This document shows positions 1-64,000 of a DNA stretch of 64,000 bases, one piece after another (position 1 is the stretch's first letter; each line of letters begins with the position of its first letter). The stretch comes from Rhizobiales bacterium Y(2018) (GTDB lineage Bacteria; Pseudomonadota; Alphaproteobacteria; Rhizobiales; Aestuariivirgaceae). The notes beneath the pieces are model-generated. The model was given only the letters and a program-made list of their open reading frames with translations, made no database searches and had not been told where the DNA came from. The position numbers and the translations under genes were made by a program. The DNA lies in contig SCPD01000010.1 of NCBI GenBank assembly GCA_005502925.1, forward strand, positions 124,001 to 188,000, given 5' to 3'.

Positions 1-1
1 G

Positions 2-1285
2 GGCGGCGGCGGCAATGGGGCGAACACGGCGCGCCTCTTCATCGCGCTCAAGCCCCAGGACCAGCGCGATACGGCGCAGGACGTGGCCCGCAGGCTCCGG
101 CGCGGGACGGCGGTCGTCCCCGGCATCGATGCCTATTACCAGGCGGTGCAGAATATCCAGATCGGCGGTCGGTCGGCCAAGGCCGATATCCAATACACAT
201 TGCAGAGCGCCGATCTCAACACATTGATCGCGCAGGTGCCAGGGCTCGTCGAGCGCCTTAAGAAGCGCCCTGAACTGCGCGACGTGACGACCGATCTCGA
301 GCTCAGCAACCCCGAGCTCATCGTCGATATCGACCGCGACCGCGCCGCGGCGCTCGGCGTGAATGTCGACGACATCCGCTCGACGCTCTACAATTCCTTC
401 GGCGTGGCGCAGGTGGCCACGCTCTATATGCCCTCCAACGACTATCCGGTGATCCTGGAAGTGGCGCCGGAGCTGCAGAACGATCCCAATGTGCTGTCGC
501 TGATCTCGGTGAAGTCGGCGAATGGCGCCGCCATCCCGCTCGACCAGGTGACGGTGACGCGGCGGGAAGCCGGGCCCTTGTCGATCAATCATCAGGCCCA
601 GCAGCCGGCGGTCACGATCTCCTTCAATCTGACGCCCAATGTGTCGCTCGGCGCCGCCGTCGAAGCGGTGAACCAGGAGACCGCGGCGGCGCATCTGCCC
701 AGCTCGGTCTCGGCCAATTTCGCCGGCACGGCGCAGGTTTTCGTCGACGGGCTGGCGGGGCAGGGCTTCCTGCTGCTGATCGCGGCTTTGGTGATCTACA
801 TCATCCTCGGCATTCTCTATGAGAGCTATATACATCCGCTCACCATCCTGTCCGGACTGCCGTCCGCCGGCATCGGCGCCCTGGTGGCGCTGTGGCTCGC
901 CGGCATGGATCTGTCGGTGATCGCCGTCATTGGCATCGTGATGCTGATCGGCATCGTCAAGAAGAACGGCATCATGATGATCGATTTTGCCCTGAAGCGG
1001 CAGCAGGCGGGCTTGCCTGCCCATGAAGCGATCCGCGAGGCCTGTCTCAGGCGCTTCCGGCCGATCATGATGACGACCTTCGCCGCCATCCTCGGCGCGC
1101 TGCCGATCGCGCTTGGCTTCGGCGCCGGTTCGGAGCTGCGCCGGCCGCTTGGTGTCGCGATCGCCGGCGGTCTCGTCCTGTCGCAATTGCTGACACTCTA
1201 CATCACGCCGGTGGTGTTCCTGGCTCTCGAAAGACTTAAGACCAGGCTGTGGCGTGGTGGCCAGCCGACGGCGTCATCTGCCTAG
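2..1285 (+). CDS. RND efflux permease, C-terminal part (5' end outside window)
   Basis: This is the last roughly 427 codons of an AcrB/MdtB-type resistance-nodulation-division inner-membrane pump, which exports drugs, lipophiles or similar compounds with a fusion protein and an outer-membrane channel. The reading frame is open to the window edge, so the start lies upstream; whole family members are about 1,030-1,050 residues. The first visible stretch (NGANTARLFIALKP) fits the periplasmic porter domain. From about base 760 come the last transmembrane helices, including GIVKKNGIMMIDFA and the RRFRPIMMTTFAAILGALP block typical of the helix 10-11 region, ending with a short basic tail. The adaptor and outer-membrane genes are not in the window. 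Substrate is not predictable from this part. Confidence 0.93.
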   Translation, partial: GGGGNGANTARLFIALKPQDQRDTAQDVARRLRRGTAVVPGIDAYYQAVQNIQIGGRSAKADIQYTLQSADLNTLIAQVPGLVERLKKRPELRDVTTDLELSNPELIVDIDRDRAAALGVNVDDIRSTLYNSFGVAQVATLYMPSNDYPVILEVAPELQNDPNVLSLISVKSANGAAIPLDQVTVTRREAGPLSINHQAQQPAVTISFNLTPNVSLGAAVEAVNQETAAAHLPSSVSANFAGTAQVFVDGLAGQGFLLLIAALVIYIILGILYESYIHPLTILSGLPSAGIGALVALWLAGMDLSVIAVIGIVMLIGIVKKNGIMMIDFALKRQQAGLPAHEAIREACLRRFRPIMMTTFAAILGALPIALGFGAGSELRRPLGVAIAGGLVLSQLLTLYITPVVFLALERLKTRLWRGGQPTASSA

Positions 1286-1363
1286 CCGGCGGAGTGAGGA
1301 TACCTTGCCTGGCCCCGCAGCGGTCTGCTAGTGCCCCATGGCAGTGGTGAAGAGGGGACTTTC

Positions 1364-2242
1364 ATGGCCAAATCGGTGCTCGGCATTATCGGCGGATCGG
1401 GCGTTTACGATATCGAGATGGACAATGCCCGCTGGGAAACGATCGCTTCGCCCTGGGGCGAGCCTTCGGACCAGGTCCGGCGCGGCGAGATCAGCGGCCT
1501 GCCGGTCGTCTTCCTGCCACGGCACGGCCGCGGTCACCGCTTCTCGCCGACCACCATCAACTATCGCGCCAATATCGACATATTGAAGCGGACTGGGGTC
1601 ACCGATGTGGTGTCGCTGTCGGCCTGCGGGTCGTTCCGCGAAGAATTCGAACCGGGGCGTTTCGTGCTGGTCGATCAGTTCATCGACCGCACCTTTGCGC
1701 GCGAGAAGAGCTTCTTCGGCACCGGCTGCGTGGCGCATGTGTCGCTCGCTTACCCGATCTCGCCGACTTTGCAGGATCTGGCCGAGGCGGCCCTCAAGGC
1801 GGAAGACATTCCGCATGCGCGCGGCGGCACATACCTGGTGATGGAAGGCCCGCAATTCTCGACGCTGGCGGAATCGCATCTCTATCGCTCCTGGGGCTGC
1901 AGCGTCATCGGCATGACCAACATGCCGGAGGCCAAGCTCGCACGTGAGGCGGAGCTCAGTTACTGCACCGTCGCCATGGTGACGGACTACGATTCATGGC
2001 ACCCGCATCATGGCGAGGTCGACATCACCTCGATCATCAAGGTGCTGAAGGGCAATAGCGAGAATGCCCGCAAATTCGTGACGCGGCTGGCGCGCGATTT
2101 CCCGCGCGAGCATCCGCCTTGCCGGGTTGGGTCCGACACGGCGCTCGATTTCGCCATCATGACGCAGCCGGAACTGCGCGATCCGGCCTTGCTCAAGAAG
2201 CTCGATGCGGTGGCCGGACGCGTGCTGAACCGGCCCCAATAA
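1364..2242 (+). CDS. mtnP: S-methyl-5'-thioadenosine phosphorylase
   Basis: This cytosolic enzyme phosphorolyses methylthioadenosine, the by-product of polyamine synthesis, to adenine and 5-methylthioribose-1-phosphate, the first step of methionine salvage. The 292-residue protein has the PNP/MTAP family marks: the phosphate loop GGSGVYDI near residue 9, RHGRGH near 49, NYRANIDIL, and the substrate block MTNMPEAKLAREAELSY followed by VTDYDSWH. I chose the ATG at 1364 because an AGAGGGG ribosome site lies 7 bases upstream and because the protein then begins at the family's usual MAKSVLGIIGGSG; a GTG at 1331 would add 11 unrelated residues. It stands alone, with no other salvage gene beside it. 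Purine nucleoside phosphorylase is the alternative but the motifs favour MTAP. Confidence 0.93.
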   Translation: MAKSVLGIIGGSGVYDIEMDNARWETIASPWGEPSDQVRRGEISGLPVVFLPRHGRGHRFSPTTINYRANIDILKRTGVTDVVSLSACGSFREEFEPGRFVLVDQFIDRTFAREKSFFGTGCVAHVSLAYPISPTLQDLAEAALKAEDIPHARGGTYLVMEGPQFSTLAESHLYRSWGCSVIGMTNMPEAKLAREAELSYCTVAMVTDYDSWHPHHGEVDITSIIKVLKGNSENARKFVTRLARDFPREHPPCRVGSDTALDFAIMTQPELRDPALLKKLDAVAGRVLNRPQ

Positions 2243-2343
2243 AGCCATCGGACAGCCCAACTCAGGGTGATTTGCCGGCCTAGTGAACTTCCGGGACGCC
2301 CGCGCGTTAACGGCGCGATAGGAATCGCGGACGGAGGGTCAAC

Positions 2344-3018
2344 TTGGTTCAGCAACTTACACGACGTTCATTTCTCGGCAGCGTCACGCTCGCCGGAGCG
2401 GGACTGGTGATCGGCGCCCGCACCGGCTTGGCGCAGGAGACGATGGACACCACCGACGGGACGGTCGATCCGTTCCCTATTCCCCAAGTCGATCTGCGCA
2501 AGATTCCGGAACAGTTCCGCCGGCAGACGGTGGAGTATCTCGGGCATGAGTGGCCGGGCACCATCGTCGTCGACACGAAGACCAGGCATCTGTTCAAGAT
2601 CCTGCCCGGCCAGCAGGCGATCCGCTATGGCGTCGGCGTCGGGCGCGACGGTTTCTCCTGGTCGGGTGAGGCCGAGGTCGGCGCCAAGCAGATGTGGCCG
2701 AAATGGAACCCGCCGGCCGAGATGGTGGCGCGCGATCCCAATGCGGCGAAATGGGCAAATGGGCAGCCGGGCGGCCCTGACAATCCGCTGGGTGCGAGGG
2801 CGCTCTATCTCTACCAGAGCGGCAAGGACACGTTGTTCCGCATCCACGGCACCAATGCGCCGAAATCGATCGGCAAGGCGATGTCGTCGGGCTGCATCCG
2901 CATGCTCAACCAGGATGTGGTCGAGCTCTATCGCATGACGCCGATCGGCACGCGCGTCACCGTGCTTCCTTCCGATCCGCAGCAGATGTTCGAGGAAGAC
3001 GAAGTCGCGGCGCAGTAA
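2344..3018 (+). CDS. L,D-transpeptidase, YkuD domain, Tat-exported
   Basis: Periplasmic enzyme expected to make or edit 3-3 peptidoglycan cross-links, or to attach proteins to peptidoglycan. The 224-residue product starts at a TTG with GGAGGG five bases upstream. It opens with a twin-arginine signal (TRRSFLGSVTLAGAG). The YkuD domain covers about residues 70-205. The catalytic region reads RIHGTN, then SSGCIRM, with Cys as nucleophile and His preceding it, the order known for the family. A second gene of the same type lies at 21.0-21.7 kb; the two share the segments KIPxxFRRQxVxY, GHxWPGTI and DPNAAKW, so they are paralogues. It is a single gene with no obvious operon partner. Whether it cross-links or has another role is not visible. 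Confidence 0.92.
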   Translation: MVQQLTRRSFLGSVTLAGAGLVIGARTGLAQETMDTTDGTVDPFPIPQVDLRKIPEQFRRQTVEYLGHEWPGTIVVDTKTRHLFKILPGQQAIRYGVGVGRDGFSWSGEAEVGAKQMWPKWNPPAEMVARDPNAAKWANGQPGGPDNPLGARALYLYQSGKDTLFRIHGTNAPKSIGKAMSSGCIRMLNQDVVELYRMTPIGTRVTVLPSDPQQMFEEDEVAAQ

Positions 3019-3029
3019 CTGTTTCGTTT

Positions 3030-3689
3030 TCAGTTGAAGAGCGCCGCCGACTTCTTGCGCTTCTTGGCGGCGAGCTTGACGGTCTTGATCGGCTTGTAGA
3101 TCGGCGCGAGCACCATCTTCACGAAGGGATGCTTGGAGAGCTTCTTCTGCTCGGCCGCGTCGAAGGCGGCATGCTTGCGGTTGCAGGCATTCTGCACCTG
3201 GTCGCGAATGGCCTGCGCCTTTCTGTCGACCTCGTCGCAGGTGCGACCGCGCAACGCGCGCACCCTGGTCTCGATCTCATTGGCGCAGCCCATCCAGATG
3301 GTGCGATGCGTTTCCTCATGCTTGCGCAGGAAGCTCGAGAATTGCTGCCAGCGATTGCGGGCACTGGACGAGAGCCCGGCCTCGTCGGTGAGCTTCGGCA
3401 GGCGGATGGTGAAGTCGATCCGATACTGATAGTCGACGATGCGGCAACTCTTCGTCAGCTCGAGCTTGCCGCGCTGCGATGATTCGGCCGACGTCGCCGC
3501 ATAGGCCTTTTCGCCTTTCACATGCGGGCCGCGCTTGAGCATCGATACATAGACGCCCGCCGCGGTGTCGCCCGAAACCTTGTAGTACACGTATTTCGTG
3601 GTGAAGGCCGGCGCCGCTTCGGCCGCATTCAATCCCAGCGCCGACAGCAAAATGGCCGCCGCGGTTGCCATCCCTTTAGTTGCCCGCAT
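3030..3689 (-). CDS. Secreted DUF922 protein, putative HExxH peptidase
   Basis: Exported protein of 219 residues. A Sec-type signal peptide (about residues 1-25, ending AEAAP) is followed by a DUF922-like domain. This family is described as a predicted secreted zinc-dependent protease, and here it carries HEETH at about residue 125, matching HExxH. Four cysteines follow or precede the motif, and the tail is lysine-rich (KTVKLAAKKRKKS). The ATG at 3689 is preferred over upstream in-frame codons because a GAGAGG site sits five bases before it and the signal peptide begins there. It is convergent with the L,D-transpeptidase gene, 11 bases apart. Proteolytic activity is inference from the motif; substrate is unknown. 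Confidence 0.8.
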   Translation of the reverse strand: MRATKGMATAAAILLSALGLNAAEAAPAFTTKYVYYKVSGDTAAGVYVSMLKRGPHVKGEKAYAATSAESSQRGKLELTKSCRIVDYQYRIDFTIRLPKLTDEAGLSSSARNRWQQFSSFLRKHEETHRTIWMGCANEIETRVRALRGRTCDEVDRKAQAIRDQVQNACNRKHAAFDAAEQKKLSKHPFVKMVLAPIYKPIKTVKLAAKKRKKSAALFN

Positions 3690-4003
3690 CGATGCCTCTC
3701 GAAGTTGAGACGGAAAGTTAGGACAGGGCCGCCGGTCCGGCAAGGTCTAAACCGAAGGTTTGGTTGCCGCCATTTGAGCCTTGCCGGGAAACCGGCGTTG
3801 CGTCATATTCCCGCGCCGGACTGCAGAAATGCACGTCCGGTCGGGCAAAGCATTAGAACCCGGTGAAGACTGAACTCGGCGCATGGGGCATGCGTCAGCT
3901 ACCGCCTTTCCCGCTGTTTTGACGAGCTGTGCCTTTCCTGTAAGCGGAAGTCCACATTTCGCAGGCAGGCAGTTGAGGAAACGGGACAAGGAGCAATCCC
4001 CGC
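3690..4003. other. Intergenic leader region between DUF922 gene and csp
   Basis: About 314 bases with no convincing gene. Reading frames that cross it have no ribosome site and overlap the cold-shock gene in another frame. The part next to 4004 is probably the promoter and 5' leader of the cold-shock gene, which in this family is often long and structured; an AAGGAG ribosome site is visible at 3988-3993. I see no clear promoter, operator or terminator in the rest. Confidence 0.5.
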
Positions 4004-4216
4004 ATGCGCCAGAATGGCACTATAAAATTTTTCAACCAGGCCAAGGGTTATGGATTCGTGTCGCCGGAAGGTGGCGGCAAGGACGTGTTCGTGCATGTCA
4101 CCGCCGTCCAGCGCTCCGGTATCCCGGAGCTGAACGAAGGTATGAGAATCAGCTTCGAGGTCCAGCCGGACAAGCGCGGCCGCGGACCCCAAGCGGTCGA
4201 GCTGCAGCTGCTCTAG
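4004..4216 (+). CDS. Cold-shock domain protein, CspA family
   Basis: Small single-domain RNA/ssDNA-binding protein of 70 residues, thought to melt RNA structure and help translation or transcription, in cold or in stationary phase. The OB-fold shows both nucleic-acid motifs: KGYGFVSP (RNP1, residues 14-21) and VFVHV (RNP2, residues 28-32), preceded by GTIKFFNQ. Full length for the family. Start at ATG 4004 with AAGGAG ten bases upstream. The stop codon TAG lies inside the CTAG that opens a palindromic repeat element, so the repeat begins exactly at the end of the gene and may act as its transcript end. Several csp paralogues are usual in such genomes, so I give no symbol. Confidence 0.95.
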   Translation: MRQNGTIKFFNQAKGYGFVSPEGGGKDVFVHVTAVQRSGIPELNEGMRISFEVQPDKRGRGPQAVELQLL

Positions 4217-4339
4217 AGCGCTTCCCGCCAAAGTTGCTCGACTTTGGCGATAAGGAAGCGCTCCAGATTATATGTTTACGAGCCCTTTTTCCCGTTTTGA
4301 TCGAATCGGAACGCTTCGATCAAAACGGGAAGGGCTCTA
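4213..4339. repeat. Two-hairpin palindromic intergenic element (copy 1)
   Basis: Two consecutive inverted repeats. Hairpin 1: GAGCGCTTCC (4216-4225) pairs with GGAAGCGCTC (4254-4263), with an inner pair CGCCAAAGT (4226-4234) and ACTTTGGCG (4241-4249). Hairpin 2: GAGCCC with a long CCCGTTTTGATCG arm (4280-4303) pairs with CGATCAAAACGGG...GGGCTC (4317-4337). The left edge is CTAG, overlapping the csp stop codon; the right edge is the near match CTAA. The plan matches the elements at 32788-32902 and 49044-49207 but the arm sequence differs. It probably also ends or stabilises csp mRNA. Confidence 0.75.
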
Positions 4340-4421
4340 ACGGTTGCTGGCCCCTCGGACCGGCGCGGCCCGGGGGGCAAACAAGCGATTTCCGCACCGG
4401 CCCGGACTATGCTAATCTCGA

Positions 4422-4730
4422 TTGTATGGGGTAGGTCGCGCTTATCTCCTGATGGTCGCCCTGGCGGTTGCCGGGACGACGGGCGTGGCCGGGCAGGCAC
4501 TAGCGCATAGCTGTACTTGCCGGGCCAATGGCCACGTTTTTGCGCTGGGACAGATGGTCTGCATCCGGGGCAAGCTTTCCCAATGCCAGATGAACCAGAA
4601 TGTGCCGACATGGCAGACAATCGCCGACACATGCCCAGAAGCCCAATACTCCCCTCGACCCGCCGTCCTCGCCGCCATCTCGCGGCCGCTGTCCTCGCCG
4701 GCCTCTTCATTCTCGCCAGTTTCGCGCTAG
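4422..4730 (+). CDS. Small exported Cys-rich protein of unknown function
   Basis: 102 residues. An N-terminal hydrophobic stretch ending GQALAHS looks like a cleavable signal peptide. The mature part has cysteines at HSCTC, MVCIRG, LSQCQMNQN and DTCPEA, suggesting two or three disulfides in the periplasm. I recognise a pattern of short alphaproteobacterial exported proteins with C-x-C near the start and a CxMNxN...C ending, but no function is known to me. The start is uncertain: TTG 4422 gives a signal peptide with an arginine, ATG 4452 gives one without; neither has a good ribosome site. Its last 121 bases overlap the RNase T2 gene in another frame. Confidence 0.6.
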   Translation: MYGVGRAYLLMVALAVAGTTGVAGQALAHSCTCRANGHVFALGQMVCIRGKLSQCQMNQNVPTWQTIADTCPEAQYSPRPAVLAAISRPLSSPASSFSPVSR

Positions 4731-5353
4731 CGCCCATTGCGCAGGCGCGCGGCCCCGTTCCGGGGCAATTCGACTATTACGCGCTGACGCTCTCCTGGTC
4801 GCCGACCTATTGCGCCTCCGAGGCGGGGCAGGACGACCGCCAGCAATGTGGCTTCGGCCGCCCCTATGCCTTCGTCGTACATGGGCTGTGGCCGCAATAT
4901 GAACAGGGCTGGCCCCAGGATTGCGTATTGCGCGAAAAATGGGTGCCGGATGACCTCATCGAGGCCATGCTCGACATCATGCCGTCGAAGCGGCTCATCA
5001 TCCATGAATGGAAGAAACACGGCGCTTGCTCGGGCTTGCGGATGCGTGCCTATTTCGAGCTGACACGCAACCTGTTCGGCAAGATCCGCATTCCGGCGCG
5101 CTATTTGCGACCGCAGGAGGCCGTCGTCACGACGCCGGCGCAGCTCGTCAATGATTTCGTCAAGACCAACCGCGACCTCACCAGTGACATGCTGTCCGTC
5201 CAGTGCGGCAGTTCGCGGGGCGCGGCGCGGCTCTCCGAATTGCGCATATGTTTCGACAAGGACGGCAGGCTACAGTCCTGCGGTGTGAATGAAAGACGGC
5301 AATGCCGGGCGGAGAAGCTGGTGCTGCCGCCGGTACGTGGGGGCAATCGATGA
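4610..5353 (+). CDS. Secreted ribonuclease T2
   Basis: Exported endoribonuclease that cuts single-stranded RNA through 2',3'-cyclic phosphates, probably for nutrient scavenging in the periplasm or outside. The product is about 247 residues with a basic N-terminus and a hydrophobic signal (about residues 23-47, ending AQARG). Both catalytic blocks are present: FVVHGLWPQ with His91 (CAS1) and HEWKKHGACSG with His132, Glu133 and His137 (CAS2), plus paired cysteines. The start is uncertain between ATG 4610 and ATG 4631, since neither has a strong ribosome site and both lie inside the preceding Cys-rich gene. The stop overlaps the next start (ATGA at 5350-5353), so translation of the two is probably coupled. 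Confidence 0.9.
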   Translation: MADNRRHMPRSPILPSTRRPRRHLAAAVLAGLFILASFALAPIAQARGPVPGQFDYYALTLSWSPTYCASEAGQDDRQQCGFGRPYAFVVHGLWPQYEQGWPQDCVLREKWVPDDLIEAMLDIMPSKRLIIHEWKKHGACSGLRMRAYFELTRNLFGKIRIPARYLRPQEAVVTTPAQLVNDFVKTNRDLTSDMLSVQCGSSRGAARLSELRICFDKDGRLQSCGVNERRQCRAEKLVLPPVRGGNR

Positions 5354-6075
5354 AGAAAGCGCTGATCCTGCAGCATATGAATCATGACACGCCGGGGCGT
5401 TTCCTCGACTATTTCGTCGAGGACGGCATCACGCCCCAGGCGGTCAGATTGTGGGAGGGGCAGGAGATGCCGCCACTTCAAGGCTACGACCTGATGTTCG
5501 TGCTGGGCGGCGCCATGGATGTGTGGGAGACCGACGAGAATCCCTGGCTTACGGGCGAGAAAGAGGCGATCCGCGAATGGGTGGCGGAGCGCGGCAAACC
5601 CTATATCGGCCTGTGCCTCGGCCATCAGCTGCTTGCCAGCGCGCTGGGCGGCGAAGTGGCCCTGGCGCAAGAGGGCGAAGTCGGCGTGCATGAAGTCAAG
5701 GTCAACGGCGCGGCCGAAGGGCATCCGCTGTTCGCCGGACTCTCAGGCAGCCACAAGGTGATGCAGTGGCATCATGCCGAGGTCAAGGCGCCGCCCAAGG
5801 AGGCGACGGTGCTCGCCTCATCTTCGCGAACCAAGGTCCAGGCGATCGCCATCGACAATCACGCGATCGGCATGCAGTTCCACGCCGAGTTCTCTCCGCA
5901 GTCGGTGGCGAGCTGGGAGTCGTTGCCCAATTATGTCGGTGCCCTCGAGCGCGAGCTGGGGCCAGGCGCTTATGGCAAGGTCAGCGCTGAAGCCTATCCG
6001 CTGATGCCGCAGATGGGCGCCATGACGCGGCGCATCTACGACAATTTCAAGCGCGCTTCGGGGCTCGTGCGCTGA
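5350..6075 (+). CDS. Class I glutamine amidotransferase-like protein
   Basis: 241-residue GATase1-fold protein related to the GMP-synthase glutaminase domain, expected to hydrolyse glutamine or a gamma-glutamyl amide. The triad is visible: Cys89 in GLCLGHQ, His178 and Glu180 in MQFHAEF; an oxyanion-type GGAMDVWE loop lies near residue 53. There is no fused synthetase domain, so it belongs with the free-standing amidotransferases whose substrates are often unknown (gamma-glutamyl peptides or polyamine conjugates are possibilities). The ATG overlaps the stop of the RNase T2 gene by four bases. A strong terminator follows 42 bases after its stop, so it ends the transcript. Confidence 0.85.
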   Translation: MKKALILQHMNHDTPGRFLDYFVEDGITPQAVRLWEGQEMPPLQGYDLMFVLGGAMDVWETDENPWLTGEKEAIREWVAERGKPYIGLCLGHQLLASALGGEVALAQEGEVGVHEVKVNGAAEGHPLFAGLSGSHKVMQWHHAEVKAPPKEATVLASSSRTKVQAIAIDNHAIGMQFHAEFSPQSVASWESLPNYVGALERELGPGAYGKVSAEAYPLMPQMGAMTRRIYDNFKRASGLVR

Positions 6076-6116
6076 ACCGAGGGCGTCGCGCGGCACTATC
6101 TCGAAAGTCCTGACTC

Positions 6117-6164
6117 AGAGGCCGGTTCCGATTTTTTCGGAGTTTCCGGCCTCTTTGCTTTTTT
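6117..6164 (+). terminator. Rho-independent terminator after the amidotransferase gene
   Basis: Stem AGAGGCCGG (6117-6125) pairs perfectly with CCGGCCTCT (6146-6154), then TTGCTTTTTT follows. It closes the Cys-rich / RNase T2 / amidotransferase transcript and insulates it from the DUF849 operon promoter 30-40 bases downstream. Confidence 0.85.
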
Positions 6165-6197
6165 GGCGTCGGCATGGTCTGTCGGCCGCGGTATCTT

Positions 6198-6263
6198 TTA
6201 TTATGTGATCACAGATTGACAGACGATCTGCCGGTGTGCATTTTATCTGCGATCACATAATAA
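6198..6263 (+). promoter_or_regulatory. Inverted pair of GntR-type operators and promoter of the DUF849 operon
   Basis: TTATTATGTGATCACAGAT at 6198-6216 is repeated in inverted orientation at 6245-6263, differing by one base (TGTGATCGCA core instead of TGTGATCACA). Centres are 47 bases apart. A TTGACA (6216-6221), a plausible -35 box, touches the first copy, and the second copy covers the expected -10 region, so a bound protein would block transcription. The same core occurs in front of the GntR gene and hyuA at 9361 and 9413. The palindromic core fits FadR/FCD-type GntR proteins. Repression by the nearby GntR is inference. Confidence 0.75.
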
Positions 6264-6286
6264 TTCACTCCGGAAGATTGCGACAA

Positions 6287-7177
6287 ATGACCCGTAAAGT
6301 AGTGCTCACCTGCGCCGTCGTCGGCGAAACCAATTTCAACCGCGCTCATCCGAATTTTCCCATCACGCCCAAGCAGATCGCCGATTCGGCGCGCGAGGCC
6401 GAAGAGGCCGGCGCATCGGCGGTTCACCTCCATGTCCGCAATCCGCTCACCGGAGAGGGCACCAGTGACCCTGATCTCTTCCTCGAAATGGCGACGCTGG
6501 TGCGCGACAACGGCGTCAAGGCTGTCATGAACGTCACATGCGGCGGCGGGGGCCTGTTCTTCCCCGATCCGGCGGATGAGGGCCGGGCCGGCCCCGGATC
6601 GGAAATTGCCTCGGCCGAAATGCGTGTGCGCCACATCGAGATGATTCTGCCGGAAATGTGCTCGCTCGACGTTTGCACGCAGAACCAGACGGACGGCGAG
6701 GTCGAGTATGTCTATCTCAACACCCAGGCGACATTGCGCAAGATGGCGCGGCGCTTCCAGGAACTCGGCGTCAAGCCCGAGATCGAGGTCTTCGCGCCGG
6801 GGGACATCCTGCTGGCCAATCGCATGCTCGCCGACGGCCTGTTCGATCTGCCGCCGATGTATCAGATCGTCATGGGGACCAATTGGGGCCTGCCGGCCAC
6901 GCCTGAGACGATGATCTACATGCGCAATCTTCTGCCCGCGGGTGCCAACTGGGCCGCGTTCGGCATCGCCCGGATGCAGATGCCGATGGTGGCCCAGTCG
7001 GTTCTTCTCGGCGGCAACGTACGCGTGGGGCTTGAGGACAATCTCTATCTCAAGCGCGGCGTCTTCGCGACCAACGGGCAACTGGTTGCGCGGGCGCGGA
7101 CGATCATCGAGAGTCTCGGCTTCGAGGTGGCGACACCCGATGAGGCGCGCGAGATACTGGGTCTGAGAAAGCGCTAG
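6287..7177 (+). CDS. Beta-keto acid cleavage enzyme, BKACE/DUF849 family
   Basis: Zinc enzyme of the family that condenses a beta-keto acid with acetyl-CoA and splits it into acetoacetate and a new CoA ester, first known from 3-keto-5-aminohexanoate cleavage in lysine fermentation. The 296-residue protein shows Glu14 (VVGE), the metal ligands His47 and His49 (HLHVRNP), a MNVTCGGGG loop and Glu250 in GLEDN, all in the family's positions. Start is ATG 6287, with a GGAAG site ten bases upstream; codons further upstream lie within the operator. First gene of an operon with the gamma-CA-like (2-base gap) and SDR genes. The exact beta-keto acid is unknown; members differ by a few pocket residues. 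Confidence 0.92.
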   Translation: MTRKVVLTCAVVGETNFNRAHPNFPITPKQIADSAREAEEAGASAVHLHVRNPLTGEGTSDPDLFLEMATLVRDNGVKAVMNVTCGGGGLFFPDPADEGRAGPGSEIASAEMRVRHIEMILPEMCSLDVCTQNQTDGEVEYVYLNTQATLRKMARRFQELGVKPEIEVFAPGDILLANRMLADGLFDLPPMYQIVMGTNWGLPATPETMIYMRNLLPAGANWAAFGIARMQMPMVAQSVLLGGNVRVGLEDNLYLKRGVFATNGQLVARARTIIESLGFEVATPDEAREILGLRKR

Positions 7178-7179
7178 GT

Positions 7180-7770
7180 ATGCAAAGCGCGCGCGAGGAC
7201 GAGCCGCTCTCCGCGGCGGTCTATCTCTATGGCGAAGCTGCGCCGGTGATCCCGGCCACGGCCTTTCTGGCCCCGAGCGCCGTGATCATCGGTGATGTCG
7301 AGATCGGCGAGGGGTCGAGCATATGGTTCGGCGCGGTGCTGCGAGGCGATATCTGTCCGATCAGGATCGGATGCGGGACGAATATCCAGGATGGCGTCAT
7401 CATTCATGGCGATGAGGGTGGCCTCGTCAACATCGCCGATGACGTCACCATTGGCCATGGCGCGATCGTGCATGGCTGCGCTATCGGGGCAAATGCTCTC
7501 ATCGGCATGGGCGCCATTGTGCTCGACAATGCGACCATTGGCGCGGGAGCGCTGATCGGCGCCGGCGCCGTTGTCGCGCCCGGTACGCAAGTGGATCCGC
7601 AAAGTCTCTGGCTCGGATGTCCGGCGCGAAAAATCCGTGATCTTTCGTCGGCCGCAGCTGCGGAACTGCGGTTGGGCGCACAGCACTACCGTGATCAGGC
7701 GCAACTTTACCGATCCGGCCATTTCCGCCGCGCGGCGCCAATTTATCATTCAGCTATCAAGGAGAAATAA
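7180..7770 (+). CDS. Gamma-carbonic-anhydrase-like hexapeptide-repeat protein
   Basis: 196-residue left-handed beta-helix protein. Repeated [IV]G-x-x hexapeptides run through residues 25-145 (IGDVEIGEG, IGANALIGMG, IGAGALIGAG). Metal ligands expected for gamma-class enzymes are present: His in IIHGDE and two His in IGHGAIVHGC; RGD at LRGDICPI is also conserved. Close relatives include YrdA, gamma-carbonic anhydrases and the PaaY/CaiE group, some of which are thioesterases. In this operon a CoA-thioesterase or a role with CO2/bicarbonate for the hydantoinase/carboxylase-type enzyme are both conceivable, but this is inference. The gene begins two bases after the DUF849 stop and ends three bases before the SDR start. 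Confidence 0.88.
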   Translation: MQSAREDEPLSAAVYLYGEAAPVIPATAFLAPSAVIIGDVEIGEGSSIWFGAVLRGDICPIRIGCGTNIQDGVIIHGDEGGLVNIADDVTIGHGAIVHGCAIGANALIGMGAIVLDNATIGAGALIGAGAVVAPGTQVDPQSLWLGCPARKIRDLSSAAAAELRLGAQHYRDQAQLYRSGHFRRAAPIYHSAIKEK

Positions 7771-7773
7771 CAA

Positions 7774-8544
7774 ATGAATCTGCGGGGGCTTCGCGTTCTC
7801 ATTACCGGTGCCGCGGGCGGCGCCGGCGCATCCATCGCGACCTGTTTCGCCCGGGCCGGCGCCTATGTCCATATCGCCGATATCGACGCGCGCGCCGTCA
7901 AGGCGCTGGCCGCGGGCCCGGAGAAGATTTCCGCCAGCATCTGCGACTGCGGCCGCGCCGATGCCGTCGACCAGTTGTTCGAAGAGGCTTCGGCGGCGCT
8001 GGGCGGGCTCGATGTACTCATCAACAATGTCGGGATCGCCGGACCCGCGGCGGCGGCCGAGGACGTGGCGCCGGAGGACTGGGACCGTACGATCGCCGTC
8101 AATCTATCGGGCTTCTTCTATTGCGTCCGCAAGGCCATCCCGCTGCTGAAGCAGGCCGGAGGAGGGACCATTCTCAATGTCTCTTCGACCAGCGCCCGCA
8201 CCGGGCTGCCGCACCGGCTGCCTTATGCGGTCTCGAAAGTCGGCGTCCTCGGGCTGACCGAAACCCTGGCGCGCGAGCTCGGCCCCTTCAACATTCGTGT
8301 GAACTCCATTCTTCCCGGATGGATCAACAATGCCCGCGCCAATTCCATTCTTGAGCGCAAGGCCAAGGAGCTCGGAGTCGAGCCAAAGGTGCTGATGGAG
8401 GAGGAGCTGCAATACATCTCCATGCGCACGCAGATAGAGCCCGAGGAGATCGCGGAGATGATGATGTTCCTGTGCTCGTCAGGTGGACGCCACGTGTCGG
8501 GTCAGCATATCGGCGTATGCGGCAATGCGGAGTATGAAAGGTAG
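7774..8544 (+). CDS. SDR-family NAD-dependent oxidoreductase
   Basis: 256-residue classical short-chain dehydrogenase. It has the nucleotide-binding TGAAGGAG (residues 11-18), Asp36 at the end of the second strand, which favours NAD over NADP, NNVG (84-87), and the catalytic Ser138/139, Tyr151 and Lys155 (YAVSK). AAGGAG lies ten bases before the ATG. It is the third gene of the DUF849 operon. A sensible role is oxidation of a beta-hydroxy acid to the beta-keto acid that DUF849 cleaves; this is inferred from context only. A GntR gene on the other strand ends eight bases downstream, so the operon stops here. Confidence 0.92.
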   Translation: MNLRGLRVLITGAAGGAGASIATCFARAGAYVHIADIDARAVKALAAGPEKISASICDCGRADAVDQLFEEASAALGGLDVLINNVGIAGPAAAAEDVAPEDWDRTIAVNLSGFFYCVRKAIPLLKQAGGGTILNVSSTSARTGLPHRLPYAVSKVGVLGLTETLARELGPFNIRVNSILPGWINNARANSILERKAKELGVEPKVLMEEELQYISMRTQIEPEEIAEMMMFLCSSGGRHVSGQHIGVCGNAEYER

Positions 8545-8552
8545 GATGGCGG

Positions 8553-9317
8553 TCAAGTATCGCGCAGGAACGGCAATATCTCGCGATAAGCGGCCGTAAG
8601 GTCGTTGTGCAATGCCGCCTCCGCCGCATCGGGGTCGTTACTGGCGAGCGCATCGAGCATCTGATCGTGGAATATCGTGGTGCTGATGTCGCTGTCGGCT
8701 GGCCAGTCGCGCTGCAGGGTGGGACCGATGCGAAGCCACAAGGTTTCAATCATCTGGGTGAGGATAGGCGATCCGGAAAGCTTGTAGACCTCGAAGTGGA
8801 AACGGAAATTCACCCGCAAGGTATCGACGGTGGAAATCTTGTCCCTGCTCAACTCGGTGCGATATCGGTCATTGATCCGACGAAGGCTGTCCAGATCCCT
8901 CTCGTGCGCCTTTAGCGCCGCGCAGCGAATGGCATGGCCTTCGAGCTTGAGGCGGATGTCGGTGATCTGGGCGAAGTCGGACTTGTCGGGCGCGTAGACG
9001 AAGAAGGCGCTCTTGCTGCGGCTCACCAGCGCGCCATCCGCTTCAAGGCGCTTGAGCGCTTCGCGGACCGGGGTGAGGCTTACCCCCATCGCCTCGGAGA
9101 GCGAGCGCAGGGTAAGTCCGGCGTTCGGCAGCACACCGCCGCTCATCAGTGAATAACGCAACGCTTCATAGACCTGGCGCTCGGCCGATATGCCTTCGAG
9201 CGGCGTAATCCGCGGCAAATCCGGTGCGCTGGCCTTGGGGCGTCCGGCTCCGGGCCGGCGCTTGCGCACGACCTTGCCGCTCTTCCGCCTCACAGTTTTC
9301 TTCGCCTGCTTTGTCAT
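8553..9317 (-). CDS. GntR-family transcriptional regulator with FCD domain
   Basis: 254-residue DNA-binding regulator. A GntR winged helix spans about residues 48-110 (LTLRSLSEAMGVSLTPVREALKRLE), followed by an all-helical FCD ligand domain (about 120-245), which in the FadR/VanR group binds organic acids, often with a metal held by Asp and His. The first 35 residues are unusually basic and carry RRPGAGRPK, which resembles an AT-hook. The gene lies between the DUF849 and hyu operons and is divergent from hyuA. Operator copies with a TGTGATCACA-like core lie upstream of both operons and of this gene, so autoregulation and control of both operons are likely. The ligand is probably a pathway intermediate; this is inference. 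Confidence 0.92.
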   Translation of the reverse strand: MTKQAKKTVRRKSGKVVRKRRPGAGRPKASAPDLPRITPLEGISAERQVYEALRYSLMSGGVLPNAGLTLRSLSEAMGVSLTPVREALKRLEADGALVSRSKSAFFVYAPDKSDFAQITDIRLKLEGHAIRCAALKAHERDLDSLRRINDRYRTELSRDKISTVDTLRVNFRFHFEVYKLSGSPILTQMIETLWLRIGPTLQRDWPADSDISTTIFHDQMLDALASNDPDAAEAALHNDLTAAYREILPFLRDT

Positions 9318-9354
9318 CGTCCATCGACATTACGGGATTCGGCGCGGAGTTCAA

Positions 9355-9427
9355 TAATCGTGTGATCACAGAACAAAAGCCCGTCGCTTCAGTTGACAGG
9401 CTTTTCTTAATATGAGATCACAGAATA
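9355..9427 (+). promoter_or_regulatory. Operator pair and promoter region between gntR and hyuA
   Basis: Two directly repeated operator copies: core TGTGATCACA (9361-9370, perfect palindrome, preceded by AATAATCG) and TGAGATCACA (9413-9422, within TTAATATGAGATCACAGAAT), 52 bases apart. Between them are a TTGACA (9393-9398), a possible -35 box, and an AAAAGCC...GGCTTTT inverted repeat (9375-9405). The first copy is 44 bases from the gntR start and the second lies downstream of the TTGACA, where it could block hyuA transcription. Same motif as at 6198-6263. Confidence 0.7.
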
Positions 9428-9501
9428 AGAAACAGCGGAATGACAAGCGGCCGCTGACCAATGAGCAGGGAGTCGGCCGGTGGCCGGCAGTGAGGACGTG
9501 C

Positions 9502-11577
9502 ATGCAATTCGCCATTGATACCCGCGGCACCTTTACCGATCTCGTCGTCAAGGACACGTCCGGATTTTGCCGGATGTTCAAGTCCTCGACGACGCCGGCC
9601 GATCCGATTTCCGGTGTGCTCAATGTTCTTGAAGTCGCCGCCGCCGAATATGGAATGACCCGGGAGGCCTTTCTTTCCAAGGGAAGGCTTCTCGTCCACG
9701 GAACGACACATGCACTCAATGCCATCGTCACGAGCCGCACGGCGAAGACCGCGTTCATCACGACCAAAGGCCATGGCGACATGCTTGTGCTGCGCGAGGG
9801 CGGGCGTACGGACCCTTTCAATTTCGATCACCCCAATCCCGAGCCCTATATTCCCCGCGCCTTGACCTTCGAAGTCACCGAACGGATGCTGCCGGATGGA
9901 TCGGTGATGCTTCCGCTCGATGAAGAAGAGCTTGCGGGCATCGCCGCCGCGCTGAAGCAGCTTCGTGTCGAAGCCGTCGCCGTCTGTCTATTGTGGTCGA
10001 TCGTCAATCCGGATCATGAACGGCGCATCGGCACTCTCCTCGCCACACATCTTCCGGGTATTCCTGTCACGCTCTCCCATGAGCTCAACCCGATCATCCG
10101 GGAATTCCGTCGCGCCTCGTCGGCGGCCATAGACGCGTCGCTCAAACCGATGATGGGCATCTACATGTCCAATCTCGAGGCGCGTCTCCGGGGAGCGGGA
10201 TTTCCCGGACGCGTGCTGGTGATCACGTCGCAAGGTGGTGTGATCGATGCTAAGGATGCCGCGACGGCGCCGATCCATATCGTAAACTCCGGGCCTTCCA
10301 TGGCACCGATGGCCGGTCGCCATTTTGCGGCCATCGACGAAGATTCGACGACGGCGATCGTCGCCGATACCGGCGGCACCACCTATGATGTCAGCCTGGT
10401 GCGCAAAGGACATGTCCCCATCATCCGGGAGACATGGATCGGCGCGCCGCATCGGGGCACCATGATCGGATTCCCCTGGGTCGATGTGAAGAGCGTCGGT
10501 GCCGGTGGCGGCTCGATCGCCTGGGTCGATTCCGGCGGACTTCTTCACGTCGGCCCGCAAAGCGCGGGTTCGGTTCCAGGGCCTGTCGCTTATGGAAAGG
10601 GTGGCGTCGAACCCACCGTCACCGACGCATCGCTGGTTCTCGGTCACCTCGATGGCGACTCGTTTCTCGGTGGCGCGATGAAGCTCGACAGGACGCTCGC
10701 GGAGGCGGCGATCCGGACGCGGGTGGCGGAACCGCTCGGTATCTCAGTCGAGGCTGCTGCCGACGCCATACTCGCGGTCGTGACCGAAAACATGGTGCAG
10801 GCCATCAACACGATCACGGTCAATCAGGGAATCGATCCCAAGGATGCCGTCCTCATCGGGGGCGGTGGCGGTGCCGGCTTGAATTCGGTGCGGATCGCCA
10901 AGCGGCTTGGGTGCAGGACCCTGCTGATCCCCGCTGTGGGCGCCGCACTTTCAGCGGCCGGTGCCATGATGTCGGGGCTCAAGGCGCATTATCAAGCAGC
11001 TGCCTTCGCCGCGACGGATCGCTTCGACTTCGATCGCCTTTCGGATGTGCTCAACGGATTGGCCGAGCGCTGCCGGGTTTTTGCCGCCGAGTCGGGCGCG
11101 GGTGCCGAAAGTGTGGAGATCAGCTACACGGCCGACGCCCGTTATTCGACCCAGGTCTGGGAGATAGAGGTCCCGCTGCGGTCCGGCAGAATTCTGACGC
11201 CCGCCGATCTTTGCGCATTCATCGATGACTTCCACGAGACACATCAGGAGCTCTTCAATTTCTCCGATCCGTCGTCTCCCATCGAGATCGTCGGGTGGCG
11301 GGCGCAAGTGCATTGCCGGTTCAAGGATACCGGCGGGATAGACTTGGCCCGTAGCGACGAGGAGGAGATCGCAGCCTCGACGCGGCGCAGCTTCTTCGCG
11401 CAGAAGGGCTGGTGTGACGTGCCTGTCCACAATTTCGAGGCGCTTGCCGTCAATGAATTCATCACCGGACCGCTGATCGTCGAAAGTCCATTCACGACTG
11501 TCGTCATCGAGCCCGGCGTGGCGGTTGCCCGGCGGCCGTCCGGCAGTCTTTCCATAAATATGGCGGTCGCCCAATGA
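9502..11577 (+). CDS. Hydantoinase/oxoprolinase family protein, subunit A
   Basis: 691-residue ATP-binding subunit of the hydantoinase A / 5-oxoprolinase / acetophenone-acetone carboxylase superfamily, which phosphorylates a carbonyl oxygen so that a ring amide is opened or a carboxylation can proceed. Domains: N-terminal Hydant_A_N with DTRGTFTD (residues 6-13, a variant of D-x-GGTFTD), then the actin-like core with ADTGGTTYDVSLV, and the diagnostic SVGAGGGSIAWVD / VGPQSAGSVPGP / PTVTDASLVLG series. The ATG at 9502 has TGAGGA six bases upstream; starting at the upstream ATG 9412 would place the start codon inside an operator. The stop overlaps the subunit B start (ATGA). Substrate is not predictable. 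Confidence 0.92.
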   Translation: MQFAIDTRGTFTDLVVKDTSGFCRMFKSSTTPADPISGVLNVLEVAAAEYGMTREAFLSKGRLLVHGTTHALNAIVTSRTAKTAFITTKGHGDMLVLREGGRTDPFNFDHPNPEPYIPRALTFEVTERMLPDGSVMLPLDEEELAGIAAALKQLRVEAVAVCLLWSIVNPDHERRIGTLLATHLPGIPVTLSHELNPIIREFRRASSAAIDASLKPMMGIYMSNLEARLRGAGFPGRVLVITSQGGVIDAKDAATAPIHIVNSGPSMAPMAGRHFAAIDEDSTTAIVADTGGTTYDVSLVRKGHVPIIRETWIGAPHRGTMIGFPWVDVKSVGAGGGSIAWVDSGGLLHVGPQSAGSVPGPVAYGKGGVEPTVTDASLVLGHLDGDSFLGGAMKLDRTLAEAAIRTRVAEPLGISVEAAADAILAVVTENMVQAINTITVNQGIDPKDAVLIGGGGGAGLNSVRIAKRLGCRTLLIPAVGAALSAAGAMMSGLKAHYQAAAFAATDRFDFDRLSDVLNGLAERCRVFAAESGAGAESVEISYTADARYSTQVWEIEVPLRSGRILTPADLCAFIDDFHETHQELFNFSDPSSPIEIVGWRAQVHCRFKDTGGIDLARSDEEEIAASTRRSFFAQKGWCDVPVHNFEALAVNEFITGPLIVESPFTTVVIEPGVAVARRPSGSLSINMAVAQ

Positions 11578-13349
11578 CCCAACACAACAGCAGAAAGCCC
11601 GCCGTGGATGGTGTGCAGCTCGCCATTCTTGCCCACCGTCTCGAAGGCGTCACGCGTAAGATGGCGAACACGCTCCTGAGAACCGCGCGATCGGGTGTGA
11701 TCAATATCGCCCGTGACTTCTCCTGCTGCATCGTGACCGCCGGCGCCGAGCTCCTGGTCGCGAATGAAGGTCTGCCGATACATGTGCTCGCCGGGCCTGA
11801 CATAATGGCGCGGGTGATGAAGGAGTATAGTCCGGTACTCAAGCGTGGCGATGCCTTCCTCAATAACTCGCCCTATCACGGGTGCAGTCACGCCGCCGAT
11901 CATACGCTCCTGGTCCCCGTCATCGACGATGAGGGCAACCATCGTTTCACCGTACTGGCGAAGGCCCATCAGGCCGATATCGGCAACTCGATCGCGACCA
12001 CGTATCACGGCGCCGCCAGGGATGTTTACGAGGAAGGCGCGCTGATCTTCCCGTCCGTGAAGGTGCAGGAGAATTACGAAACGAACCAGGATTTTGTCCG
12101 CATGTGCCGGATGCGGATCAGGGTGCCTGATCAATGGTGGGGAGATTTCCTGGCCATGGTGGCGTCGGCGCGCATCGGCGAAAGAGAGATCATTGCGCTG
12201 GCGGAAGAAGTCGGTTGGGACACGCTGGAGAATTTCAGCGCCACCTGGCTCGACTACTCCGAGAAACGCATGATGGAGGCCATCACCGCCATGCCGGGTG
12301 GCCGGATGACCCGAACCAGCACGCATGATCGCTTTCCGGGCACACCGGAGGAGGGCATCCCGGTCACCGTCGATGTCTCTCTCGATCCAAGTGAAGCGCG
12401 CATCGCCGTCGACCTTAGCCGCAATCCGGACTGCCTGCCCTGTGGCCTCAATTTGTCGGAAGCCTGCGCGCGCACCGCCGCCATGGTCGGCATATTCAAT
12501 TCCATCGATCACCGGGTTCCCAAGAATGCCGGGTCCTGCCGGCGCATTGATGTCAGCCTGCGCGAGAATTGCGTGGTCGGCATTCCCCGGCATCCCACGT
12601 CCACGTCTGTCGCGACCACAAATGTAGCCGACCGGGTCGCCAATGCCGTCCAGGCTGCGATCGCTGAGATCGCCGATGGGGCAGGCATGGCCGAGTGCGG
12701 TGCCGTCATCGCGCCGGCGGGTGGGGTCATTTCCGGCGTCGACTCGGCCGGGAAGGAATTCGTTAATCAGATTTTCCTCGGTGAGACCGGTGGTGCCGCG
12801 GCGCCGCGCGCCGATGCGTGGCTGATCATCGGGCATGTCGGTGGTGCCGGCATGTGCAATCTGGACAGCGTCGAGCTCGATGAAATGCGCCAGCCCTTGC
12901 GCGTCTTCTCACGCAAGCTGGTGTCCGATACGGAAGGGGCGGGCCGGTTTCGTGGCGCGCCGTCCATGTCGGTCGAATTCGGGCCGGTCGGATGCGATAT
13001 GCAGGTCGCTTATGTGAGCGACGGGACCATGAATGCGGCGCGCGGCGTGCGCGGCGGCGGCGCTGGCGGCAAGGCGGACCAGTTCCGTGTCAGGCGTGAC
13101 GGCACGTTGCAGCGTCTCGATGCCTGCGCCCAGGTCACCATTCATGAGGGTGAGAGGCTGCTGTCGATCTCCTGCGGCGGTGGCGGCTATGGCAATCCGG
13201 TGGAACGCGAGGCGGAGACGGTCGCGCGCGATGTCGCCGAAAAGTGGATATCGGCAGAAAGGGCGCGCGACGTCTATCGCGTGGCTCTTACCGAGGACGG
13301 CTCGCTCGATCGTGATGAGACCGTGAAGCTTCGTCACGCCGAGCGGTAG
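11574..13349 (+). CDS. Hydantoinase/oxoprolinase family protein, subunit B
   Basis: 591-residue partner of the preceding gene, forming the amide-hydrolysing or carboxylating part of the complex. It carries the family's conserved stretch around residue 98 as NNSPYHGCSH, a variant of NDPYxGGTH, followed by HAADHTLLVPV, then ATTYHGAARDVYEEGALIFPSV and the C-terminal glycine-rich VRGGGAGG and SCGGGGYGNP. Start and upstream stop share four bases, so subunits are made together in a fixed ratio. The ABC importer operon continues 37 bases downstream on the same strand. N-methylhydantoinase, caprolactamase-like and carboxylase functions are all possible; the absence of a third small subunit argues against a typical acetone carboxylase. 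Confidence 0.92.
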   Translation: MTQHNSRKPAVDGVQLAILAHRLEGVTRKMANTLLRTARSGVINIARDFSCCIVTAGAELLVANEGLPIHVLAGPDIMARVMKEYSPVLKRGDAFLNNSPYHGCSHAADHTLLVPVIDDEGNHRFTVLAKAHQADIGNSIATTYHGAARDVYEEGALIFPSVKVQENYETNQDFVRMCRMRIRVPDQWWGDFLAMVASARIGEREIIALAEEVGWDTLENFSATWLDYSEKRMMEAITAMPGGRMTRTSTHDRFPGTPEEGIPVTVDVSLDPSEARIAVDLSRNPDCLPCGLNLSEACARTAAMVGIFNSIDHRVPKNAGSCRRIDVSLRENCVVGIPRHPTSTSVATTNVADRVANAVQAAIAEIADGAGMAECGAVIAPAGGVISGVDSAGKEFVNQIFLGETGGAAAPRADAWLIIGHVGGAGMCNLDSVELDEMRQPLRVFSRKLVSDTEGAGRFRGAPSMSVEFGPVGCDMQVAYVSDGTMNAARGVRGGGAGGKADQFRVRRDGTLQRLDACAQVTIHEGERLLSISCGGGGYGNPVEREAETVARDVAEKWISAERARDVYRVALTEDGSLDRDETVKLRHAER

Positions 13350-13386
13350 ACAGGCAGTAATCAAAAAACAAACGAGGGAACGACAG

Positions 13387-14568
13387 ATGAAGAAAATCTA
13401 TGCGATCAAGGCAGCCATGCTGACATTGCTGCTCGGCGGCGGCCATGCACTGGCCGAGGAAGATGTGAAGGTTGGTTTTGCCCTGGCTCTTTCCGGCTTC
13501 ATTGCGCCCTATGACGATGGCCCTTATAAAGCCGCGCAGCTTGCGATCGACGATATCAATGCCAAGGGCGGCCTGCTCGGCAAGAAGCTGATCGCCGTGG
13601 CCTCCGACACGAAATCGGACGTCGATGTCGGCGCCATTGCCGCCACCGATGTCATCGGCAAGGGCGCCCGGATGATCATGGTCACCTGTGATTTCGATTT
13701 CGGCGCGCCGGCGGCCATCGTCGCGCAAAGCCAGAATGTCTTTGCCTTCTCCTCCTGCGCGGCGGATCCGAAATTCGGCGTTCAGGGCATTGGTCCGAAT
13801 GCCTATACGCTGGCCACGGCCACCCTCACGCAGGGTTCGATCTTGGCGGAGTTCGCGTTCAAGCAGGCCAATCTCAAGACGGCCTATCTGCTGACGGATA
13901 CGAGCGGCGAATATATGAAGTCGCTGTGTGCGTCCTTCGAGCGCCGTTTCGTCGAGCTCGCGGGTGATGCCGGCATTGTGGGCAAGGACAATTTCCACGG
14001 CTTGAACGACACCTCCATTGCCGGCCAGATCAGCCGGTTGAAGGCCAGTCCCAAACAGCCGGATGCCGTGATGTTCTGCGGCGCCGGCAGTGCCGGTGCG
14101 TCCTTCATTCGCCAGATCCGCGCAGCCGGCATCGATCTGCCCTTGCTGGCGGGTGAATCGATGGACGGCGCCTATTGGCTGGGTGCCGTCCCTGATCTGA
14201 GCAACTTCTACGTTCTTGCCTATGGCTCGGCGTTCGGCAACGACCCGGATGCCAAGATCAACGATTTCACCACCAGGTTCACGGCCAAATTCGGCGAGCA
14301 GCCGGCGACGTCGCATGCGCTGACCGGATATTCCGTCATCGAGGCCTGGGCGCTTGCCGTGCAGCGGGCCGGCACCTTCGACACGGACGCAGTGCGCGCC
14401 GAACTCGACAAGCTCAAGGACGAGCCGTTCCTTGCCGGGAAAACGAGCTTCTCGCCGGAAGCCCACATAAATCTCGACCGGCCGATGCTTGTCTTCAAGA
14501 TCGTCAATGGCAAGCACGAACCGATCGGGCGCTTCTTGAGTGAAGTGATCCCCGAGCTCAAATTCTGA
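13387..14568 (+). CDS. Branched-chain-amino-acid-type ABC importer, substrate-binding protein
   Basis: 393-residue periplasmic binding protein of the LivJ/LivK type (Peripla_BP_6). A Sec signal peptide (residues 1-21, ending GHALAEE) precedes two alpha/beta lobes with the family pattern VGFALALSGF, DGPYKAAQLAIDDINAKGGLLGKKL and an end segment for ligand closure. GAGGGAACGACAG upstream of the ATG supplies a ribosome site. It begins the importer gene set that follows hyuAB, and the genes for both ATPases and both permeases come directly behind, in the order SBP-G-F-H-M. Such importers take amino acids, amides, urea and aromatic acids; here the substrate is probably what HyuAB acts on or a close product (inference). 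Confidence 0.93.
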   Translation: MKKIYAIKAAMLTLLLGGGHALAEEDVKVGFALALSGFIAPYDDGPYKAAQLAIDDINAKGGLLGKKLIAVASDTKSDVDVGAIAATDVIGKGARMIMVTCDFDFGAPAAIVAQSQNVFAFSSCAADPKFGVQGIGPNAYTLATATLTQGSILAEFAFKQANLKTAYLLTDTSGEYMKSLCASFERRFVELAGDAGIVGKDNFHGLNDTSIAGQISRLKASPKQPDAVMFCGAGSAGASFIRQIRAAGIDLPLLAGESMDGAYWLGAVPDLSNFYVLAYGSAFGNDPDAKINDFTTRFTAKFGEQPATSHALTGYSVIEAWALAVQRAGTFDTDAVRAELDKLKDEPFLAGKTSFSPEAHINLDRPMLVFKIVNGKHEPIGRFLSEVIPELKF

Positions 14569-14586
14569 TCCGCGCCGAGGAGCAGG

Positions 14587-15318
14587 ATGATGAATGCGGC
14601 GCGGCTGACCGCGCGTGATGTCGGCGTCAGTTTCGGCGGGCTCGTGGCGCTCGCTGGAATTGACCTCGATGTCGGCGCCGGTGAGATCGTTGGACTGATC
14701 GGGTCCAATGGAGCCGGCAAGAGCACGATGGTCAATGTGCTCTCCGGCTTTCAAAAACCGTCACGGGGCACTGTCTTTCTCGGCGACATATCGCTTGCGG
14801 GGATGCCTCCGCATCGCATTTCGCGTGCCGGCATCGTTCGGACTTTCCAATCGGTGCGGCTTTTCCGGGATCTGACGGTGGCCGAGAATATCGCGGCAGC
14901 GGTCGCCGTGCTGGGGAAGGGCGCTCCAGATGTAGCGGAGCTGCTCGCCCTCATGGGGCTTTCCGACCTGAAGGAAAAGCCGGCAGGGTCGCTGTCTTAC
15001 GCGCATCAGCGACGGCTGGCGATCGCCCGGGCACTCGGCCTGCGGCCGCGTTTTCTCCTGCTCGATGAGCCGGCGGCCGGCATGACTCCCGGCGAAGTCG
15101 AGGAGCTGGATCGCACGCTCGTGGCTTTGCGCGACCGGACCCAACTGGGGCTGCTGCTGGTCGAGCACAATATGACACTGGTCATGTCGGTCTGCGAGAG
15201 ACTTGTGGTCATGGATGGCGGCCGGGTCATCGCGCGGGGAACGCCCGACTTGATACGTCAGGATCCTCTCGTGCGTCAGGCCTATCTCGGCCATGGAAAA
15301 GTGAGGGAGCACCCGTGA
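14587..15318 (+). CDS. ABC importer ATPase, LivG type
   Basis: 243-residue nucleotide-binding subunit. Walker A is GSNGAGKST (about residues 39-47). The signature is degenerate: LSYAHQRRLAIARAL replaces the canonical LSGGQ-like form, as often in LivG where LSYGxQRRLEIARAL is usual. Walker B is FLLLDEPAAGM, and the H-loop is VEHNM. Start may be ATG 14587 or the next ATG at 14590; GAGGAGCAGG precedes both. Its stop overlaps the GTG start of the LivF-type gene by four bases. It pairs with LivF to drive uptake through the two permeases. Confidence 0.95.
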   Translation: MMNAARLTARDVGVSFGGLVALAGIDLDVGAGEIVGLIGSNGAGKSTMVNVLSGFQKPSRGTVFLGDISLAGMPPHRISRAGIVRTFQSVRLFRDLTVAENIAAAVAVLGKGAPDVAELLALMGLSDLKEKPAGSLSYAHQRRLAIARALGLRPRFLLLDEPAAGMTPGEVEELDRTLVALRDRTQLGLLLVEHNMTLVMSVCERLVVMDGGRVIARGTPDLIRQDPLVRQAYLGHGKVREHP

Positions 15319-16046
15319 CCTTGCTGGCGATCGAAAACATCACAGTGAAATACGGCCCGATACCGGCGATCCGCGACGTCTCGCTGCAGATCGGGGAGGG
15401 CGAGACCCTGGCGGTGGTCGGCGCCAACGGCGCCGGAAAGTCGACCCTGACGCTCGCCATCACCGGCATCGTCAGGCCATCTTCGGGACGGATCGAATTC
15501 TCGGGACGCTCGCTGTTAGGGCTTGGCCCGGAGGCGACGGCGCGCCTCGGCGTGGCGCTGGTTCCCGAGGGGCGTCATATCTTTGAAGGTCTTACCGTCG
15601 ACGAGAATCTGCTGCTCGGCACGACTGTTCTCTCCGATCGGAGTTCCGCCCGGCACGCCATGGCGCAGATCTATGAGATGTTTCCCATTCTGCATGAACG
15701 GCGCAATGGGATGGCGACCCGGCTTTCGGGCGGCGAGCAGCAGCAACTCGCCATTGCACGCGCGCTGCTATCGAAACCCCGCCTGCTGATACTGGACGAA
15801 CCGTCGCTCGGGCTGTCGCCTGTGATGGTCGACAAGATCTATGCGATCCTTGCCGAGTTGAAGAGCCGGGGCACGACCTTGCTGCTGATCGAGCAGAACC
15901 CGGCCCGTATCGATGAGGTTGCCGACCGTGTGATCGTGCTGAGCAGTGGGGCTGTCCAGGCATCGGGGCTTGCCGCCGAGATTCTGGCCGATGAGCAATT
16001 GCATGCCTCCTATCTTGGCGGTGTCGCCCTCGGAGCGCGTCAATGA
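15315..16046 (+). CDS. ABC importer ATPase, LivF type
   Basis: 243-residue second nucleotide-binding subunit, starting at GTG 15315 within GTGA shared with the previous stop. Walker A GANGAGKST (about residues 36-44), signature LSGGEQQQLAIARAL (about 136-150), Walker B LLILDEPSLGLSP, and the H-loop region replaced by LLIEQNPAR, with Gln in place of His as is usual for LivF, which has EQN. VPEGRHIFEGLTVDENLLLG is a clear LivF mark. Translationally coupled to the LivH gene downstream (ATGA). It functions with the LivG-type partner. Confidence 0.95.
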   Translation: MTLLAIENITVKYGPIPAIRDVSLQIGEGETLAVVGANGAGKSTLTLAITGIVRPSSGRIEFSGRSLLGLGPEATARLGVALVPEGRHIFEGLTVDENLLLGTTVLSDRSSARHAMAQIYEMFPILHERRNGMATRLSGGEQQQLAIARALLSKPRLLILDEPSLGLSPVMVDKIYAILAELKSRGTTLLLIEQNPARIDEVADRVIVLSSGAVQASGLAAEILADEQLHASYLGGVALGARQ

Positions 16047-16927
16047 TCTACGTCATCCAGACCCTGGTCGATGCGGTGAGCGTGGGAGCGGTCTATGCGC
16101 TCTCGGCCTTGGGGATCGGCCTGCTCTTCGGCGTCATGCGGCTGGTGAATTTCGCGCAAGGAGAGTTCGTGACCATCGGCATCTACACATTGATGCTCAC
16201 CGTCGGCCTGTGGTTTCCGCTCGCCGCGATCCTGACGGTCTTTGTCGTTGTGCTGCTGGCGCTGCTCGCCGACCGTCTCGCCTTCAAGCCGGTGCGCGAT
16301 GCCGATCCGGCGACGATGCTGATCACAAGCTTTGCGCTCAGCTATCTCCTGCAGAATGTGCTGGTTCTCATCTTCGGGGCGCGACCCATCGGGTTCAACA
16401 TCATCCCTGAACTCGGCTTGCCGGTCATGATCGGAGAGATCCGCATTCCACGCCTGAATATCCTGACGATCTGCGTTGCCGCCGGCCTGCTGACCGGCAT
16501 AGCGCTCTTCCTGCGGCGCACGCGCATCGGGATCGAAATGCGGGCCGCGGCGGTCGATTTCAGAATGGCGCGGCTATTGGGAATCAAGGGCGATCGGGTG
16601 ATCGCCGTCGCCTTCGCCCTGACCGGGGTACTGTCGGCGGTCGTCGCCATTCTCTTCGCGGCGCAGACCGGCACCGCGGCGCCGACATACGGGCTGCAAC
16701 TCGCCTTGGTGGGTTTCGTCGCGACGGTCATCGGTGGAATGGGAAGCCTTGTCGGCGCGGTGTTCGGCGGCATGATCGTCGGCGTCGTGACGGTGTGTCT
16801 GCAGGCTCTGCTGCCACCGGAATTGCGGGTCTTCCGCGAGGCTTTTGTTTATGCCGTGGTCATCGCGATCCTGGTGTTGCGGCCAGATGGACTCTTTCAA
16901 GGTGTCGGCTCGAGGGAGCGCGTATGA
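16043..16927 (+). CDS. ABC importer permease, LivH type
   Basis: 294-residue inner-membrane permease with about eight hydrophobic segments. LivH marks include the N-terminal ALSALGIGLLFGVMRLVNFAQGEF block and, near the middle, RRTRIGIEMRAAAVDFRMARLLGI, the cytoplasmic loop that contacts the ATPase, followed by the VIGGMGSLVGAVFGG segment near residue 235. The start overlaps the LivF-type stop (ATGA) and its own stop overlaps the LivM-type start in the same way. It forms the translocation pore with LivM. Confidence 0.95.
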   Translation: MIYVIQTLVDAVSVGAVYALSALGIGLLFGVMRLVNFAQGEFVTIGIYTLMLTVGLWFPLAAILTVFVVVLLALLADRLAFKPVRDADPATMLITSFALSYLLQNVLVLIFGARPIGFNIIPELGLPVMIGEIRIPRLNILTICVAAGLLTGIALFLRRTRIGIEMRAAAVDFRMARLLGIKGDRVIAVAFALTGVLSAVVAILFAAQTGTAAPTYGLQLALVGFVATVIGGMGSLVGAVFGGMIVGVVTVCLQALLPPELRVFREAFVYAVVIAILVLRPDGLFQGVGSRERV

Positions 16928-17928
16928 TGACGCGGCGCTGGTCGACATTCGCTCTACTGTCTCTGGCGATCCTCGTCGTCGCCGGTATCGGCTGGGCCGG
17001 GTCGGACATTTTCCAGCGTTTTGTCATCGATATGCTGGTGAAGCTGGTCGTGGTGCTGGGCCTGGCTGTCTTCGTGGGAAATTCCGGGGTGTTTTCCTTT
17101 GGGCACGCAAGCTTCGCGGCGCTCGGCGCCTATAGTTCGGCCTGGTTTACCTTGCCGGTGGCCGCCAAGAAGATCTTCCTTCCCCAGCTTCCGGCCTTCG
17201 CACTGTCGACGCAAGTCGGATTGCCGACGGGCGCCGCCATCGGCGTGGCCTTCGCCTCGCTGGTGGGGCTCGCCATCGGGGTGATCATCGTCCAGCTTTC
17301 GGGGCTCGGCGCCAGCATCGCAACCGTCGCCTGGCTCGCCATCGTCACGACGGTTCTCGCCAATGCCGATGCCTATACACGGGGCACGAGCTCGCTGGTC
17401 GGCCTGCCGCTCGCAACCGGCATCGGCGCGGCTCTGGTCTCGGCGCTTCTGGCGCTGTTCATCGCCTTCCTGTTCAAGACGTCGCGCTACGGCCTGATGC
17501 TGCAAGCTTCGCGCGAGGACGAGGTGGCGGCCAAGGCCACCGGCATCTCGGTTCGCGCCGTGCGCCTGTGGGCCTTTGTTCTGTCCGCCGCGCTGGTGGC
17601 ACTTGGCGGCATATTGCAAGGCCACTTCCGCGGCGTATTGACGGTCAGCCAGTTCTATTTCGAATTCACCTATCTGACGCTCGCGATGCTCGTCATTGGC
17701 GGAATCAGAAGTCTTTCCGGCGCGGTCATTGGCACATTCCTGGTGGCGGGCTGTGCCGAGATGCTGCGCATCGTTTCGGGTGGCTTCGAGATCGCCGGCC
17801 TGATGGTGCCGGCGCTGCCGGGCTTACGGGAAATCGGCCTCGCTTTGATGATGCTGATCGTGCTTCTGGCGCGGCCCCGTGGCATCATGGGCAGCCGCGA
17901 ATTCACGTGGCCCGTGAAAACAGGTTAA
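16924..17928 (+). CDS. ABC importer permease, LivM type
   Basis: 334-residue second permease. LivM marks include GNSGVFSFGHASFAALGAY, the coupling loop TSRYGLMLQASREDEVAAKATGI (about residues 183-205) and VIGGIRSLSGAVIGT. The ATG at 16924 (or the adjoining ATG 16927) overlaps the LivH stop; upstream in-frame codons fall inside livH and are rejected. Last gene of the hyu-liv run: its stop overlaps the stop of a convergent MFS gene by four bases, so no room is left for a separate terminator. Confidence 0.94.
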   Translation: MMTRRWSTFALLSLAILVVAGIGWAGSDIFQRFVIDMLVKLVVVLGLAVFVGNSGVFSFGHASFAALGAYSSAWFTLPVAAKKIFLPQLPAFALSTQVGLPTGAAIGVAFASLVGLAIGVIIVQLSGLGASIATVAWLAIVTTVLANADAYTRGTSSLVGLPLATGIGAALVSALLALFIAFLFKTSRYGLMLQASREDEVAAKATGISVRAVRLWAFVLSAALVALGGILQGHFRGVLTVSQFYFEFTYLTLAMLVIGGIRSLSGAVIGTFLVAGCAEMLRIVSGGFEIAGLMVPALPGLREIGLALMMLIVLLARPRGIMGSREFTWPVKTG

Positions 17929-19085
17929 GCACGTCTTGCGGCGCGACCCGCGCTTGCCGTGCGGGCGGCGATGGCGACAACGAAGGCGGCAAAGACCATC
18001 GCCGTCGCGTAGGGCAGGCCGTCGGGACCGAACCGGTCCATGGCCCAGCCACCGATGAGAGCGCCAACCAGGGCGCCGGCGCCCCACGTGGTGGAGAAGG
18101 CCGCCGTGCCGGCGACAAGCTCATTGCCGGAGAAACGTTCGCCGAGCTCGGCCAGCGCCATGGTGTAGATGCCGGCCGAGGTGGCGCCGGTTACGACCAG
18201 CACGGGCCAGAGCAACCAGGTGCCGAAGGCGGAGGGAATGAGGGCGCTGCCGATAACGGTGGTGAAGGCGCACACCACCATCATGCCGCGCTTGCTCCAG
18301 TGGTCGGCAATCCAGCCGATGGGGAATTGCAGCCCGGCATTGCCGATGATGAAAGCGGTCAGCATCAGCGCCGCGGTTTCCTGGTCGAAGCCTTTCTTGA
18401 CGCCATAGACGGGCATCAGGCCCAGATAGGCAGCGTCGATGACGGCAAACAGGGTCACGGCGCTGATCAGGATGGGCGCCAGACGCGCGAAGCCCAGGAT
18501 GGAAAGCTGACGCTCCCCGGTTTCGGGCACAAGGGTGCCGATCGAGCGGTAGTAGAACATCGGTATCGTGCTGGCGGCCAAGAAGCCGGCGCCGATGAAG
18601 AAGGGCAATATGGTTTCGATGCCGGTGAAGCTGATCAGCGCCGAGCCGAGGCCGAAGCTCACGGACAGGATGCTGGCATAAAGCGCCATGATGCGCGAGC
18701 GCGCCGGTCCGAAGGCCGCCTCGACCACCCAGGCCTCGCTTACCGTGAACAGCGCCCCGACAGCGAGGCCGTGGAGGAAGCGAAGCACGAACCACGCCCA
18801 GTATATCGGCGTGAAGGGATAGGCCACGATTATCGCAGCGGTCAGGAAGGCGGCGACGATCGCCACCGGCCGGGTACCCAGGCGACTCGTCAGATGCGGC
18901 ACGAGGAAGCCCGAGACCAGGATGCCCAAGGGCTGCATCGCCGTGTTGATACCGATCACCTTGGGCGGTACGCCGTGCTTCTCCATAACCAGGGAGAGCA
19001 GGGGAAATACGAGCCCGAGCGCGAAGCCGAAAACGGTGACGGCCGAGATGGCGGCGAAGAGATTGATCCAGCGCTGTCTATCCAT
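17925..19085 (-). CDS. MFS transporter, tandem copy 2
   Basis: 386-residue major facilitator protein with about twelve transmembrane segments. It shows the cytoplasmic loop pattern after helix 2 (LTSRLGTRPVAIVAA) and GAIGGWAMDRFG-like glycines late in the protein. It is homologous to the gene just upstream: both share FLHG/FFGMAAG(T/A)LFTVSEAWx(V/M), GLQFPIG/LLQLPIG and DHWSKRGM/DRWSRLGV segments, so the pair arose by tandem duplication. Its start overlaps the end of the first copy by eight bases, indicating one transcript. Substrate is unknown. It converges with the importer operon at 17928. Confidence 0.88.
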   Translation of the reverse strand: MDRQRWINLFAAISAVTVFGFALGLVFPLLSLVMEKHGVPPKVIGINTAMQPLGILVSGFLVPHLTSRLGTRPVAIVAAFLTAAIIVAYPFTPIYWAWFVLRFLHGLAVGALFTVSEAWVVEAAFGPARSRIMALYASILSVSFGLGSALISFTGIETILPFFIGAGFLAASTIPMFYYRSIGTLVPETGERQLSILGFARLAPILISAVTLFAVIDAAYLGLMPVYGVKKGFDQETAALMLTAFIIGNAGLQFPIGWIADHWSKRGMMVVCAFTTVIGSALIPSAFGTWLLWPVLVVTGATSAGIYTMALAELGERFSGNELVAGTAAFSTTWGAGALVGALIGGWAMDRFGPDGLPYATAMVFAAFVVAIAARTASAGRAARRA

Positions 19086-20247
19086 GCGCCACTCCCTGCA
19101 CCAGCCGGCCGCGCGAGAGGCCGAGACCTATGAGCAGGATGATGTAGATGGCCGTGACTGTGATCGGGATGGCGATGATGCCGAAGGCGTCGGTTGCAGC
19201 CCCAGCGATCGGCGGGCCCAATATGCCGCCGACACCCCACATGGCGGCAAAAGCGGCGCTTCCGGCGATGAGATCGGGGCCTTTGAAATTATCGCCGAGG
19301 ATGGTGAGGGCGATGGTGTAGATCGCATAGGCGGTGGTGCCGAGGACCAGCATCACCGGCCAGATCAGCCAGGACTGGATCGTCCAGATCATCGACAAAG
19401 CCAGCACCGCGGTGATGATGGCCGAAAGCACGATCACGCCGAGCCTGGACCATCTGTCGGCAAGAAGGCCGATCGGCAGTTGCAATAATGCATTGCCGAT
19501 GATCGAGACGCCGAGGATGGTGGTCACCTGCTCGACGGGAAGCCCGGAGCGCAGCCCGAAGATCGGGAAGAAGGACAGGATGACCGAATCGAAGAAGGTG
19601 AGCGTGCCGACGGCGAAGAGCAACAGCGGCGCCCGGCCCACGAAAGCCCAGAAGCCGCCGCCTTCCTCATGCCGGAAGGAGTCTTCGGAGATGCGCAGGA
19701 AGGTGAGCGGCACGGCGCTCATGCCGACGCACAAAATGCCGATCAGCCAGGGCGCCCAGCCGTCGATGCCGGTGAGCGGGATGATCAGCGGGCCGATCGA
19801 AAAACTGACGGCGAGCACGCTCGTATAAAGGCCCATGGTGCGGCCGCGGTTGCTCTGCTGGGCGCCGCTCATGATCCAGGCCTCGCTCACCGTGAACAAG
19901 GTGCCGGCGGCCATGCCGAAGAAGAAGCGGATGGCGAACCACGCCCACACGCTGGGGAACAGCTTGAAGGCGGCAAGCGTCGCCATGGTGACGAGAATGG
20001 CGATGTAAACGACGCGCTTGGAGCCGAAGCGCGAAACGATGCGCGGCAGAAACGGGCCGCCGATCATGATACCGAGCGGCGACATGGCGGCGTTGAGACC
20101 CATGATCCAGGCCGGAACATGGCTCTTCTCCATCAGCAGCGGCAGCATCTGCAAAGTGAGGCCCATGGCGATGTCGCAGGAAGCGACGGTCGCGATGGCG
20201 GCGACAATCGTCCGGTAGCGCTGCGCGAATGGCAAAGGCGCCGACAT
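19078..20247 (-). CDS. MFS transporter, tandem copy 1
   Basis: 389-residue major facilitator protein with about twelve transmembrane segments, first gene of a two-gene operon on the minus strand. The loop VSRFGSKRVVYIAI after helix 2 and the IRFFFGMAAGTLFTVSEAW segment are of the sugar/drug transporter type often labelled YcaD-like, but I cannot assign a substrate. It is divergent from the MBL hydrolase gene (about 118 bases between starts). Two adjacent homologous MFS genes could form a hetero-dimer-like pair or be two specificities; nothing in the sequence decides. Confidence 0.88.
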   Translation of the reverse strand: MSAPLPFAQRYRTIVAAIATVASCDIAMGLTLQMLPLLMEKSHVPAWIMGLNAAMSPLGIMIGGPFLPRIVSRFGSKRVVYIAILVTMATLAAFKLFPSVWAWFAIRFFFGMAAGTLFTVSEAWIMSGAQQSNRGRTMGLYTSVLAVSFSIGPLIIPLTGIDGWAPWLIGILCVGMSAVPLTFLRISEDSFRHEEGGGFWAFVGRAPLLLFAVGTLTFFDSVILSFFPIFGLRSGLPVEQVTTILGVSIIGNALLQLPIGLLADRWSRLGVIVLSAIITAVLALSMIWTIQSWLIWPVMLVLGTTAYAIYTIALTILGDNFKGPDLIAGSAAFAAMWGVGGILGPPIAGAATDAFGIIAIPITVTAIYIILLIGLGLSRGRLVQGVAHG

Positions 20248-20365
20248 TGCTGGTCCTTGAAAGAAAATGGTTGCTCGCTGAAACCTCTAGCGGTTCCGCG
20301 CGTCCTACCGCAAGTGCAGCCCTGTGTCTTGCGCATGACGCCTCGCGCCGCTATGCACTGGGGCC

Positions 20366-21010
20366 ATGACACGCCCAAAAATCATGATCATTCCGGTCAC
20401 GCCTTTCCAGCAGAATTGCTCGCTCGTCTGGAACGAGGATACGCGTATCGGCGCCGTCGTCGATCCCGGCGGCGATGTCGATGTGATCCGCAAGGCTATC
20501 GATCAGGCACAGGTCACGGTGGAGAAGATTCTGCTGACCCATGGGCATATCGATCATGCCGGCGGTGCTGCGGAATTGCGTGACCAACTCAAGGTCGCAA
20601 TCGAGGGGCCGCACGAGAAAGATGCTTTCCTGCTCAAGGACCTGCCGAAATCAGGGGCTCAGTACGGTTATCAAGCCCTCGCGTTCACGCCCGACCGCTG
20701 GCTCCAGGAAGGCGACAAGGTCACGGTCGGCGCGCTGGAATTCGATATTCTCGAATGTCCGGGCCACACACCGGGCTCGGTGGTGCTGTTCAACAACGCG
20801 CATCGCTTCTGCCTCATGGGCGATGTGCTGTTCCAGGGCTCGGTGGGACGCACCGATTTTCCCTATGGCGATCATGACACGTTGATCGCCGCGATCCGCG
20901 ACAAGCTGCTGCCGCTCGGCGACGATGTGGCGTTCCTGCCCGGCCATGGCCCGGCCAGCACGATCGGCGAGGAACGGCGCGGCAATCCGTTCCTCACCGG
21001 GCTGAGCTGA
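20366..21010 (+). CDS. MBL-fold metallohydrolase, glyoxalase II-like
   Basis: 214-residue cytosolic metallo-beta-lactamase-fold enzyme. Metal ligands are visible: THGHIDHAGG (HxHxDH, about residues 54-63), His in CPGHTPGS, Asp in LMGDVLF and a C-terminal His in LPGHGP. The plan matches the small YcbL-type glyoxalase II / hydroxyacylglutathione hydrolase-like family. VLF(Q)GSVGRTDFPYGD is also typical of that group. Substrate may be a lactoylglutathione or other thioester. It is divergent from the MFS pair and convergent with the second L,D-transpeptidase gene 20 bases downstream. Confidence 0.92.
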   Translation: MTRPKIMIIPVTPFQQNCSLVWNEDTRIGAVVDPGGDVDVIRKAIDQAQVTVEKILLTHGHIDHAGGAAELRDQLKVAIEGPHEKDAFLLKDLPKSGAQYGYQALAFTPDRWLQEGDKVTVGALEFDILECPGHTPGSVVLFNNAHRFCLMGDVLFQGSVGRTDFPYGDHDTLIAAIRDKLLPLGDDVAFLPGHGPASTIGEERRGNPFLTGLS

Positions 21011-21030
21011 AGGCGGCCTGGGATTGTGCG

Positions 21031-21672
21031 TCAGATGCCTTGCGCGAGGACCACGACGCGGGAGCCGATCGGAGCGCGACGGTAGAGCTCGATCACATCT
21101 TCATTGATCATCCGGATGCAGCCGGACGACAAGGCCTTGCCGATGGTCTGCGGCGCATTGGTGCCGTGCAGACGGTAGAGCGTGTCGCGGCCGTTCTGGA
21201 AGAGATAGAGGGCGCGCGCGCCCAGCGGATTGTCGGGGCCGCCCGGCATGCCGTCCTTCCATTTCGCCGCATTGGGATCGCGCTCGACCATTTCGGGCGG
21301 CGGCGTCCAGCGCGGCCACATGACCTTGCGCTGCACATCGGCGAGCCCGGCCCAGCGGAAACCCTCGCGGCCGACGCCGACACCGAAGCGGATGGCCTCG
21401 CGCCGTTCCAGAATGAGATAGAGATGGCGCTCGGCGGTATCGACGATGATGGTGCCCGGCCAGTGGCGGCCTTCATACGGCACGATCTGGCGGCGGAACT
21501 TCTTCGGGATTTTGCTCATGTCGGTCGGCGGGAAAATGATCAAATCATTGTAGTCCTTGCCGGGCCGGAACTGCTCCAGCTGCTGCTGGGCGCCTGCCGC
21601 CGTCGCCGCAAGGCCGGCAAAGGCAGCACTTCCCGCCGCCAGGAAGCGCCGTCTGTTGATACTGCTCGTCAT
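21031..21672 (-). CDS. L,D-transpeptidase, YkuD domain, paralogue of the 2.3-kb gene
   Basis: 213-residue periplasmic peptidoglycan enzyme. A twin-arginine signal (NRRRFLAAGSAAFAG) is followed by a linker and the YkuD domain. The catalytic part reads RLHGTN ... SSGCIRM with Cys as nucleophile. Start is ATG 21672 with a perfect AGGAGG seven or so bases upstream; upstream in-frame codons add only non-conserved residues. It shares long identical stretches with the protein at 2344-3018 (for example DPNAAKW, GGPDNPLGARALYL and SSGCIRM), so the two are recent paralogues, probably partly redundant. Neighbours do not suggest a special role. Confidence 0.93.
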   Translation of the reverse strand: MTSSINRRRFLAAGSAAFAGLAATAAGAQQQLEQFRPGKDYNDLIIFPPTDMSKIPKKFRRQIVPYEGRHWPGTIIVDTAERHLYLILERREAIRFGVGVGREGFRWAGLADVQRKVMWPRWTPPPEMVERDPNAAKWKDGMPGGPDNPLGARALYLFQNGRDTLYRLHGTNAPQTIGKALSSGCIRMINEDVIELYRRAPIGSRVVVLAQGI

Positions 21673-21796
21673 TAGGCCTCCTCTATGAAACGTCGCCGCT
21701 TCAGGCTGCCTCAACCCGAAGTGACAGGCGCGATCGACATGTTGAATTTAACTTGGTGCGACGTGTTGCCGATACGCACTTTTGCGTGTCAGGTCC

Positions 21797-22213
21797 TCAA
21801 ATGCCGACAAGGCGGATCTTGCCGACATGATAGGCGTCGCCGGTGCTCTTGAACTGATTGCATTCGGTCGGCTGGCCGCCGATGCTCTGGCACAGCTCGC
21901 CCTGTGTCGCAGACCAGGTGCCGCGGCCTTCGCCCTTGACGTCGTCCTGGTAGGTCAGCGAGCCGTCTTCATTATAGGTGATGAAACCGCTCGCATCGGG
22001 GCGGGTATATTGCCAGCTCTTGCCGATCAGGGTGGAGCGGATCTCCTCGGCGGAGAGCAGGCGGATCGGCTCGGCCTGGGCGGCCGGCGCCGACGAGGTC
22101 GGCGTCTGGCCGCCATTGAGGATCTTGATGGCGCTCTTGTCCGGGGACGATGCGCAGCCCGCCAGAATCAGCAGGGCAGCCACCGCCAAGCTCCATCTCG
22201 AATAATCGGTCAT
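21797..22213 (-). CDS. Lipoprotein of unknown function
   Basis: 138-residue putative lipoprotein: hydrophobic signal with lipobox LILAGC (Cys at about residue 20), then a spacer and a compact C-terminal domain. This has LLSAEEIRSTLIGKSWQY, then DGSLTYQDD, GRGTWSATQGELCQ and CNQFKS, resembling small periplasmic proteins that report a predicted 'SLAEIxxLLxGnT' type of beta-rich fold; a conserved Trp and two Cys may form a disulfide. I chose ATG 22213 as it opens the lipoprotein signal; longer forms start within non-conserved sequence. No operon partner. Function not recognised. Confidence 0.75.
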   Translation of the reverse strand: MTDYSRWSLAVAALLILAGCASSPDKSAIKILNGGQTPTSSAPAAQAEPIRLLSAEEIRSTLIGKSWQYTRPDASGFITYNEDGSLTYQDDVKGEGRGTWSATQGELCQSIGGQPTECNQFKSTGDAYHVGKIRLVGI

Positions 22214-22328
22214 TCCCACAATCCTTAACCCCTGCGCCGGGCGCCATGTGTCACGTTTGAGCCCGGAGGGCAAGATTGACTGAGAGTGACGTTCGGATAG
22301 GGCGAAAACAGGGCAAGGGGGGCCTAAT

Positions 22329-23039
22329 TCAGCCGGCCTTGCGCACCACCTCCAGAAGTTCGCCCAGATGCTCGATATGGCGGTAGCGCTGGTGGCCACT
22401 CGGGACCTCGTCCTGCTCGAGCGCCCAGGTCAGGCTGTGCGGCACATAGACGCCCCAGCTGCCGGCCTTGATGGCCGGGACAATGTCGGATCTGAGCGAA
22501 TTTCCGACCATCATGGCCCGTTCCGGACCGTCGCCATGGCGGGTGAATATCCGCTCATAGGTGGCGGCCGATTTGTCGCTGACGATCTCCACCGCGCTGA
22601 AGAAGTCGCCGAGGCCGGATTGGGCGAGCTTGCGCTCCTGGTCGAACAGGTCGCCTTTGGTGATGAGGACGAGGCGATAGTCGCCGCTCAACTGCTCGAG
22701 CGCGGCGCGGGCATGCGGCAAAGGCTCGATCGGGTGGCTGAGCAGATCGCGCCCGGCATCGACGATCTGGTGGATGACGGTGGCGGGAACGCGACCCTCG
22801 GTCACCTCGATGGCGGTCTCGATCATCGACAGGGTGAAGCCCTTGATGCCGAAGCCATAGGCCTTGAGGTTGCGCCGCTCGGCCTCGAGCAGCCGGTTGG
22901 ACAGGGCCTCGGCTTCGGCATAATCGGCGAGCAGGCCGGCGAAGCGCTTCTCGGTCATCCGGTAAAACTGCTCGTTCTGCCACAGGGTGTCGTCGGCATC
23001 GAAGCCGATGGTCGAAAGCCCGGCCGGCGGGGAGGACAT
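22329..23039 (-). CDS. HAD-superfamily hydrolase
   Basis: 236-residue cytosolic haloacid-dehalogenase-fold phosphatase with an alpha-helical cap of the YjjG/GS1 type. Motif I is GFDADDTLW (nucleophile Asp and acid Asp, residues 13-17 region), motif II is the Thr of LITKGD, motif III a following Lys, and motif IV VGNSLRSDI. Probable activity is removal of phosphate from a small metabolite such as a nucleotide or phosphoglycolate. The gene stands alone, followed by an unrelated lipoprotein gene on the same strand about 115 bases downstream. Confidence 0.9.
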   Translation of the reverse strand: MSSPPAGLSTIGFDADDTLWQNEQFYRMTEKRFAGLLADYAEAEALSNRLLEAERRNLKAYGFGIKGFTLSMIETAIEVTEGRVPATVIHQIVDAGRDLLSHPIEPLPHARAALEQLSGDYRLVLITKGDLFDQERKLAQSGLGDFFSAVEIVSDKSAATYERIFTRHGDGPERAMMVGNSLRSDIVPAIKAGSWGVYVPHSLTWALEQDEVPSGHQRYRHIEHLGELLEVVRKAG

Positions 23040-23168
23040 CTCAAACCCATTCAGGTGTTGCGAAGCCGCGGAGCATAGGCCCGGGTGGCGAGCTGGTTCA
23101 ACCCCGACACACCTTGTCTCCCCGAGGAAAAGGTGGTTTATGGACGATAGTTAATGTTGGGGGCGGAA

Positions 23169-23690
23169 ATGAAACGGCGAACACTGCTTGTTTGCGCGGT
23201 GTTGTTGGCCGGATGCGGCACGACAAAGCTGGTACCGGATGATTACGCCGGACCTACGGCGCTGGTGAGGTACAGCGGCGTAAATCCCGCAGGCAGTGGA
23301 CAAGCGAATCATTCACAATATTTCGTGCTCGCGACTGTCGATGGGAAGGAAATCCCGAACTCCTTCAGTCAGGCACTCGCCGGCGCCGAGGGCTACACCA
23401 ATTTCCAGGCCCGTGAGCGCAAGGTCCCGGTGCGGCCGCTGAAGGTTACCTTGCGGGCGGTCGCTTATTTTCCCAAAGGCATAAAGGGCCAACCTGGAGT
23501 CGCAGGCCTCGACGAGATTGCCGCGGCTACCACCCAGAAGACCGTAAATTTCTCGCCGGTGGCGGGTGAGACCTACGTCGTGCGCGGCAAGGCCGATGAG
23601 CGGGCGGGCTCCGTCTGGATCGAGACCGCCGGCGGTCAGCGCGTCACCGATGTGGCCACGCTCAAAAGTCCAGGCTCGGCGGCGCAGTAG
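23169..23690 (+). CDS. Tandem lipoprotein family, copy 1
   Basis: 173-residue putative lipoprotein: MKRR start, hydrophobic stretch and lipobox LLAGC. The mature protein shows the motifs repeated in all five neighbours: LVPDDYAGPTALV near the N-terminus, VDGKEIPN in the middle, ERKVPVRPLKVTL, TVNFSPVAGETYVVRGK and a C-terminal SVWIETAGGQRVT. A GGGGGCGGAA ribosome site precedes ATG 23169. I do not recognise the family. The gene ends three bases before copy 2, so the copies form an operon. A short extension (about 13 residues) beyond the shared C-terminus is unique to this copy. Confidence 0.78.
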   Translation: MKRRTLLVCAVLLAGCGTTKLVPDDYAGPTALVRYSGVNPAGSGQANHSQYFVLATVDGKEIPNSFSQALAGAEGYTNFQARERKVPVRPLKVTLRAVAYFPKGIKGQPGVAGLDEIAAATTQKTVNFSPVAGETYVVRGKADERAGSVWIETAGGQRVTDVATLKSPGSAAQ

Positions 23691-23693
23691 CTG

Positions 23694-24163
23694 ATGAAAC
23701 GCTCGATAATACTGGCCGTTGTGCTGATGCTGACGGGGTGTGCAAGCAATCCGTTGCCGGACGATTATGCGGGACAGACCGCATTGGTCAAAGACAGCCA
23801 CGCCAATTATGTCGAGCAGGACGGCATGAAGCCCGAACATGTCGAGCTCTTCGCGATGATGTATGTCGACGGGAAGCTGATCAAGAACGGCCTCAGCAAC
23901 ACGATGGCGGCGACCATGCAGAGTCCGAACGGAATGATGATCATCGTGGGCGGCGAGCGAAGGGTACCGATCAAGCCTCTGAAAGTCGATCTGGTTAGGC
24001 AAGTTTTTTCGAGCTCGCTCCTGGGGCCTAAGTCACGCAAGACCGAACGGAGCGTCGGGTTCACGCCAGTGGCGGGCGAAACCTATGTGGGCGCGGCAGG
24101 CTCGCCGATTCCGGTTCCGATGTCTGGATTGAGACCGGAAGCGGCAAGAGAGTCACGCAATAG
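23694..24163 (+). pseudogene. Tandem lipoprotein family, copy 2, frameshifted near the C-terminus
   Basis: Lipobox LMLTGC, LPDDYAGQTALVKDS, VDGKLIKN, ERRVPIKPLKV and FTPVAGETYV match copies 1 and 3. Then the frame is lost: at 24089-24091 the sequence GTGGGCGCGGC lacks one base relative to the expected GTGGTGCGCGGC, so the read-through ORF ends in unrelated residues at 24194, overlapping the start of copy 3. In the other frame the missing C-terminus (SDVWIETGSGKRVTQ) continues to a stop at 24161-24163, 20 bases before copy 3. A single-base deletion or a sequencing error explains this. If real, the final 35 residues or so are altered. Confidence 0.78.
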
Positions 24164-24183
24164 TTTTTCGAAGGGGATGGCAG

Positions 24184-24663
24184 ATGAAGCGTAGGTTGTT
24201 GGTAATTTTTGGCGCACTGCTCTTGGCGGGCTGTGCCGCCAAGCTGGTGCCGGATGACTATGCCGGGCCGACAGCGGTGGTCCGGGACAGCAACGCCAAT
24301 TATGTCAGCGGAGGGTTCTTCAAGTCCGACCGCGCCGAAATCTATTCGATGACGGCTGTGGATGGGAAGGGTATCCCGAACGCTTTCAGTTCCACCTCAT
24401 CGGCCAGTGAGGGCCTTGGTATGGGCATGCGGCTCAAGAACGAAGAGCGGCGCGTCATGATCAAGCCGATGAAGGTCAAGCTGTTCGCGCTGATCTACTA
24501 TCCGGCGCCGATCAGCACTTTGTTCAACAAGACCTATGCCACCGAAAAGACGGTGAACTTCCATCCTGTCGCCGGCCAAAAATATGTCGTACGCGGCAAG
24601 CTGGGCGACTCGGGCTCCGATGTCTGGATCGAGACGGCGGGCGGCAAGAGAGTAACGCAGTAG
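24184..24663 (+). CDS. Tandem lipoprotein family, copy 3
   Basis: 159-residue intact copy. Lipobox LLLAGC (Cys at about residue 17), LVPDDYAGPTAVVRDSNANYVSGG, VDGKGIPN, ERRVMIKPMKVKL, TVNFHPVAGQKYVVRGK and SDVWIETAGGKRVTQ at the end. It serves as the best reference for the family, with the C-terminal motif that copy 2 has lost by a frameshift. ATG 24184 follows an AAGGGGATGG ribosome site. It is probably anchored in a membrane and exposed to the periplasm. No function is recognised. Confidence 0.78.
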   Translation: MKRRLLVIFGALLLAGCAAKLVPDDYAGPTAVVRDSNANYVSGGFFKSDRAEIYSMTAVDGKGIPNAFSSTSSASEGLGMGMRLKNEERRVMIKPMKVKLFALIYYPAPISTLFNKTYATEKTVNFHPVAGQKYVVRGKLGDSGSDVWIETAGGKRVTQ

Positions 24664-24680
24664 GCTTGCACGAGAAACAG

Positions 24681-25169
24681 ATGAGACGCCGCGCCTTTCT
24701 CGCCTGCCTGCTGCTGCTCGCGGGCTGCACTACCAAAACCCTGCCGGACGGATTCTCCGGACCGACGGCGTCCGTCAGGGACAGCTATGGCAATTTCGTG
24801 AAGGGCGGCTTCTTCAGGCATGAAAAGGTCGATCTCTTCATCATGCGGGAGATGGACGGGAAATACATCGACAATGCGATGCTGGCGACCTATCGGGCGA
24901 GCTTCAAATCGAGCTTGGGGTTTGCGCTCAAGCCGCAAGCGCATGAGCGGCGTATTCCCGTCAGGCCAATGACCATCACGCTGGCGGTGGTCACTCAATA
25001 TGCGGCAGGCGGCCAATATGGCGGCAGCCGCGAGCCTGAAACCCTCACCACGCGAAAGATCAAGCTCAACCCGGTGGCGGGTGAAAAATATATCGTCAAA
25101 GGCCGGGCGGAAGGTGGAGTCGCTTCCGTCTGGCTCGAAACCGCCGGCGGCAAGATCGTCGGCGAGTAG
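24681..25169 (+). CDS. Tandem lipoprotein family, copy 4
   Basis: 162-residue intact and most diverged copy. Lipobox LLLAGC, LPDGFSGPTASVRDSYGNFVKGGFF (Asp-Gly-Phe in place of Asp-Asp-Tyr), MDGKYIDN, ERRIPVRPMTITL, KIKLNPVAGEKYIVKGR and SVWLETAGGKIVG. The ATG 24681 is chosen over the TTG at 24666 because the lipoprotein signal begins with the family's M-[KR]-R-R. It lies 17 bases after copy 3. Same remarks on unknown function. Confidence 0.77.
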   Translation: MRRRAFLACLLLLAGCTTKTLPDGFSGPTASVRDSYGNFVKGGFFRHEKVDLFIMREMDGKYIDNAMLATYRASFKSSLGFALKPQAHERRIPVRPMTITLAVVTQYAAGGQYGGSREPETLTTRKIKLNPVAGEKYIVKGRAEGGVASVWLETAGGKIVGE

Positions 25170-25183
25170 TTGGGGGGATGACA

Positions 25184-25654
25184 ATGAAACGTCGTGTGTT
25201 CCTTCTGGGCGCTTTTTCGCTTGCGGGCTGTGCGAGTCAAAAGCTGCTGCCGGATGACTATGCCGGTGAGACGGCCGTGATCAAGGACAGCCATATTCGG
25301 CGAAAGGAGAAGTCTTGGCTCGGTGGTGAATATAACGGGATCGAGATCTTCGCCGTGTCGAGCGTCGATGGCAAGTACCTGACCAATGCATAACATGTGA
25401 TTGAGGGCGGATATTCCACACCGGTCACGACCAAAGGCTTTGAAAGGCGCATACCGACCAGGCCGATCAAGGTCCGCCTCGAGAGATACTATGTGATCCG
25501 TACAGAAACGGACTCCCCGTCGGACTTGGGCAACAAGACCGTAACTTTCACGCCGGTCGCGGGCGAAACCTATGTCGTTCGAGGCGAGTCGGTTGGATCG
25601 AATTACAATTTCAATCTGTGGATCGAAACCGAAGGCGGCAAGAGAGTCACCTGA
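25184..25654 (+). pseudogene. Tandem lipoprotein family, copy 5, interrupted by an in-frame stop
   Basis: Starts with MKRRVFLLGAFSLAGC, then LLPDDYAGETAVIKDS and VDGKYLTN, and meets a TAA at 25391-25393. The same frame resumes at once and encodes the rest of the family: ERRIPTRPIKVRL, TVTFTPVAGETYVVRGE and NLWIETEGGKRVT, ending at 25654. One base substitution (for example CAA to TAA) accounts for it. The downstream half could start at GTG 25397 but would lack the lipobox. Probably a recent nonsense mutation or a sequence error; if real, only the first 70 residues would be made. Confidence 0.78.
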
Positions 25655-25704
25655 TCGTCGTCTACGCAGTGAGGTAAGGAACCGTACTTGGCTGGGAAAA
25701 GGGC

Positions 25705-26373
25705 ATGAAAAAACTTCTTGTCGCCCTTATGATGGCGCTTGGCTTCGCCCGAACCGTGGGGGCGGAGCCCGCCACGCAGGTGATGGATCCCAACGATATC
25801 CTCTTTTCGATGCCGACGATCGCGAAGGATCTGCCGCCGCTGGATCCGCTCAGTGAGCCGCCGGCCGCCGACGCGCTTACGCTTCATGAGGACGATTGGG
25901 CGCAAGCCGAATTTCTGCCCAAGGCGATGCTGCCCGAAATCCGGCGCATGCTGAGCGAGCTTAAGACGTTCGAGGCGCAGAACCGCGACGGGCTTGGCTG
26001 GCGGAACATGTATGTACGTAAGTTCAGCCGCGCCCCGCTGATTTTCGGCGAGACCGCGCTCGAGCGTCTTCAATCCATTCTTGGGACACGCGCCGGCGCG
26101 GCTCCCCTTCTGACCAGCGTTGCAGGCGTCGGGCGGGTTCGCGGCGGCTTCACCATTGCTATCGGCCGCAATGTGCATCTCTATGGTTATGCGGAAGAAG
26201 GCGGCATCCCGGTCATCGCCGCCAGCCTCGGCTCGGATCCCGACCATCAAGGGCTCACGGAAGCCTTCGCCAAGCTCAATACGAGCGATGGCCTTGTCCT
26301 CGTCGACTGGCGCCAACAAATGCTGCTCGTCTCGGTGGCAGATGACGGCAGAATCGGAATCTGGCGTCCCTAG
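25705..26373 (+). CDS. Exported protein of unknown function
   Basis: 222 residues with an N-terminal signal peptide (residues 1-20, MKKLLVALMMALGFARTVGA). The mature part has a proline/acidic N-terminal stretch, a helical middle (LPEIRRMLSELKTFEAQ) and a C-terminal region that ends in DGRIGIWRP. I recognise no domain. It follows the lipoprotein array on the same strand with a 50-base gap and its own AAAAGGG ribosome site, so it may be cotranscribed with the array. It is convergent with uvrB, six bases apart. Confidence 0.7.
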   Translation: MKKLLVALMMALGFARTVGAEPATQVMDPNDILFSMPTIAKDLPPLDPLSEPPAADALTLHEDDWAQAEFLPKAMLPEIRRMLSELKTFEAQNRDGLGWRNMYVRKFSRAPLIFGETALERLQSILGTRAGAAPLLTSVAGVGRVRGGFTIAIGRNVHLYGYAEEGGIPVIAASLGSDPDHQGLTEAFAKLNTSDGLVLVDWRQQMLLVSVADDGRIGIWRP

Positions 26374-26379
26374 CGCGAT

Positions 26380-28749
26380 CTACCGCCCGCCCTTCTTGAA
26401 CGTCCTTGTGCCCGGCCGGCCGCCCTTGGAGGCGGCGCGGCGCGCCGGCTTGGGGGAGGGCCAAGACGCTGTTGCCGGCTGGAGGCTGGACTTGCCACGG
26501 CGCGGCTCGTCCATCGGATCGCGCGCCAGGGGATCGTCCATGACGGCCAGCTCGACATCGCGCAGCCGCTTGACCTCGTCGCGCAAACGCGCCGCTTCCT
26601 CGAATTCGAGATTGGCGGCGGCCTCGCGCATGCGCTTCTCCATGTCGGAGATGACACGCTCGAGATTGTGGCCGACAAGCGGGGCGCCGTCCTCGGCCAG
26701 CCCTGAATCCACGGTGACGTGGTCCTGCTCATAGACCGACGACATGATATCGGCGATGTTCTTCTTGATACTCGCCGGGGTGATGCCGTTCTCCAGATTA
26801 TAGGCCTCCTGCTTCTCGCGCCGGCGGCTGGTCTCGGCCATGGCGCGCTCCATCGAGCCCGTCACACGGTCGGCATAGAGGACCACCTTGCCGTCGACAT
26901 TGCGGGCGGCGCGGCCGATGGTCTGGATGAGCGAGGTTTCGGAACGCAGAAAGCCTTCCTTGTCGGCATCGAGAATGGCGACGAGGGCGCATTCGGGAAT
27001 GTCGAGACCCTCGCGCAGGAGGTTGATGCCGATCAGTACATCAAAGACGCCAAGCCGCAGATCGCGGATGATCTCGATGCGCTCCAGCGTGTCGATATCG
27101 GAATGCATGTAGCGCACGCGAATGCCTTGCTCATGCATATATTCGGTCAAGTCCTCGGCCATGCGCTTGGTGAGCACGGTGACGAGGGCGCGATAACCCT
27201 TTTTCGCCACGTCGCGGCATTCGGCGATGAGATCGTCGACCTGGTTCTTCACCGGGCGGATCTCGACCGGCGGATCGATGAGACCGGTCGGGCGGATGAC
27301 CTGCTCGGTAAAAACGCCGCCGGTGCGGTTCATCTCCCAGGAGCCGGGCGTCGCCGACACATAGACCGATTGCGGCCGCATCGCGTCCCATTCCTCGAAG
27401 CGCAGAGGCCGGTTGTCGATGCAGGAAGGCAGGCGGAAGCCGAATTCGGCGAGCGTCGCCTTGCGATTGTAGTCGCCGCGGAACATGCCGCCCAATTGCG
27501 GGACGGTCACGTGGCTTTCGTCGACGAAGACCAGCGCATTGTCGGGCAGATATTCGAACAGGGTCGGCGGCGGCTCGCCCGGCTTGCGGCCGGTGAGATA
27601 ACGCGAATAATTCTCGATGCCGGCGCAGGAGCCGGTCGCCATCATCATTTCGAGATCGAACAGCACACGCTGCTCGAGGCGCTGGGCCTCGAGCAAGCGG
27701 CCGGCCGCGTTGAATTCCTCGAGCCTGATCTTGAGATCGGTCTTGATGCGCGACGCCGCCTGCTCGAGCGTCGGCTTCGGCGTCACATAATGCGAATTGG
27801 CGTAGAGCTTGATCTGCTCGAGCTCGGCCGTCTTGTGTCCGGTCAACGGATCGAATTCGGAAATGGCCTCGACCTCGTCGCCGAACAGCGAAACGCGCCA
27901 GGCGCGATCCTCGAAATGGGAGGGAAAGATCTCGACCGTGTCGCCGCGCACGCGGAAGGTGCCGCGGACGAAATTGCCGTCATTGCGCTTGTAGTGGAGG
28001 GCCACGAGATCGGCGAGAAGCTGGCGCTGGGCGATGCGCTCGTTCTTCTTCACCGTGAAGGTCATGGCGGAATAGGTTTCGACGTCGCCGATGCCGTAGA
28101 TGCAGGATACCGAGGCGACCACGATGACATCATCGCGCTCGAGAAGAGAACGCGTCGCCGAATGGCGCATGCGGTCGATCTGCTCGTTGATCGAGGATTC
28201 CTTCTCGATATAGGTGTCGGTGCGCGCCACATAGGCTTCCGGCTGGTAGTAGTCGTAATAGGAGACGAAATATTCGACCGCGTTGTCCGGGAAGAAGCTC
28301 TTGAACTCGCCATAGAGCTGCGCCGCGAGCGTCTTGTTGGGGGCCAGGACCAGAGCTGGACGCTGGGTCTGCTCGATGACCTTGGCCACGGTGAAGGTCT
28401 TGCCCGAGCCGGTGACTCCGAGGAGAACCTGGTCGCGGTCGGCGCCCTGGACGCCGGAGACGAGCTCGCTGATGGCCTGCGGCTGGTCGCCCCGGGGCTC
28501 GAAATCAGAAACGATCCTGAGCGGCCGGCCGCCTTCCGCTTTGTCAGGGCGCGGCGGGCGGTAGGGTGTGAAAACATCATTGGGCACAAAATCGGGGCGC
28601 AGGGCCTCGAGCCCGGCCCGCGGACCCGACATATCGGCGCGCGGATCCGGCCGCTGGCGCAAGGCTTCGGCGGTCGGTATTTCGGGGAAGCCTTCCAGCG
28701 GCTTCTGCGGCGCTTCGGAGAAGCCGCCTTCCTGTCGTGAATGTCCCAT
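26380..28749 (-). CDS. uvrB: Excinuclease ABC subunit B
   Basis: Helicase-like damage-verifying subunit of nucleotide excision repair, working with UvrA and UvrC in the cytosol. The 789-residue protein has a roughly 80-residue N-terminal extension that the E. coli protein lacks but many rhizobial ones have. Then Walker [10 protein letters not shown] (111-119), the beta-hairpin [11 protein letters not shown], the DEAD-type box FVDESH, the helicase motifs [23 protein letters not shown], and a C-terminal UVR motif ([14 protein letters not shown]). ATG 28749 is chosen because it begins the conserved extension, though no strong ribosome site is seen. It is divergent from a membrane protein gene and convergent with the exported protein before it. 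Confidence 0.98.
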
Positions 28750-28899
28750 GATCGGGCTAATATAGGATGGCCGGGGCCAAGCCGGAAGGGCAGGCACCCG
28801 ACATTGCTGACAGCATTATGGCAGCAGCCGCCTCTCCCAAGGACAAGCTGTCGCCGACGGGCTAAGCTGCAGCCGATTCGGGAAAGGGGGCCTCCGACC

Positions 28900-29316
28900 A
28901 TGTCACTGATCCGCAAGCTCGGTTTTGCCTATTTCGCGCTGTTCGTGATCGTAGCGGCGATGAGTTACGTGCCGCAATTCAAGGATGCCAACGGCATGAT
29001 GTTCGGGCTGTTCAAGCTCGACCTCTATGACGATGCGCTGCACCTCTTCTCAGGCCTGTGGGCCGGCATCGCCGCTTTGATCTCGACCCGGGCGACGGTC
29101 AACTACTTCAAGCTGTTCGGCACCCTCTATTTCCTCGACGGTGTGCTGGGGCTCTTCACCGGCAGCGGTTATCTCGATTTCGGCATCTTCATCAACGGCA
29201 TGCTCGATCTCGATCTGATGACGCGCATCATGGCCAATCTGCCGCATCTGGCGATTGGCGGTTTCGCCGCCTATGCGGGTTTTGTATTGTCGAAACGTCA
29301 TGGCGAAACTGCGTAA
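28900..29316 (+). CDS. Small membrane protein, about four transmembrane segments
   Basis: 138-residue inner-membrane protein. Hydrophobic segments lie at about residues 7-25, 49-66 (HLFSGLWAGIAALIST), 72-90 and 112-130. The pattern, with a DDALHLFSGLWAG segment after the first helix and a GTLYFLDGVLGLF segment, resembles DUF4383-type proteins; I am only moderately sure. GGAAAGGGGG precedes ATG 28900. Its 3' end overlaps the start of the next gene by 17 bases, so the two are probably cotranscribed and coupled. Function unknown. Confidence 0.75.
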   Translation: MSLIRKLGFAYFALFVIVAAMSYVPQFKDANGMMFGLFKLDLYDDALHLFSGLWAGIAALISTRATVNYFKLFGTLYFLDGVLGLFTGSGYLDFGIFINGMLDLDLMTRIMANLPHLAIGGFAAYAGFVLSKRHGETA

Positions 29317-30412
29317 GACCAAACGGATACTTCTGGCGCTGGCGATCTTCCTGGCGGCGCCGGTCGTCTATATCGGCGTCGGCTGTCAGGGGACGTCCGA
29401 CGGCGGCAGCAATGTGACGATGCCGGTCATCGAACCCGAGACGCGCGCAAGGCTCGACGACCTGGCGGGCTACCGCTTCCCGGAGGAGAAGTCCTACCTG
29501 ACCTTCCCGGAGTGGTACATCGTCTACACGTCGCAGGATTTCGCCAATTACATCGAGAAATACTATCCGAGCGGCTTCAGCTATTTCCGCTCGGCGGCCG
29601 AGTTCTGGACCAGCTATTGCGCCGTCAACCGCCTGGTCGCGCCGCGCTACGACTTCAATGCCGGCACGCATCTGATGATCTATGTGATCGGCGTCAGCCA
29701 TACGGTCGAATATGTCGGCAAGGGCATCTATGAGAACACGATCGGGCGGCTGAGCGAGCTCTTCGCGCCGATACCGCCCACGCCTGAGGACATGTTCGCG
29801 CGCAAATACGCCTATGATTACGGCCAGTGGCTCAATACCGTGCCCTGGTATGATTTCGCCTTCGCTGAGCGTTTGTCGGAATTCTGGAACACGGTGCCGT
29901 TCGCGGGGCCGGGCCCGGTGCGCAAGGCTGAGCGGCGTTTCGCGATCTCGGCCGAGCTCGGCGTCAAGACCGGCTATGGCTGGCTGATCCGCGGCGGCAG
30001 CGAGACGGTCTATGCGCCCGCCCAGCTCGAAATCTATGCTTTGATGCGGGGCGTGCCTGTCGACACCGCGCCGATCGACCGGCGCATTGCGCTCGTCGAG
30101 TCGTTCCGTGACGGGAGCCAGCTGGTCAAGCTGCCGCGTTATCAGCCCTTCACCGAGATCGTACAGAAGCTCGGCGCCACCAATGCCAGCTTTCTGGAGA
30201 TCGGCGGCAACAGCAACATCCTGATCTCGCTGACGGTGCCCGAGACCTGGGCGCCGCCCGAGGACATGCCGCCGGTTCTGTTCGAGACCCAGAATCTCGC
30301 CGGGGCAGGGGGCAAACGCGTCGGTCTCTCCGTGCCGGTGGCGCTGCTGCTCGATGTCGTGCGCAAGCTCGGCCCGAGCGGGGCGCAGCTCGAACATGTC
30401 TATGATTATTGA
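29300..30412 (+). CDS. Membrane-anchored protein of unknown function
   Basis: 370-residue protein with one N-terminal hydrophobic segment (about residues 8-27) which looks like a signal anchor or signal peptide, then a soluble part. Features of the soluble part: EKSYLTFPEWYIVYTSQDFANYIE, a W-rich region (YGQWLNTVPWYDFAF), and a long C-terminal domain with balanced charge. I remember similar proteins annotated only as hypothetical. Start at ATG 29300 lies inside the preceding gene. The stop overlaps the next start by 17 bases (30396-30412). The overlaps suggest a three-gene operon of envelope proteins. Confidence 0.72.
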   Translation: MAKLRKTKRILLALAIFLAAPVVYIGVGCQGTSDGGSNVTMPVIEPETRARLDDLAGYRFPEEKSYLTFPEWYIVYTSQDFANYIEKYYPSGFSYFRSAAEFWTSYCAVNRLVAPRYDFNAGTHLMIYVIGVSHTVEYVGKGIYENTIGRLSELFAPIPPTPEDMFARKYAYDYGQWLNTVPWYDFAFAERLSEFWNTVPFAGPGPVRKAERRFAISAELGVKTGYGWLIRGGSETVYAPAQLEIYALMRGVPVDTAPIDRRIALVESFRDGSQLVKLPRYQPFTEIVQKLGATNASFLEIGGNSNILISLTVPETWAPPEDMPPVLFETQNLAGAGGKRVGLSVPVALLLDVVRKLGPSGAQLEHVYDY

Positions 30413-30707
30413 CAGGCTTTTGCGCTTCGCCGCCGGCGCAGCACTCGTGCTCGCGGCCTGGACGGCGATCCTGGCCGGGCTTGCCTTCGCCATGCCGCCC
30501 GGCACGCCGCTCGCGGTTTTCGCCCCCGGCCATGCGCTCGAAACAGTGGCGCAGGCGCATGGCTCCTTCGAGGCTTTTGGCCAGAGCATTGCGGTGACAC
30601 GGTCGCCGGAAGCGGGCTTCGCCGGGCGGCTCTATGGTGCCGGCGCACTGCTCGTGATCGATGCCCGAATTGTGATGTCCTGCCGCGAATTGTTCGCGAA
30701 GACTTGA
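30396..30707 (+). CDS. Small exported or membrane protein of unknown function
   Basis: 103 residues, with a hydrophobic N-terminal segment (residues 8-34) that may be a signal peptide or an anchor, and a short soluble part ending CRELFAKT with a single cysteine. It overlaps the preceding gene by 17 bases. Alternative start at ATG 30402. No domain recognised. It is the third gene of the 28.9-30.7 kb run. Confidence 0.6.
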   Translation: MSMIIDRLLRFAAGAALVLAAWTAILAGLAFAMPPGTPLAVFAPGHALETVAQAHGSFEAFGQSIAVTRSPEAGFAGRLYGAGALLVIDARIVMSCRELFAKT

Positions 30708-30744
30708 TTCCCCCTTCCATCGGTGGGCTTCTAAACTCGCCGCC

Positions 30745-31164
30745 ATGTTGTTCCAAAACCGCGTCTGGCGCTTTCTCCTGGTGACGGCGATCTTCGTCAT
30801 CGTCGGTCCGCCGGTTGGCGGCCTCGTCGCCTGGATGAGCATGGGCGCGGCTTTCTCCTTGCGATCGCCAGGGCCGTTCGTCACCGGATCCTATGGCGAA
30901 GGCATGATCCTGGCGCTGGGCAGCGGATTGCTCGTCGCTATTGCCGGCCTCTGGCTCGCTTTGCGGTCATGGCCGGTTCCCATCGTGGCGGCGCTGGTCA
31001 GCAACGCGCTGTTCTTCGTGCTCACGGCGGATATGGATCTGTCACGGGCGGACTATGTGAGCGCGCTCTACAATATGGGGCGGGTGTTCCTGCCGCCCTC
31101 GATCGTGGCTTCGCTCGTCTGCTGGTTTCTGGCGCGGCCGTTATTGCGAATGGAAGGTCAATAG
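30745..31164 (+). CDS. Small multi-pass membrane protein of unknown function
   Basis: 139 residues with four hydrophobic segments at about 8-31, 53-68, 72-92 and 113-130. No family recognised. It lies 37 bases after the previous small gene, on the same strand, and may be part of that transcript. It overlaps the 3' end of the convergent FAD oxidoreductase gene by seven bases. Confidence 0.68.
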   Translation: MLFQNRVWRFLLVTAIFVIVGPPVGGLVAWMSMGAAFSLRSPGPFVTGSYGEGMILALGSGLLVAIAGLWLALRSWPVPIVAALVSNALFFVLTADMDLSRADYVSALYNMGRVFLPPSIVASLVCWFLARPLLRMEGQ

Positions 31165-32735
31165 CCAGGAAACTCCGCCGAGTAGGCTTCATAGAAATTG
31201 TTGCTGAAGAGCTTGTGCGGATCGAAGCGCGTCTTGGCGGCGAAGAAATCGCTGATCATCGGATAAGCGCGCTTCAGCTGCAGCGCATCGTAATGGCGCT
31301 GATAGGGCAGGAAGAAGCGGCCGCCCGACAGATGCGCCAAGTCGACGAGGTCGCGGGTCAGGCCGCGCATCTTCTCGATGCCGGCTTCGTCCACCGTCTG
31401 GTTGACATAGAGCACGACCGAGAAGGCCTCTTCCGGCGCATAGTTGAGAGCGATCTCTTCTTTGTGCACGACGCGCACCGAGGCGTTGAGAAGTAACGTG
31501 TCGCTCTTCTGCATGAGGTCGCGCATCTGGTCGACGAAAGAAACGAGATTGGTCCGGGGCACGAAATATTCGTGCAGAATGTCGGTCTCGTATTTCAGGT
31601 TGTTGAAGAGATAGGGCACCGAGTCATGCATCGGCTCGTTGCGCGACACGAGGCAGGCCTCACCGGTCCGGCCGGCGATCTCGCTCACCGTGCAGGATTC
31701 GAATTTGTGCTCCAGCTCCTTCTCGGCATACCATTTGGCGTCGGCGAACAGGCTGCCCTGCTTCGACAGGTTGAAGATGAGGCGGCGCAACCCGGCCGAG
31801 CTCACATCCGCCAGCGGCGGAAGCTTCACATCCGGCAGGTCCTGCCGGTGATAGGTGTAGAGCAGCATCTCGCGCAGGAAGCTGCCCGGCGCCGTCGACA
31901 GATGACCGTAGAACAGGCCGATGGCCGGATCGGCGGCGATTTCCTCGGCGAATATCCTGGGAAAATCGGCAATGTCAATCAGCCGCCGGCGCGACTCGTA
32001 GATGACATTGTCGGCGATCTCGATCTCGGCATCGAGAATGATGCCGAACAGGCCGTAGCCGCCGACGATATGGCGGTAGAGATCGGTATTCTCGCTGCGG
32101 CTGGCAGTGACGGTCGAGCCGTCGGCCAGCATGATACGCAAACGGCGTAGCGTGCGCTCGATGGCGCCGACCTGATGGTCCATGCCATGGGCGTTGACGG
32201 AGATCGAGCCACCGACGGTGAAGACATCAGAGGACTGCATCGCCTTCACGGCGAAACGCGGATGGAGCACATTCTGGATATCGTGCCAGCGCGCGCCGCT
32301 TTGCACCGTCATGGTGCGTGCTTCCGCATTGACGATCACGGCGTTGAATCCGGTCATGTCGAGAACGACGCCGTCGCGCGCGAAAGCATGCCCGCCCATG
32401 GAATGGAGCGCGCCCGCCATCGAGACCTTCAGGCCCTGGTCGCGGGCATAGGCCAAGGCATCGGCGATGTCCTTTTCGTTTTTGACCGCCACGACGCCCT
32501 TGACCGGGGTGCGCGAGAGACAACTCACATCGTTGACCGTTCCGGCGCGTTGCGACCAGGGCAGGCTCGTCGCCCCAGGCGGCATGATCAGAGCGCTATC
32601 GGGAACGATCGGGCCGCAGTCCTTGGGTGCCAAGGGAGCGGAGGCCAGTCCATAGGCTTCGTTGCCGGCCCAGGCGGCGGCAGCCGCGAGACCGACCGTG
32701 CCGAGAACCTTTCGGCGCGTGAACCACTTCGTCAT
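31158..32735 (-). CDS. Tat-exported FAD-binding oxidoreductase, vanillyl-alcohol-oxidase fold
   Basis: 525-residue flavoprotein. A twin-arginine-like signal is at residues 5-30 (FTRRKVLGTVGLAAAAAWAG). An FAD_binding_4 (PCMH) domain spans about 70-250, with GALHSMGGHAFARDG, GARWHDIQNVL and the flavin-binding TVGGSISVNAHG, followed by a substrate cap domain to the C-terminus with RFDPHKLFSN near the end, a mark of the GlcD/L-gulonolactone-oxidase group. Likely activity is oxidation of a sugar lactone, hydroxy acid or similar donor in the periplasm; the donor is not predictable. It stands alone on the minus strand, near a palindromic repeat upstream. Confidence 0.88.
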   Translation of the reverse strand: MTKWFTRRKVLGTVGLAAAAAWAGNEAYGLASAPLAPKDCGPIVPDSALIMPPGATSLPWSQRAGTVNDVSCLSRTPVKGVVAVKNEKDIADALAYARDQGLKVSMAGALHSMGGHAFARDGVVLDMTGFNAVIVNAEARTMTVQSGARWHDIQNVLHPRFAVKAMQSSDVFTVGGSISVNAHGMDHQVGAIERTLRRLRIMLADGSTVTASRSENTDLYRHIVGGYGLFGIILDAEIEIADNVIYESRRRLIDIADFPRIFAEEIAADPAIGLFYGHLSTAPGSFLREMLLYTYHRQDLPDVKLPPLADVSSAGLRRLIFNLSKQGSLFADAKWYAEKELEHKFESCTVSEIAGRTGEACLVSRNEPMHDSVPYLFNNLKYETDILHEYFVPRTNLVSFVDQMRDLMQKSDTLLLNASVRVVHKEEIALNYAPEEAFSVVLYVNQTVDEAGIEKMRGLTRDLVDLAHLSGGRFFLPYQRHYDALQLKRAYPMISDFFAAKTRFDPHKLFSNNFYEAYSAEFPGY

Positions 32736-32787
32736 GAATCGTCCTTCAATTGTCGGCCGGGAAGCTAGCTTATTTGCCCTGGTCCGA

Positions 32788-32902
32788 CTAGATCACGATC
32801 CCTTCAAGCCTTTGGGCTTGAAGGGATAAACGTGATCGGCATCCTAAATTGGCGCGTGATCGGACGGAAAACCGCTTCCCACTTTTCCTGATCACGCGCT
32901 AG
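32788..32902. repeat. Two-hairpin palindromic intergenic element (copy 2), CTAG-bounded
   Basis: CTAG at 32788-32791 and at 32899-32902 bound two inverted repeats. Hairpin 1 (32791-32837): GATCACG pairs with CGTGATC, with inner CCCTTCAAGCC and GGCTTGAAGGG. Hairpin 2 (32852-32899): GCGCGTGATC pairs with GATCACGCGC, and inside lie GGAAAACCG and the strand-complementary CTTCCCACTTTTCC part. This core, GGAAAAGTGGGAAGCGG in the other orientation, resembles an abundant palindromic intergenic repeat of Hyphomicrobiales that I remember from several genera. It lies between the oxidoreductase start and rlmJ. Confidence 0.82.
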
Positions 32903-32913
32903 AAGACGGGCTC

Positions 32914-33783
32914 ATGAACTACCGCCACGTCTATCACGCCGGCAACCACGCCGATGTCCTCAAGCACATCGTAATGCTGCGGGCTTTTTTGCATCTCCAG
33001 AAGAAGGACAAGCCGTTCCTGTTTCTCGACGCGCATGCCGGCACCGGCCTCTATGCGCTGTGGGGCGATGAAGCGTTGAAAACGCTCGAATGGCAGGATG
33101 GGGTGGGGCGGTTCTATGACCCGTCCGGCAAGGCCGTGCCCTTGACGGCCGAAGCGGAGGCCTTGATCGCGCCGTGGCGCCGGGTGATCGCGTCGGTCAA
33201 CGCGACGGGCCAGCCGCTTTCCCATTATCCGGGATCGCCAGGCTTCGCGCTCGACGTCTTGCGTCAGAATGACCGTGTCGTCCTCAATGAGCTGCATCCG
33301 GATGATCACGGCAAGCTCGCGGAGTTCGCCCAGCGCGACAGGCGGGTGGTGCTCGTCGAAGGCGACGCCGCAATCGCAGTGAAAGCGCATCTGCCGCCGC
33401 CCGAGCGGCGCGGTTTCATCCTGATCGATCCGCCTTATGAGCGCGAGGACGAAGCGCGCCGTGCCGTGCAGATGCTGCGCGATGGCCATCGCCGCTTCGC
33501 AACGGGCGCCTTCGCCTTGTGGTATCCGGTGACCGGTGACGGCTTGTCGGCGGTGATCGCCAAGGAGGCACTGGCGCTTGCCATTCCGAAGACGCTGAAA
33601 ATCGAGCTTCTGGTGCGCCAGGCCGTGCCCGAGGGCGGGCTCGCCGGCTCTGGCCTCATTCTCATCAATCCGCCCTGGCCCTTGGGCGACGAGCTTGCGG
33701 TTCTAGGACCCGCTTTGTGCGAGCGCCTCAGGCAAAGCGATGGCGCTGCCTGGTCGCTCGATTGGCTCGGCGCGGACATCTAG
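32914..33783 (+). CDS. rlmJ: 23S rRNA (adenine-2030-N6)-methyltransferase
   Basis: 289-residue SAM-dependent RNA methyltransferase of the RlmJ/YhiR family. The start MNYRHVYHAGNHADVLKHIV is very typical of the family. LFLDAHAGTGLY (about residues 36-48) forms the SAM site, and the N6-adenine catalytic motif is IDPPYE (about residues 169-174). Length is right for the family (about 280). It modifies one adenine of 23S rRNA, which has only mild effects in E. coli. ATG 32914. The gene follows the palindromic element and converges with the Bcr/CflA gene, one base apart. Confidence 0.95.
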   Translation: MNYRHVYHAGNHADVLKHIVMLRAFLHLQKKDKPFLFLDAHAGTGLYALWGDEALKTLEWQDGVGRFYDPSGKAVPLTAEAEALIAPWRRVIASVNATGQPLSHYPGSPGFALDVLRQNDRVVLNELHPDDHGKLAEFAQRDRRVVLVEGDAAIAVKAHLPPPERRGFILIDPPYEREDEARRAVQMLRDGHRRFATGAFALWYPVTGDGLSAVIAKEALALAIPKTLKIELLVRQAVPEGGLAGSGLILINPPWPLGDELAVLGPALCERLRQSDGAAWSLDWLGADI

Positions 33784-33784
33784 C

Positions 33785-34981
33785 TCAACGCCGCGCTTTC
33801 GCCAGCATGGCGAGATGTACCAGCGCGCTGAGTCCTGCGCAAATGGCAAGTACCCAATAGCCGATCATGAAATGATGATCCTGCGCCGATCCCACGCCTT
33901 GCGAGATGACGGCGCTCACCCCCATTTGCAGGAAGCCGAGAAGGCCGGCAGCGGTGCCGAAGAGTTGCGGGTCGATGCTGATGGCGCGAACGGTGCCATT
34001 GGGAATGGTGAGGCCGTTGCCAAGGGCGCAGAGCAGCATCGGCAGGAAGATCGCAGCCGGGGTCAGGAAGCCCATCAGGGCCAGGACCAGGCACAGGGTG
34101 GCTCCGGCAAAGGTCAGGCTGTTGCCGATCAGCACCATCTGATCGTTACCGATGCGTTCGGAATAGCGCCCCGAGAAAAAGTTGCCGATCATGTAGCCGA
34201 CCGAGACCGGGATGAACCAGAGAGCATATTCCATGGCCGAGCGGCCCATGATGTTGACGGTGAGAAACGGCGCGAAAGCGAGGAAGGTGAAGAACACGGC
34301 GCTGGCGAAAGCGAGCGATGTGGCGTAACCGCGAAATTGGCCCGAAGCGAAGATCCGGCCGTAATGTGCGCTTTGCCACAGACGGCCGTCGGTGCGGCGA
34401 TTGATATTCGTCTCATGCAAGGTGAACCAGGCGATGACGAGAGTCAGCGCGCCGATGAGGGCCAGGAGCACGAAGCTCGAGCGGAAGCCCCACAGCTGAT
34501 CGAGATAACCGCCGATCGCCGGCGCGATCATCGGCGCCAGCACCCAGGCCATGGTGATGTAGCCCAGCACGCTCGCGGCCTTTTCGCCCTGATAGAGATC
34601 GCGCACGATGGCGCGCGACAGGACGATGCCGGAAGCCCCACCCAGCGCCTGCACCAGGCGGGCGGCGATCAGCGTCTCGATCGTCGTGGCGAGCGCCGAA
34701 GCGATGCTGGCGATGACGAACAAGGCAAGGCCGGCCAGCAGAAGCGGGCGCCGGCCATAGCGGTCCGACAGCGGGCCGTAGAAGAGCTGGCAGACGGCGA
34801 GTCCGATCAGATACAGCGTGAGTGTCAGCTGCACCGTGCCGTAGGAGACGCCGAAGGTCGCCTGCAGGCCCGGCATCGAAGGCATGAAGATATTGAGCGC
34901 CAGAGGTCCGATGGCGCTGACCGTGACCAGAATCAAAAAAGGCGGGCGGCGCGCGGCCGATGACGCGAGGCGATCTGACAT
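33785..34981 (-). CDS. Bcr/CflA-family multidrug MFS exporter
   Basis: 398-residue, about twelve-segment drug:proton antiporter of the DHA1 group. It opens MSDRLASSAARRPPFLILVTVSA, with SDRYGRRPLLLAGLALF (loop 2-3 motif) near residue 72, then GASGIVLSRAIVRDLYQG (motif C-like, near 122), and RYSERIGNDQM in the later half. Bcr-type proteins export bicyclomycin, sulfonamides, or in physiology dipeptides and cysteine. It is a single gene on the minus strand, convergent with rlmJ. Substrate is not predictable. Confidence 0.9.
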   Translation of the reverse strand: MSDRLASSAARRPPFLILVTVSAIGPLALNIFMPSMPGLQATFGVSYGTVQLTLTLYLIGLAVCQLFYGPLSDRYGRRPLLLAGLALFVIASIASALATTIETLIAARLVQALGGASGIVLSRAIVRDLYQGEKAASVLGYITMAWVLAPMIAPAIGGYLDQLWGFRSSFVLLALIGALTLVIAWFTLHETNINRRTDGRLWQSAHYGRIFASGQFRGYATSLAFASAVFFTFLAFAPFLTVNIMGRSAMEYALWFIPVSVGYMIGNFFSGRYSERIGNDQMVLIGNSLTFAGATLCLVLALMGFLTPAAIFLPMLLCALGNGLTIPNGTVRAISIDPQLFGTAAGLLGFLQMGVSAVISQGVGSAQDHHFMIGYWVLAICAGLSALVHLAMLAKARR

Positions 34982-35128
34982 GGGACCTTTCGGGGAATAG
35001 AGTTCCCCTTATAGGCGTAGCAGCGGCTTATCCCAATAGCCTTGCGGCTGACGGACATGTGGCTGTTGCATAGCGTGGCTTGACAGAAGGTGCTGTGGCG
35101 CGAAAATCGGAAGAAGAGGGGGTGAGCC

Positions 35129-36121
35129 TTGAGCACACAGCACGCCCGTGCCTTGCGGCCTCGCACGCTATTACCCGGAGACGGGGCGGCCTGCGCGCGC
35201 CTGATGCGCAAGGTCACGCCGCTCGATGAGCGGCTCGACAGGCGGCTTGCCCAGGTCATCGACGATCTTCTCGATGAGGACCGGCTCATCGGCGGCCTCA
35301 TCGAAGATTATGACGTTACGGGAGCGCGCACCGTCGTCGCGGCGACGTTGTCGGCTTTCGTCACGCCGGAATTCCAGCAGACTTATCTCGCCAAGCCGTG
35401 GCCCTGCCTCACCAACTGGCTGCTCAAGCGTTGCTTTGGCGGTGGCAGCGACATCTTTCTCGATCGGGCCCAGCAGGCACAGGGCAATCTCAGCCGCGGC
35501 CTCGATCTGGTGATGCTCGATTATGTCCAGACGCCGATGGATTTCACCTCGCCCGAAGGCCGCCGCATCATGACGGTGTTCTTCCCGTTCTACCTGTCGA
35601 TCCATCGCGGCTACAATCTCAATTCGATGATCGTCGAAGCGGGCGCCATGTATGGGCAGATGGCGCTCAGCGCCGGCTTCCGGCTCTATCGCGAGCTCGA
35701 TCTCGACGCTGAGCCACCGGCGGAGCCTGTGCCACACGGCGAGCCGTCCAAGCGAGCGGTCTATTATTTCCAGCGCGAGATGGCCACCGACACGCCACCC
35801 TCGACGCCGGTCTCGGCCGTCTTCACTTATCTGGAGCCGCGCTTCCGGTTCACCGCCGGCGAGCAGCGCATGCTGTTGCGCGCCATCGACGGCCTCACCG
35901 ACGAGGAGATCGCCGGTACGCTCGCGGTCTCACGCGATGCGGTCAAGCAGACCTGGCGCTCGATCTACGACCATGTCATCCAGGTGATGCCAGATCTGGT
36001 CGATCGCGGTCAGGCCGCCGGGGGTGAAGGGGCGCGCGGGCAGGAGAAGCGCCGGCGCATCGTCGCCTATGTGCGCGACAATGCGCAGGAACTCAGGCCG
36101 CATTATCTCCGGCGCGGCTGA
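35129..36121 (+). CDS. Protein with C-terminal LuxR-type helix-turn-helix
   Basis: 330-residue protein. The last third has a LuxR/GerE-type helix-turn-helix: FTAGEQRMLLRAIDGLTDEEIAGTLAVSRDAVKQTW at about residues 247-282, with the DEEIAxxLxVSxxAVK core. The first two-thirds carry no domain I know; it contains VTGARTVVAATLSAF and a long helical NLSRGLDLVMLDYVQTPMDF region. It may be a sensor-regulator for a small ligand. Translation starts at TTG 35129 with AGAGGGGG six bases upstream. It converges tightly with the choX-like gene; the stops abut. The role is unknown. Confidence 0.72.
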   Translation: MSTQHARALRPRTLLPGDGAACARLMRKVTPLDERLDRRLAQVIDDLLDEDRLIGGLIEDYDVTGARTVVAATLSAFVTPEFQQTYLAKPWPCLTNWLLKRCFGGGSDIFLDRAQQAQGNLSRGLDLVMLDYVQTPMDFTSPEGRRIMTVFFPFYLSIHRGYNLNSMIVEAGAMYGQMALSAGFRLYRELDLDAEPPAEPVPHGEPSKRAVYYFQREMATDTPPSTPVSAVFTYLEPRFRFTAGEQRMLLRAIDGLTDEEIAGTLAVSRDAVKQTWRSIYDHVIQVMPDLVDRGQAAGGEGARGQEKRRRIVAYVRDNAQELRPHYLRRG

Positions 36122-37059
36122 TCATTTCGCGAGTGCCGCCTCGACGAGAGGCAAAGCCTCGTTCTTGCCGTCGAAGGACATGACGCCCTCCAGCCATTTC
36201 TTCACCTTCTCGGGGTGCTTCTGCATCATGAGGCGCGCCGCCTCGTCGGCCGACTTGCCTTGAGTCATGACCAGATCCATGCCGGCATTTTCGTAGTCGA
36301 TATCGAAGACGACATTGGTGAGAAGCCTGGCGGCATTGGACAGTCGTCGGCATAGCCGCGCCGGACGATGGTGCGCACCGTGGCGCCGCCGAAATCCGGT
36401 CCGAACTCGACATCGCCGCCGGCCAGATAGGTCATCTGATAGCTGAGATTCATCGGGTGTGGCTGCCAGCCAAGGAAAACGATCCACTCGCTCTTCGGAA
36501 TGCTGCGTTCGACCTGCGCCAGCATGCCGGCTTCACTCGATTCGACGATTTCCCAATCCTTGAGTCCGTGCCGTCCGGCCGCGACCATATCGAGCAGCGG
36601 CTGGTTGCTGCCGGGCTCGATGGCGTAAATCTTGGTGCCGAATTTGTCGGCATGGGCGGCGAGATCCGCGAAAGACTTCACACCCGCGTCGGCCACGTAA
36701 TTGGGGACCGCCAGGGTGTATTTCGCGCCTTCGAGATTGGTGACGAGGGGAACGACCGAGCCCTCGTCGTAATAGGCTTTGAACTGCTCGTCCTGGATCG
36801 GGCGCCAGTTGCCGAGAAATACGTCGAGGTCGCCGCCCTTCAGCATCTCATAGGTCACGTTCAGGCCGAGGAGATTCTGTTCCGGCTTGTAGCCCAGCGC
36901 GTCAAACAGGGCGGCGATGGTGGCGTTGGTGAGCGCTATATCGGTCCAGCCGAGATCAGAAATGCGGACCTTCTGGCAGGCTTCCTTGTCGGCGGCGACA
37001 GCGCTTCCGGCAAGACCCAGGCCGGCGGCGAAAACAAACGTGACGATCGGCTTTTTCAT
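36122..37059 (-). pseudogene. Choline/glycine-betaine-type substrate-binding protein, frameshifted
   Basis: Encodes a type II periplasmic ligand-binding protein of the ChoX/OpuAC family. A signal peptide (residues 1-23, ending AVAADK) is followed by the aromatic ligand-box residues in DLGWTDI, FLGNWRP and LGWQPHPMN. The frame starting at 37059 reads correctly to GYADDCP and then loses register at about 36338-36340; the next frame resumes with NAARLLTNVVFDIDYENAG and runs to a stop at 36122 with a normal C-terminus. One deleted base after TGTCC accounts for this. As it stands the product is 264 residues with a foreign tail. No ATPase or permease gene is adjacent. A TTGACA at 37115-37120 (minus strand) is a possible -35 box. 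Confidence 0.85.
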
Positions 37060-37129
37060 TTCAGCTCCCTTTGGTTCTTGTCGTTTGCCGAGAGCCTATG
37101 AGGGTTGTATTCTTTGTCAATTCAAAAAA

Positions 37130-37163
37130 TTGGTAGAGCGTACAATTTTTTGGTAGAGTACAC
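37130..37163. promoter_or_regulatory. 20-base-spaced direct repeats between choX-like and betI-like genes
   Basis: TTGGTAGAG occurs at 37130-37138 and at 37150-37158, exactly 20 bases (two helical turns) apart, within TTGGTAGAGCGTACAA and TTGGTAGAGTACAC. A TACAAT (37141-37146) between them could be the -10 box of the TetR gene, and the choX-side TTGACA lies just beyond. Placement fits an operator for the TetR protein that controls both divergent genes; binding is inferred from position. Confidence 0.5.
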
Positions 37164-37169
37164 AGAATT

Positions 37170-37790
37170 ATGGGAACAGCCAGCAAGACCAAAATCCGTA
37201 TCAAGGATGTGCGGCGCATCGAGCTGATCGAGGCGGCTTACCGGGTTTTCCTGGCCGACGGGCTGAACGGACTGACGACCACGCGCATCTGCCGGGAGGC
37301 CGGCATGTCGCAAGGCATCCTGACCTATTATTTCAAGAACAAGGACGAGGTGCTCTTCCAGATGGTCCGGCACAGCAACCGGCTGCTGGTGGAGGACATC
37401 ATTGCCCGCCTGCGCCGGGCGCGGACGGGCTGGGAGCGCCTTCTGGCTGTCATCGAAGGCAATTTCCCGGAACGCCATTACGATGCCAACACCGCCAAGG
37501 CCTGGGTGTCTTTTTTCGCCGCCGCGGCCTCGAACGACCGTTATGCCATGCTGCAGCAGTTCTTCTATCGCCGGCTCAGATCGAATCTCGCCTCGGCGCT
37601 CGCGGGCAATCTGGCGCCCGGCGAACTCGATCATTTCGCGTGCGGCTTCGCGGCGATGATCGATGGGCTGTGGCTGAGGCGCGGCTGCACCGGAGACCTG
37701 ACGGCGGCCGAGGCCGTCAGACTCGTGACCGGCTATTCGGAGCGTGCTTTGGGGCCCGCCGTCGTGGCGCGGCTGCGGGCGTCGGAATAG
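37170..37790 (+). CDS. TetR-family regulator, BetI-like
   Basis: 206-residue regulator. The helix-turn-helix is at about residues 35-57 (TTTRICREAGMSQGILTYYFKNKDEVLF). The ligand domain has the BetI-like region WVSFFAAAASNDRYAMLQQFFYRRLRSNL, close to the WLAFW...LRRLxSNL pattern of BetI, the choline-responsive repressor of betaine synthesis. It is divergent from a ChoX-like binding protein gene, which supports a choline or betaine link. ATG 37170 lacks a strong ribosome site. I withhold the symbol as no bet gene is in the window. Repression of the divergent gene and of itself is inferred. Confidence 0.85.
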   Translation: MGTASKTKIRIKDVRRIELIEAAYRVFLADGLNGLTTTRICREAGMSQGILTYYFKNKDEVLFQMVRHSNRLLVEDIIARLRRARTGWERLLAVIEGNFPERHYDANTAKAWVSFFAAAASNDRYAMLQQFFYRRLRSNLASALAGNLAPGELDHFACGFAAMIDGLWLRRGCTGDLTAAEAVRLVTGYSERALGPAVVARLRASE

Positions 37791-37793
37791 ATA

Positions 37794-38165
37794 TCAGGTG
37801 TGGTCCTCGCCGGCAGCGAACAGCCTTTCGACCAGCCTGCCGAGCGCAATGGCCAGAGCGAGGACGAAGGCCATGAAGGCCGCGAGCGTCACAAACCCCG
37901 CGGCCTCATAGGCCGAAACCGCCAGATGGGCGCCGGGCCTGACCAGCAAGGCGGCGACGATGGCGATGGAAAAGAACGCGAGTTCCGTGAGAGAGGGCTT
38001 TTGGAACTCGCGTCTCGCCCCCACGACTCCAAGGAGCATGAGGGCAAGGAGAAATGCGAGGCTGCCGGAAGGCAGGCTGACAATCGTGGTCACAATGGCG
38101 GCAAGGCCCAAAGCGGGCAGAAACTGGGCGCGGCGCAGGCTGAAGCTGAGCGGACGAAAAGGCAT
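37794..38165 (-). CDS. Small membrane protein of unknown function
   Basis: 123 residues with about three hydrophobic segments (about residues 15-45, 64-78 and 88-108). GGGGGT lies five bases before ATG 38165, which is why I prefer this start over upstream in-frame codons. It ends three bases from the stop of the BetI-like gene, convergent with it. No family recognised. Confidence 0.62.
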   Translation of the reverse strand: MPFRPLSFSLRRAQFLPALGLAAIVTTIVSLPSGSLAFLLALMLLGVVGARREFQKPSLTELAFFSIAIVAALLVRPGAHLAVSAYEAAGFVTLAAFMAFVLALAIALGRLVERLFAAGEDHT

Positions 38166-38344
38166 AGATAACCCCCGGCTGCCGTGAGCGGGCATGACAC
38201 TTCGCCGGGCTGCGGCGAATTTCGTCAGCCCATTCAAGCAATTAGAATTCTCGCCCTCTGACAAGTCGGTCAGCCTGATTAGGTTGACGCGATTGGCAGA
38301 GGCTCACAATCCCCTTTTTGGGGAGGGCAACATTGTTTTGGAAA

Positions 38345-38390
38345 GTGCAAAAAGTGGAGCGCCCGGTCTTCGGCGAGCGGGCGCTCTCCC
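38345..38390 (-). terminator. Rho-independent terminator of the TPR-protein gene
   Basis: On the minus strand GAGCGCCCG (38386-38378) pairs with CGGGCGCTC (38365-38357), followed by CACTTTTTGC. It lies eight bases after the stop of the TPR-protein gene. The other 190 bases up to 38166-38344 hold no gene that I can support. Confidence 0.75.
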
Positions 38391-38397
38391 CGGCAGC

Positions 38398-38925
38398 TCA
38401 GTTCAGGCCGCTGTCGATATGTTCCGCGAGCTCCTGATATTCCTCGCAGGTCGTGCCGCAGCGATTGGCGATCTCGGTCAATTGCGACTTGGCGAGATCG
38501 ATGCGGCCGGCGGCGACATAACCCTCACCCAGATATTCGCGCGCCAGCACGAAATTGGGATCGATCTCGATGGCCTTGTGGTAATAGCCGAAAGCCTCGT
38601 CGAGACGGCCCGACTTGCGGTGGCTGTAGCCGATATAATTCAGCACGCGCGGATCATTCTGATTGCGCACGGCGGCGAGAACGCTCAGTGCCCAGTCATA
38701 TTCGCCGGCCTGCGCCAGCGCGCGGCCCTGCTGATAAAGATCCTCGTCGGGCAAGACGCCGGAGGACGCCTTCACGCATTTGCCTTTTTTCACCACTTCG
38801 CCCTTCTTGCATTTCTTAGGCGTGGTGCCGCTGCTGTCGCCATCGCCCATCGCGTAAACGGGGGCGAAGGACGCGGCGCCGAAGCTGAGGGCGATGATCG
38901 TGGCCAAGGCGAGATGAATCTTCAT
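38398..38925 (-). CDS. Exported tetratricopeptide-repeat protein
   Basis: 175 residues. Signal peptide (residues 1-25, ending APVYAMGD), a short Lys/Cys-rich stretch (CKKGEVVKKGKC), then about three TPR units at residues 60-165: YQQGRALAQAGEYDWALSVL, YIGYSHRKSGRLDEAFGYYHKAIEID and YLGEGYVAAGRIDLAKSQL. A CGTTC pair at the end may form a disulfide. TPR proteins bind other proteins; no partner is suggested by neighbours. Followed by a clear terminator. Confidence 0.85.
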   Translation of the reverse strand: MKIHLALATIIALSFGAASFAPVYAMGDGDSSGTTPKKCKKGEVVKKGKCVKASSGVLPDEDLYQQGRALAQAGEYDWALSVLAAVRNQNDPRVLNYIGYSHRKSGRLDEAFGYYHKAIEIDPNFVLAREYLGEGYVAAGRIDLAKSQLTEIANRCGTTCEEYQELAEHIDSGLN

Positions 38926-39105
38926 AATCTGTCCTCCAGGGAGCGAATACGAGCTTATTACGTCCCGGGGCTCATTTCCATTCCTTCATACCGCATGCTC
39001 CGCCGGTGAACTCTCGATGAACCCGCCATTCAGACGAGGCTCACAGCAATTCCGTCATCCTCCCGCCATCGATCGGACATGATCGCAACCTGTTGGAGGT
39101 CAATT

Positions 39106-39540
39106 ATGACGAAGTTCTCACTGCACAAAGTCGCGCTGGCCGCCTGCGGCGGCGTGGCCGCTCTGATGGTAACCCTTTCCGTGGCCGTGCCGGCGGACGC
39201 GGCCACCGGCCGCTCCAAGTTCGAGGCGAGCCCGGAAGAGCTGCGCCGCCATTGCTGGCGCATCGACGAGACGTTCTGGAAGAGCAAACGCCGCTATGGC
39301 TGCGGCGATGTGGTTCGTTGCTCCGATGGTAGCTGCGTGAGGATCGTGATCGTGGAACCGCCCCCGCCGCCGACTTACGATCCGCCCACGCTTTTCTTCA
39401 AGCGTGAGCCGGGCAAGAATGGCGATGGCGGTGGTGGCCCTGGTGGCGGTCGCGGCAACAACCGTGACGGTGGTAAAAAGGGTAGCGGCGGAAGCAGCAG
39501 CAGTGGCTCCGCGGCCGGCGGCCCGAATGGCCCGAATTAA
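39106..39540 (+). CDS. Exported Cys-containing protein with Gly/Asn/Ser-rich tail
   Basis: 144 residues. GGAGGTCAATT precedes ATG 39106. A signal peptide (about residues 1-33, ending AATG) is followed by a small domain with four cysteines (HCWRID, YGCGD, RCSDGSC) and a proline stretch (EPPPPPTYDPPT); the C-terminal 45 residues are low-complexity Gly/Asn/Ser/Lys. The domain looks disulfide-stabilised and the tail disordered. I recognise no family; it may lie at the cell surface. Confidence 0.68.
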   Translation: MTKFSLHKVALAACGGVAALMVTLSVAVPADAATGRSKFEASPEELRRHCWRIDETFWKSKRRYGCGDVVRCSDGSCVRIVIVEPPPPPTYDPPTLFFKREPGKNGDGGGGPGGGRGNNRDGGKKGSGGSSSSGSAAGGPNGPN

Positions 39541-39560
39541 GCTCTGAAGATCATGACAAA

Positions 39561-39587
39561 GGCGGGCCTCGCATGACGGGGCCCGCC
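39561..39587. terminator. Hairpin between convergent genes, weak bidirectional terminator
   Basis: GGCGGGCC (39561-39568) pairs with GGCCCGCC (39580-39587). The U tract is poor on both strands (TTTGTC on the minus strand). Its place between two convergent stops fits a shared transcript end. Confidence 0.45.
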
Positions 39588-39589
39588 GG

Positions 39590-39901
39590 TCATTTGGCCG
39601 GGGTTCTGAGTTCGAGCAGCTTGGCGGCGAAGACTGCCAGGAAAACCAGGCTCACGATCACGACCAGCAGCGTATCGCTCGTCGGCGCCAGGGTGACGAG
39701 GTTCTTCGCCTCGGCGGTGAGGAAGCTCGCTTGCGAGGGGATGGCGCTCACGATCATCAGCGCGAGGATCGCGGCGATGAGGCCAAGCGCGAAAAGCCCC
39801 ATGACGAGATGGGTGCGCGCCGCGAAATCGCGATAGCGTTCCATGATCTGTCTTACCCGCATGCTTGTCATCCGTTGTCGTCGTTCTTCGATGCTGCTCA
39901 T
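39590..39901 (-). CDS. Small membrane protein with two hydrophobic segments
   Basis: 103 residues: a basic N-terminus (MSSIEERRQRMTSMRVRQIMERYRDFA), then hydrophobic segments at about 33-54 and 75-95. The start is uncertain; internal ATGs at about residues 11 and 14 are alternatives. No family recognised. Convergent with the exported protein gene across the hairpin. Confidence 0.6.
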   Translation of the reverse strand: MSSIEERRQRMTSMRVRQIMERYRDFAARTHLVMGLFALGLIAAILALMIVSAIPSQASFLTAEAKNLVTLAPTSDTLLVVIVSLVFLAVFAAKLLELRTPAK

Positions 39902-39969
39902 ATGGGCGAGCTTTGTGCGCCCTTCGGGCCGGACCTGTGGCGAAACGATGATCTTCCGTTAACGGAGGA

Positions 39970-41145
39970 TTAAACGGCCGTCGGATCGAAGTCGTAGATC
40001 CAGGAGAGGCGCGAGAGAAAATCTTCAGGCTTGGTGATGCGCAGCACAAGGTTGCGCGCCAAACGCACCGGCCCGCGGGCGTGATAGATGGAACCGAGCC
40101 GAAGCGATTCTGCGACGATGCGCTGGGTGCGCGGCAAGCGCAGCGCCTGATAGGCGCGCAACGCACCGACCATGGTGTCGCTTGTCTGGATGTTGCGGGC
40201 CAGGACCACGGCGTCCTCGAGCGCCATGGCCGCCCCTTGCGCCAGATAGGGCAGGGAGGCATGAGCGGCATCGCCAATGAGAGCGACGCGGCCCATTGTC
40301 CATGTCCGGGCAGTGGCGCGGCTGGCGGCCGCCCATTTCTGCCAGGCAGTGGGCAAGGCCAGAACCCGGCGAAGCTCCGAATGGGCGTCCGGAAAAAGGG
40401 CTGGAAGCTCGTCAGAAGCGGCCGCCGCCGACCATCCATCGCCCCGCCAGTCTCCGTCCAAAGTGGCAGCCACCACATTGAGCGCCTTTCCGCCTTGCAC
40501 CGGATAGTGAACCACGTGGCCGCCGCGGCAGAGCCAGAGCGTCACATTGGCGAGCGGATCGGCGAATGTCACGGCGAGCGGAGCCAGGGCCCGAAACAGA
40601 GTCTCGGCATGGCGTACCGGCGGGCCGTCGGCGAGAAGTGCAGTCCGGATTGCCGAGCGGATCCCGTCGGCGCCGAGCAGGGCCTCGCCCATGAGGGCGG
40701 TTCCGCCCGTCTTGACCTCGACATGCTCGCCCCGGTCGGCAAAACCCGTCACGGGCGAGGCGGTCGTGAGCGTAATGCCGGGTTGGGCTGCGGCGGCATC
40801 AACCAGTCCGGCGAGGAGGTCGGCGCGATGAATGACCCGGTAGGGGGCCCCGAAGCGCCGTTCGAAGGAGGCACCCAGCGGAACTTGCTGCAGGATCCGG
40901 CCGCTATGGCCGTCCCGGATGCTGATGCCGGGCGGGGCGAAGCTCGCCGGCGCCACCCTTTCCCAGGCTCCCAGATAGTCGAGCGCTCTCACCGCGTTGG
41001 GACCGATCTGCAGACCGGCGCCGACCGTTTCGAAGGCCCGTGCCTGCTCGAGCACGCGGGCCTCGCGGCCGATGCGCGCGAGGCCCAGCGCGCCGGCAAG
41101 CCCGGCGATGCCGCCGCCGGCGATGAGGACGGGAAGAAGGGGCAT
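39970..41145 (-). CDS. FAD-dependent monooxygenase, UbiH/salicylate-hydroxylase type
   Basis: 391-residue group A flavin monooxygenase. N-terminal Rossmann motif LIAGGGIAGLAGALGLARIG (GxGxxG), the middle DGI motif LLGADGIRSAIR and the second FAD motif VALIGDAAHASLPYLAQGAAMALEDA. These hydroxylate aromatic rings or similar substrates with NAD(P)H. The ATG 41145 starts at the conserved PLLPVLIAGGG; longer forms would add a foreign stretch of 35 residues. It is divergent from the OsmC gene. Substrate unknown; salicylate-like or 6-hydroxynicotinate-like compounds are common for relatives. Confidence 0.9.
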   Translation of the reverse strand: MPLLPVLIAGGGIAGLAGALGLARIGREARVLEQARAFETVGAGLQIGPNAVRALDYLGAWERVAPASFAPPGISIRDGHSGRILQQVPLGASFERRFGAPYRVIHRADLLAGLVDAAAAQPGITLTTASPVTGFADRGEHVEVKTGGTALMGEALLGADGIRSAIRTALLADGPPVRHAETLFRALAPLAVTFADPLANVTLWLCRGGHVVHYPVQGGKALNVVAATLDGDWRGDGWSAAAASDELPALFPDAHSELRRVLALPTAWQKWAAASRATARTWTMGRVALIGDAAHASLPYLAQGAAMALEDAVVLARNIQTSDTMVGALRAYQALRLPRTQRIVAESLRLGSIYHARGPVRLARNLVLRITKPEDFLSRLSWIYDFDPTAV

Positions 41146-41221
41146 TTGGCCTACATATCGCCGATCCGCCCTGCCAATCCAACGCAGATCTCCTAATATG
41201 GAGGAGACAAGATCACGCAGG

Positions 41222-41737
41222 ATGACCCAGATGGACGCGACAGAACTCAAATCCCTTCAGGCTCCCCTCAAGGAGCTGTACCGCCAGGACGGCCAGGCGG
41301 CCCTGATCACCCTCAAGGCGGAAGGGCGTATCGGTGAAGGCGTGACCTGCTCGGTCGAGACCGCCCGCGCACTGGTGGAGGCCGGGCTCCATCCGGCCAC
41401 CGGCGGCTCCGGCACGCATGCCTGCTCGGGCGACATGCTGCTCCAGGCCCTGGTCGCCTGCGCCGGGGTCACCCTCAATGCGGTGGCGACGGCGCTGGGG
41501 CTCGACATCGACGAGGCCAGCGTCCGGGCGGAGGGCGATCTGGATTTCCGAGGCACGCTCGGTGTCGTGAAGGAAGCGCCGGTCGGCTTCCGCGACATCC
41601 GCCTCGTCTTCGACATCAAGGGCAAGCTTACGGATGAGCAGAAGGCCAGCCTGATCAAGCTCACGGAACGTTATTGCGTCGTCTATCAGACGCTGCGCAG
41701 CCCGCCGCCGGTAACGGTGGGGACCCGCTGGAGCTGA
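41222..41737 (+). CDS. OsmC-family protein
   Basis: 171-residue protein of the OsmC/Ohr fold, which in several members reduces organic peroxides using two cysteines. One Cys is in GTHACSGDMLLQALVACAGV, with the second eighteen or so residues on (ACAGV), and a late CVVYQTL. The start is ambiguous between ATG 41198, 41222 and 41231; GGAGGAG at 41200-41206 favours 41222. It is divergent from the FAD monooxygenase and precedes the aminotransferase. Peroxidase activity is not certain for this subgroup. Confidence 0.85.
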   Translation: MTQMDATELKSLQAPLKELYRQDGQAALITLKAEGRIGEGVTCSVETARALVEAGLHPATGGSGTHACSGDMLLQALVACAGVTLNAVATALGLDIDEASVRAEGDLDFRGTLGVVKEAPVGFRDIRLVFDIKGKLTDEQKASLIKLTERYCVVYQTLRSPPPVTVGTRWS

Positions 41738-43036
<1,299 letters not shown>

Positions 43037-43041
43037 GCATC

Positions 43042-43545
43042 ATGATGTATGACGCGTCGATTCCGGTTTTCGTGCATTTCCTCAACGGCATTGCGGCCCT
43101 CCTGCGCAAGACCGAGGCGCATGTGCAGGCCAAAAAGCTCGATCCGAATGCTTTCCTGACGGCTCGGCTGTTCCCGGACATGTTCACCTTCACCAAGCAG
43201 GTTCAGCTCGCCTGCGACTTCGCCAAGGGCACGAGCGCCCGTCTCGCCGGCGTCGCCAATCCCAGCCATGCGGATGAAGAGAAATCCTTCGACGAACTGC
43301 ATGAGCGTATCCGCAAGACCGTCGAGTTCGTGCGGGGCCTGAATAAGGAGCAGTTTGCCGACGCCGCGGAGCGCGCGATCGTCTTCAAGGTCGCCGGCAA
43401 AGAGCAGACGCTCAAGGGCGCCGACTATCTCTCGCAGGTCGGCCTGCCGAATTTCTACTTCCATGTGACGACGGCCTATGGGCTCTTGCGCCACAATGGT
43501 CTCGAGATCGGCAAAGCGGATTTCATCGCCCGTTTTGGAGACTGA
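43042..43545 (+). CDS. DUF1993-family protein
   Basis: 167-residue soluble protein; the family is widespread in proteobacteria and has no assigned function. It starts MMYDASIPVFVHFLNGIAALL, a pattern typical for the family, and has helices throughout with a conserved FDELHERIRKT segment and the ending YFHVTTAYGLLRHNGLEIGKADF. The helical bundle resembles DinB-like proteins but metal-binding histidines are not obvious. It follows the aminotransferase by five bases, so it is probably cotranscribed. Confidence 0.85.
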   Translation: MMYDASIPVFVHFLNGIAALLRKTEAHVQAKKLDPNAFLTARLFPDMFTFTKQVQLACDFAKGTSARLAGVANPSHADEEKSFDELHERIRKTVEFVRGLNKEQFADAAERAIVFKVAGKEQTLKGADYLSQVGLPNFYFHVTTAYGLLRHNGLEIGKADFIARFGD

Positions 43546-43551
43546 TTTTCT

Positions 43552-43570
43552 GAGTCAGTTGAATCGCTTA
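43552..43570 (+). repeat. 19-base direct repeat, copy A (overlaps araC 3' end)
   Basis: GAGTCAGTTGAATCGCTTA. A second copy differing at one base lies at 45416-45434 in the same orientation. The stop and last codons (Lys-Arg-Phe-Asn) of the minus-strand AraC gene are encoded within it. Confidence 0.6.
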
Positions 43571-44481
43571 GTTTGAAGTCTTGAACCGTCGCGTGAAGAC
43601 GGACCGGACGCCGTCAGCGATTTGCGGAAGGCCTGCGGGCTCACGCCGATCACGGCGCGGAAGCGGGCATTGAAGGTCGAGAGGTCGCCGAATCCTGAGG
43701 CGAAGGCGATGGCCGCGACCTCGGCCGGGGTCGTCGCCAAAGCGACCGCGGCGCGGCGCATCCGTATATTGAGCAGAAGCTGGTAGGGCGTGATGCCGAG
43801 CACCTGCCGGAAGGTGCGCAGGAAGTGATATCTGCTCATGCAGGCCAAGCCGGCGAGATCGCCCAGGCCGAGCGGTTGGTCGGCGTGATCCTCGATGTGA
43901 CGCACGACATCGCTCACGCGTCGCCGATCGCGTGCCGGCGAATTCCCCACGGCGCGAGAGCCGTCGGAAAGGACAGCGAGCACTGCCTCGGCAAGTCCGA
44001 TCGCGAGCTCCTCCAAGTGGATCGGATCCGCGGCCAATGCCCCCGCCTCGACCTTCACAATGGGCCCCGCCAGCTGCCGCAGTGCCGGCAGCATGTTCGC
44101 CGGGAAGCGAAAGCGATGTGAACCGGCCGCGGTTGCCGCGATTTCCTCGAAGTAGGGGCGAGAGAAATGAAAGGACAGGCAACGGTCGCCGGTGCCGTGA
44201 TCATGTCCGCATTCGAAGCAGGTTCCGGCGTTGCCGAGAAGCAGGGCCCCCGGATACATCAGTGATCGGCCGGTTTCGCCGCGATAGAAGAATGACCCGT
44301 GCAGCACGGCAGCGATGGTCACATCGTCATGATGCTCCTCGAAGGCGCGATCTTGCGGTCCGAGCTCACAGACGACGTGGTTGATACGCCAACCGTCGCC
44401 CTGGGCCAGCGTGCGCGCCGGCGGTGACCGGGCGGGCATATCTTGGCCGGATGCAAGCTGATCCTGAGGAACTGATGCCAT
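43555..44481 (-). CDS. AraC-family transcriptional regulator
   Basis: 308-residue regulator. The N-terminal half is a cupin-like sensor region (WRINHVVCELG, HHDDVTIAAVLHGSFFYRG). The C-terminal 100 residues hold two helix-turn-helix motifs: LGLGDLAGLACMSRYHFLRTFRQVLGITPYQLLLNIRM and VAAIAFASGFGDLSTFNARFRAVIGVSP. The start at ATG 44481 is preferred to TTG 44517, but neither has a clear ribosome site. It is divergent from a VOC-family gene 88 bases away, its likely target. Confidence 0.88.
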   Translation of the reverse strand: MASVPQDQLASGQDMPARSPPARTLAQGDGWRINHVVCELGPQDRAFEEHHDDVTIAAVLHGSFFYRGETGRSLMYPGALLLGNAGTCFECGHDHGTGDRCLSFHFSRPYFEEIAATAAGSHRFRFPANMLPALRQLAGPIVKVEAGALAADPIHLEELAIGLAEAVLAVLSDGSRAVGNSPARDRRRVSDVVRHIEDHADQPLGLGDLAGLACMSRYHFLRTFRQVLGITPYQLLLNIRMRRAAVALATTPAEVAAIAFASGFGDLSTFNARFRAVIGVSPQAFRKSLTASGPSSRDGSRLQTKRFN

Positions 44482-44569
44482 GCCCGCGAAGATAGCAATT
44501 TTCCCCAAGCGCGCCAATTGCGCGGGCGGCTAGATGCCCGGCCGACATCTCTTATGGAGGACTGGACTG

Positions 44570-44953
44570 ATGTTCGATCATGTTTCAATTGGCGTCCGCG
44601 ACACGGTTGCGGCAAAGCGCTTCTATGATGCGGCCTTGACGCCGCTCGGCTATGCCTGCCTCAGCGACAGCCCAGGCTCGCTGGGCTACGGGAAGGGCAG
44701 CGTCGCGCTGTGGATCAGCACCGCCGAACGCCCGGTCGCTGCCGATGAAAAATCGGGCCTGCATTTCTGCCTGGCCGCGCCGAGCCGCGAAAGCGTTCAG
44801 GCGTTCCATGAGGCGGCGCTGGCCCAGGGCGGGCGTGACAATGGCGGGCCGGGAATACGCGCCGATTATGGCCCGGATTATTATGCTGCCTTCGTCATCG
44901 ACCCCGACGGCTACCGCCTCGAAGCCTATTGCGGCGCGCCGGCAAAAAGCTGA
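44570..44953 (+). CDS. VOC-family (glyoxalase/dioxygenase fold) protein
   Basis: 127-residue single vicinal-oxygen-chelate domain. MFDHVSIGVRDTVAAKRFYDAAL carries the first His ligand; further candidates are His in LHFCLAAPS and Glu in GYRLEAYCG. GGAGG lies nine bases before ATG 44570. Members include glyoxalase I, ring-cleaving dioxygenases and bleomycin-resistance proteins; this short form is usually of unknown substrate. Next gene follows by four bases. Divergent AraC gene upstream may control both. Confidence 0.88.
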   Translation: MFDHVSIGVRDTVAAKRFYDAALTPLGYACLSDSPGSLGYGKGSVALWISTAERPVAADEKSGLHFCLAAPSRESVQAFHEAALAQGGRDNGGPGIRADYGPDYYAAFVIDPDGYRLEAYCGAPAKS

Positions 44954-44957
44954 CCCC

Positions 44958-45410
44958 ATGGACAAGAGCGAAGCCACGCGGCAGCTCCGGGCGTTGAATG
45001 CCCGGTTCATCCATAATTTCGTGACCAATGATGTGCCTTCGCATGATGCGATCACGCATGCGGACTTCACCTATGTGTCGAGCGAAGGCGTCCGGCGGGG
45101 CAGGGACGAGTATCTCAGGCGCTGGGCGACCGGGTTCGATCCCGACGTCATCATCTACTGGGACTATCGCGACGAGCATATTGGCCTGTTCGGCAAAATC
45201 GGCCTTGTCTGGTCGGTCAATAAACATGTGATCGTCGAGGAGGGCAAGGAAGTCACCGGCATGACCGGCTACACCGACACCTATCTCCTCGAAGACGGCG
45301 CCTGGAAATGCATCCAGGCGCAATTGGTGCTGATAGCACCCGACAATTATCCGCCGGACGCAACGATCGTCAGGAGATACATCCGTGGCGAGCTTCAGGA
45401 GCAGGGGTGA
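44958..45410 (+). CDS. NTF2-like (SnoaL/DUF4440-type) protein
   Basis: 150 residues with the nuclear-transport-factor-2 fold: helices at the N-terminus (LRALNARFIHNFVTNDVPSHDAI), then an antiparallel sheet with DFTYVSSEG, YWDYRDEHIGLF, GLVWSVNKHVI, TGYTDTYLLEDGAWKCIQAQL. Such proteins are ketosteroid-isomerase-like enzymes or binding domains; function here is unknown. It sits four bases after the VOC gene and probably shares its promoter. A copy of the 19-base repeat follows directly after the stop. Confidence 0.85.
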   Translation: MDKSEATRQLRALNARFIHNFVTNDVPSHDAITHADFTYVSSEGVRRGRDEYLRRWATGFDPDVIIYWDYRDEHIGLFGKIGLVWSVNKHVIVEEGKEVTGMTGYTDTYLLEDGAWKCIQAQLVLIAPDNYPPDATIVRRYIRGELQEQG

Positions 45411-45415
45411 AATAC

Positions 45416-45434
45416 GAGTCAATTGAATCGCTTA
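45416..45434 (+). repeat. 19-base direct repeat, copy B
   Basis: GAGTCAATTGAATCGCTTA, 18 of 19 bases the same as the copy at 43552-43570. It lies between the NTF2-like stop and the GNAT start; together the two copies flank araC, the VOC gene and the NTF2-like gene. Confidence 0.6.
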
Positions 45435-45459
45435 AGCCGGTGCCTTAAACAGAAGGGTG

Positions 45460-45963
45460 ATGACGCACATTGTGTTGGAAGCGCCCGAACAACGCGCCGA
45501 AGTGCTGGCCCTGAACCGGCTTGCCTTCAACGGTGAAGAGGAGGCCCGGATCATCGAAGCGCTCACACGTGATGATCTGGTGGTGCTGTCGCTGGTGGTG
45601 ACCGAGGGCGAAAAGGTCACCGGCCATATCCTGTTCAGCCGGCTCGAGGTTGCGGTGGATGGACGTCCGGTCAGGGCGGTGGCCCTGGCTCCGATGGCCG
45701 TATTGCCGGATCATCAGAACAAGGGCATAGGCTCGACGCTGATCCGGCGCGGGCTTGATCTCGTCGCGGCACGCGGCTTCGAAGCTGTGCTGGTGGTGGG
45801 ACATACAGAGTTCTATCCGCGCTTCGGCTTCTCACCCGAAGCGGTACGGCATATTGCATGCCCATTCCAAGGGCATGAGGCCTTCATGGGACTCGAGCTC
45901 AAGCCCGGCACGCTCGCCGGCGAGAGCGGCGAGTGCCGCTACCCGGCCGTCTTTGCGCTCTGA
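45460..45963 (+). CDS. GNAT-family N-acetyltransferase
   Basis: 167-residue acetyl-CoA-dependent transferase. The acetyl-CoA site is [27 protein letters not shown] (about residues 68-94, with the Q-x-x-G-I-G-S pattern), then [13 protein letters not shown], typical of the YhbS-like subgroup. ATG 45460 is used, as the GTG at 45457 is too close to AGAAGG. It converges with tctA and overlaps its 3' end by 25 bases. Acceptor unknown. Confidence 0.9.
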
Positions 45964-47447
45964 AGTTTAGCTGCCCGCCAGCGATAGAAAAGCGGTCCGA
46001 CAAAAACCAGGGCCGCGATGATCAGCAGCGCCAGCGACAGCGGGTGGGTGAAGAACACCGTGGCGTCGCCCTGGCTGATGGTCAGCGCGCGCCTGAATTG
46101 CGCCTCGGCGAGCCGGCCCAGGATGAGGCCGATGATGCAGGGCGCCACCGGGAAGTCGTAGCGGCGCATCAGGAAGCCGAGGATACCGACCAGGAACAGC
46201 AGCACGAGGTCGAAGGTCGAATTGTTGAGGCTGTAGACGCCCAGTGTAGAAAACAGCAGGATGCCGCCATATAGCAAAGGCTGGGGAATGGCGAGGAGGC
46301 GCACCCACAGGCCGGCGAGCGGCAGATTGAGGATGAGCAGCATCACATTGCCGATATAGAGACTGGCGATCAGGCCCCAGACGAGCGTCGAGGAGGACGA
46401 GAAGAGGAGAGGACCCGGCTTCAGATTATATTGCTCGAAAGCGGCGAGCAGGATGGCGGCGGTCGCCGAGGTCGGCAGGCCCAGAGTCAGAAGCGGCACC
46501 AGCACGCCCGCCACCGCCGCATTGTTGGCGGCTTCCGGTCCGGCCACGCCTTCGATGGCGCCCTTGCCGAATTCCTCCGGCTTCTTGGACATGCGCTTTT
46601 CGAGGAAATAGGACAGGAAGGTCGGGATCTCGGTGCCGCCCGCCGGCAAAGCGCCGAAGGGGAAGCCGAGTGCCGTGCCGCGCAGCCAGGGTTTCCAGGA
46701 GCGGCGCCATTCCTCGGCGGTCATGAAGATCGAGCCGCGGATCGGCACGATCTCGCCGGCGCGCATGTCCGGGCGCGAGGCCATATAAAGCGCCTCGCCC
46801 ACGGCGAAGAGTCCAACCGCCACCACCACGATATCGATGCCGCGCAGCAGGCTTAGAATGTCGAAGGTCAAGCGTGGCTGGCCGGTGAGCACGTCGGTGC
46901 CGACAAGGCCGATGGCGAGGCCGAGCAACAGGCTGGTAATGCCACGGGACAATGACAGGCCGAGCAGCGCCGATACGGTGGTGAAGGCGAGCACCATGAG
47001 GGCGAAATACTCCGCCGGTCCGAACAGCAGCGCCAGCTTGACGAAGAGGGGTGCCAGAAAGGTGATGGCAATGGTGCCGAGCGTGCCGGCGACGAAGGAA
47101 CCGATCGCGGCGGTGGCGAGTGCTGCCGCGCCGCGACCGTTCTTCGCCATCACATTGCCCTCGACCGCGGTGATGATCGAGCCGGATTCACCCGGCGTGT
47201 TGAGCAGAATTGAGGTCGTCGAGCTGCCATACATGGCGCCGTAATAGAGGCCGGCGAACATGATGAAGGCGCCGGTCGGGTCGAGCTTGGCGGTGATCGG
47301 CAGAAGCAGCGCGATGGTGAGCGCCGGACCGATGCCCGGCAGGATGCCGATGGCGGTGCCGAGCGTCGTGCCGAGCAGGCACCACATGAGGTTCATCGGC
47401 GTGACCGCTGTGGCGAAACCCTGCAAAAGCGAGGCGAGAACATCCAT
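45939..47447 (-). CDS. tctA: Tripartite tricarboxylate transporter, large permease
   Basis: 502-residue inner-membrane subunit with about twelve hydrophobic segments. It opens [50 protein letters not shown], where [14 protein letters not shown] is the family signature, and has a second [15 protein letters not shown]-like repeat later. With TctB and TctC it imports a carboxylate using ion gradients. Third gene of tctC-tctB-tctA on the minus strand; TctB ends three bases before its start. The substrate (citrate, tricarballylate, or others) is not set by the sequence. Confidence 0.96.
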
Positions 47448-47449
47448 GG

Positions 47450-47932
47450 CTACAACAGTCCCGCGAGGATGCCGGGCGGCAATTGCAAGCCCAGGCCGTG
47501 AGTAAAGCCGACATAGCTCAGCACCACCAGGATGACGGCGACAATGCCATCACGCACAAAGCTGCGGCTGCCGAAAGCGAAGGCGATGCACATGAAGAGG
47601 AAGACGCCGGCAATGACGAAGCCAAGCGGCTTCAGGATATTGAGATGGATGAGGAGGCCGGCGCCGATGATGAGCAGCGCGCGCCAGTCGGTGGTGAAGC
47701 CTTCCGCGGCGATCTCGCGCCGGGCAGCGGGCGTCCAGGAGTTCCAGGCGAAATAGGCACCGACGACGGCAAGGCCCAAGGCGATGAAATAGGGGAAGGC
47801 CTGCGGGCCGACCTTGGCATAGGTCGGCGGTATCTGCATCTGGGAGGCATCATAGAAAATGATGCCGCCCAGCAGAAGGAGCCCGAGGCCGATCGCGAGA
47901 CCGGCCGCGGATTTTGGTGTGTCGGGTTTCAT
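47450..47932 (-). CDS. tctB: Tripartite tricarboxylate transporter, small permease
   Basis: 160-residue inner-membrane subunit with four predicted segments, of the TctB/DUF1468 family. The Pro/Tyr-containing [21 protein letters not shown] segment and the hydrophobic C-terminal third are typical. It lies eight bases after tctC and two bases before tctA, so it is the middle gene of the operon. It stabilises or couples TctA with the binding protein; the precise role is not known. Confidence 0.93.
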
Positions 47933-47940
47933 CGCCGGTC

Positions 47941-48918
47941 CTACTGGACGAGGCCGATGCCCTTCAGGATCTCGGTGACGCGGGCATTTTCCGACGCCAC
48001 CAGCTTGGTGAAATCGTCACCCGGCAAATAGAGGTCGGTCCAGTTCTTCGCCGCCAGAACCTTCTTCCAGCTGTCGCTCTTGACCGCCGCATCGACGGTG
48101 GCGAGGAGGGCCTTCTTCTGCTCGTCATTGAGGCCCGGAGGGGCCACGATGGCGCGCCAGTTGGCGAGCTCGACATCGACGCCCTGTTCCTTCAGCGTCG
48201 GAATGTCGATGCCGGCAACACGTTCGGGCGCCGAAATGCCGAGAGCCCGCAACTCGCCCGACTTGATCTGGCCTTCCCATTCGCTGTAGCCGGAGATGCC
48301 GGCCACGACATGGCCGCCCATTACCGCCGCCAGAGCTTCACCGCCACCCGAGAAGGGGACGTAATTGAGCTTCGAAACATCGGCGCCCGATGCCTTGGCG
48401 ACGAGACCGGCGAGGATGTGGTCGGTACCGCCGGCCGAGCCGCCGCCCCAGGCAACCGCGCCCGGATCGGCTTTGAGCTTGGCGACGAGGTCGGCCAGCG
48501 TCTTGAGCTCGGACGAGCCCGGAACGACGATGACCTCATATTCGCCGGTGAGACGGGCGATCGGCGTGGTGTTTTCCAGCGTCACCGCGGATTTGTTGGT
48601 GAGGATGGCGCCGACCATCACGAGGCCGTTGACCATCAGGACGTTGTCCTTGCCCTGCTCCTGGCCGGCGAGCTGGGCCAGGCCCACGGTGCCACCGGCA
48701 CCCGGAATGTTTTCGACCGTGACGGCCTTGACGGCGCCGCCCGACTGGACGGCTTCCTGCATGGCGCGCGCCGTCTGGTCCCAGCCGCCGCCGGGCGCTG
48801 CCGGGGCGATGATACGCAACTCGTCGAGTGCCAAAGCGGGCGTGGATGCGAGGTTGAGCGAAAGTCCGCCGGCGAGCAAAAGGGCTACAGCACTGGCGAT
48901 AAGGGTTCTACGATTCAT
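47941..48918 (-). CDS. tctC: Tripartite tricarboxylate transporter, binding protein (Bug family)
   Basis: 325-residue periplasmic solute receptor. Start ATG 48918 is preceded by a GGAGGAACCCG site. A Sec signal (about residues 1-30, ending STPALALDE) is followed by the Bug fold with [38 protein letters not shown] and [29 protein letters not shown]. It delivers an organic anion to TctAB and in related systems can also signal to a TctDE sensor. First gene of the minus-strand operon, divergent from tctD across a repeat element. Confidence 0.95.
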
Positions 48919-49043
48919 CGGGTTCCTCCACTTGTATCGATGACGATCCTTGGCCATCTGTTGTGGCCTAGCGGAAGCGCGTTTAAGCTCAAATCCTGTC
49001 ATGAAGCTGTCATTGCCACAAGCGCCTTTGCGCCCATTCTCCC

Positions 49044-49207
49044 CTAGTGTGCTGAACGCGAAGTTCCTGATATCAGGCAGCTCGCACCGACAGGAACTTC
49101 GCGTTCAAAAGCACGCTAGAATCATTAGCTTTCCAGTGTCCTTCCGAATCCGAAGTTCGCTCGGAAGGCGCTGCGAGATGGGGCGAACTTCGGATTCGGG
49201 ACACTAG
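49044..49207. repeat. Two-hairpin palindromic intergenic element (copy 3), CTAG-bounded
   Basis: CTAG at 49044-49047 and at 49204-49207, with another CTAG at 49116-49119. Hairpin 1 (49044-49119): GTGTGCTGAACGCGAAGTTCC pairs imperfectly with the CAGGAACTTCGCGTTC arm near 49091-49115. Hairpin 2 (49134-49207): AGTGTCC...CCGAATCCGAAGTTCGC pairs with GCGAACTTCGGATTCGG...GGACACT. The right edge ends three bases before the tctD start codon, so no ordinary ribosome site stands outside it. The rest of the 49008-49043 gap is plain. Confidence 0.82.
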
Positions 49208-49210
49208 CCG

Positions 49211-49888
49211 ATGCGCATCCTGATCGTCGAGGACACGCCCGATGTCGGGGAAGCCATCGTCGCCTGGCTGTCGCGGGTCGGTTATGCGGTCGACTGGCAG
49301 ATGACCGGGGAAGGGGCGCGCGACGCGCTCAATGTCCAGAGCTACGACCTCATCATCCTCGATGTGATGCTGCCCGATATCGACGGCTTCACCCTCCTGG
49401 GCGAGATCCGGGCCCGCAAAATCGATACCGCGGTGCTGGTACTCACCGCCCGCTCGCAAGTCGATGACCGGGTAGGTGCGCTGGACCTCGGCGCCGACGA
49501 CTACCTGGTGAAGCCCTTCGATTTCCGCGAGCTCGAAGCGCGCGCCCGCGCCCTGGCGCGGCGCCGTCACGGTGCGACGGTGAGCCGGCTTCAGGTCGGC
49601 GACGTGGTGCTCGATCAGGCGGCGCGCCTGGTGACGGTAGCCGGCGAGCGGGTCGATCTCACCCGCCGCGAGGTGGCGCTGCTCGAAGTGCTGATGGCGC
49701 GGCCGCAGCGGGTGTTCAGCAAAGCCGATCTCCTCAACCAGATCTTCGGCTTCGGGGAGGATGCCGGCGAAAATGCCATCGAGCTCTATGTCGCCAGGCT
49801 CCGGCGCAAGCTCGGCGCCGCCGGCATGGAGATCAAGACAGTGCGCGGCGTCGGCTATCAGGCGGGACCTGCCGATGAAAAGAAGTAG
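49211..49888 (+). CDS. tctD: Two-component response regulator, TctD-like (OmpR family)
   Basis: 225-residue regulator. The receiver domain has the acidic pair near residue 8-9 (VEDTPD), the phosphorylated Asp in DLIILDVMLPDIDGF (about residue 51), Thr in VLTARS and Lys in LVKPFD. The C-terminal winged-helix DNA-binding domain begins about residue 125 with the NAIELYVARLRRKLG recognition part. It overlaps tctE by 14 bases. Its start codon is three bases past the palindromic element, with no obvious ribosome site. Together with TctE it should switch on tctCBA when the substrate is sensed. Confidence 0.95.
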   Translation: MRILIVEDTPDVGEAIVAWLSRVGYAVDWQMTGEGARDALNVQSYDLIILDVMLPDIDGFTLLGEIRARKIDTAVLVLTARSQVDDRVGALDLGADDYLVKPFDFRELEARARALARRRHGATVSRLQVGDVVLDQAARLVTVAGERVDLTRREVALLEVLMARPQRVFSKADLLNQIFGFGEDAGENAIELYVARLRRKLGAAGMEIKTVRGVGYQAGPADEKK

Positions 49889-51248
49889 ATCATCGCTGTT
49901 CTGGCGCCTGACGGCGCTGATTTCGGCGGTGCTGCTGGCGGGCGCCGCGGTGCTCGCCATCGCCGCCTCAAACTATGCCCGCACCGCCGCCGACGACGCC
50001 TATGACCGGGTGCTGCTCGGTGCCGCCCGCCAGATCAGCGAGACACTCTCGGCCGAGAACGGTGTCGTCGAGGCGGGCGTCCCGGTGTCGGCGCTCGAGG
50101 CCTTGTCCGCCTCGCGCACGGCGCGCGTCTATTATCGCATCGTCCTGCCGGCGAAGACGGAAGTCACGGGCTATCAGGACCTGCCCCTGCCGGCGGGCGC
50201 CGAAGCCGGCGGCGCCGGGCCCTTCGTGAGCAATACCGACTTCAAGGGACATCCGATCCGCATCGCCGCGGTCGGACGCTATTTCGCCGAGGCCAATGGC
50301 TGGGTCATGACGATGGTCGGCCAGACGCTCGAAGCGCGCGACGCGCTGGCCCGCGATCTCACCCTCAAGGCCATGGTACTGGTCGGCCTGATGAGCCTCA
50401 TCGCGCTCACCGGCATGATCGTCGCCATCCGGCTGGCGCTGCGGCCGCTCACCGATATCGAGACGGCGCTGCTCAAGCGTCCGCCCTATGTGCTAACCCC
50501 GCTCGATGTCGAGGCGCCGGCCGAAGTCGCCACCCTCATCGCGGCCATCAACAATTTCATGGAACGCCTCGCCGGACGGCTCGCGGCGATGCAGCGTTTC
50601 ATCGCCGATTCGGCGCATCAGATCCGCACCCCCTTGACCGCGCTCGTCGGCCAGGTGGAGCTCCTCTCGGCGGAGACGAATGCGGCCAAGCGCCAGCATC
50701 ATGTCGAGCGCGTCAGGACGCGCACCGCGGAGCTGGCGCGTCTCACCAATCAATTGCTGAGCGATGCGATGATCAGCCATCGCGCCGAAACCATGGGCCA
50801 ATCGGAGGTCGATGTGGCGACGCTGGCGCGCGAGGCGCTGGCCGCCGCCGTGCCGGTATCGCTCGATCGCGACATCACCGTGTCCTTCGACGTGCCGCCG
50901 GACCCGGTGGTGATGCGTGGCGATGCGGTCAGCCTGCGCGAGGCTTTCAAGAACGTCATCGAGAATGCCATCCAGCATGGGGCACGCTCACTGCTGCGTC
51001 TTACCGTGCGCCGGGAGCCACACGGCATCGAGGTCGAGATCGCCGATGACGGGCCGGGCATTCCGCAAGAGCTCTGGCCGCAAGCGACGGAGCGTTTCTT
51101 CCGCGGCAGCTCCGGCGGTACCGGCTCTGGGCTCGGCCTCGCCATTGCGCGCGAGGTCGCGGTTCATCATGGCGGCGAACTCGGCTTCAAATCACAGGAG
51201 GGAATATTCTCAGTGCTGTTCACGTTCAGCGGGGTGGAGCCATCATGA
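49875..51248 (+). CDS. tctE: Two-component sensor histidine kinase, TctE-like
   Basis: 457-residue inner-membrane sensor. An N-terminal segment (residues 10-30), a periplasmic loop of about 140 residues typical of the TctE N-terminal domain, a second segment, HAMP-like linker, then HisKA with the phosphorylated His in ADSAHQIRTPLTALVGQVELL and HATPase with ENAIQHGARS, DDGPGIP and GTGSGLGLAIAREV. ATG 49875 lies inside tctD by 14 bases. The stop shares ATGA with the following solute-binding protein gene. Signal is probably a carboxylate sensed directly or through a binding protein. Confidence 0.95.
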   Translation: MKRSRSSLFWRLTALISAVLLAGAAVLAIAASNYARTAADDAYDRVLLGAARQISETLSAENGVVEAGVPVSALEALSASRTARVYYRIVLPAKTEVTGYQDLPLPAGAEAGGAGPFVSNTDFKGHPIRIAAVGRYFAEANGWVMTMVGQTLEARDALARDLTLKAMVLVGLMSLIALTGMIVAIRLALRPLTDIETALLKRPPYVLTPLDVEAPAEVATLIAAINNFMERLAGRLAAMQRFIADSAHQIRTPLTALVGQVELLSAETNAAKRQHHVERVRTRTAELARLTNQLLSDAMISHRAETMGQSEVDVATLAREALAAAVPVSLDRDITVSFDVPPDPVVMRGDAVSLREAFKNVIENAIQHGARSLLRLTVRREPHGIEVEIADDGPGIPQELWPQATERFFRGSSGGTGSGLGLAIAREVAVHHGGELGFKSQEGIFSVLFTFSGVEPS

Positions 51249-52321
51249 TCGCGATTGCCCGGCGCTTGGCCTGTCTGGCCTTCTCGCTCATGGCGATGGC
51301 GAGCGCCGCCCTCGCTCAGGAGAACTTCCATTTTCCGGCGGTGGGCAAGGAGACCGCGGTGCTCACCATCCGCGCCGTCGCCGATATCAGCGCCATCGAG
51401 CCGATGATCCGTGATTTCCAGGAGACTGAGCCCGGCATCACGGTCGATTTCACCGACTACCTGACCAATGATCTCTACGAGCTGCTCTCGAGCCAATGCG
51501 CGAAGGGCGAGACCATGGCCGATATCGTCATCTCGTCCTCGGTCGATCATATCGCCAAGCTCGCCAATGATGGCTGCGCCCAGACCTATGCCTCGCCCAA
51601 CACCAGCCGCATACCCGATTGGGCCAAATGGCGCGACGAGGTCTTCGGCTTCACCTTCGAGCCGGCGGTGATCGTTTACAACCGCGATCTCGTGCCGCCG
51701 GCGGATGTTCCGCGGACGCATCACGATCTGGCCGAGCTGATGCGCAGCAAGCCCCAGCTCTATGACGGCAAGATCGGCACTTATGACATCGAGAAATCCG
51801 GCATCGGCTATCTCTTCGCCTTCTTCGATACGCAGCAATCGAACATCTTCGGCCGGGTCCTCGAGAGCCTGGGGCGGTCGCGGGCGACGTTGCGCTGCTG
51901 CACCGGCGAGCTGCTGGCGCGCATCGAGGCGGGCGAGCTGCTGATCGGCTACAATCTGATCGGCTCCTATGCCTATGGCCGCTACAAGGCCGGCGCGCCG
52001 ATCGGCATCGTCATGCCGCGCGACTATACGCTGGTGCTCAGCCGCACCGCGATGATCCCGGCGAAAGCGGGGCGCAGCGATCTCGGCCAGAAATTCCTCG
52101 ACTATCTCCTGTCGATCCGCGGTCAGTCGGTGGCGGTGGAGAAATCCTTCTTCTTCTCCTTCGACCGTCCGGTGCCGCAAGGTGTCGATGCCGTCGATCC
52201 GGGGTCGGGATCGGGCGTGTACCGGCCGATCGTGATCGGGCCGGCCTTGCTCGCCACCCTCGACCAGCAGAACCGCCAACGCTTCCTTTCCGAATGGAAG
52301 GCCTCGATGGCGCGGGACTAG
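51245..52321 (+). CDS. Fe3+/thiamine-type periplasmic solute-binding protein coupled to tctDE
   Basis: 358 residues. A signal peptide (about residues 1-26, ending ASAALAQE) is followed by a two-lobe binding protein of the type normally fed to ferric-iron, thiamine or 2-aminoethylphosphonate ABC importers: VLTIRAVADISAIEPMIRDFQETEPGITVDFTDY, ADIVISSSVDHIAKLAND and FTFEPAVIVYNRDLVPP. Its ATG overlaps the tctE stop by four bases, and no ABC permease or ATPase gene follows, so it is unlikely to be a normal importer subunit. It probably acts as a third component of sensing (inference). Confidence 0.88.
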   Translation: MIAIARRLACLAFSLMAMASAALAQENFHFPAVGKETAVLTIRAVADISAIEPMIRDFQETEPGITVDFTDYLTNDLYELLSSQCAKGETMADIVISSSVDHIAKLANDGCAQTYASPNTSRIPDWAKWRDEVFGFTFEPAVIVYNRDLVPPADVPRTHHDLAELMRSKPQLYDGKIGTYDIEKSGIGYLFAFFDTQQSNIFGRVLESLGRSRATLRCCTGELLARIEAGELLIGYNLIGSYAYGRYKAGAPIGIVMPRDYTLVLSRTAMIPAKAGRSDLGQKFLDYLLSIRGQSVAVEKSFFFSFDRPVPQGVDAVDPGSGSGVYRPIVIGPALLATLDQQNRQRFLSEWKASMARD

Positions 52322-52425
52322 ATCGGCAGGCCGGCTGGAATTACGTCCCGGCAGACGCCACATTATAGGCACGGGTTCGAGACCACGGCCGGGCGACAAG
52401 CGCCCGACCGGGAAAGGCTCCAGGC

Positions 52426-53817
52426 ATGAGACTGGTGCGTATGGCTCTCTGCGCGGCCGCCCTGCTGGCCGGGGCGCTTGCTTTTCCCATTCAGGGTCTG
52501 GGTGAGACAAGCGCGGGATCGCGTGTTGCCCTCATGATCGAGATCGACGGCGCCATCGGTCCGGCCACTGCCCGGCAGATCAAGGACGGCCTGGCGAGCG
52601 CTCATGAACGCAACGCCGAAGTCGTCATCCTGCGCCTCAACACGCCAGGCGGGCTCGCCACCAGCATGCGCGAGATCATCGCCGATATACTGGCCTCACC
52701 GGTGCCGGTGATCGGTTACGTGGCGCCGTCCGGGAGCCATGCGGCGAGCGCCGGCACCTATATTCTCTATGCGACACATGTGGCCGCCATGGCGCCCGGC
52801 ACCAATATCGGTGCGGCGACTCCGGTCGAGATCGGAACGCCCTTTCCAAGTCTGCCGGGTGGTGGCGAGCAGAGGCCCAATGAGAAGCCGGGCACCGCGC
52901 CGGCACAGGACACACTCGCGATCAAGGCAACCAATGATGCCGTGGCGCTCATCCGCAGCCTCGCCGAGCTGCGCGGGCGCAATGCCGATTGGGGCGAAAA
53001 GGCGGTGCGCGAGGCGGCCAGCCTGTCACCGCAAGCAGCCCTCGATCAGCGCGTCATCGACCTCATGGCAAACGACACGGCCGCCCTCCTGCAGGCGATC
53101 GACGGGCGGAAGATCACGACAACGGCCGGTCCGCGCAACCTTGCGACGCAAGGCTTGAAAGTCGAGACGATCGAGCCCGGCTGGCTGATCCGGCTCCTGG
53201 CCGTGATCACCGATCCCAATATCGCCGTGCTGCTCATGCTGCTCGGCGTCTATGGCCTCGTCTTCGAGTTCATGAGTCCCGGCGCGGTGGCGCCCGGGGT
53301 GATCGGCGCCATATGCCTGGTGCTCGGCCTCTATGCGCTCAATCTGCTGCCCATCGACTATACCGGCCTCGCTTTGATGCTTCTGGGCCTTACCTTCCTC
53401 GTCGTGGAGGCCATCTATCCGACGGTCGTTCTTGGTGCTGGCGGGCTGGTCGCCTTCCTTCTCGGCGCGGCCATGCTGCTCAGGGTTCAGCCGCCCGGCT
53501 ATCGGCTGTCCTGGACACTCATCGCCATTGCGGCGATGCTGATCGCCGCACTGCTGCTGCTCTCCGGCCGTTTTCTGTGGCGAACACGGGGTGCTGTCCC
53601 GCGGATCGGGCGCCAGGCCATGCGCGGTCTGCCGGCCGAGATACTGGACTGGTCGGAAGGCTCAGGACATGTCCTTGCCGAGGGTGAGCGCTGGAGCGCG
53701 CGCAGCAATGACGCCTTTACGGCCGGTGAGCGGGCCGAGATCGTGGATATCGATGGTCTCATCCTCACTTTGCGCCGCGGACCGAAGACCGGCTCAGGCT
53801 CAGGAGAACCGCCATGA
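52426..53817 (+). CDS. NfeD-family membrane serine protease
   Basis: 463-residue inner-membrane protein. A signal sequence or anchor (residues 1-25) precedes a ClpP-like periplasmic domain (about 30-235) with the catalytic Ser in [18 protein letters not shown] and a Lys some forty residues later in the family. Four hydrophobic segments follow (about 250-370), and the C-terminus is an OB-fold NfeD domain ([23 protein letters not shown]). Homologues cut slipin/stomatin C-terminal tails. The neighbouring gene is exactly such a slipin and its start overlaps this stop by four bases. Confidence 0.94.
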
Positions 53818-54569
53818 TGATCGATTATGCCATCTATCTGATACTTGCCGTCTTCGTGATCCTCTTCCTCAGTTCGGCCATCCGCATCCTGCGGGAATAT
53901 CAGCGCGGCGTTGTCTTCACGCTCGGCCGCTTCACCGGCGTCAAGGGACCCGGCCTCATCATTCTCATTCCCTATGTGCAGCAGATGGTGCGCGTGGACT
54001 TGCGCGTCGTGGTGCAGGCCATACCGCCGCAAGATGTGATCTCGCGCGACAATGTCTCGGTCAAGGTGAATGCCGTCCTCTATTTCCGCATCGTCGATGC
54101 CGAGCGCGCGATCATCAGGGTCGAGGATTTCATGGCGGCGACCAGCCAGCTCGCCCAGACGACCTTGCGCTCGGTGCTCGGCAAGCACGAGCTCGACGAG
54201 ATGCTGGCGGAACGCGACCGGCTCAACAGCGACATCCAGGAGATCCTCGACCAGCAGACCGATGCCTGGGGCATCAAGGTTACCAATGTCGAGATCAAGG
54301 ACATCGATCTGAACGAGAACATGGTCCGCGCCATCGCCAAGCAGGCCGAGGCCGAGCGGCTGCGCCGCGCCAAGGTGATCAATGCGGAAGGCGAACAGCA
54401 GGCGGCGGAGAAGCTGGTGGAAGCCGGCCGGATGCTCTCCGCCGAGCCGCAGGCGATGCAACTGCGCTATTTCGCGGCGCTCCATGACATAGCGGGTGAG
54501 AGGACCTCGACCATCGTCTTTCCGCTGCCGGTGGATCTGCTGGCGCATTTGCAGCGCCAGCTTGGATAA
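53814..54569 (+). CDS. Slipin (stomatin-like SPFH protein)
   Basis: 251 residues. A hydrophobic N-terminal segment (about residues 4-22) is followed by the SPFH/band 7 domain ([51 protein letters not shown]) and a coiled-coil ([31 protein letters not shown]), ending with an apolar VFPLPVDLL part. It forms membrane-bound oligomers or microdomains and is a probable substrate or partner of the NfeD protease encoded by the overlapping upstream gene. It converges with terC, four bases apart. Confidence 0.95.
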
Positions 54570-54573
54570 TGAT

Positions 54574-55257
54574 TCAGGCTTCGGCCTCGCGCGAGCGCGC
54601 CTTGAGCCAATAGCCGATCGCCACCACGAGAGCGGCGCCGATGGCAGCGGCGATATAGACAGCGGCCGAATGCGGCTCGATGCCGAGGCGCGTCCCGACG
54701 ACGGGGTCGGTGGCGATCATCTCACCGGCGATCCAGCCGAGCAGCGCCGCGCCGGCCCAGACGATGACCGGGAATTTCTCGATCATCTTCATGATGAGCT
54801 GCGAGCCCACCATGATGAGCGGGATCGACAGCGCCAGGCCGAAGCCGAACAGCCAGGGATCGCCTTTGGACACGGCGGCGATGGCGACCACATTGTCGAG
54901 GCTCATCACCGCATCGGCGATGGCGATGGTCCACACCGCCTTATAGAGCTTGTCGGAGGCGGCGATGTTCTTCTCTTCGGCTTCCTCGCCCTTGGCGAGC
55001 TTGACCGCGATCCACACCAGGAGCAGGCCGCCGACCACCTTCAGGAAGGGGATGAGGAGCAGTTCGGAGATGATCAGCGCGAAGAGGATGCGCAAAAGGA
55101 TGGCGACGCCGGCGCCGAGGATGATGCCCCATTTACGCAAATGCGGCGGCAGGGAGCGGCAGGCAAGGGCGATGACGACGGCATTGTCGCCGGACAGGAG
55201 GAGGTCGATCCAGATGATCTGCAGGATGGCGACCGAACTGGCGAAAACGTAATCCAT
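54574..55257 (-). CDS. TerC-family integral membrane protein
   Basis: 227-residue inner-membrane protein with about seven hydrophobic segments. Two acidic motifs of the family lie in helices: LLLSGDNAVVIALACRSLP (about residues 18-36) and DAVMSLDNVVAIAAVSKGD (about 112-130). TerC proteins are tied to tellurite resistance or Mn2+/metal export coupled to secreted protein folding; most members are not linked to tellurite. The short basic C-terminal tail is usual. Convergent with the slipin gene and divergent in no way from neighbours; no ter gene is adjacent. Confidence 0.93.
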   Translation of the reverse strand: MDYVFASSVAILQIIWIDLLLSGDNAVVIALACRSLPPHLRKWGIILGAGVAILLRILFALIISELLLIPFLKVVGGLLLVWIAVKLAKGEEAEEKNIAASDKLYKAVWTIAIADAVMSLDNVVAIAAVSKGDPWLFGFGLALSIPLIMVGSQLIMKMIEKFPVIVWAGAALLGWIAGEMIATDPVVGTRLGIEPHSAAVYIAAAIGAALVVAIGYWLKARSREAEA

Positions 55258-55296
55258 GAGAGCCGATATGAGGGAGTTTTAGGCCGCTGCCAAGAG

Positions 55297-56901
55297 CTAA
55301 GCGTATTTTATCCGGAAATCCTTGAGCACGGCACGGGCCGAATTGTGCCCGGGCGCACCGGTGACCCCGCCGCCCGGATGGGTTCCGGAACCGCACATAT
55401 AAAGGCCCTTCACGGGCCCCCGGTAGTCGGCATGGCCGAGCATCGGGCGGGCGGAAAACAGCTGGTCCAGCGACAGGGCGCCATGGAAGATATCGCCGCC
55501 GATAAGGCCGAAAGTGCGCTCGAGATCGAGCGGTGAATTGATCTGGCGTCCGAGCACGCTCTTCGCAAAGCCCGGCGCATAGTCGTCGACGGTCTTGATC
55601 ATGAGATCGGCGACGTCCTCACGGTGGTCGTCCCACGAGCTTCCGTCGGGCAGTTCCGGCGCCACATGCTGGCAGAACAGGCTCGCGACATGGGCGCCCT
55701 TGGGAGCGAGCGAGGGATCGAGCGTGGAGGGGATCAGCACCTCGACGATCGGCTTGCGGCTCCAGCCATATTCACGGGCGTCGTGATAGGCGCGGTCCAT
55801 ATAGGTGAGGGTCGGAGCGATGATGATGCCGGAGGTGTGATGATCGCCGATGTCGCGACCGGGCAGGCAGGTGAAGGAGGGCAGCTCGGACAGCGCGACA
55901 TTCATGCGGAAGGTGCCGGACCCGCATTTCCAGCGCTTGATGCGATGGAGGAATTCGACCGGCAGCGCCCCTTCAGGCATGAGGCGGCCGAATAGAAGCT
56001 TGGGATTGAGATTGGAGACGACCGCCTTGGCCTTGAGACTGCGGCCGTCGGCGAGGACGACGCCTTGGGCGCGGCCCTTGTCGATGATGACCTCGGTCAC
56101 GGCGGCATCGGTCTCGATCTCGACGCCCTTGTCGCGGCAGGCTTTGGCCATGGCCTGGGTGATGGCGCCCATGCCGCCCAGCGCGTGGCCCCAAATGCCC
56201 TTCTTGCCGTTCACCTCGCCGAAGCAATGATGCAGCTGCACATAGGCGGTGCCGGGCGTCTTCGGGCTGGCAAAAGCGCCGACGATCGAATCGAAGCCGA
56301 ACACGGCCTTCACGACGTCGGATTCGAACCAGCCGTCGAGGAAATCCGCCGCCGACTGGGTGAAGAGATCGAAGAGCAGGCGCTTGCGCTGCAGCGAAAG
56401 CGAGCCCAGCCGGCGCGCCAGGGCGCCCGCCTTGACGAGCTCCGGCAGGCTCGTCAGCAGTCCGCCCTCGATCAGATTGGGCGGCGGCTTGAGAACGAGG
56501 TCGCGCAGCACATCGGCAATGGCGTCGATCTCGTCGGAATATTTCGGATAGGCGGCGGCGTCCTTGGCGGAGAATCTGGCGATCCCGGTTTCGGTCCGGC
56601 CGGGGCCCGTCAGCAGATAGCGGCCGTCAGGCTGCGGCAGGAAATTCGAGGCACGGCGTTCGACGATCGTCAATCCGTGTACTGACAAATTCATGTCGGC
56701 GATGACTTTGGGATTGAGCAGGCTCACCGTATAGGCGGCGACGGAGTTGCGGAAGCCGGGGTGGAATTCTTCCGTCACGGCGGCGCCGCCAACCACGCCA
56801 CGTCTTTCCACGATCTTGACTTTCAACCCGGCAGAAGCGAGGTAGAAGGCGCAAACCAAGCCGTTATGTCCGGCGCCGACAATAAGGATATCCGTCGTCA
56901 T
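55297..56901 (-). CDS. FAD-dependent oxidoreductase, phytoene-desaturase-like
   Basis: 534-residue flavoprotein of the CrtI-related amine-oxidase superfamily. The N-terminal FAD motif is DILIVGAGHNGLVCAFYLASAGLKVKIVERRGVVGGAAVTEE, and the end has GLYMCGSGTHPGGGVTGAPGHNSA, the second dinucleotide-associated motif. It most resembles the pyridine-nucleotide-disulfide oxidoreductase domain 2 type, with no carotenoid genes near, so a carotenoid role is unlikely to be decided here. It stands alone on the minus strand, 39 bases from terC. Function not established for such bacterial members. Confidence 0.88.
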   Translation of the reverse strand: MTTDILIVGAGHNGLVCAFYLASAGLKVKIVERRGVVGGAAVTEEFHPGFRNSVAAYTVSLLNPKVIADMNLSVHGLTIVERRASNFLPQPDGRYLLTGPGRTETGIARFSAKDAAAYPKYSDEIDAIADVLRDLVLKPPPNLIEGGLLTSLPELVKAGALARRLGSLSLQRKRLLFDLFTQSAADFLDGWFESDVVKAVFGFDSIVGAFASPKTPGTAYVQLHHCFGEVNGKKGIWGHALGGMGAITQAMAKACRDKGVEIETDAAVTEVIIDKGRAQGVVLADGRSLKAKAVVSNLNPKLLFGRLMPEGALPVEFLHRIKRWKCGSGTFRMNVALSELPSFTCLPGRDIGDHHTSGIIIAPTLTYMDRAYHDAREYGWSRKPIVEVLIPSTLDPSLAPKGAHVASLFCQHVAPELPDGSSWDDHREDVADLMIKTVDDYAPGFAKSVLGRQINSPLDLERTFGLIGGDIFHGALSLDQLFSARPMLGHADYRGPVKGLYMCGSGTHPGGGVTGAPGHNSARAVLKDFRIKYA

Positions 56902-57022
56902 TCAATGCATCTCCCGTAACATGCTTTTGACTCGCGCTTTCCCACCGCGTCAATGCCGGGTCGCATTAGAGACACAATCAGCGCTAGGATTCGGCTGGAC
57001 TACAAACAAAAGGAAAACAGGA

Positions 57023-57499
57023 ATGCGTAAACTCGCTTTGGCCGCGGCTGCCGTTGCAGCACTCGGCCTCTCCGCTCCGGCGGCAGATGCGAAAACAGGG
57101 GTGAAGATAGGCGTGCTGACCTGCTCGATCGAGGGCGGGGTGGGCTTGATTCTGGTTTCATCGAAGAAAATCAACTGCGTCTACCAGCCGTCGGGCGGTG
57201 GCCGGGTGGAGCGTTATGAAGGGCGTATCCGCAAGCTTGGCGTCGATATCGGGGTGACGAATCAGACGATTCTGGCCTGGGCGGTCTTCGCGCCGGGCAA
57301 GACCAAGCGGGGGGCGCTCGAGGGCACCTATCTCGGGGCGACGGCCGAAGCCACTGTGGTGGCCGGGCTCGGCGCTAATGTCCTGATCGGCGGGTTCAAG
57401 AAAACCATTTCCCTGCAACCGCTTAGCATTCAAGTCCAGACCGGGCTCAATGTCGCGGCCGGTGTCGCCGGGCTCTATCTGGATTTCGTCCGGCGCTGA
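57023..57499 (+). CDS. Exported DUF992-family protein
   Basis: 158 residues, with a signal peptide (residues 1-22, ending APAADAKT) and a DUF992 domain: VKIGVLTCSIEGGVGLILVSSKKINCVYQPSGGGRVERYEGRI, with two cysteines that may pair, and a glycine-rich C-terminal half. The family is alphaproteobacterial, exported, and without an assigned function. ATG 57023 lies after AGGAAAACAGGA. Followed 99 bases later by a hairpin terminator. Confidence 0.88.
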   Translation: MRKLALAAAAVAALGLSAPAADAKTGVKIGVLTCSIEGGVGLILVSSKKINCVYQPSGGGRVERYEGRIRKLGVDIGVTNQTILAWAVFAPGKTKRGALEGTYLGATAEATVVAGLGANVLIGGFKKTISLQPLSIQVQTGLNVAAGVAGLYLDFVRR

Positions 57500-57597
57500 C
57501 GCGCCGCCAGAAACGACAAAGAATCATTGTGGGTGGCGCGCGATCGGAGAGACCGCGTGCCATTCTCTTTCCTGACGGAAGGTGTTGCCTCGATGTC

Positions 57598-57640
57598 ACG
57601 GCGCGCAAGTTTGTGCGCGCCGTTGGTATTTTCATTTGTC
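57598..57640 (+). terminator. Hairpin terminator after the DUF992 gene
   Basis: ACGGCGCGCA (57598-57607) pairs perfectly with TGCGCGCCGT (57614-57623), with a six-base loop and a T-rich TGGTATTTTCATTTGTC tail. The tail is only moderately U-rich, so efficiency is uncertain. The other bases between the DUF992 stop and 57701 carry no gene. Confidence 0.6.
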
Positions 57641-57700
57641 GCTATTCCGCCGGGAGAATAGATTTCAGCTACGGGGCGGCTGTCTGGACGAGGCGGGAGG

Positions 57701-58519
57701 ATGACCCGAAAGACAGCCTGGCTTAGGGGAGCTCTACTCACCGGCTCTTTGGTGATGACAGCGTTTGGCGGCACGGCCTTCGCCGCCGATGCCGTCGAGC
57801 CCGGCTGCGTGTCCGCCGTTTCGGCGGTCAACGGCAAGGTGGAGGGCGCTGGCGGCTATGCCGACAGCGAGAATGAAAAGGGCGATTTCGCCTGGGAGGC
57901 CGGCGGCTCACTGAGCCTTCCCTTGGGCTGCCTGCTCGGCTTTCAGGCCGATATCGGCGCGAGCAACAAGCTCGACGAAACACAATATGGCGCCATCGGC
58001 CATTTGTTCATCCGCGACCCGCAAACCTATCTCTTCGGCGTGACGGGCGGCGGCGTGGATGGCGATGACACCAAGCTCTACGCTGTCGGCCCGGAGGCCG
58101 AAGTCTATCTCGGCAATCTGTCGCTCGAAGCCTGGGGCGGCTATCTCAACATCGATCCGGATGATGGCGGCGGCAAGGATTCGGGCTTCATCATCGGCGA
58201 TGTGGCCTATTATCTGACCGATGATCTCAGGCTGTCGGTCGGCGGCAAGGTGGTCGATGAGCAGCAAGGACTGCGGGCCGGGTTCGAATATCAGATCGGC
58301 GGCATGCCGATGTCGGTCTACAGCAAGGCGGATTACGGCGACGACGACTTCTTCTCCATCCTCGGCGGCTTGCGCTTCTATTTCGGTGGTGAGGACAAGA
58401 GCCTGATCCGCCGTCACCGCGAGGATGACCCGCGCAACCGCACGTTCGACTTGTTGACGCAAGGCAGTCGTGACCGCGATCAGAGTGGTCCGGCGAACGG
58501 CGGCGGCGCGCCCCAGTAG
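57701..58519 (+). CDS. Exported beta-barrel-like protein, tandem copy 1
   Basis: 272 residues with a signal peptide (about residues 1-29, ending AFAADA) and a body made of alternating short beta strands with many Gly/Asp/Tyr/Phe, as in outer-membrane barrels (KVEGAGGYADSENEKGDFAWEAGGSLSLPLG, SLEAWGGYLNIDPDD, LSVGGKVVDEQQGLRAGFEYQIGG). Two cysteines (GCVSA, PLGCLLG) may form a disulfide. It ends with FYFGGEDKSLIRRHREDDPRNRTFDL and a low-complexity tail. Homologous along its length to the next gene. ATG 57701 with GAGG seven bases upstream. Porin or adhesin roles are guesses. Confidence 0.8.
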   Translation: MTRKTAWLRGALLTGSLVMTAFGGTAFAADAVEPGCVSAVSAVNGKVEGAGGYADSENEKGDFAWEAGGSLSLPLGCLLGFQADIGASNKLDETQYGAIGHLFIRDPQTYLFGVTGGGVDGDDTKLYAVGPEAEVYLGNLSLEAWGGYLNIDPDDGGGKDSGFIIGDVAYYLTDDLRLSVGGKVVDEQQGLRAGFEYQIGGMPMSVYSKADYGDDDFFSILGGLRFYFGGEDKSLIRRHREDDPRNRTFDLLTQGSRDRDQSGPANGGGAPQ

Positions 58520-58688
58520 TGATCTGACGAGCGCAAAATTACCTAGTGAAACTGTGGCCAAGTAGTTGCAGTCGTTCATGAAAATGACGGCTGTCCAGCC
58601 TTTTCATTTGTGTGCCGCTGACCGGCCGGATAGATCAGCTGCGGGCGGACAGAACGATTCAAGTCCCCAAGAAAATCGAGGTACAAAA

Positions 58689-59492
58689 GTGATTACGAAG
58701 AAAGCCTGGCTGACCGGCGTTGCATTTGCGGGCGTGGTCGCCGTCACCAGTTTTGGCGGTGCTGCGTTCGCCGCGGACATCACGGCGCCCAGCTGCGCCG
58801 TTTCGGCGCTCAACGGCAAGATCGAGGCCGGCGGCGGCTTTGCCGATGCCAAGGACGTAAACGGCGATTTCGCCTGGGAAGCTGGGGCTTCGCTTGCCTT
58901 CCCGCTCGGCTGCATGTTCGGTTTCCAGGCCGATTTCGGCGTGTCCGATCGCTTCGACGACACGCAGTTCGGCGGCATCGGCCATTTCTTCGCGCGTGAT
59001 CCGGAAAGCTATCTCCTCGGCATCGCCGGCGGCGTTGTCGATGGTGACGATGCGACTCTCTATGCCATCGGACCGGAAGCAGAGCTCTATTTCGGCAATT
59101 TCTCGCTCGAAGCCTGGGGCGGTTATGTCAACATCGATGCGAATGACGGCGAAGGCGACGACTCCGGCTTCATCATCGCCGACATGGCCTATTATGTGAC
59201 GGATGACTTCCGGGTTTCGCTCGGCGGCAAGATCATCGACGATTACGAGGGGGTGCGCGCCGGCTTCGAATATCAGTTCGCCGGCATGCCGATGTCGCTC
59301 TATAGCAATGTCGAATATGGCGATGACGACCAGCTGACGGTTCTCGGCGGCCTGAAGTTCTACTTCGGCGGCGAAGACAAGGGCCTCATCCGCCGGCACC
59401 GCGAGGACGATCCGCGCAACCGCACGTTCGATCTGTTCATCAAGGGCAAGGACCATGGCAATGGCGGCGGCGGCGAGCTCCCGCCGACTTGA
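58689..59492 (+). CDS. Exported beta-barrel-like protein, tandem copy 2
   Basis: 267-residue paralogue of the gene just upstream. GTG 58689 follows GAGGT six bases upstream and gives VITKKAWLTG, which aligns with the start of copy 1, so I reject longer forms. The signal peptide ends FAADI; shared segments are KIEAGGGFADAKDVNGDFAWEAG, SLEAWGGYVNID, DDSGFIIADMAYYVTDDFRVSLGGK and FYFGGEDKGLIRRHREDDPRNRTFDL. The paralogues differ mainly in acidic loops and in the C-terminal tail. A strong terminator follows 24 bases after the stop, closing the unit. Confidence 0.82.
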   Translation: MITKKAWLTGVAFAGVVAVTSFGGAAFAADITAPSCAVSALNGKIEAGGGFADAKDVNGDFAWEAGASLAFPLGCMFGFQADFGVSDRFDDTQFGGIGHFFARDPESYLLGIAGGVVDGDDATLYAIGPEAELYFGNFSLEAWGGYVNIDANDGEGDDSGFIIADMAYYVTDDFRVSLGGKIIDDYEGVRAGFEYQFAGMPMSLYSNVEYGDDDQLTVLGGLKFYFGGEDKGLIRRHREDDPRNRTFDLFIKGKDHGNGGGGELPPT

Positions 59493-59516
59493 TCGATCTG
59501 ACCTTGTTTAGGGTGA

Positions 59517-59550
59517 AGAGCCGCGGGTATCCGCGGCTCTTTGCTTTTTT
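59517..59550 (+). terminator. Rho-independent terminator after the tandem barrel-like genes
   Basis: AGAGCCGCGG (59517-59526) pairs perfectly with CCGCGGCTCT (59531-59540), with a four-base loop, followed by TTGCTTTTTT. Confidence 0.9.
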
Positions 59551-59637
59551 GTCTTACCGGTGGCAGCAAAACCGCTTCACAGCTTTTGAGCCGGTGCGGT
59601 ACGGTTCAACCAGTTTGGCAAGATCATAGGGAAGCAT

Positions 59638-60822
59638 ATGCGGCGCGCCGGGCATGTCCTGCTGTGTTGGGAGTTCGGTGCCGGCAACGGCCACGCGCGC
59701 CGGCTCCACTTGATCGGCAAACGGCTCGAGGCTTTGGGCTTCACGACGGCCTATGGCTTGCGGCGCCCGGAGGTCGGGGCCGCGATCGGCATCGCCGCGG
59801 AGACGATCAGGCCGGCGCCGAACTGGCCATTGCGCCCCGTTGACGCCAATCCGGCCCAACATATGACCAGTGCCACCTATGGCGATTATCTCGCCCAGAT
59901 GATGCTCGGACCTCATGACGATCTCGATGAGCGTCTGCTTCTATGGCATGAGCTCATCGAAGCGGAGCGGCCGGACATCATCATCGCTGACTATGCGCCC
60001 AGTGTCTCGCTTCTGTCCTTCGGACGCATTCCGGTTGCCGCGATCGGCGACGGCTATACTTTGCCGCCGGCCGCGCTTTCCGTCTTTCCGCGTCTGCTTG
60101 AGAACGTGCCTCTGGAATATGAGGAAAACGATGTGGTGCGGCGGATCAATCGCGCAGTGAGAAATTACAATCCGTTGCCGATCTCACACTATCCGGAGAT
60201 CAATCGCGCCGATCAGCATCATCTCCTCACACTGCCCTGTCTCGATCCCTATCGCGAGCATCGCGTTGGCGGCTGGCTCGGCACGGTGGACAGGGTGGTG
60301 ATTGCTCCTCAGGACGAGGCGCCGAGACAATTCTTCTCCTATTTCCAGGAGAACCGGCAAATCGATGCGCGGCTCATCGACGGACTCATCCAGTCTGGGG
60401 TGACGGGCAAGGCAATTTTTCTGCTGCCCTTGCGGCGGACCGTGAAGCGTCTCGCGGCGGTGGGCATCGAGGCTCCCGATGGTCTTGCCGATCTCGCCCT
60501 GGAGCTCGCCCGGTGCGGTGTGCTGGTGCATCAAGGGACCGTCGGCATGGCGATGGCCGGCATTGCCGCTGGGCTGCCGCAAGTCATGTTGCGATCCGAT
60601 CTCGAAAAGACGCTCACCGCACAGGCGATCGCCGCGCATGGCGCCGGTATCGCCCTCGGCTGGAGCACTTTCGTTGCGGAAGATCTCGCGGCGGCGATCC
60701 GGCAAGCGGTGGGCGACCCCCACATGCATGCGGTCGCGCGCAATCTCGGGCGGGTCAACGAACGCTATCTCAAGCTCGACGCCGTGAGCGAAATCGCCAA
60801 TGCCTGCGCGACGTTAATCTGA
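59638..60822 (+). CDS. GT-B glycosyltransferase-like protein
   Basis: 394 residues. The N-terminal domain starts HVLLCWEFGAGNGHARRLHLIGKRLEALG, like glycosyltransferase family 1/28 acceptor domains, and the C-terminal domain has LARCGVLVHQGTVGMAMAGIAAGLPQVMLRSDLEKTLTAQAIAAHGAGI, like the nucleotide-sugar-binding half of MGT/UGT enzymes (CDxxxxHGG variant with HQG). Such enzymes glycosylate lipids, macrolides or carotenoids. The usual His and acidic donor residues are partly changed, so activity and donor are uncertain. ATG 59638 lies 25 bases past GGTTCAACC; ribosome site weak. No sugar gene cluster around. Confidence 0.78.
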   Translation: MRRAGHVLLCWEFGAGNGHARRLHLIGKRLEALGFTTAYGLRRPEVGAAIGIAAETIRPAPNWPLRPVDANPAQHMTSATYGDYLAQMMLGPHDDLDERLLLWHELIEAERPDIIIADYAPSVSLLSFGRIPVAAIGDGYTLPPAALSVFPRLLENVPLEYEENDVVRRINRAVRNYNPLPISHYPEINRADQHHLLTLPCLDPYREHRVGGWLGTVDRVVIAPQDEAPRQFFSYFQENRQIDARLIDGLIQSGVTGKAIFLLPLRRTVKRLAAVGIEAPDGLADLALELARCGVLVHQGTVGMAMAGIAAGLPQVMLRSDLEKTLTAQAIAAHGAGIALGWSTFVAEDLAAAIRQAVGDPHMHAVARNLGRVNERYLKLDAVSEIANACATLI

Positions 60823-60965
60823 GGATAGGCACAGGCTTGCGATTTGCCCCTTGTCATCATCGCAAAACGGCGCAAGCATAGAGGCTGAGGATCCGCCCCG
60901 ACGGGGTTTCCTCGCAAGACGGGCGGTCCCGGACGGCATTGGCGCAGTCAAAGGGAGGTCCCGGA

Positions 60966-63032
60966 ATGAGCAGCACGAATGGCAGAGAACGTCGGGGTCC
61001 GAGGTGCATCGCACTCGTCGGGCCCTATCTGAGCGGCAAGACCACACTTCTCGAAGCCATCCTGTTTCGCCTCGGCGCCGTGCCGCGCCAGGGCAAGGTC
61101 TCCGACAAGACCAGTATCGGTGACGCGGCGCCGGAAGCGCGGGCGCATGGCATGAGCATCGAGCTCAATGCGGCGAGCGCCTCCTTCATGGGCGAGAGCT
61201 TCACCTTCATCGATTGCCCTGGCTCGATCGAGTTCGGCCAGGAGGCGCGCGCCGCGCTCACCGGCTGCGATGCCGCCGTCGTCGTCTGCGAGCCTGACGA
61301 CAAGAAGGTGCCGGCCCTGCAGCTGATCCTCAAACAGCTCGATGATCTCAACATTCCCCGTTTCGTCTTCATCAACAAGATCGACCGCACCGAGAGCCGG
61401 CTGCGCGATGTGTTGACCTATCTGCAGCCGGCCAGCAGCACTCCGCTGCTGTTGCGCCAGATTCCGATCTGGAAGGACGAGATCGTGCGCGGCTTCGTCG
61501 ATCTCGCTCTCGAGCGCGCCTTCATCTATCGCGAAAATTCGCCGAGCGAAGTCGTCGAGATGCCCTCCGACATCCTCGACCGGGAAAAGGAAGCCCGCTT
61601 CGCAATGCTGGAAAAGCTCGCCGATTACGATGACGAGCTGATGGAGCAGCTGCTCTCCGATATCGAGCCGCCGCGCGACCGCGTCTTCAGCGATCTCACG
61701 CGGGAACTGGCGGAGGGGCTGATCACGCCGGTGCTGTTCGGCTCGGCCGAGAACGGTAATGGCATCCTGCGCCTCATGAAGGCGCTGCGCCATGAGGCGC
61801 CGGGCGTCGCCGAGACCGCCAGACGGCTGGGCCTCGGCGCCGTCAATGGCAATGGCGGGGCGGCGCTGCAGATTCTCAAGACCTTCCATACCGCGCATGG
61901 CGGCAAGCTGTCGCTCTCGCGCGTGCTTTCGGGCGCGATCGCCGACAGTGCCACGGTCTATGGCGGCAAGGGCCAGGATGCGCGCGTCGCCGGACTTTTC
62001 ACGCTGATGGGATCGACGCCGCAGAAGATCGCCAAGGCGGAAGCGGGCGACACGGTGGCGCTCGGCAAGCTCGACAATATGGCGACCGGCGAGACCATCT
62101 CGACGGCGAAGGGCGCGGTGAAGCAGCTGATGAAGCTCGACGTGGCGCCGGGCGTCTACGGGCTCGCCATCTCGGTCGCCGACCGCAAGGACGAGGTCAA
62201 GCTCACCAGCGCCATCGCCAAGCTCATCGAGGAGGATCCCTCGCTGTCGCTGGAGCAGAACCAGAGCACGCATGAAATGGTGCTGTGGGGGCAGGGCGAG
62301 ATGCATCTGCGCGTGGCGCTGGAGAAATTGCAGGGCAAGTTCGGCGTCCAGGCCAATGCGCGGCCGCGGCGCATCGACTATCGCGAGACGATCCGCAAGT
62401 CGGTGCAGATCCGCGGCCGGCACAAGAAGCAGTCGGGCGGTCATGGCCAGTTTGGCGACATCGTTGTCGAGATCAAACCGCTGGCGCGGGGGTCAGGCTT
62501 CGCCTTCACCGACACGATCAGCGGCGGCGTGGTGCCGAAGCAATATATCCCCGCGGTCGAAACCGGCATCCGCGACTGGATGGGGCAGGGGCCGCTCGGC
62601 TTCCCGGTGGTGGACTTCACCGTCAACCTGTCCGACGGCTCCTATCATGATGTCGATTCCTCGGAAATGGCGTTCAAGACGGCGGCCCGCATCGCGATGA
62701 GCGACGGCATGCCGCAATGCTCGCCGGTGCTGCTCGAGCCGGTCGTCGCGGTGGAGATTCACGTGCCGAGCGAGGCGACGTCACGCGTCAACCAGATCGT
62801 TTCCGGCCATCGTGGTCAGCTTCTGGGCTTCGATGGGCGCGAGGGCTGGTCCGGGTGGGACACGGTGAAGGCGCATATGCCGGAAAGCGAGATGGGCTCG
62901 CTCATCATCGAGCTCAGATCGGCGACGGCCGGCGTCGGCACCTTCGTGTTCAAGCACGACCATATGTCGGAACTGACGGGACGCCAGGCCGATCAGGTCG
63001 TGACCAACCGGAAGGCGACGCTCGCTGCCTGA
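60966..63032 (+). CDS. Elongation factor G-like GTPase (EF-G paralogue)
   Basis: 688-residue five-domain translational GTPase related to EF-G. P-loop GPYLSGKT (residues 19-26), G4 INKID (136-140), then domain II (VLFGSAENGNGILRLMKAL onwards), domain III, IV (QIRGRHKKQSGGHGQFGDI) and V. The G3 motif is DCPGS (83-87) instead of DTPGH; the His that positions water for hydrolysis in EF-G is replaced by Ser, which may give a slow or GTPase-deficient factor. Start ATG 60966 after GGGAGGTCC. The main fusA is not in the window. Known EF-G2 paralogues have special or backup functions. Confidence 0.93.
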   Translation: MSSTNGRERRGPRCIALVGPYLSGKTTLLEAILFRLGAVPRQGKVSDKTSIGDAAPEARAHGMSIELNAASASFMGESFTFIDCPGSIEFGQEARAALTGCDAAVVVCEPDDKKVPALQLILKQLDDLNIPRFVFINKIDRTESRLRDVLTYLQPASSTPLLLRQIPIWKDEIVRGFVDLALERAFIYRENSPSEVVEMPSDILDREKEARFAMLEKLADYDDELMEQLLSDIEPPRDRVFSDLTRELAEGLITPVLFGSAENGNGILRLMKALRHEAPGVAETARRLGLGAVNGNGGAALQILKTFHTAHGGKLSLSRVLSGAIADSATVYGGKGQDARVAGLFTLMGSTPQKIAKAEAGDTVALGKLDNMATGETISTAKGAVKQLMKLDVAPGVYGLAISVADRKDEVKLTSAIAKLIEEDPSLSLEQNQSTHEMVLWGQGEMHLRVALEKLQGKFGVQANARPRRIDYRETIRKSVQIRGRHKKQSGGHGQFGDIVVEIKPLARGSGFAFTDTISGGVVPKQYIPAVETGIRDWMGQGPLGFPVVDFTVNLSDGSYHDVDSSEMAFKTAARIAMSDGMPQCSPVLLEPVVAVEIHVPSEATSRVNQIVSGHRGQLLGFDGREGWSGWDTVKAHMPESEMGSLIIELRSATAGVGTFVFKHDHMSELTGRQADQVVTNRKATLAA

Positions 63033-63044
63033 GGAGCAGGACGG

Positions 63045-64000
63045 TCAGGTTAGATAGGCGATCAGCCCCGACGCCAGCATGAGCATGGAACCCATGCTGA
63101 CGATGTCGGTTACCGTCGTCAGGATGATGCTCGATGCGGTGGCGGGGTCGGCGCCCAATTTCTTGAGCGCGATGGGCACCGATGCGCCGGACAGCCCGCT
63201 GACCATGACGGATAGAATCGTGGCGATGAAAACGATCAAGGCGAGATAGGCGGGGCCCTTGTCGCCCTGCATCACCGCGACGATGTAGATCACCAGCCCG
63301 ACGAGAACACCGGTGACGATGCCGTGCAGGATGCCGAGGCGGATCTCCTTCCACAGCGCGACGGAGTAGAAATCGGTGCTGCCGGTGCGTTCCAGTGTCC
63401 GCAAGGTGATGGCGAGCGCCTGGGCGCCGGTATTGCCGGACTGACCGGCGAGAACGGGCAAAAAGGCGGCGAGCAGCACGACGCGATCGATCGTATCCTG
63501 ATAGTTGCCGACCACGAGGCCCGCGGCGAAGGCGGTGATGAGATTGATCATCAGCCAGGGCAGGCGTGATCTGACTGACGCCAGGAAGGGCGTCGCCACG
63601 GTCTCGCCTTCGTCGACACCAACCATTCGGCCGGGCGTCGCGGTGAGGCGGGCTTCCTCGATTTCATGCAGCTTGGAGGCGCGCACCACGCCGCGCAACT
63701 TTCCGTTGCGGGCGCAGACGGGATATTCCGGGATTTCCATGCCCTTGATGCGTTTCAGGGCATCATGCACGTCGACACCCTGCTGGAGCGACACGACCTT
63801 GGTCATCATGACATCGGCGATCTTGGCCTTGTCGTCGGCGAGGATCAGGTCGCGCATGACGCAGAGCCCCATAAGCCGCCCTTTCTTGTCGACGACCATG
63901 GGATAGGTGAAAAGCCGGTCGCGCGGCGTGGCGCGGATGGCGGCGATCGCCTCCTCGACAGTGTCGTCGGGCCCCAGCTTCAGGACCGGCTCCTGCATGA
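63045..64000 (-). CDS. mgtE: Magnesium transporter MgtE, C-terminal part (5' end outside window)
   Basis: The reading frame reaches the window edge, so the N-terminal cytoplasmic domain is cut off; whole proteins are about 450 residues. Present are two CBS domains (PMVVDKKGRLMGLCVMRDLILAD and PEYPVCARNGKLRGVVRASKLHEIE) that bind Mg2+ as gating sensors, a plug-like helix, and five transmembrane helices starting PWLMINLITAFAAGLVVG, with the pore motif FLPVLAGQSGNTGAQAL. Activity is Mg2+ uptake as a dimeric channel. It is convergent with the EF-G paralogue, 12 bases apart. Confidence 0.93.
   Translation of the reverse strand, partial: MQEPVLKLGPDDTVEEAIAAIRATPRDRLFTYPMVVDKKGRLMGLCVMRDLILADDKAKIADVMMTKVVSLQQGVDVHDALKRIKGMEIPEYPVCARNGKLRGVVRASKLHEIEEARLTATPGRMVGVDEGETVATPFLASVRSRLPWLMINLITAFAAGLVVGNYQDTIDRVVLLAAFLPVLAGQSGNTGAQALAITLRTLERTGSTDFYSVALWKEIRLGILHGIVTGVLVGLVIYIVAVMQGDKGPAYLALIVFIATILSVMVSGLSGASVPIALKKLGADPATASSIILTTVTDIVSMGSMLMLASGLIAYLT

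Follow-up and report, generated by a model that had tools for sequence, protein, structure and literature searches.

The carnitine genes of Pseudomonas aeruginosa (CdhABC) are controlled by an AraC-type regulator. Their route comprises a carnitine dehydrogenase, a beta-keto acid cleavage enzyme (BKACE, family DUF849) and conversion of betainyl-CoA (PMC12482172). The deoxyribonate cluster of Pseudomonas simiae contains a GntR regulator, an SDR dehydrogenase, BKACE, two MFS genes and the palindrome GTGATCAC (Price et al. 2019, PMC6365646). The caprolactamase CapAB of Pseudomonas jessenii has a two-subunit HyuAB architecture, and its description reports D-H-D-H metal ligands and dependence on bicarbonate (PMC8453981). 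Acetophenone and acetone carboxylases have homologous ATP-binding and metal-site subunits.

The island described here, found in a window of 64 kb (the whole stretch of DNA analysed), is probably a variant of BKACE-terminated catabolism. Like the P. aeruginosa carnitine route it would run from a dehydrogenase to BKACE and then to CoA release, and carnitine-operon BKACEs are the next relatives of its own, but the island has an SDR instead of a 3HCDH-type dehydrogenase, a putative lactam-opening HyuAB front end, and a GntR instead of an AraC-type regulator. It shares GntR, SDR, BKACE and GTGATCAC with the P. simiae cluster, and two MFS genes adjoin it, but it carries HyuAB and a Liv importer, unlike that cluster with its lactonase and its product glyceryl-CoA. 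CapAB is the best-scoring solved structure for HyuA and HyuB, although the pathway context differs and the first ATP motif is altered in the island. Scores to the acetophenone and acetone carboxylases are lower, and a gamma subunit was unmatched in the genome, as was the control.

Gene layout and operator sites

Two operons flank a GntR/FCD gene, BKACE with a gamma-carbonic-anhydrase-like gene and SDR on one side, HyuAB with five Liv genes on the other (Table 1). Profile matches bear out the first-pass annotation on the DUF849, hexapeptide-repeat and SDR operon and on the regulator gene between the operons, which is convergent with the SDR gene and divergent from hyuA. The five ABC genes said to be coupled behind hyuAB are all present and form a complete Liv/HAAT set (one solute-binding protein, two ATPases, two permeases), but their supposed standard order was wrong: they run SBP-G-F-H-M, the Escherichia coli order being H-M-G-F. 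Four-base overlaps join HyuA/HyuB, LivG/F, LivF/H and LivH/M. A single-sequence structure prediction of the solute-binding protein was useless (mean pLDDT 44.8). Two MFS_1 genes adjoin the island at 17928-20247 on the opposite strand, convergent with livM, and had no operator copy in the scan of the window.

Table 1. Features of the island, in window coordinates.
Feature	Position	Strand	Evidence
Paired operator upstream of BKACE	6201..6259	.	cores 6204-6213 and 6248-6257, 44 bp apart; repeat search + genome scan
BKACE / DUF849 beta-keto acid cleavage enzyme	6287..7177	+	PF05853 301 bits
Hexapeptide-repeat gamma-carbonic-anhydrase/PaaY/CaiE-like protein	7180..7770	+	NF050158 182 bits (cut-off 250), PaaY 131 bits
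SDR dehydrogenase	7774..8544	+	PF13561/PF00106
GntR/FCD regulator	8553..9317	-	PF00392 + PF07729
Paired operator upstream of hyuA	9358..9425	.	cores 9361-9370 and 9413-9422, 52 bp apart; repeat search + genome scan
HyuA-type ATP-binding subunit	9502..11577	+	PF01968/PF05378/PF19278
HyuB-type metal-site subunit	11574..13349	+	PF02538 390 bits
Periplasmic solute-binding protein, Liv/HAAT type	13387..14568	+	PF13458 162 bits
LivG-like ATPase	14587..15318	+	PF00005 + PF12399
LivF-like ATPase	15315..16046	+	PF00005 113 bits; 47% to L146 LivF
LivH-like permease	16043..16927	+	PF02653 111 bits; UrtB/LivH models
LivM-like permease	16924..17928	+	PF02653 92 bits; UrtC/LivM models

Operator copies with one core had been reported before both operons, and each promoter indeed holds two copies of TGNGATCNCA, with no others in the 64 kb. 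The form TGTGATCACA, at up to one mismatch, has four matches in the window, two in each promoter gap (6204, 6248; 9361, 9413), against a mean of 1.07 in shuffled windows, 2 of 100 of which reached four. Genome-wide, a 15-base form at up to two mismatches gave 28 strand matches, with one site entering twice as it matches on each strand, and the reversed control gave 1. Three of the four matches with 0-1 mismatch lie in the island. The hyuA frame has its first ATG at 9412, in contact with the operator; homologues begin at 9502.

The operator also occurs at the matching promoters of four other loci (L149, L015, L026, L148) and at a paralogous BKACE operon of the near relative L010; GntR relatives 54-63% identical accompany it in L010, L149 and L015. 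Exact matches to TGNGATCNCA, a form picked after the sites had been seen, fall at pathway promoters in 13 of 18 cases across the window and 24 loci (near copy L009 left out). An initial scan with TGTGATCACA at up to one mismatch, covering 19 loci, also found four matches off pathway promoters (L010, L014, L021, L025), and the promoter scan found none at the other near-group loci, which are most of that group. Conservation of the operator among relatives is thus partial.

Enzyme families of the island

BKACE matches PF05853 far above its cut-off of 24.8 bits (profile span 1-274) and scores 410.6 bits to PDB 3c6c. Its HxH and Glu residues (HLHVR, GLEDN), which we take to be the metal ligands of Kce, align with those of 2y7d, but the equivalog cut-off for the Kce of lysine fermentation was missed (230 vs 382 bits). 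Most of the next relatives (about 47-53% identity) belong to carnitine operons. A 3HCDH-type gene is found within 1.5 kb in 36 of the 61, and all three of these genes that were tested exceed the L-carnitine dehydrogenase cut-off. The BKACE group of the window differs from the carnitine-linked relatives at 15 columns (e.g. 87 G/M, 134 Q/F), in a comparison whose 37 "carnitine-linked" sequences include L146, not a carnitine locus, and which lists differences between groups only. The part of the ASMC paper that was available contained no BKACE residue table. Profile matches placed no L-carnitine dehydrogenase among the island genes, and none of the six 3HCDH-type matches in the genome lies on contig C1 or exceeds that cut-off. 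BKACE and 3HCDH genes pair elsewhere in the genome, on C35 and C22, with both dehydrogenases below the carnitine cut-off.

The HyuA and HyuB domains lie on two separate subunits. HyuA scores 448 bits to caprolactamase CapA (6yra_A) and 287 and 194 bits to acetophenone and acetone carboxylase subunits, and HyuB keeps the D-H-D-H metal ligands when compared with 6yra_B. Both caprolactamase models (NF050156/NF050157, cut-off 1000) were missed, at 558 (HyuA) and 248 bits, as were the acetophenone carboxylase cut-offs (ApcC 302 vs 1500, ApcA 178 vs 1250, ApcD 104 vs 1500). The acetone-carboxylase gamma subunit (PF08882) had no match in the genome, in a search whose control likewise matched nowhere. 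In the first phosphate motif of HyuA the window reads DTRGTFTD, departing from DxGGTxTD, with GGT in all 33 other HyuA rows surveyed (L100 and L131 being the same gene). Judged from this arginine, HyuAB may be weak or inactive in the window strain.

The hexapeptide protein keeps three His residues in alignment to 9qev, presumably the metal ligands of gamma carbonic anhydrase, and missed the equivalog cut-offs of both gamma carbonic anhydrase and PaaY (319.6 bits for the latter). PaaY is described as a thioesterase (PMC9493321), and the island protein could possibly be an acyl-CoA thioesterase or a supplier of bicarbonate. Hexapeptide and hotdog thioesterase genes each occur in 5 of 25 rows and together in none, an exclusion with a chance probability of about 0.29. 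The SDR has a single PDB match at 1e-40, 5unl (225 bits). The BKACE kinship, the possible thioesterase role and the HyuA arginine are points beyond the first-pass annotation.

Recurrence of the gene set in other genomes

A close HyuB is present in 7 of the 17 genomes that have the BKACE clade of the window, and each of the seven has a copy no more than about 10 kb from BKACE, which supports a single pathway. The gene set, sought in other genomes as had been proposed, recurs with its genes linked in alpha-, beta- and gammaproteobacteria. Plasmid p2 of Cupriavidus carries GntR, SDR-SDR-BKACE and HyuA-HyuB-gammaCA with the operator, its GntR being only 28% identical to that of the window. L146, from the same order as the window, reads BKACE-HyuAB-SBP-LivGFHM-SDR-SDR-GntR-acetoacetate-CoA ligase (ligase 913 bits, cut-off 521), with a BKACE 33% identical to ours and neither a carbonic anhydrase gene nor an operator. 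CoA-transferase and thiolase genes lie beside BKACE in L151, and CoA-transferase genes beside HyuAB in L154/L155. Open reading frames in the relatives' loci were called by a simple script that missed or misplaced some high-GC genes, and families named from these calls alone were assigned by eye save for C45, penicillin amidase, Gfo/Idh, acetoacetate-CoA ligase and carnitine dehydrogenase.

SDR and BKACE also occur together without HyuAB: in L149 (with the carbonic anhydrase gene) and L010, both of which carry a Gfo/Idh oxidoreductase, and, at one locus each, beside a C45 acyltransferase/hydrolase gene (L011) and a penicillin-amidase gene (L021). These pairs beside amide-hydrolase genes suggest that SDR feeds BKACE directly and that HyuAB is an interchangeable entry step. 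In the HyuB tree, BKACE-linked members fall in several lineages, with 5 changes, at least 4 of them forced; the tree left out L012, whose gene is cut off by the locus end, L118 (unlinked) and L146 (linked) are two rows for one gene, and L009 nearly duplicates the window.

HyuAB stretches were examined in 17 other genomes of the same order, and BKACE lies next to HyuAB in only 1, so that for the most part this HyuAB group works in other pathways. HyuB was rejected as a pathway marker, since most same-order relatives have other partners. A BKACE-clade search (E 1e-95) found 2 of 399 genomes in the Ramlibacter order and 1 of 369 in the Exilibacterium class; two of these three were the search centres and the third is G518, 54% identical.

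Proposed pathway and rival readings

The first-pass annotation treated the two operons as one inducible route, a view well supported by linkage in three proteobacterial classes and by the operator at matching promoters. A very similar set is found in distant bacteria, and the island therefore has the look of a genuine catabolic pathway. In the full sequence of steps, which we hold to be somewhat better than an even prospect, the local GntR would control a single catabolic pathway of import, ring opening by HyuAB, oxidation by SDR, BKACE cleavage and acyl-CoA hydrolysis. The Liv-type importer would take up a small, probably hydroxylated, cyclic amide, and HyuAB with ATP, probably with bicarbonate as in caprolactamase, would open the ring to an amino- or amide-bearing beta-hydroxy acid. 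SDR, whose pairing with BKACE is observed, would oxidise the beta-hydroxyl to a beta-keto acid, which BKACE, by its family reaction, would convert with acetyl-CoA to an acyl-CoA and acetoacetate. The acyl-CoA may then be hydrolysed, possibly by the PaaY/CaiE-like hexapeptide protein, in whose place some relatives have a hotdog thioesterase. Acetoacetate as a product, also foreseen in the annotation, fits the neighbouring acetoacetate-CoA ligase or CoA-transferase genes. The annotated order of import, amide opening, oxidation and cleavage stands as the best reading, given the SDR+BKACE pairs without HyuAB, with a lactam as its putative substrate; the lactam of a gamma-amino-beta-hydroxy acid, such as 4-hydroxy-2-pyrrolidinone, is our leading, and tentative, guess. 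None of the papers searched names both HyuAB and BKACE, and a search on GABOB degradation, which returned unrelated papers mostly on beta-lactams, found none with the GABOB term.

HyuAB could instead be a two-subunit ATP-dependent ketone carboxylase, with SDR making a methyl ketone from a secondary alcohol, the gamma-carbonic-anhydrase-like protein supplying bicarbonate, HyuAB carboxylating the ketone to a beta-keto acid and BKACE cleaving that acid without a CoA ligase. The HyuA matches to carboxylase subunits and the gamma-CA gene directly 3' of hyuB in Cupriavidus favour this reading, which would also account for the recurrence of BKACE, a user of beta-keto acids, with HyuAB. We consider it unlikely: in L149 and L010 SDR seems the direct feeder of BKACE, caprolactamase and N-methylhydantoinase score higher, and no gamma subunit was matched in the genome, a weak point given its control. 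Slightly less likely, in our estimate, is a reading in which the HyuAB of this group, as two-subunit carboxylases that use bicarbonate and have a dedicated gamma-CA to help them, would turn a methyl ketone into a beta-keto acid for immediate BKACE cleavage to an acyl-CoA and acetoacetate, either as a CoA-ligase-free carboxylate-and-cleave route for ketones or as a loop that repairs decarboxylated beta-keto acids. The genes shared with P. simiae (GntR, SDR, BKACE and the palindrome; PMC6365646), the adjoining MFS pair and the Gfo/Idh oxidoreductase of L010 and L149, from a family with many sugar dehydrogenases, would suit a sugar-acid route like deoxyribonate catabolism, in which an imported hydroxy acid or lactone meets SDR and BKACE, with HyuAB replacing the lactonase. 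We give this little credence, as the HyuAB enzymes described in the sources consulted use amides or ketones and not lactones, the island genes include no lactonase, the MFS genes have no operator copy, and the nearest BKACE relatives are carnitine-operon enzymes; GTGATCAC is also an AkgR motif, so that it does not fix the substrate.

That same kinship, with the dehydrogenase genes beside the relatives' BKACEs, would suit degradation of a carnitine-like quaternary or tertiary amine (e.g. an amide or the D-form), with BKACE acting on dehydrocarnitine or a near analogue, and distant HyuAB genes also occur at L051 (one of 36 carnitine-linked loci) and L084, whose dehydrogenase was assigned by eye only. 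The 15 differing columns, the missing carnitine dehydrogenase and the BKACE+3HCDH pairs elsewhere in the genome, although their dehydrogenases are below the carnitine cut-off, make this improbable. Least probable is that the operons are separate pathways sharing only a regulator and a neighbourhood; same-order HyuAB relatives mostly lack BKACE and BKACE+SDR is found without HyuAB, but adjacency in 7 of 7 genomes, the operator at both promoters and similar gene sets at L148 and L146 argue against it.

Proteins of the HyuAB and DUF849/BKACE families are common, and for many of them no substrate is known. The link between them arose several times and gives a handle on both families, because the product of a HyuAB linked to BKACE must become a BKACE-cleavable beta-keto acid. 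One named organism has this link, and its BKACE sequence reads the same as the solved 3c6c. The link bears on the chemistry of this HyuAB group, amide hydrolysis versus ketone carboxylation, and on why a gamma-carbonic-anhydrase-like gene accompanies HyuAB and BKACE in several genomes.

Linkage of BKACE and HyuAB across genomes

The 7.1 Mb genome that carries the island has eight matches to the beta-keto acid cleavage enzyme (BKACE, DUF849) and 11 to HyuB, two of the latter sharing one open frame, so either family by itself is unremarkable there. In the nearest named relative seen, Aestuariivirga sp. YIM B02566 (L009), the 11 island genes are 93-99% identical at the protein level (LivM compared in part only, as the locus stops inside the gene). 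Scanning 84,980 species genomes with a BKACE pattern gave 419 relatives, and 19 of the best 80, which were kept, are at least 58% identical (L009-L027). The scan was not exhaustive: plasmid records gave five more loci (L148-L152) at 55-81%, completing with the window a near group of 25 rows. HyuB was found (E <=1e-100) in 7 of the 17 genomes holding the 19 loci, at 11 places, and all seven have one copy within ~10 kb of BKACE; by our own arithmetic, counting ~20 kb of a 5 Mb genome as near, well under 0.1 such cases would be expected by chance.

The first-pass annotation had called for a search for the same gene set in other genomes, and the set recurs. In Cupriavidus pinatubonensis HN-2 (L148), the annotated plasmid p2 has a GntR gene followed by hyuA-hyuB-gammaCA divergent from SDR-SDR-BKACE. 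A genome of the same order as the window's (G336, locus L146) has BKACE-HyuAB-SBP-LivGFHM-SDR-SDR-GntR and then an acetoacetate-CoA ligase (913 bits, cut-off 521); its BKACE is 33% identical, and no carbonic anhydrase gene was found in the stretch. A 48-row HyuB tree includes 11 rows linked to BKACE, two of them distant (L051 and L084, 25% identical). These 11 need 5 changes, at least 4 of them forced by well-supported branches, versus 10.1 with shuffled labels (0 of 500 shuffles as low as 5), showing that the partnership recurs in several HyuB lineages.

Counter-evidence comes from within the order: HyuB at 1e-150 is present in 28 of 397 genomes, the window's counted, and among stretches fetched from 17 of the 27 others only G336 has BKACE. 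The window's genome has three further close HyuAB copies (L128-L130), and none of these has BKACE beside it. The 61 more distant BKACE loci, many of them short, include HyuAB in only two, from a SAR324 bacterium and an alphaproteobacterial MAG; both place distant HyuAB genes (25-33% identical) beside BKACE with a carnitine-dehydrogenase-like gene, recognized by eye only in the MAG, and are another HyuAB-BKACE association.

These 61 loci, ~47-53% identical, are largely carnitine operons, with a 3HCDH-type gene within 1.5 kb in 36; all three such genes tested exceeded the L-carnitine dehydrogenase cut-off. Near-group BKACEs differ from 37 dehydrogenase-linked sequences (the 36 and L146) in 15 columns with a residue above 75% in each group, among them 85 C/A, 87 G/M, 130 T/G and 134 Q/F, several of the others being conservative. 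Other BKACE and 3HCDH pairs on contigs C35 and C22 of the window's genome (dehydrogenases 356 and 179 bits, cut-off 414) make a separate carnitine route there possible.

BKACE genes were also seen in other settings. One on a Sinorhizobium mexicanum plasmid (60% identical) is flanked by a large NRPS/PKS gene on one side and a MATE exporter gene on the other, and a Sinorhizobium chiapasense plasmid has a short second BKACE-like gene (67% over the fragment) near conjugation genes. In four Bacteroidota MAGs (L016, L018-L020), AraC-like, 3HCDH and permease genes come before BKACE and two conserved cysteine-rich proteins after it, all assigned by eye apart from the L018 3HCDH.

Positions and arrangement of the island, its operator sites and related loci
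Feature	Position	Arrangement
Island	6198-17928 (window = G000:C1:124001-188000)	
Upstream operon		BKACE, hexapeptide protein, SDR; gaps 2-3 bp
GntR/FCD gene		Convergent with SDR, divergent from second operon
Second operon		HyuA, HyuB, SBP, LivG, LivF, LivH, LivM
HyuA codon 8	9523-9525	CGC
MFS transporter genes	17928-20247	Two in tandem, minus strand
Operator, window	6204/6248, 9361/9413	4 hits at pathway promoters
Operator, L010		SDR; BKACE/GntR
Operator, L149		SDR; BKACE/GntR
Operator, L015		Two in GntR/BKACE gap
Operator, L026		BKACE
Operator, L148		GntR; HyuA/SDR divergent gap
Operator away from pathway promoters	L010 20411	Five: L010, L020, L023, L027, L150
SAR324 HyuAB-BKACE locus	L051 8485-14826	
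Alphaproteobacterial MAG HyuAB-BKACE locus	L084 4821-11821	
S. mexicanum BKACE locus	L150 1712-13116	
S. chiapasense BKACE-like gene	L158 16737-17087	
Bacteroidota BKACE locus	L018 8019-12863	
Variovorax HyuAB locus	L153 6247-21181	
R. laguerreae HyuAB locus	L156 4627-13183	

Putative operator and co-regulation

The 64 kb contain four copies of the core TGNGATCNCA, a pair in each promoter gap, spaced 44 and 52 bp apart. The stricter TGTGATCACA, with at most one mismatch, finds the same four sites (shuffle mean 1.07; four reached in 2 of 100 shuffles, counting hits alone with no clustering required). Co-regulation of the island, claimed earlier, is borne out by this putative operator pair before both operons, with all four window copies in those two promoter gaps. 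Directly past livM lies a pair of MFS transporter genes, with no operator copy nearby in the window scan.

Genome-wide, an extended 15-mer with up to two mismatches gave 28 strand hits versus 1 for the reversed control. Three of the four hits with 0-1 mismatch fall in the island, and the start of the 84% identical BKACE paralogue has a two-mismatch hit (C32:103059) 53 bp away. A scan of the window and 25 loci (L009-L027, L146, L148-L152) found 22 exact operator hits, or 18 once the near copy L009 is set aside, and 13 of the 18 sit at promoters of the same genes; with L009 left out, pathway promoters carry the operator in 5 of the 24 other loci and lack it in 19. For Cupriavidus, the evidence is the position of the sites, the count alone being unremarkable (3 versus 0.78 expected; 6 of 100 shuffles), and the GntR there shares just 28% identity with the window's. 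PMC6365646 reports the same core for AkgR and for the GntR regulator of the deoxyribonate cluster in Pseudomonas simiae, so the motif marks regulator type and says nothing on substrate.

HyuAB, SDR and the order of steps

Caprolactamase is the best solved relative of HyuA and HyuB (448 and 174 bits), followed by N-methylhydantoinase (331 and 108) and, third, by carboxylases (287 and 99 at best). The caprolactamase metal ligands named in PMC8453981 are kept in the window HyuB. Because caprolactamase requires bicarbonate and ATP, according to the same paper, a neighbouring carbonic anhydrase would fit a hydrolase as well as a ketone carboxylase. The carboxylase model demands a fixed order SDR-HyuAB-BKACE. 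HyuAB is present in 9 of the 25 near-group rows, 8 of which also have an SDR at >=42% identity, and such an SDR also accompanies BKACE in 4 of the 16 rows without HyuAB in the stretch (L010, L011, L021, L149). In L010 and L149, SDR (75% and 72%), GntR and BKACE are accompanied by a Gfo/Idh oxidoreductase and a different type of ABC importer, identified by eye in L010; L011 has a C45 acyltransferase/hydrolase gene and L021 a penicillin amidase gene beside SDR and BKACE. SDR and BKACE together without HyuAB argue against a fixed order, and we consider the carboxylase model unlikely. On the simplest interpretation, SDR supplies BKACE with its beta-keto acid, and HyuAB is one of several front-end amide-breaking steps.

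The HyuA gamma-phosphate motif DTGGT reads DTRGT in the window, with Arg for the first Gly. Gly occupies this position in all 33 other rows surveyed, two of the rows being one gene, and in the 94% identical L009 among them; the Arg may reflect a damaged enzyme in the window strain or a draft assembly error. On a Variovorax paradoxus plasmid, HyuAB occurs with GntR and SDR, and further on with SDR, thiolase and acyl-CoA ligase genes; BKACE is absent from the stretch, which may represent the same logic in CoA-bound form. A Rhizobium laguerreae plasmid has HyuAB with a LacI regulator, SDR, and class IV and aspartate-family aminotransferases, where the same HyuAB group probably serves a different pathway.

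The hexapeptide protein occurs together with BKACE in the window, L009, L148, L149, L151 and L158, the last three without HyuAB in the stretch; on the L158 plasmid a HyuAB set (L157) lies ~30 kb off. A hotdog thioesterase gene lies beside BKACE in L011, L012 (checked by Pfam), L013, L023 and L152; in L154 and L155 it lies beside HyuAB, in stretches that lack BKACE. Near-group rows have the hexapeptide protein in 5 of 25, the hotdog protein in 5, both in none and neither in 15 (chance of no overlap ~0.29). Since PaaY, of the same superfamily, is described as a thioesterase in PMC9493321, it is reasonable to guess that the hexapeptide protein is an acyl-CoA hydrolase, as an alternative to carbonic anhydrase.

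A probable BKACE-terminated route

No open-access paper was found that pairs "3-keto-5-aminohexanoate cleavage" or "DUF849" with "hydantoinase", subscription papers being mostly outside the search, and no such pathway appears in the titles and abstract openings of the literature found, including PMC6365646, PMC12133276 and PMC12482172. The island is a real, co-regulated and recurrent gene set that most likely encodes one pathway degrading a hydroxylated cyclic amide to acetoacetate, a variation on the known BKACE-terminated catabolic design.
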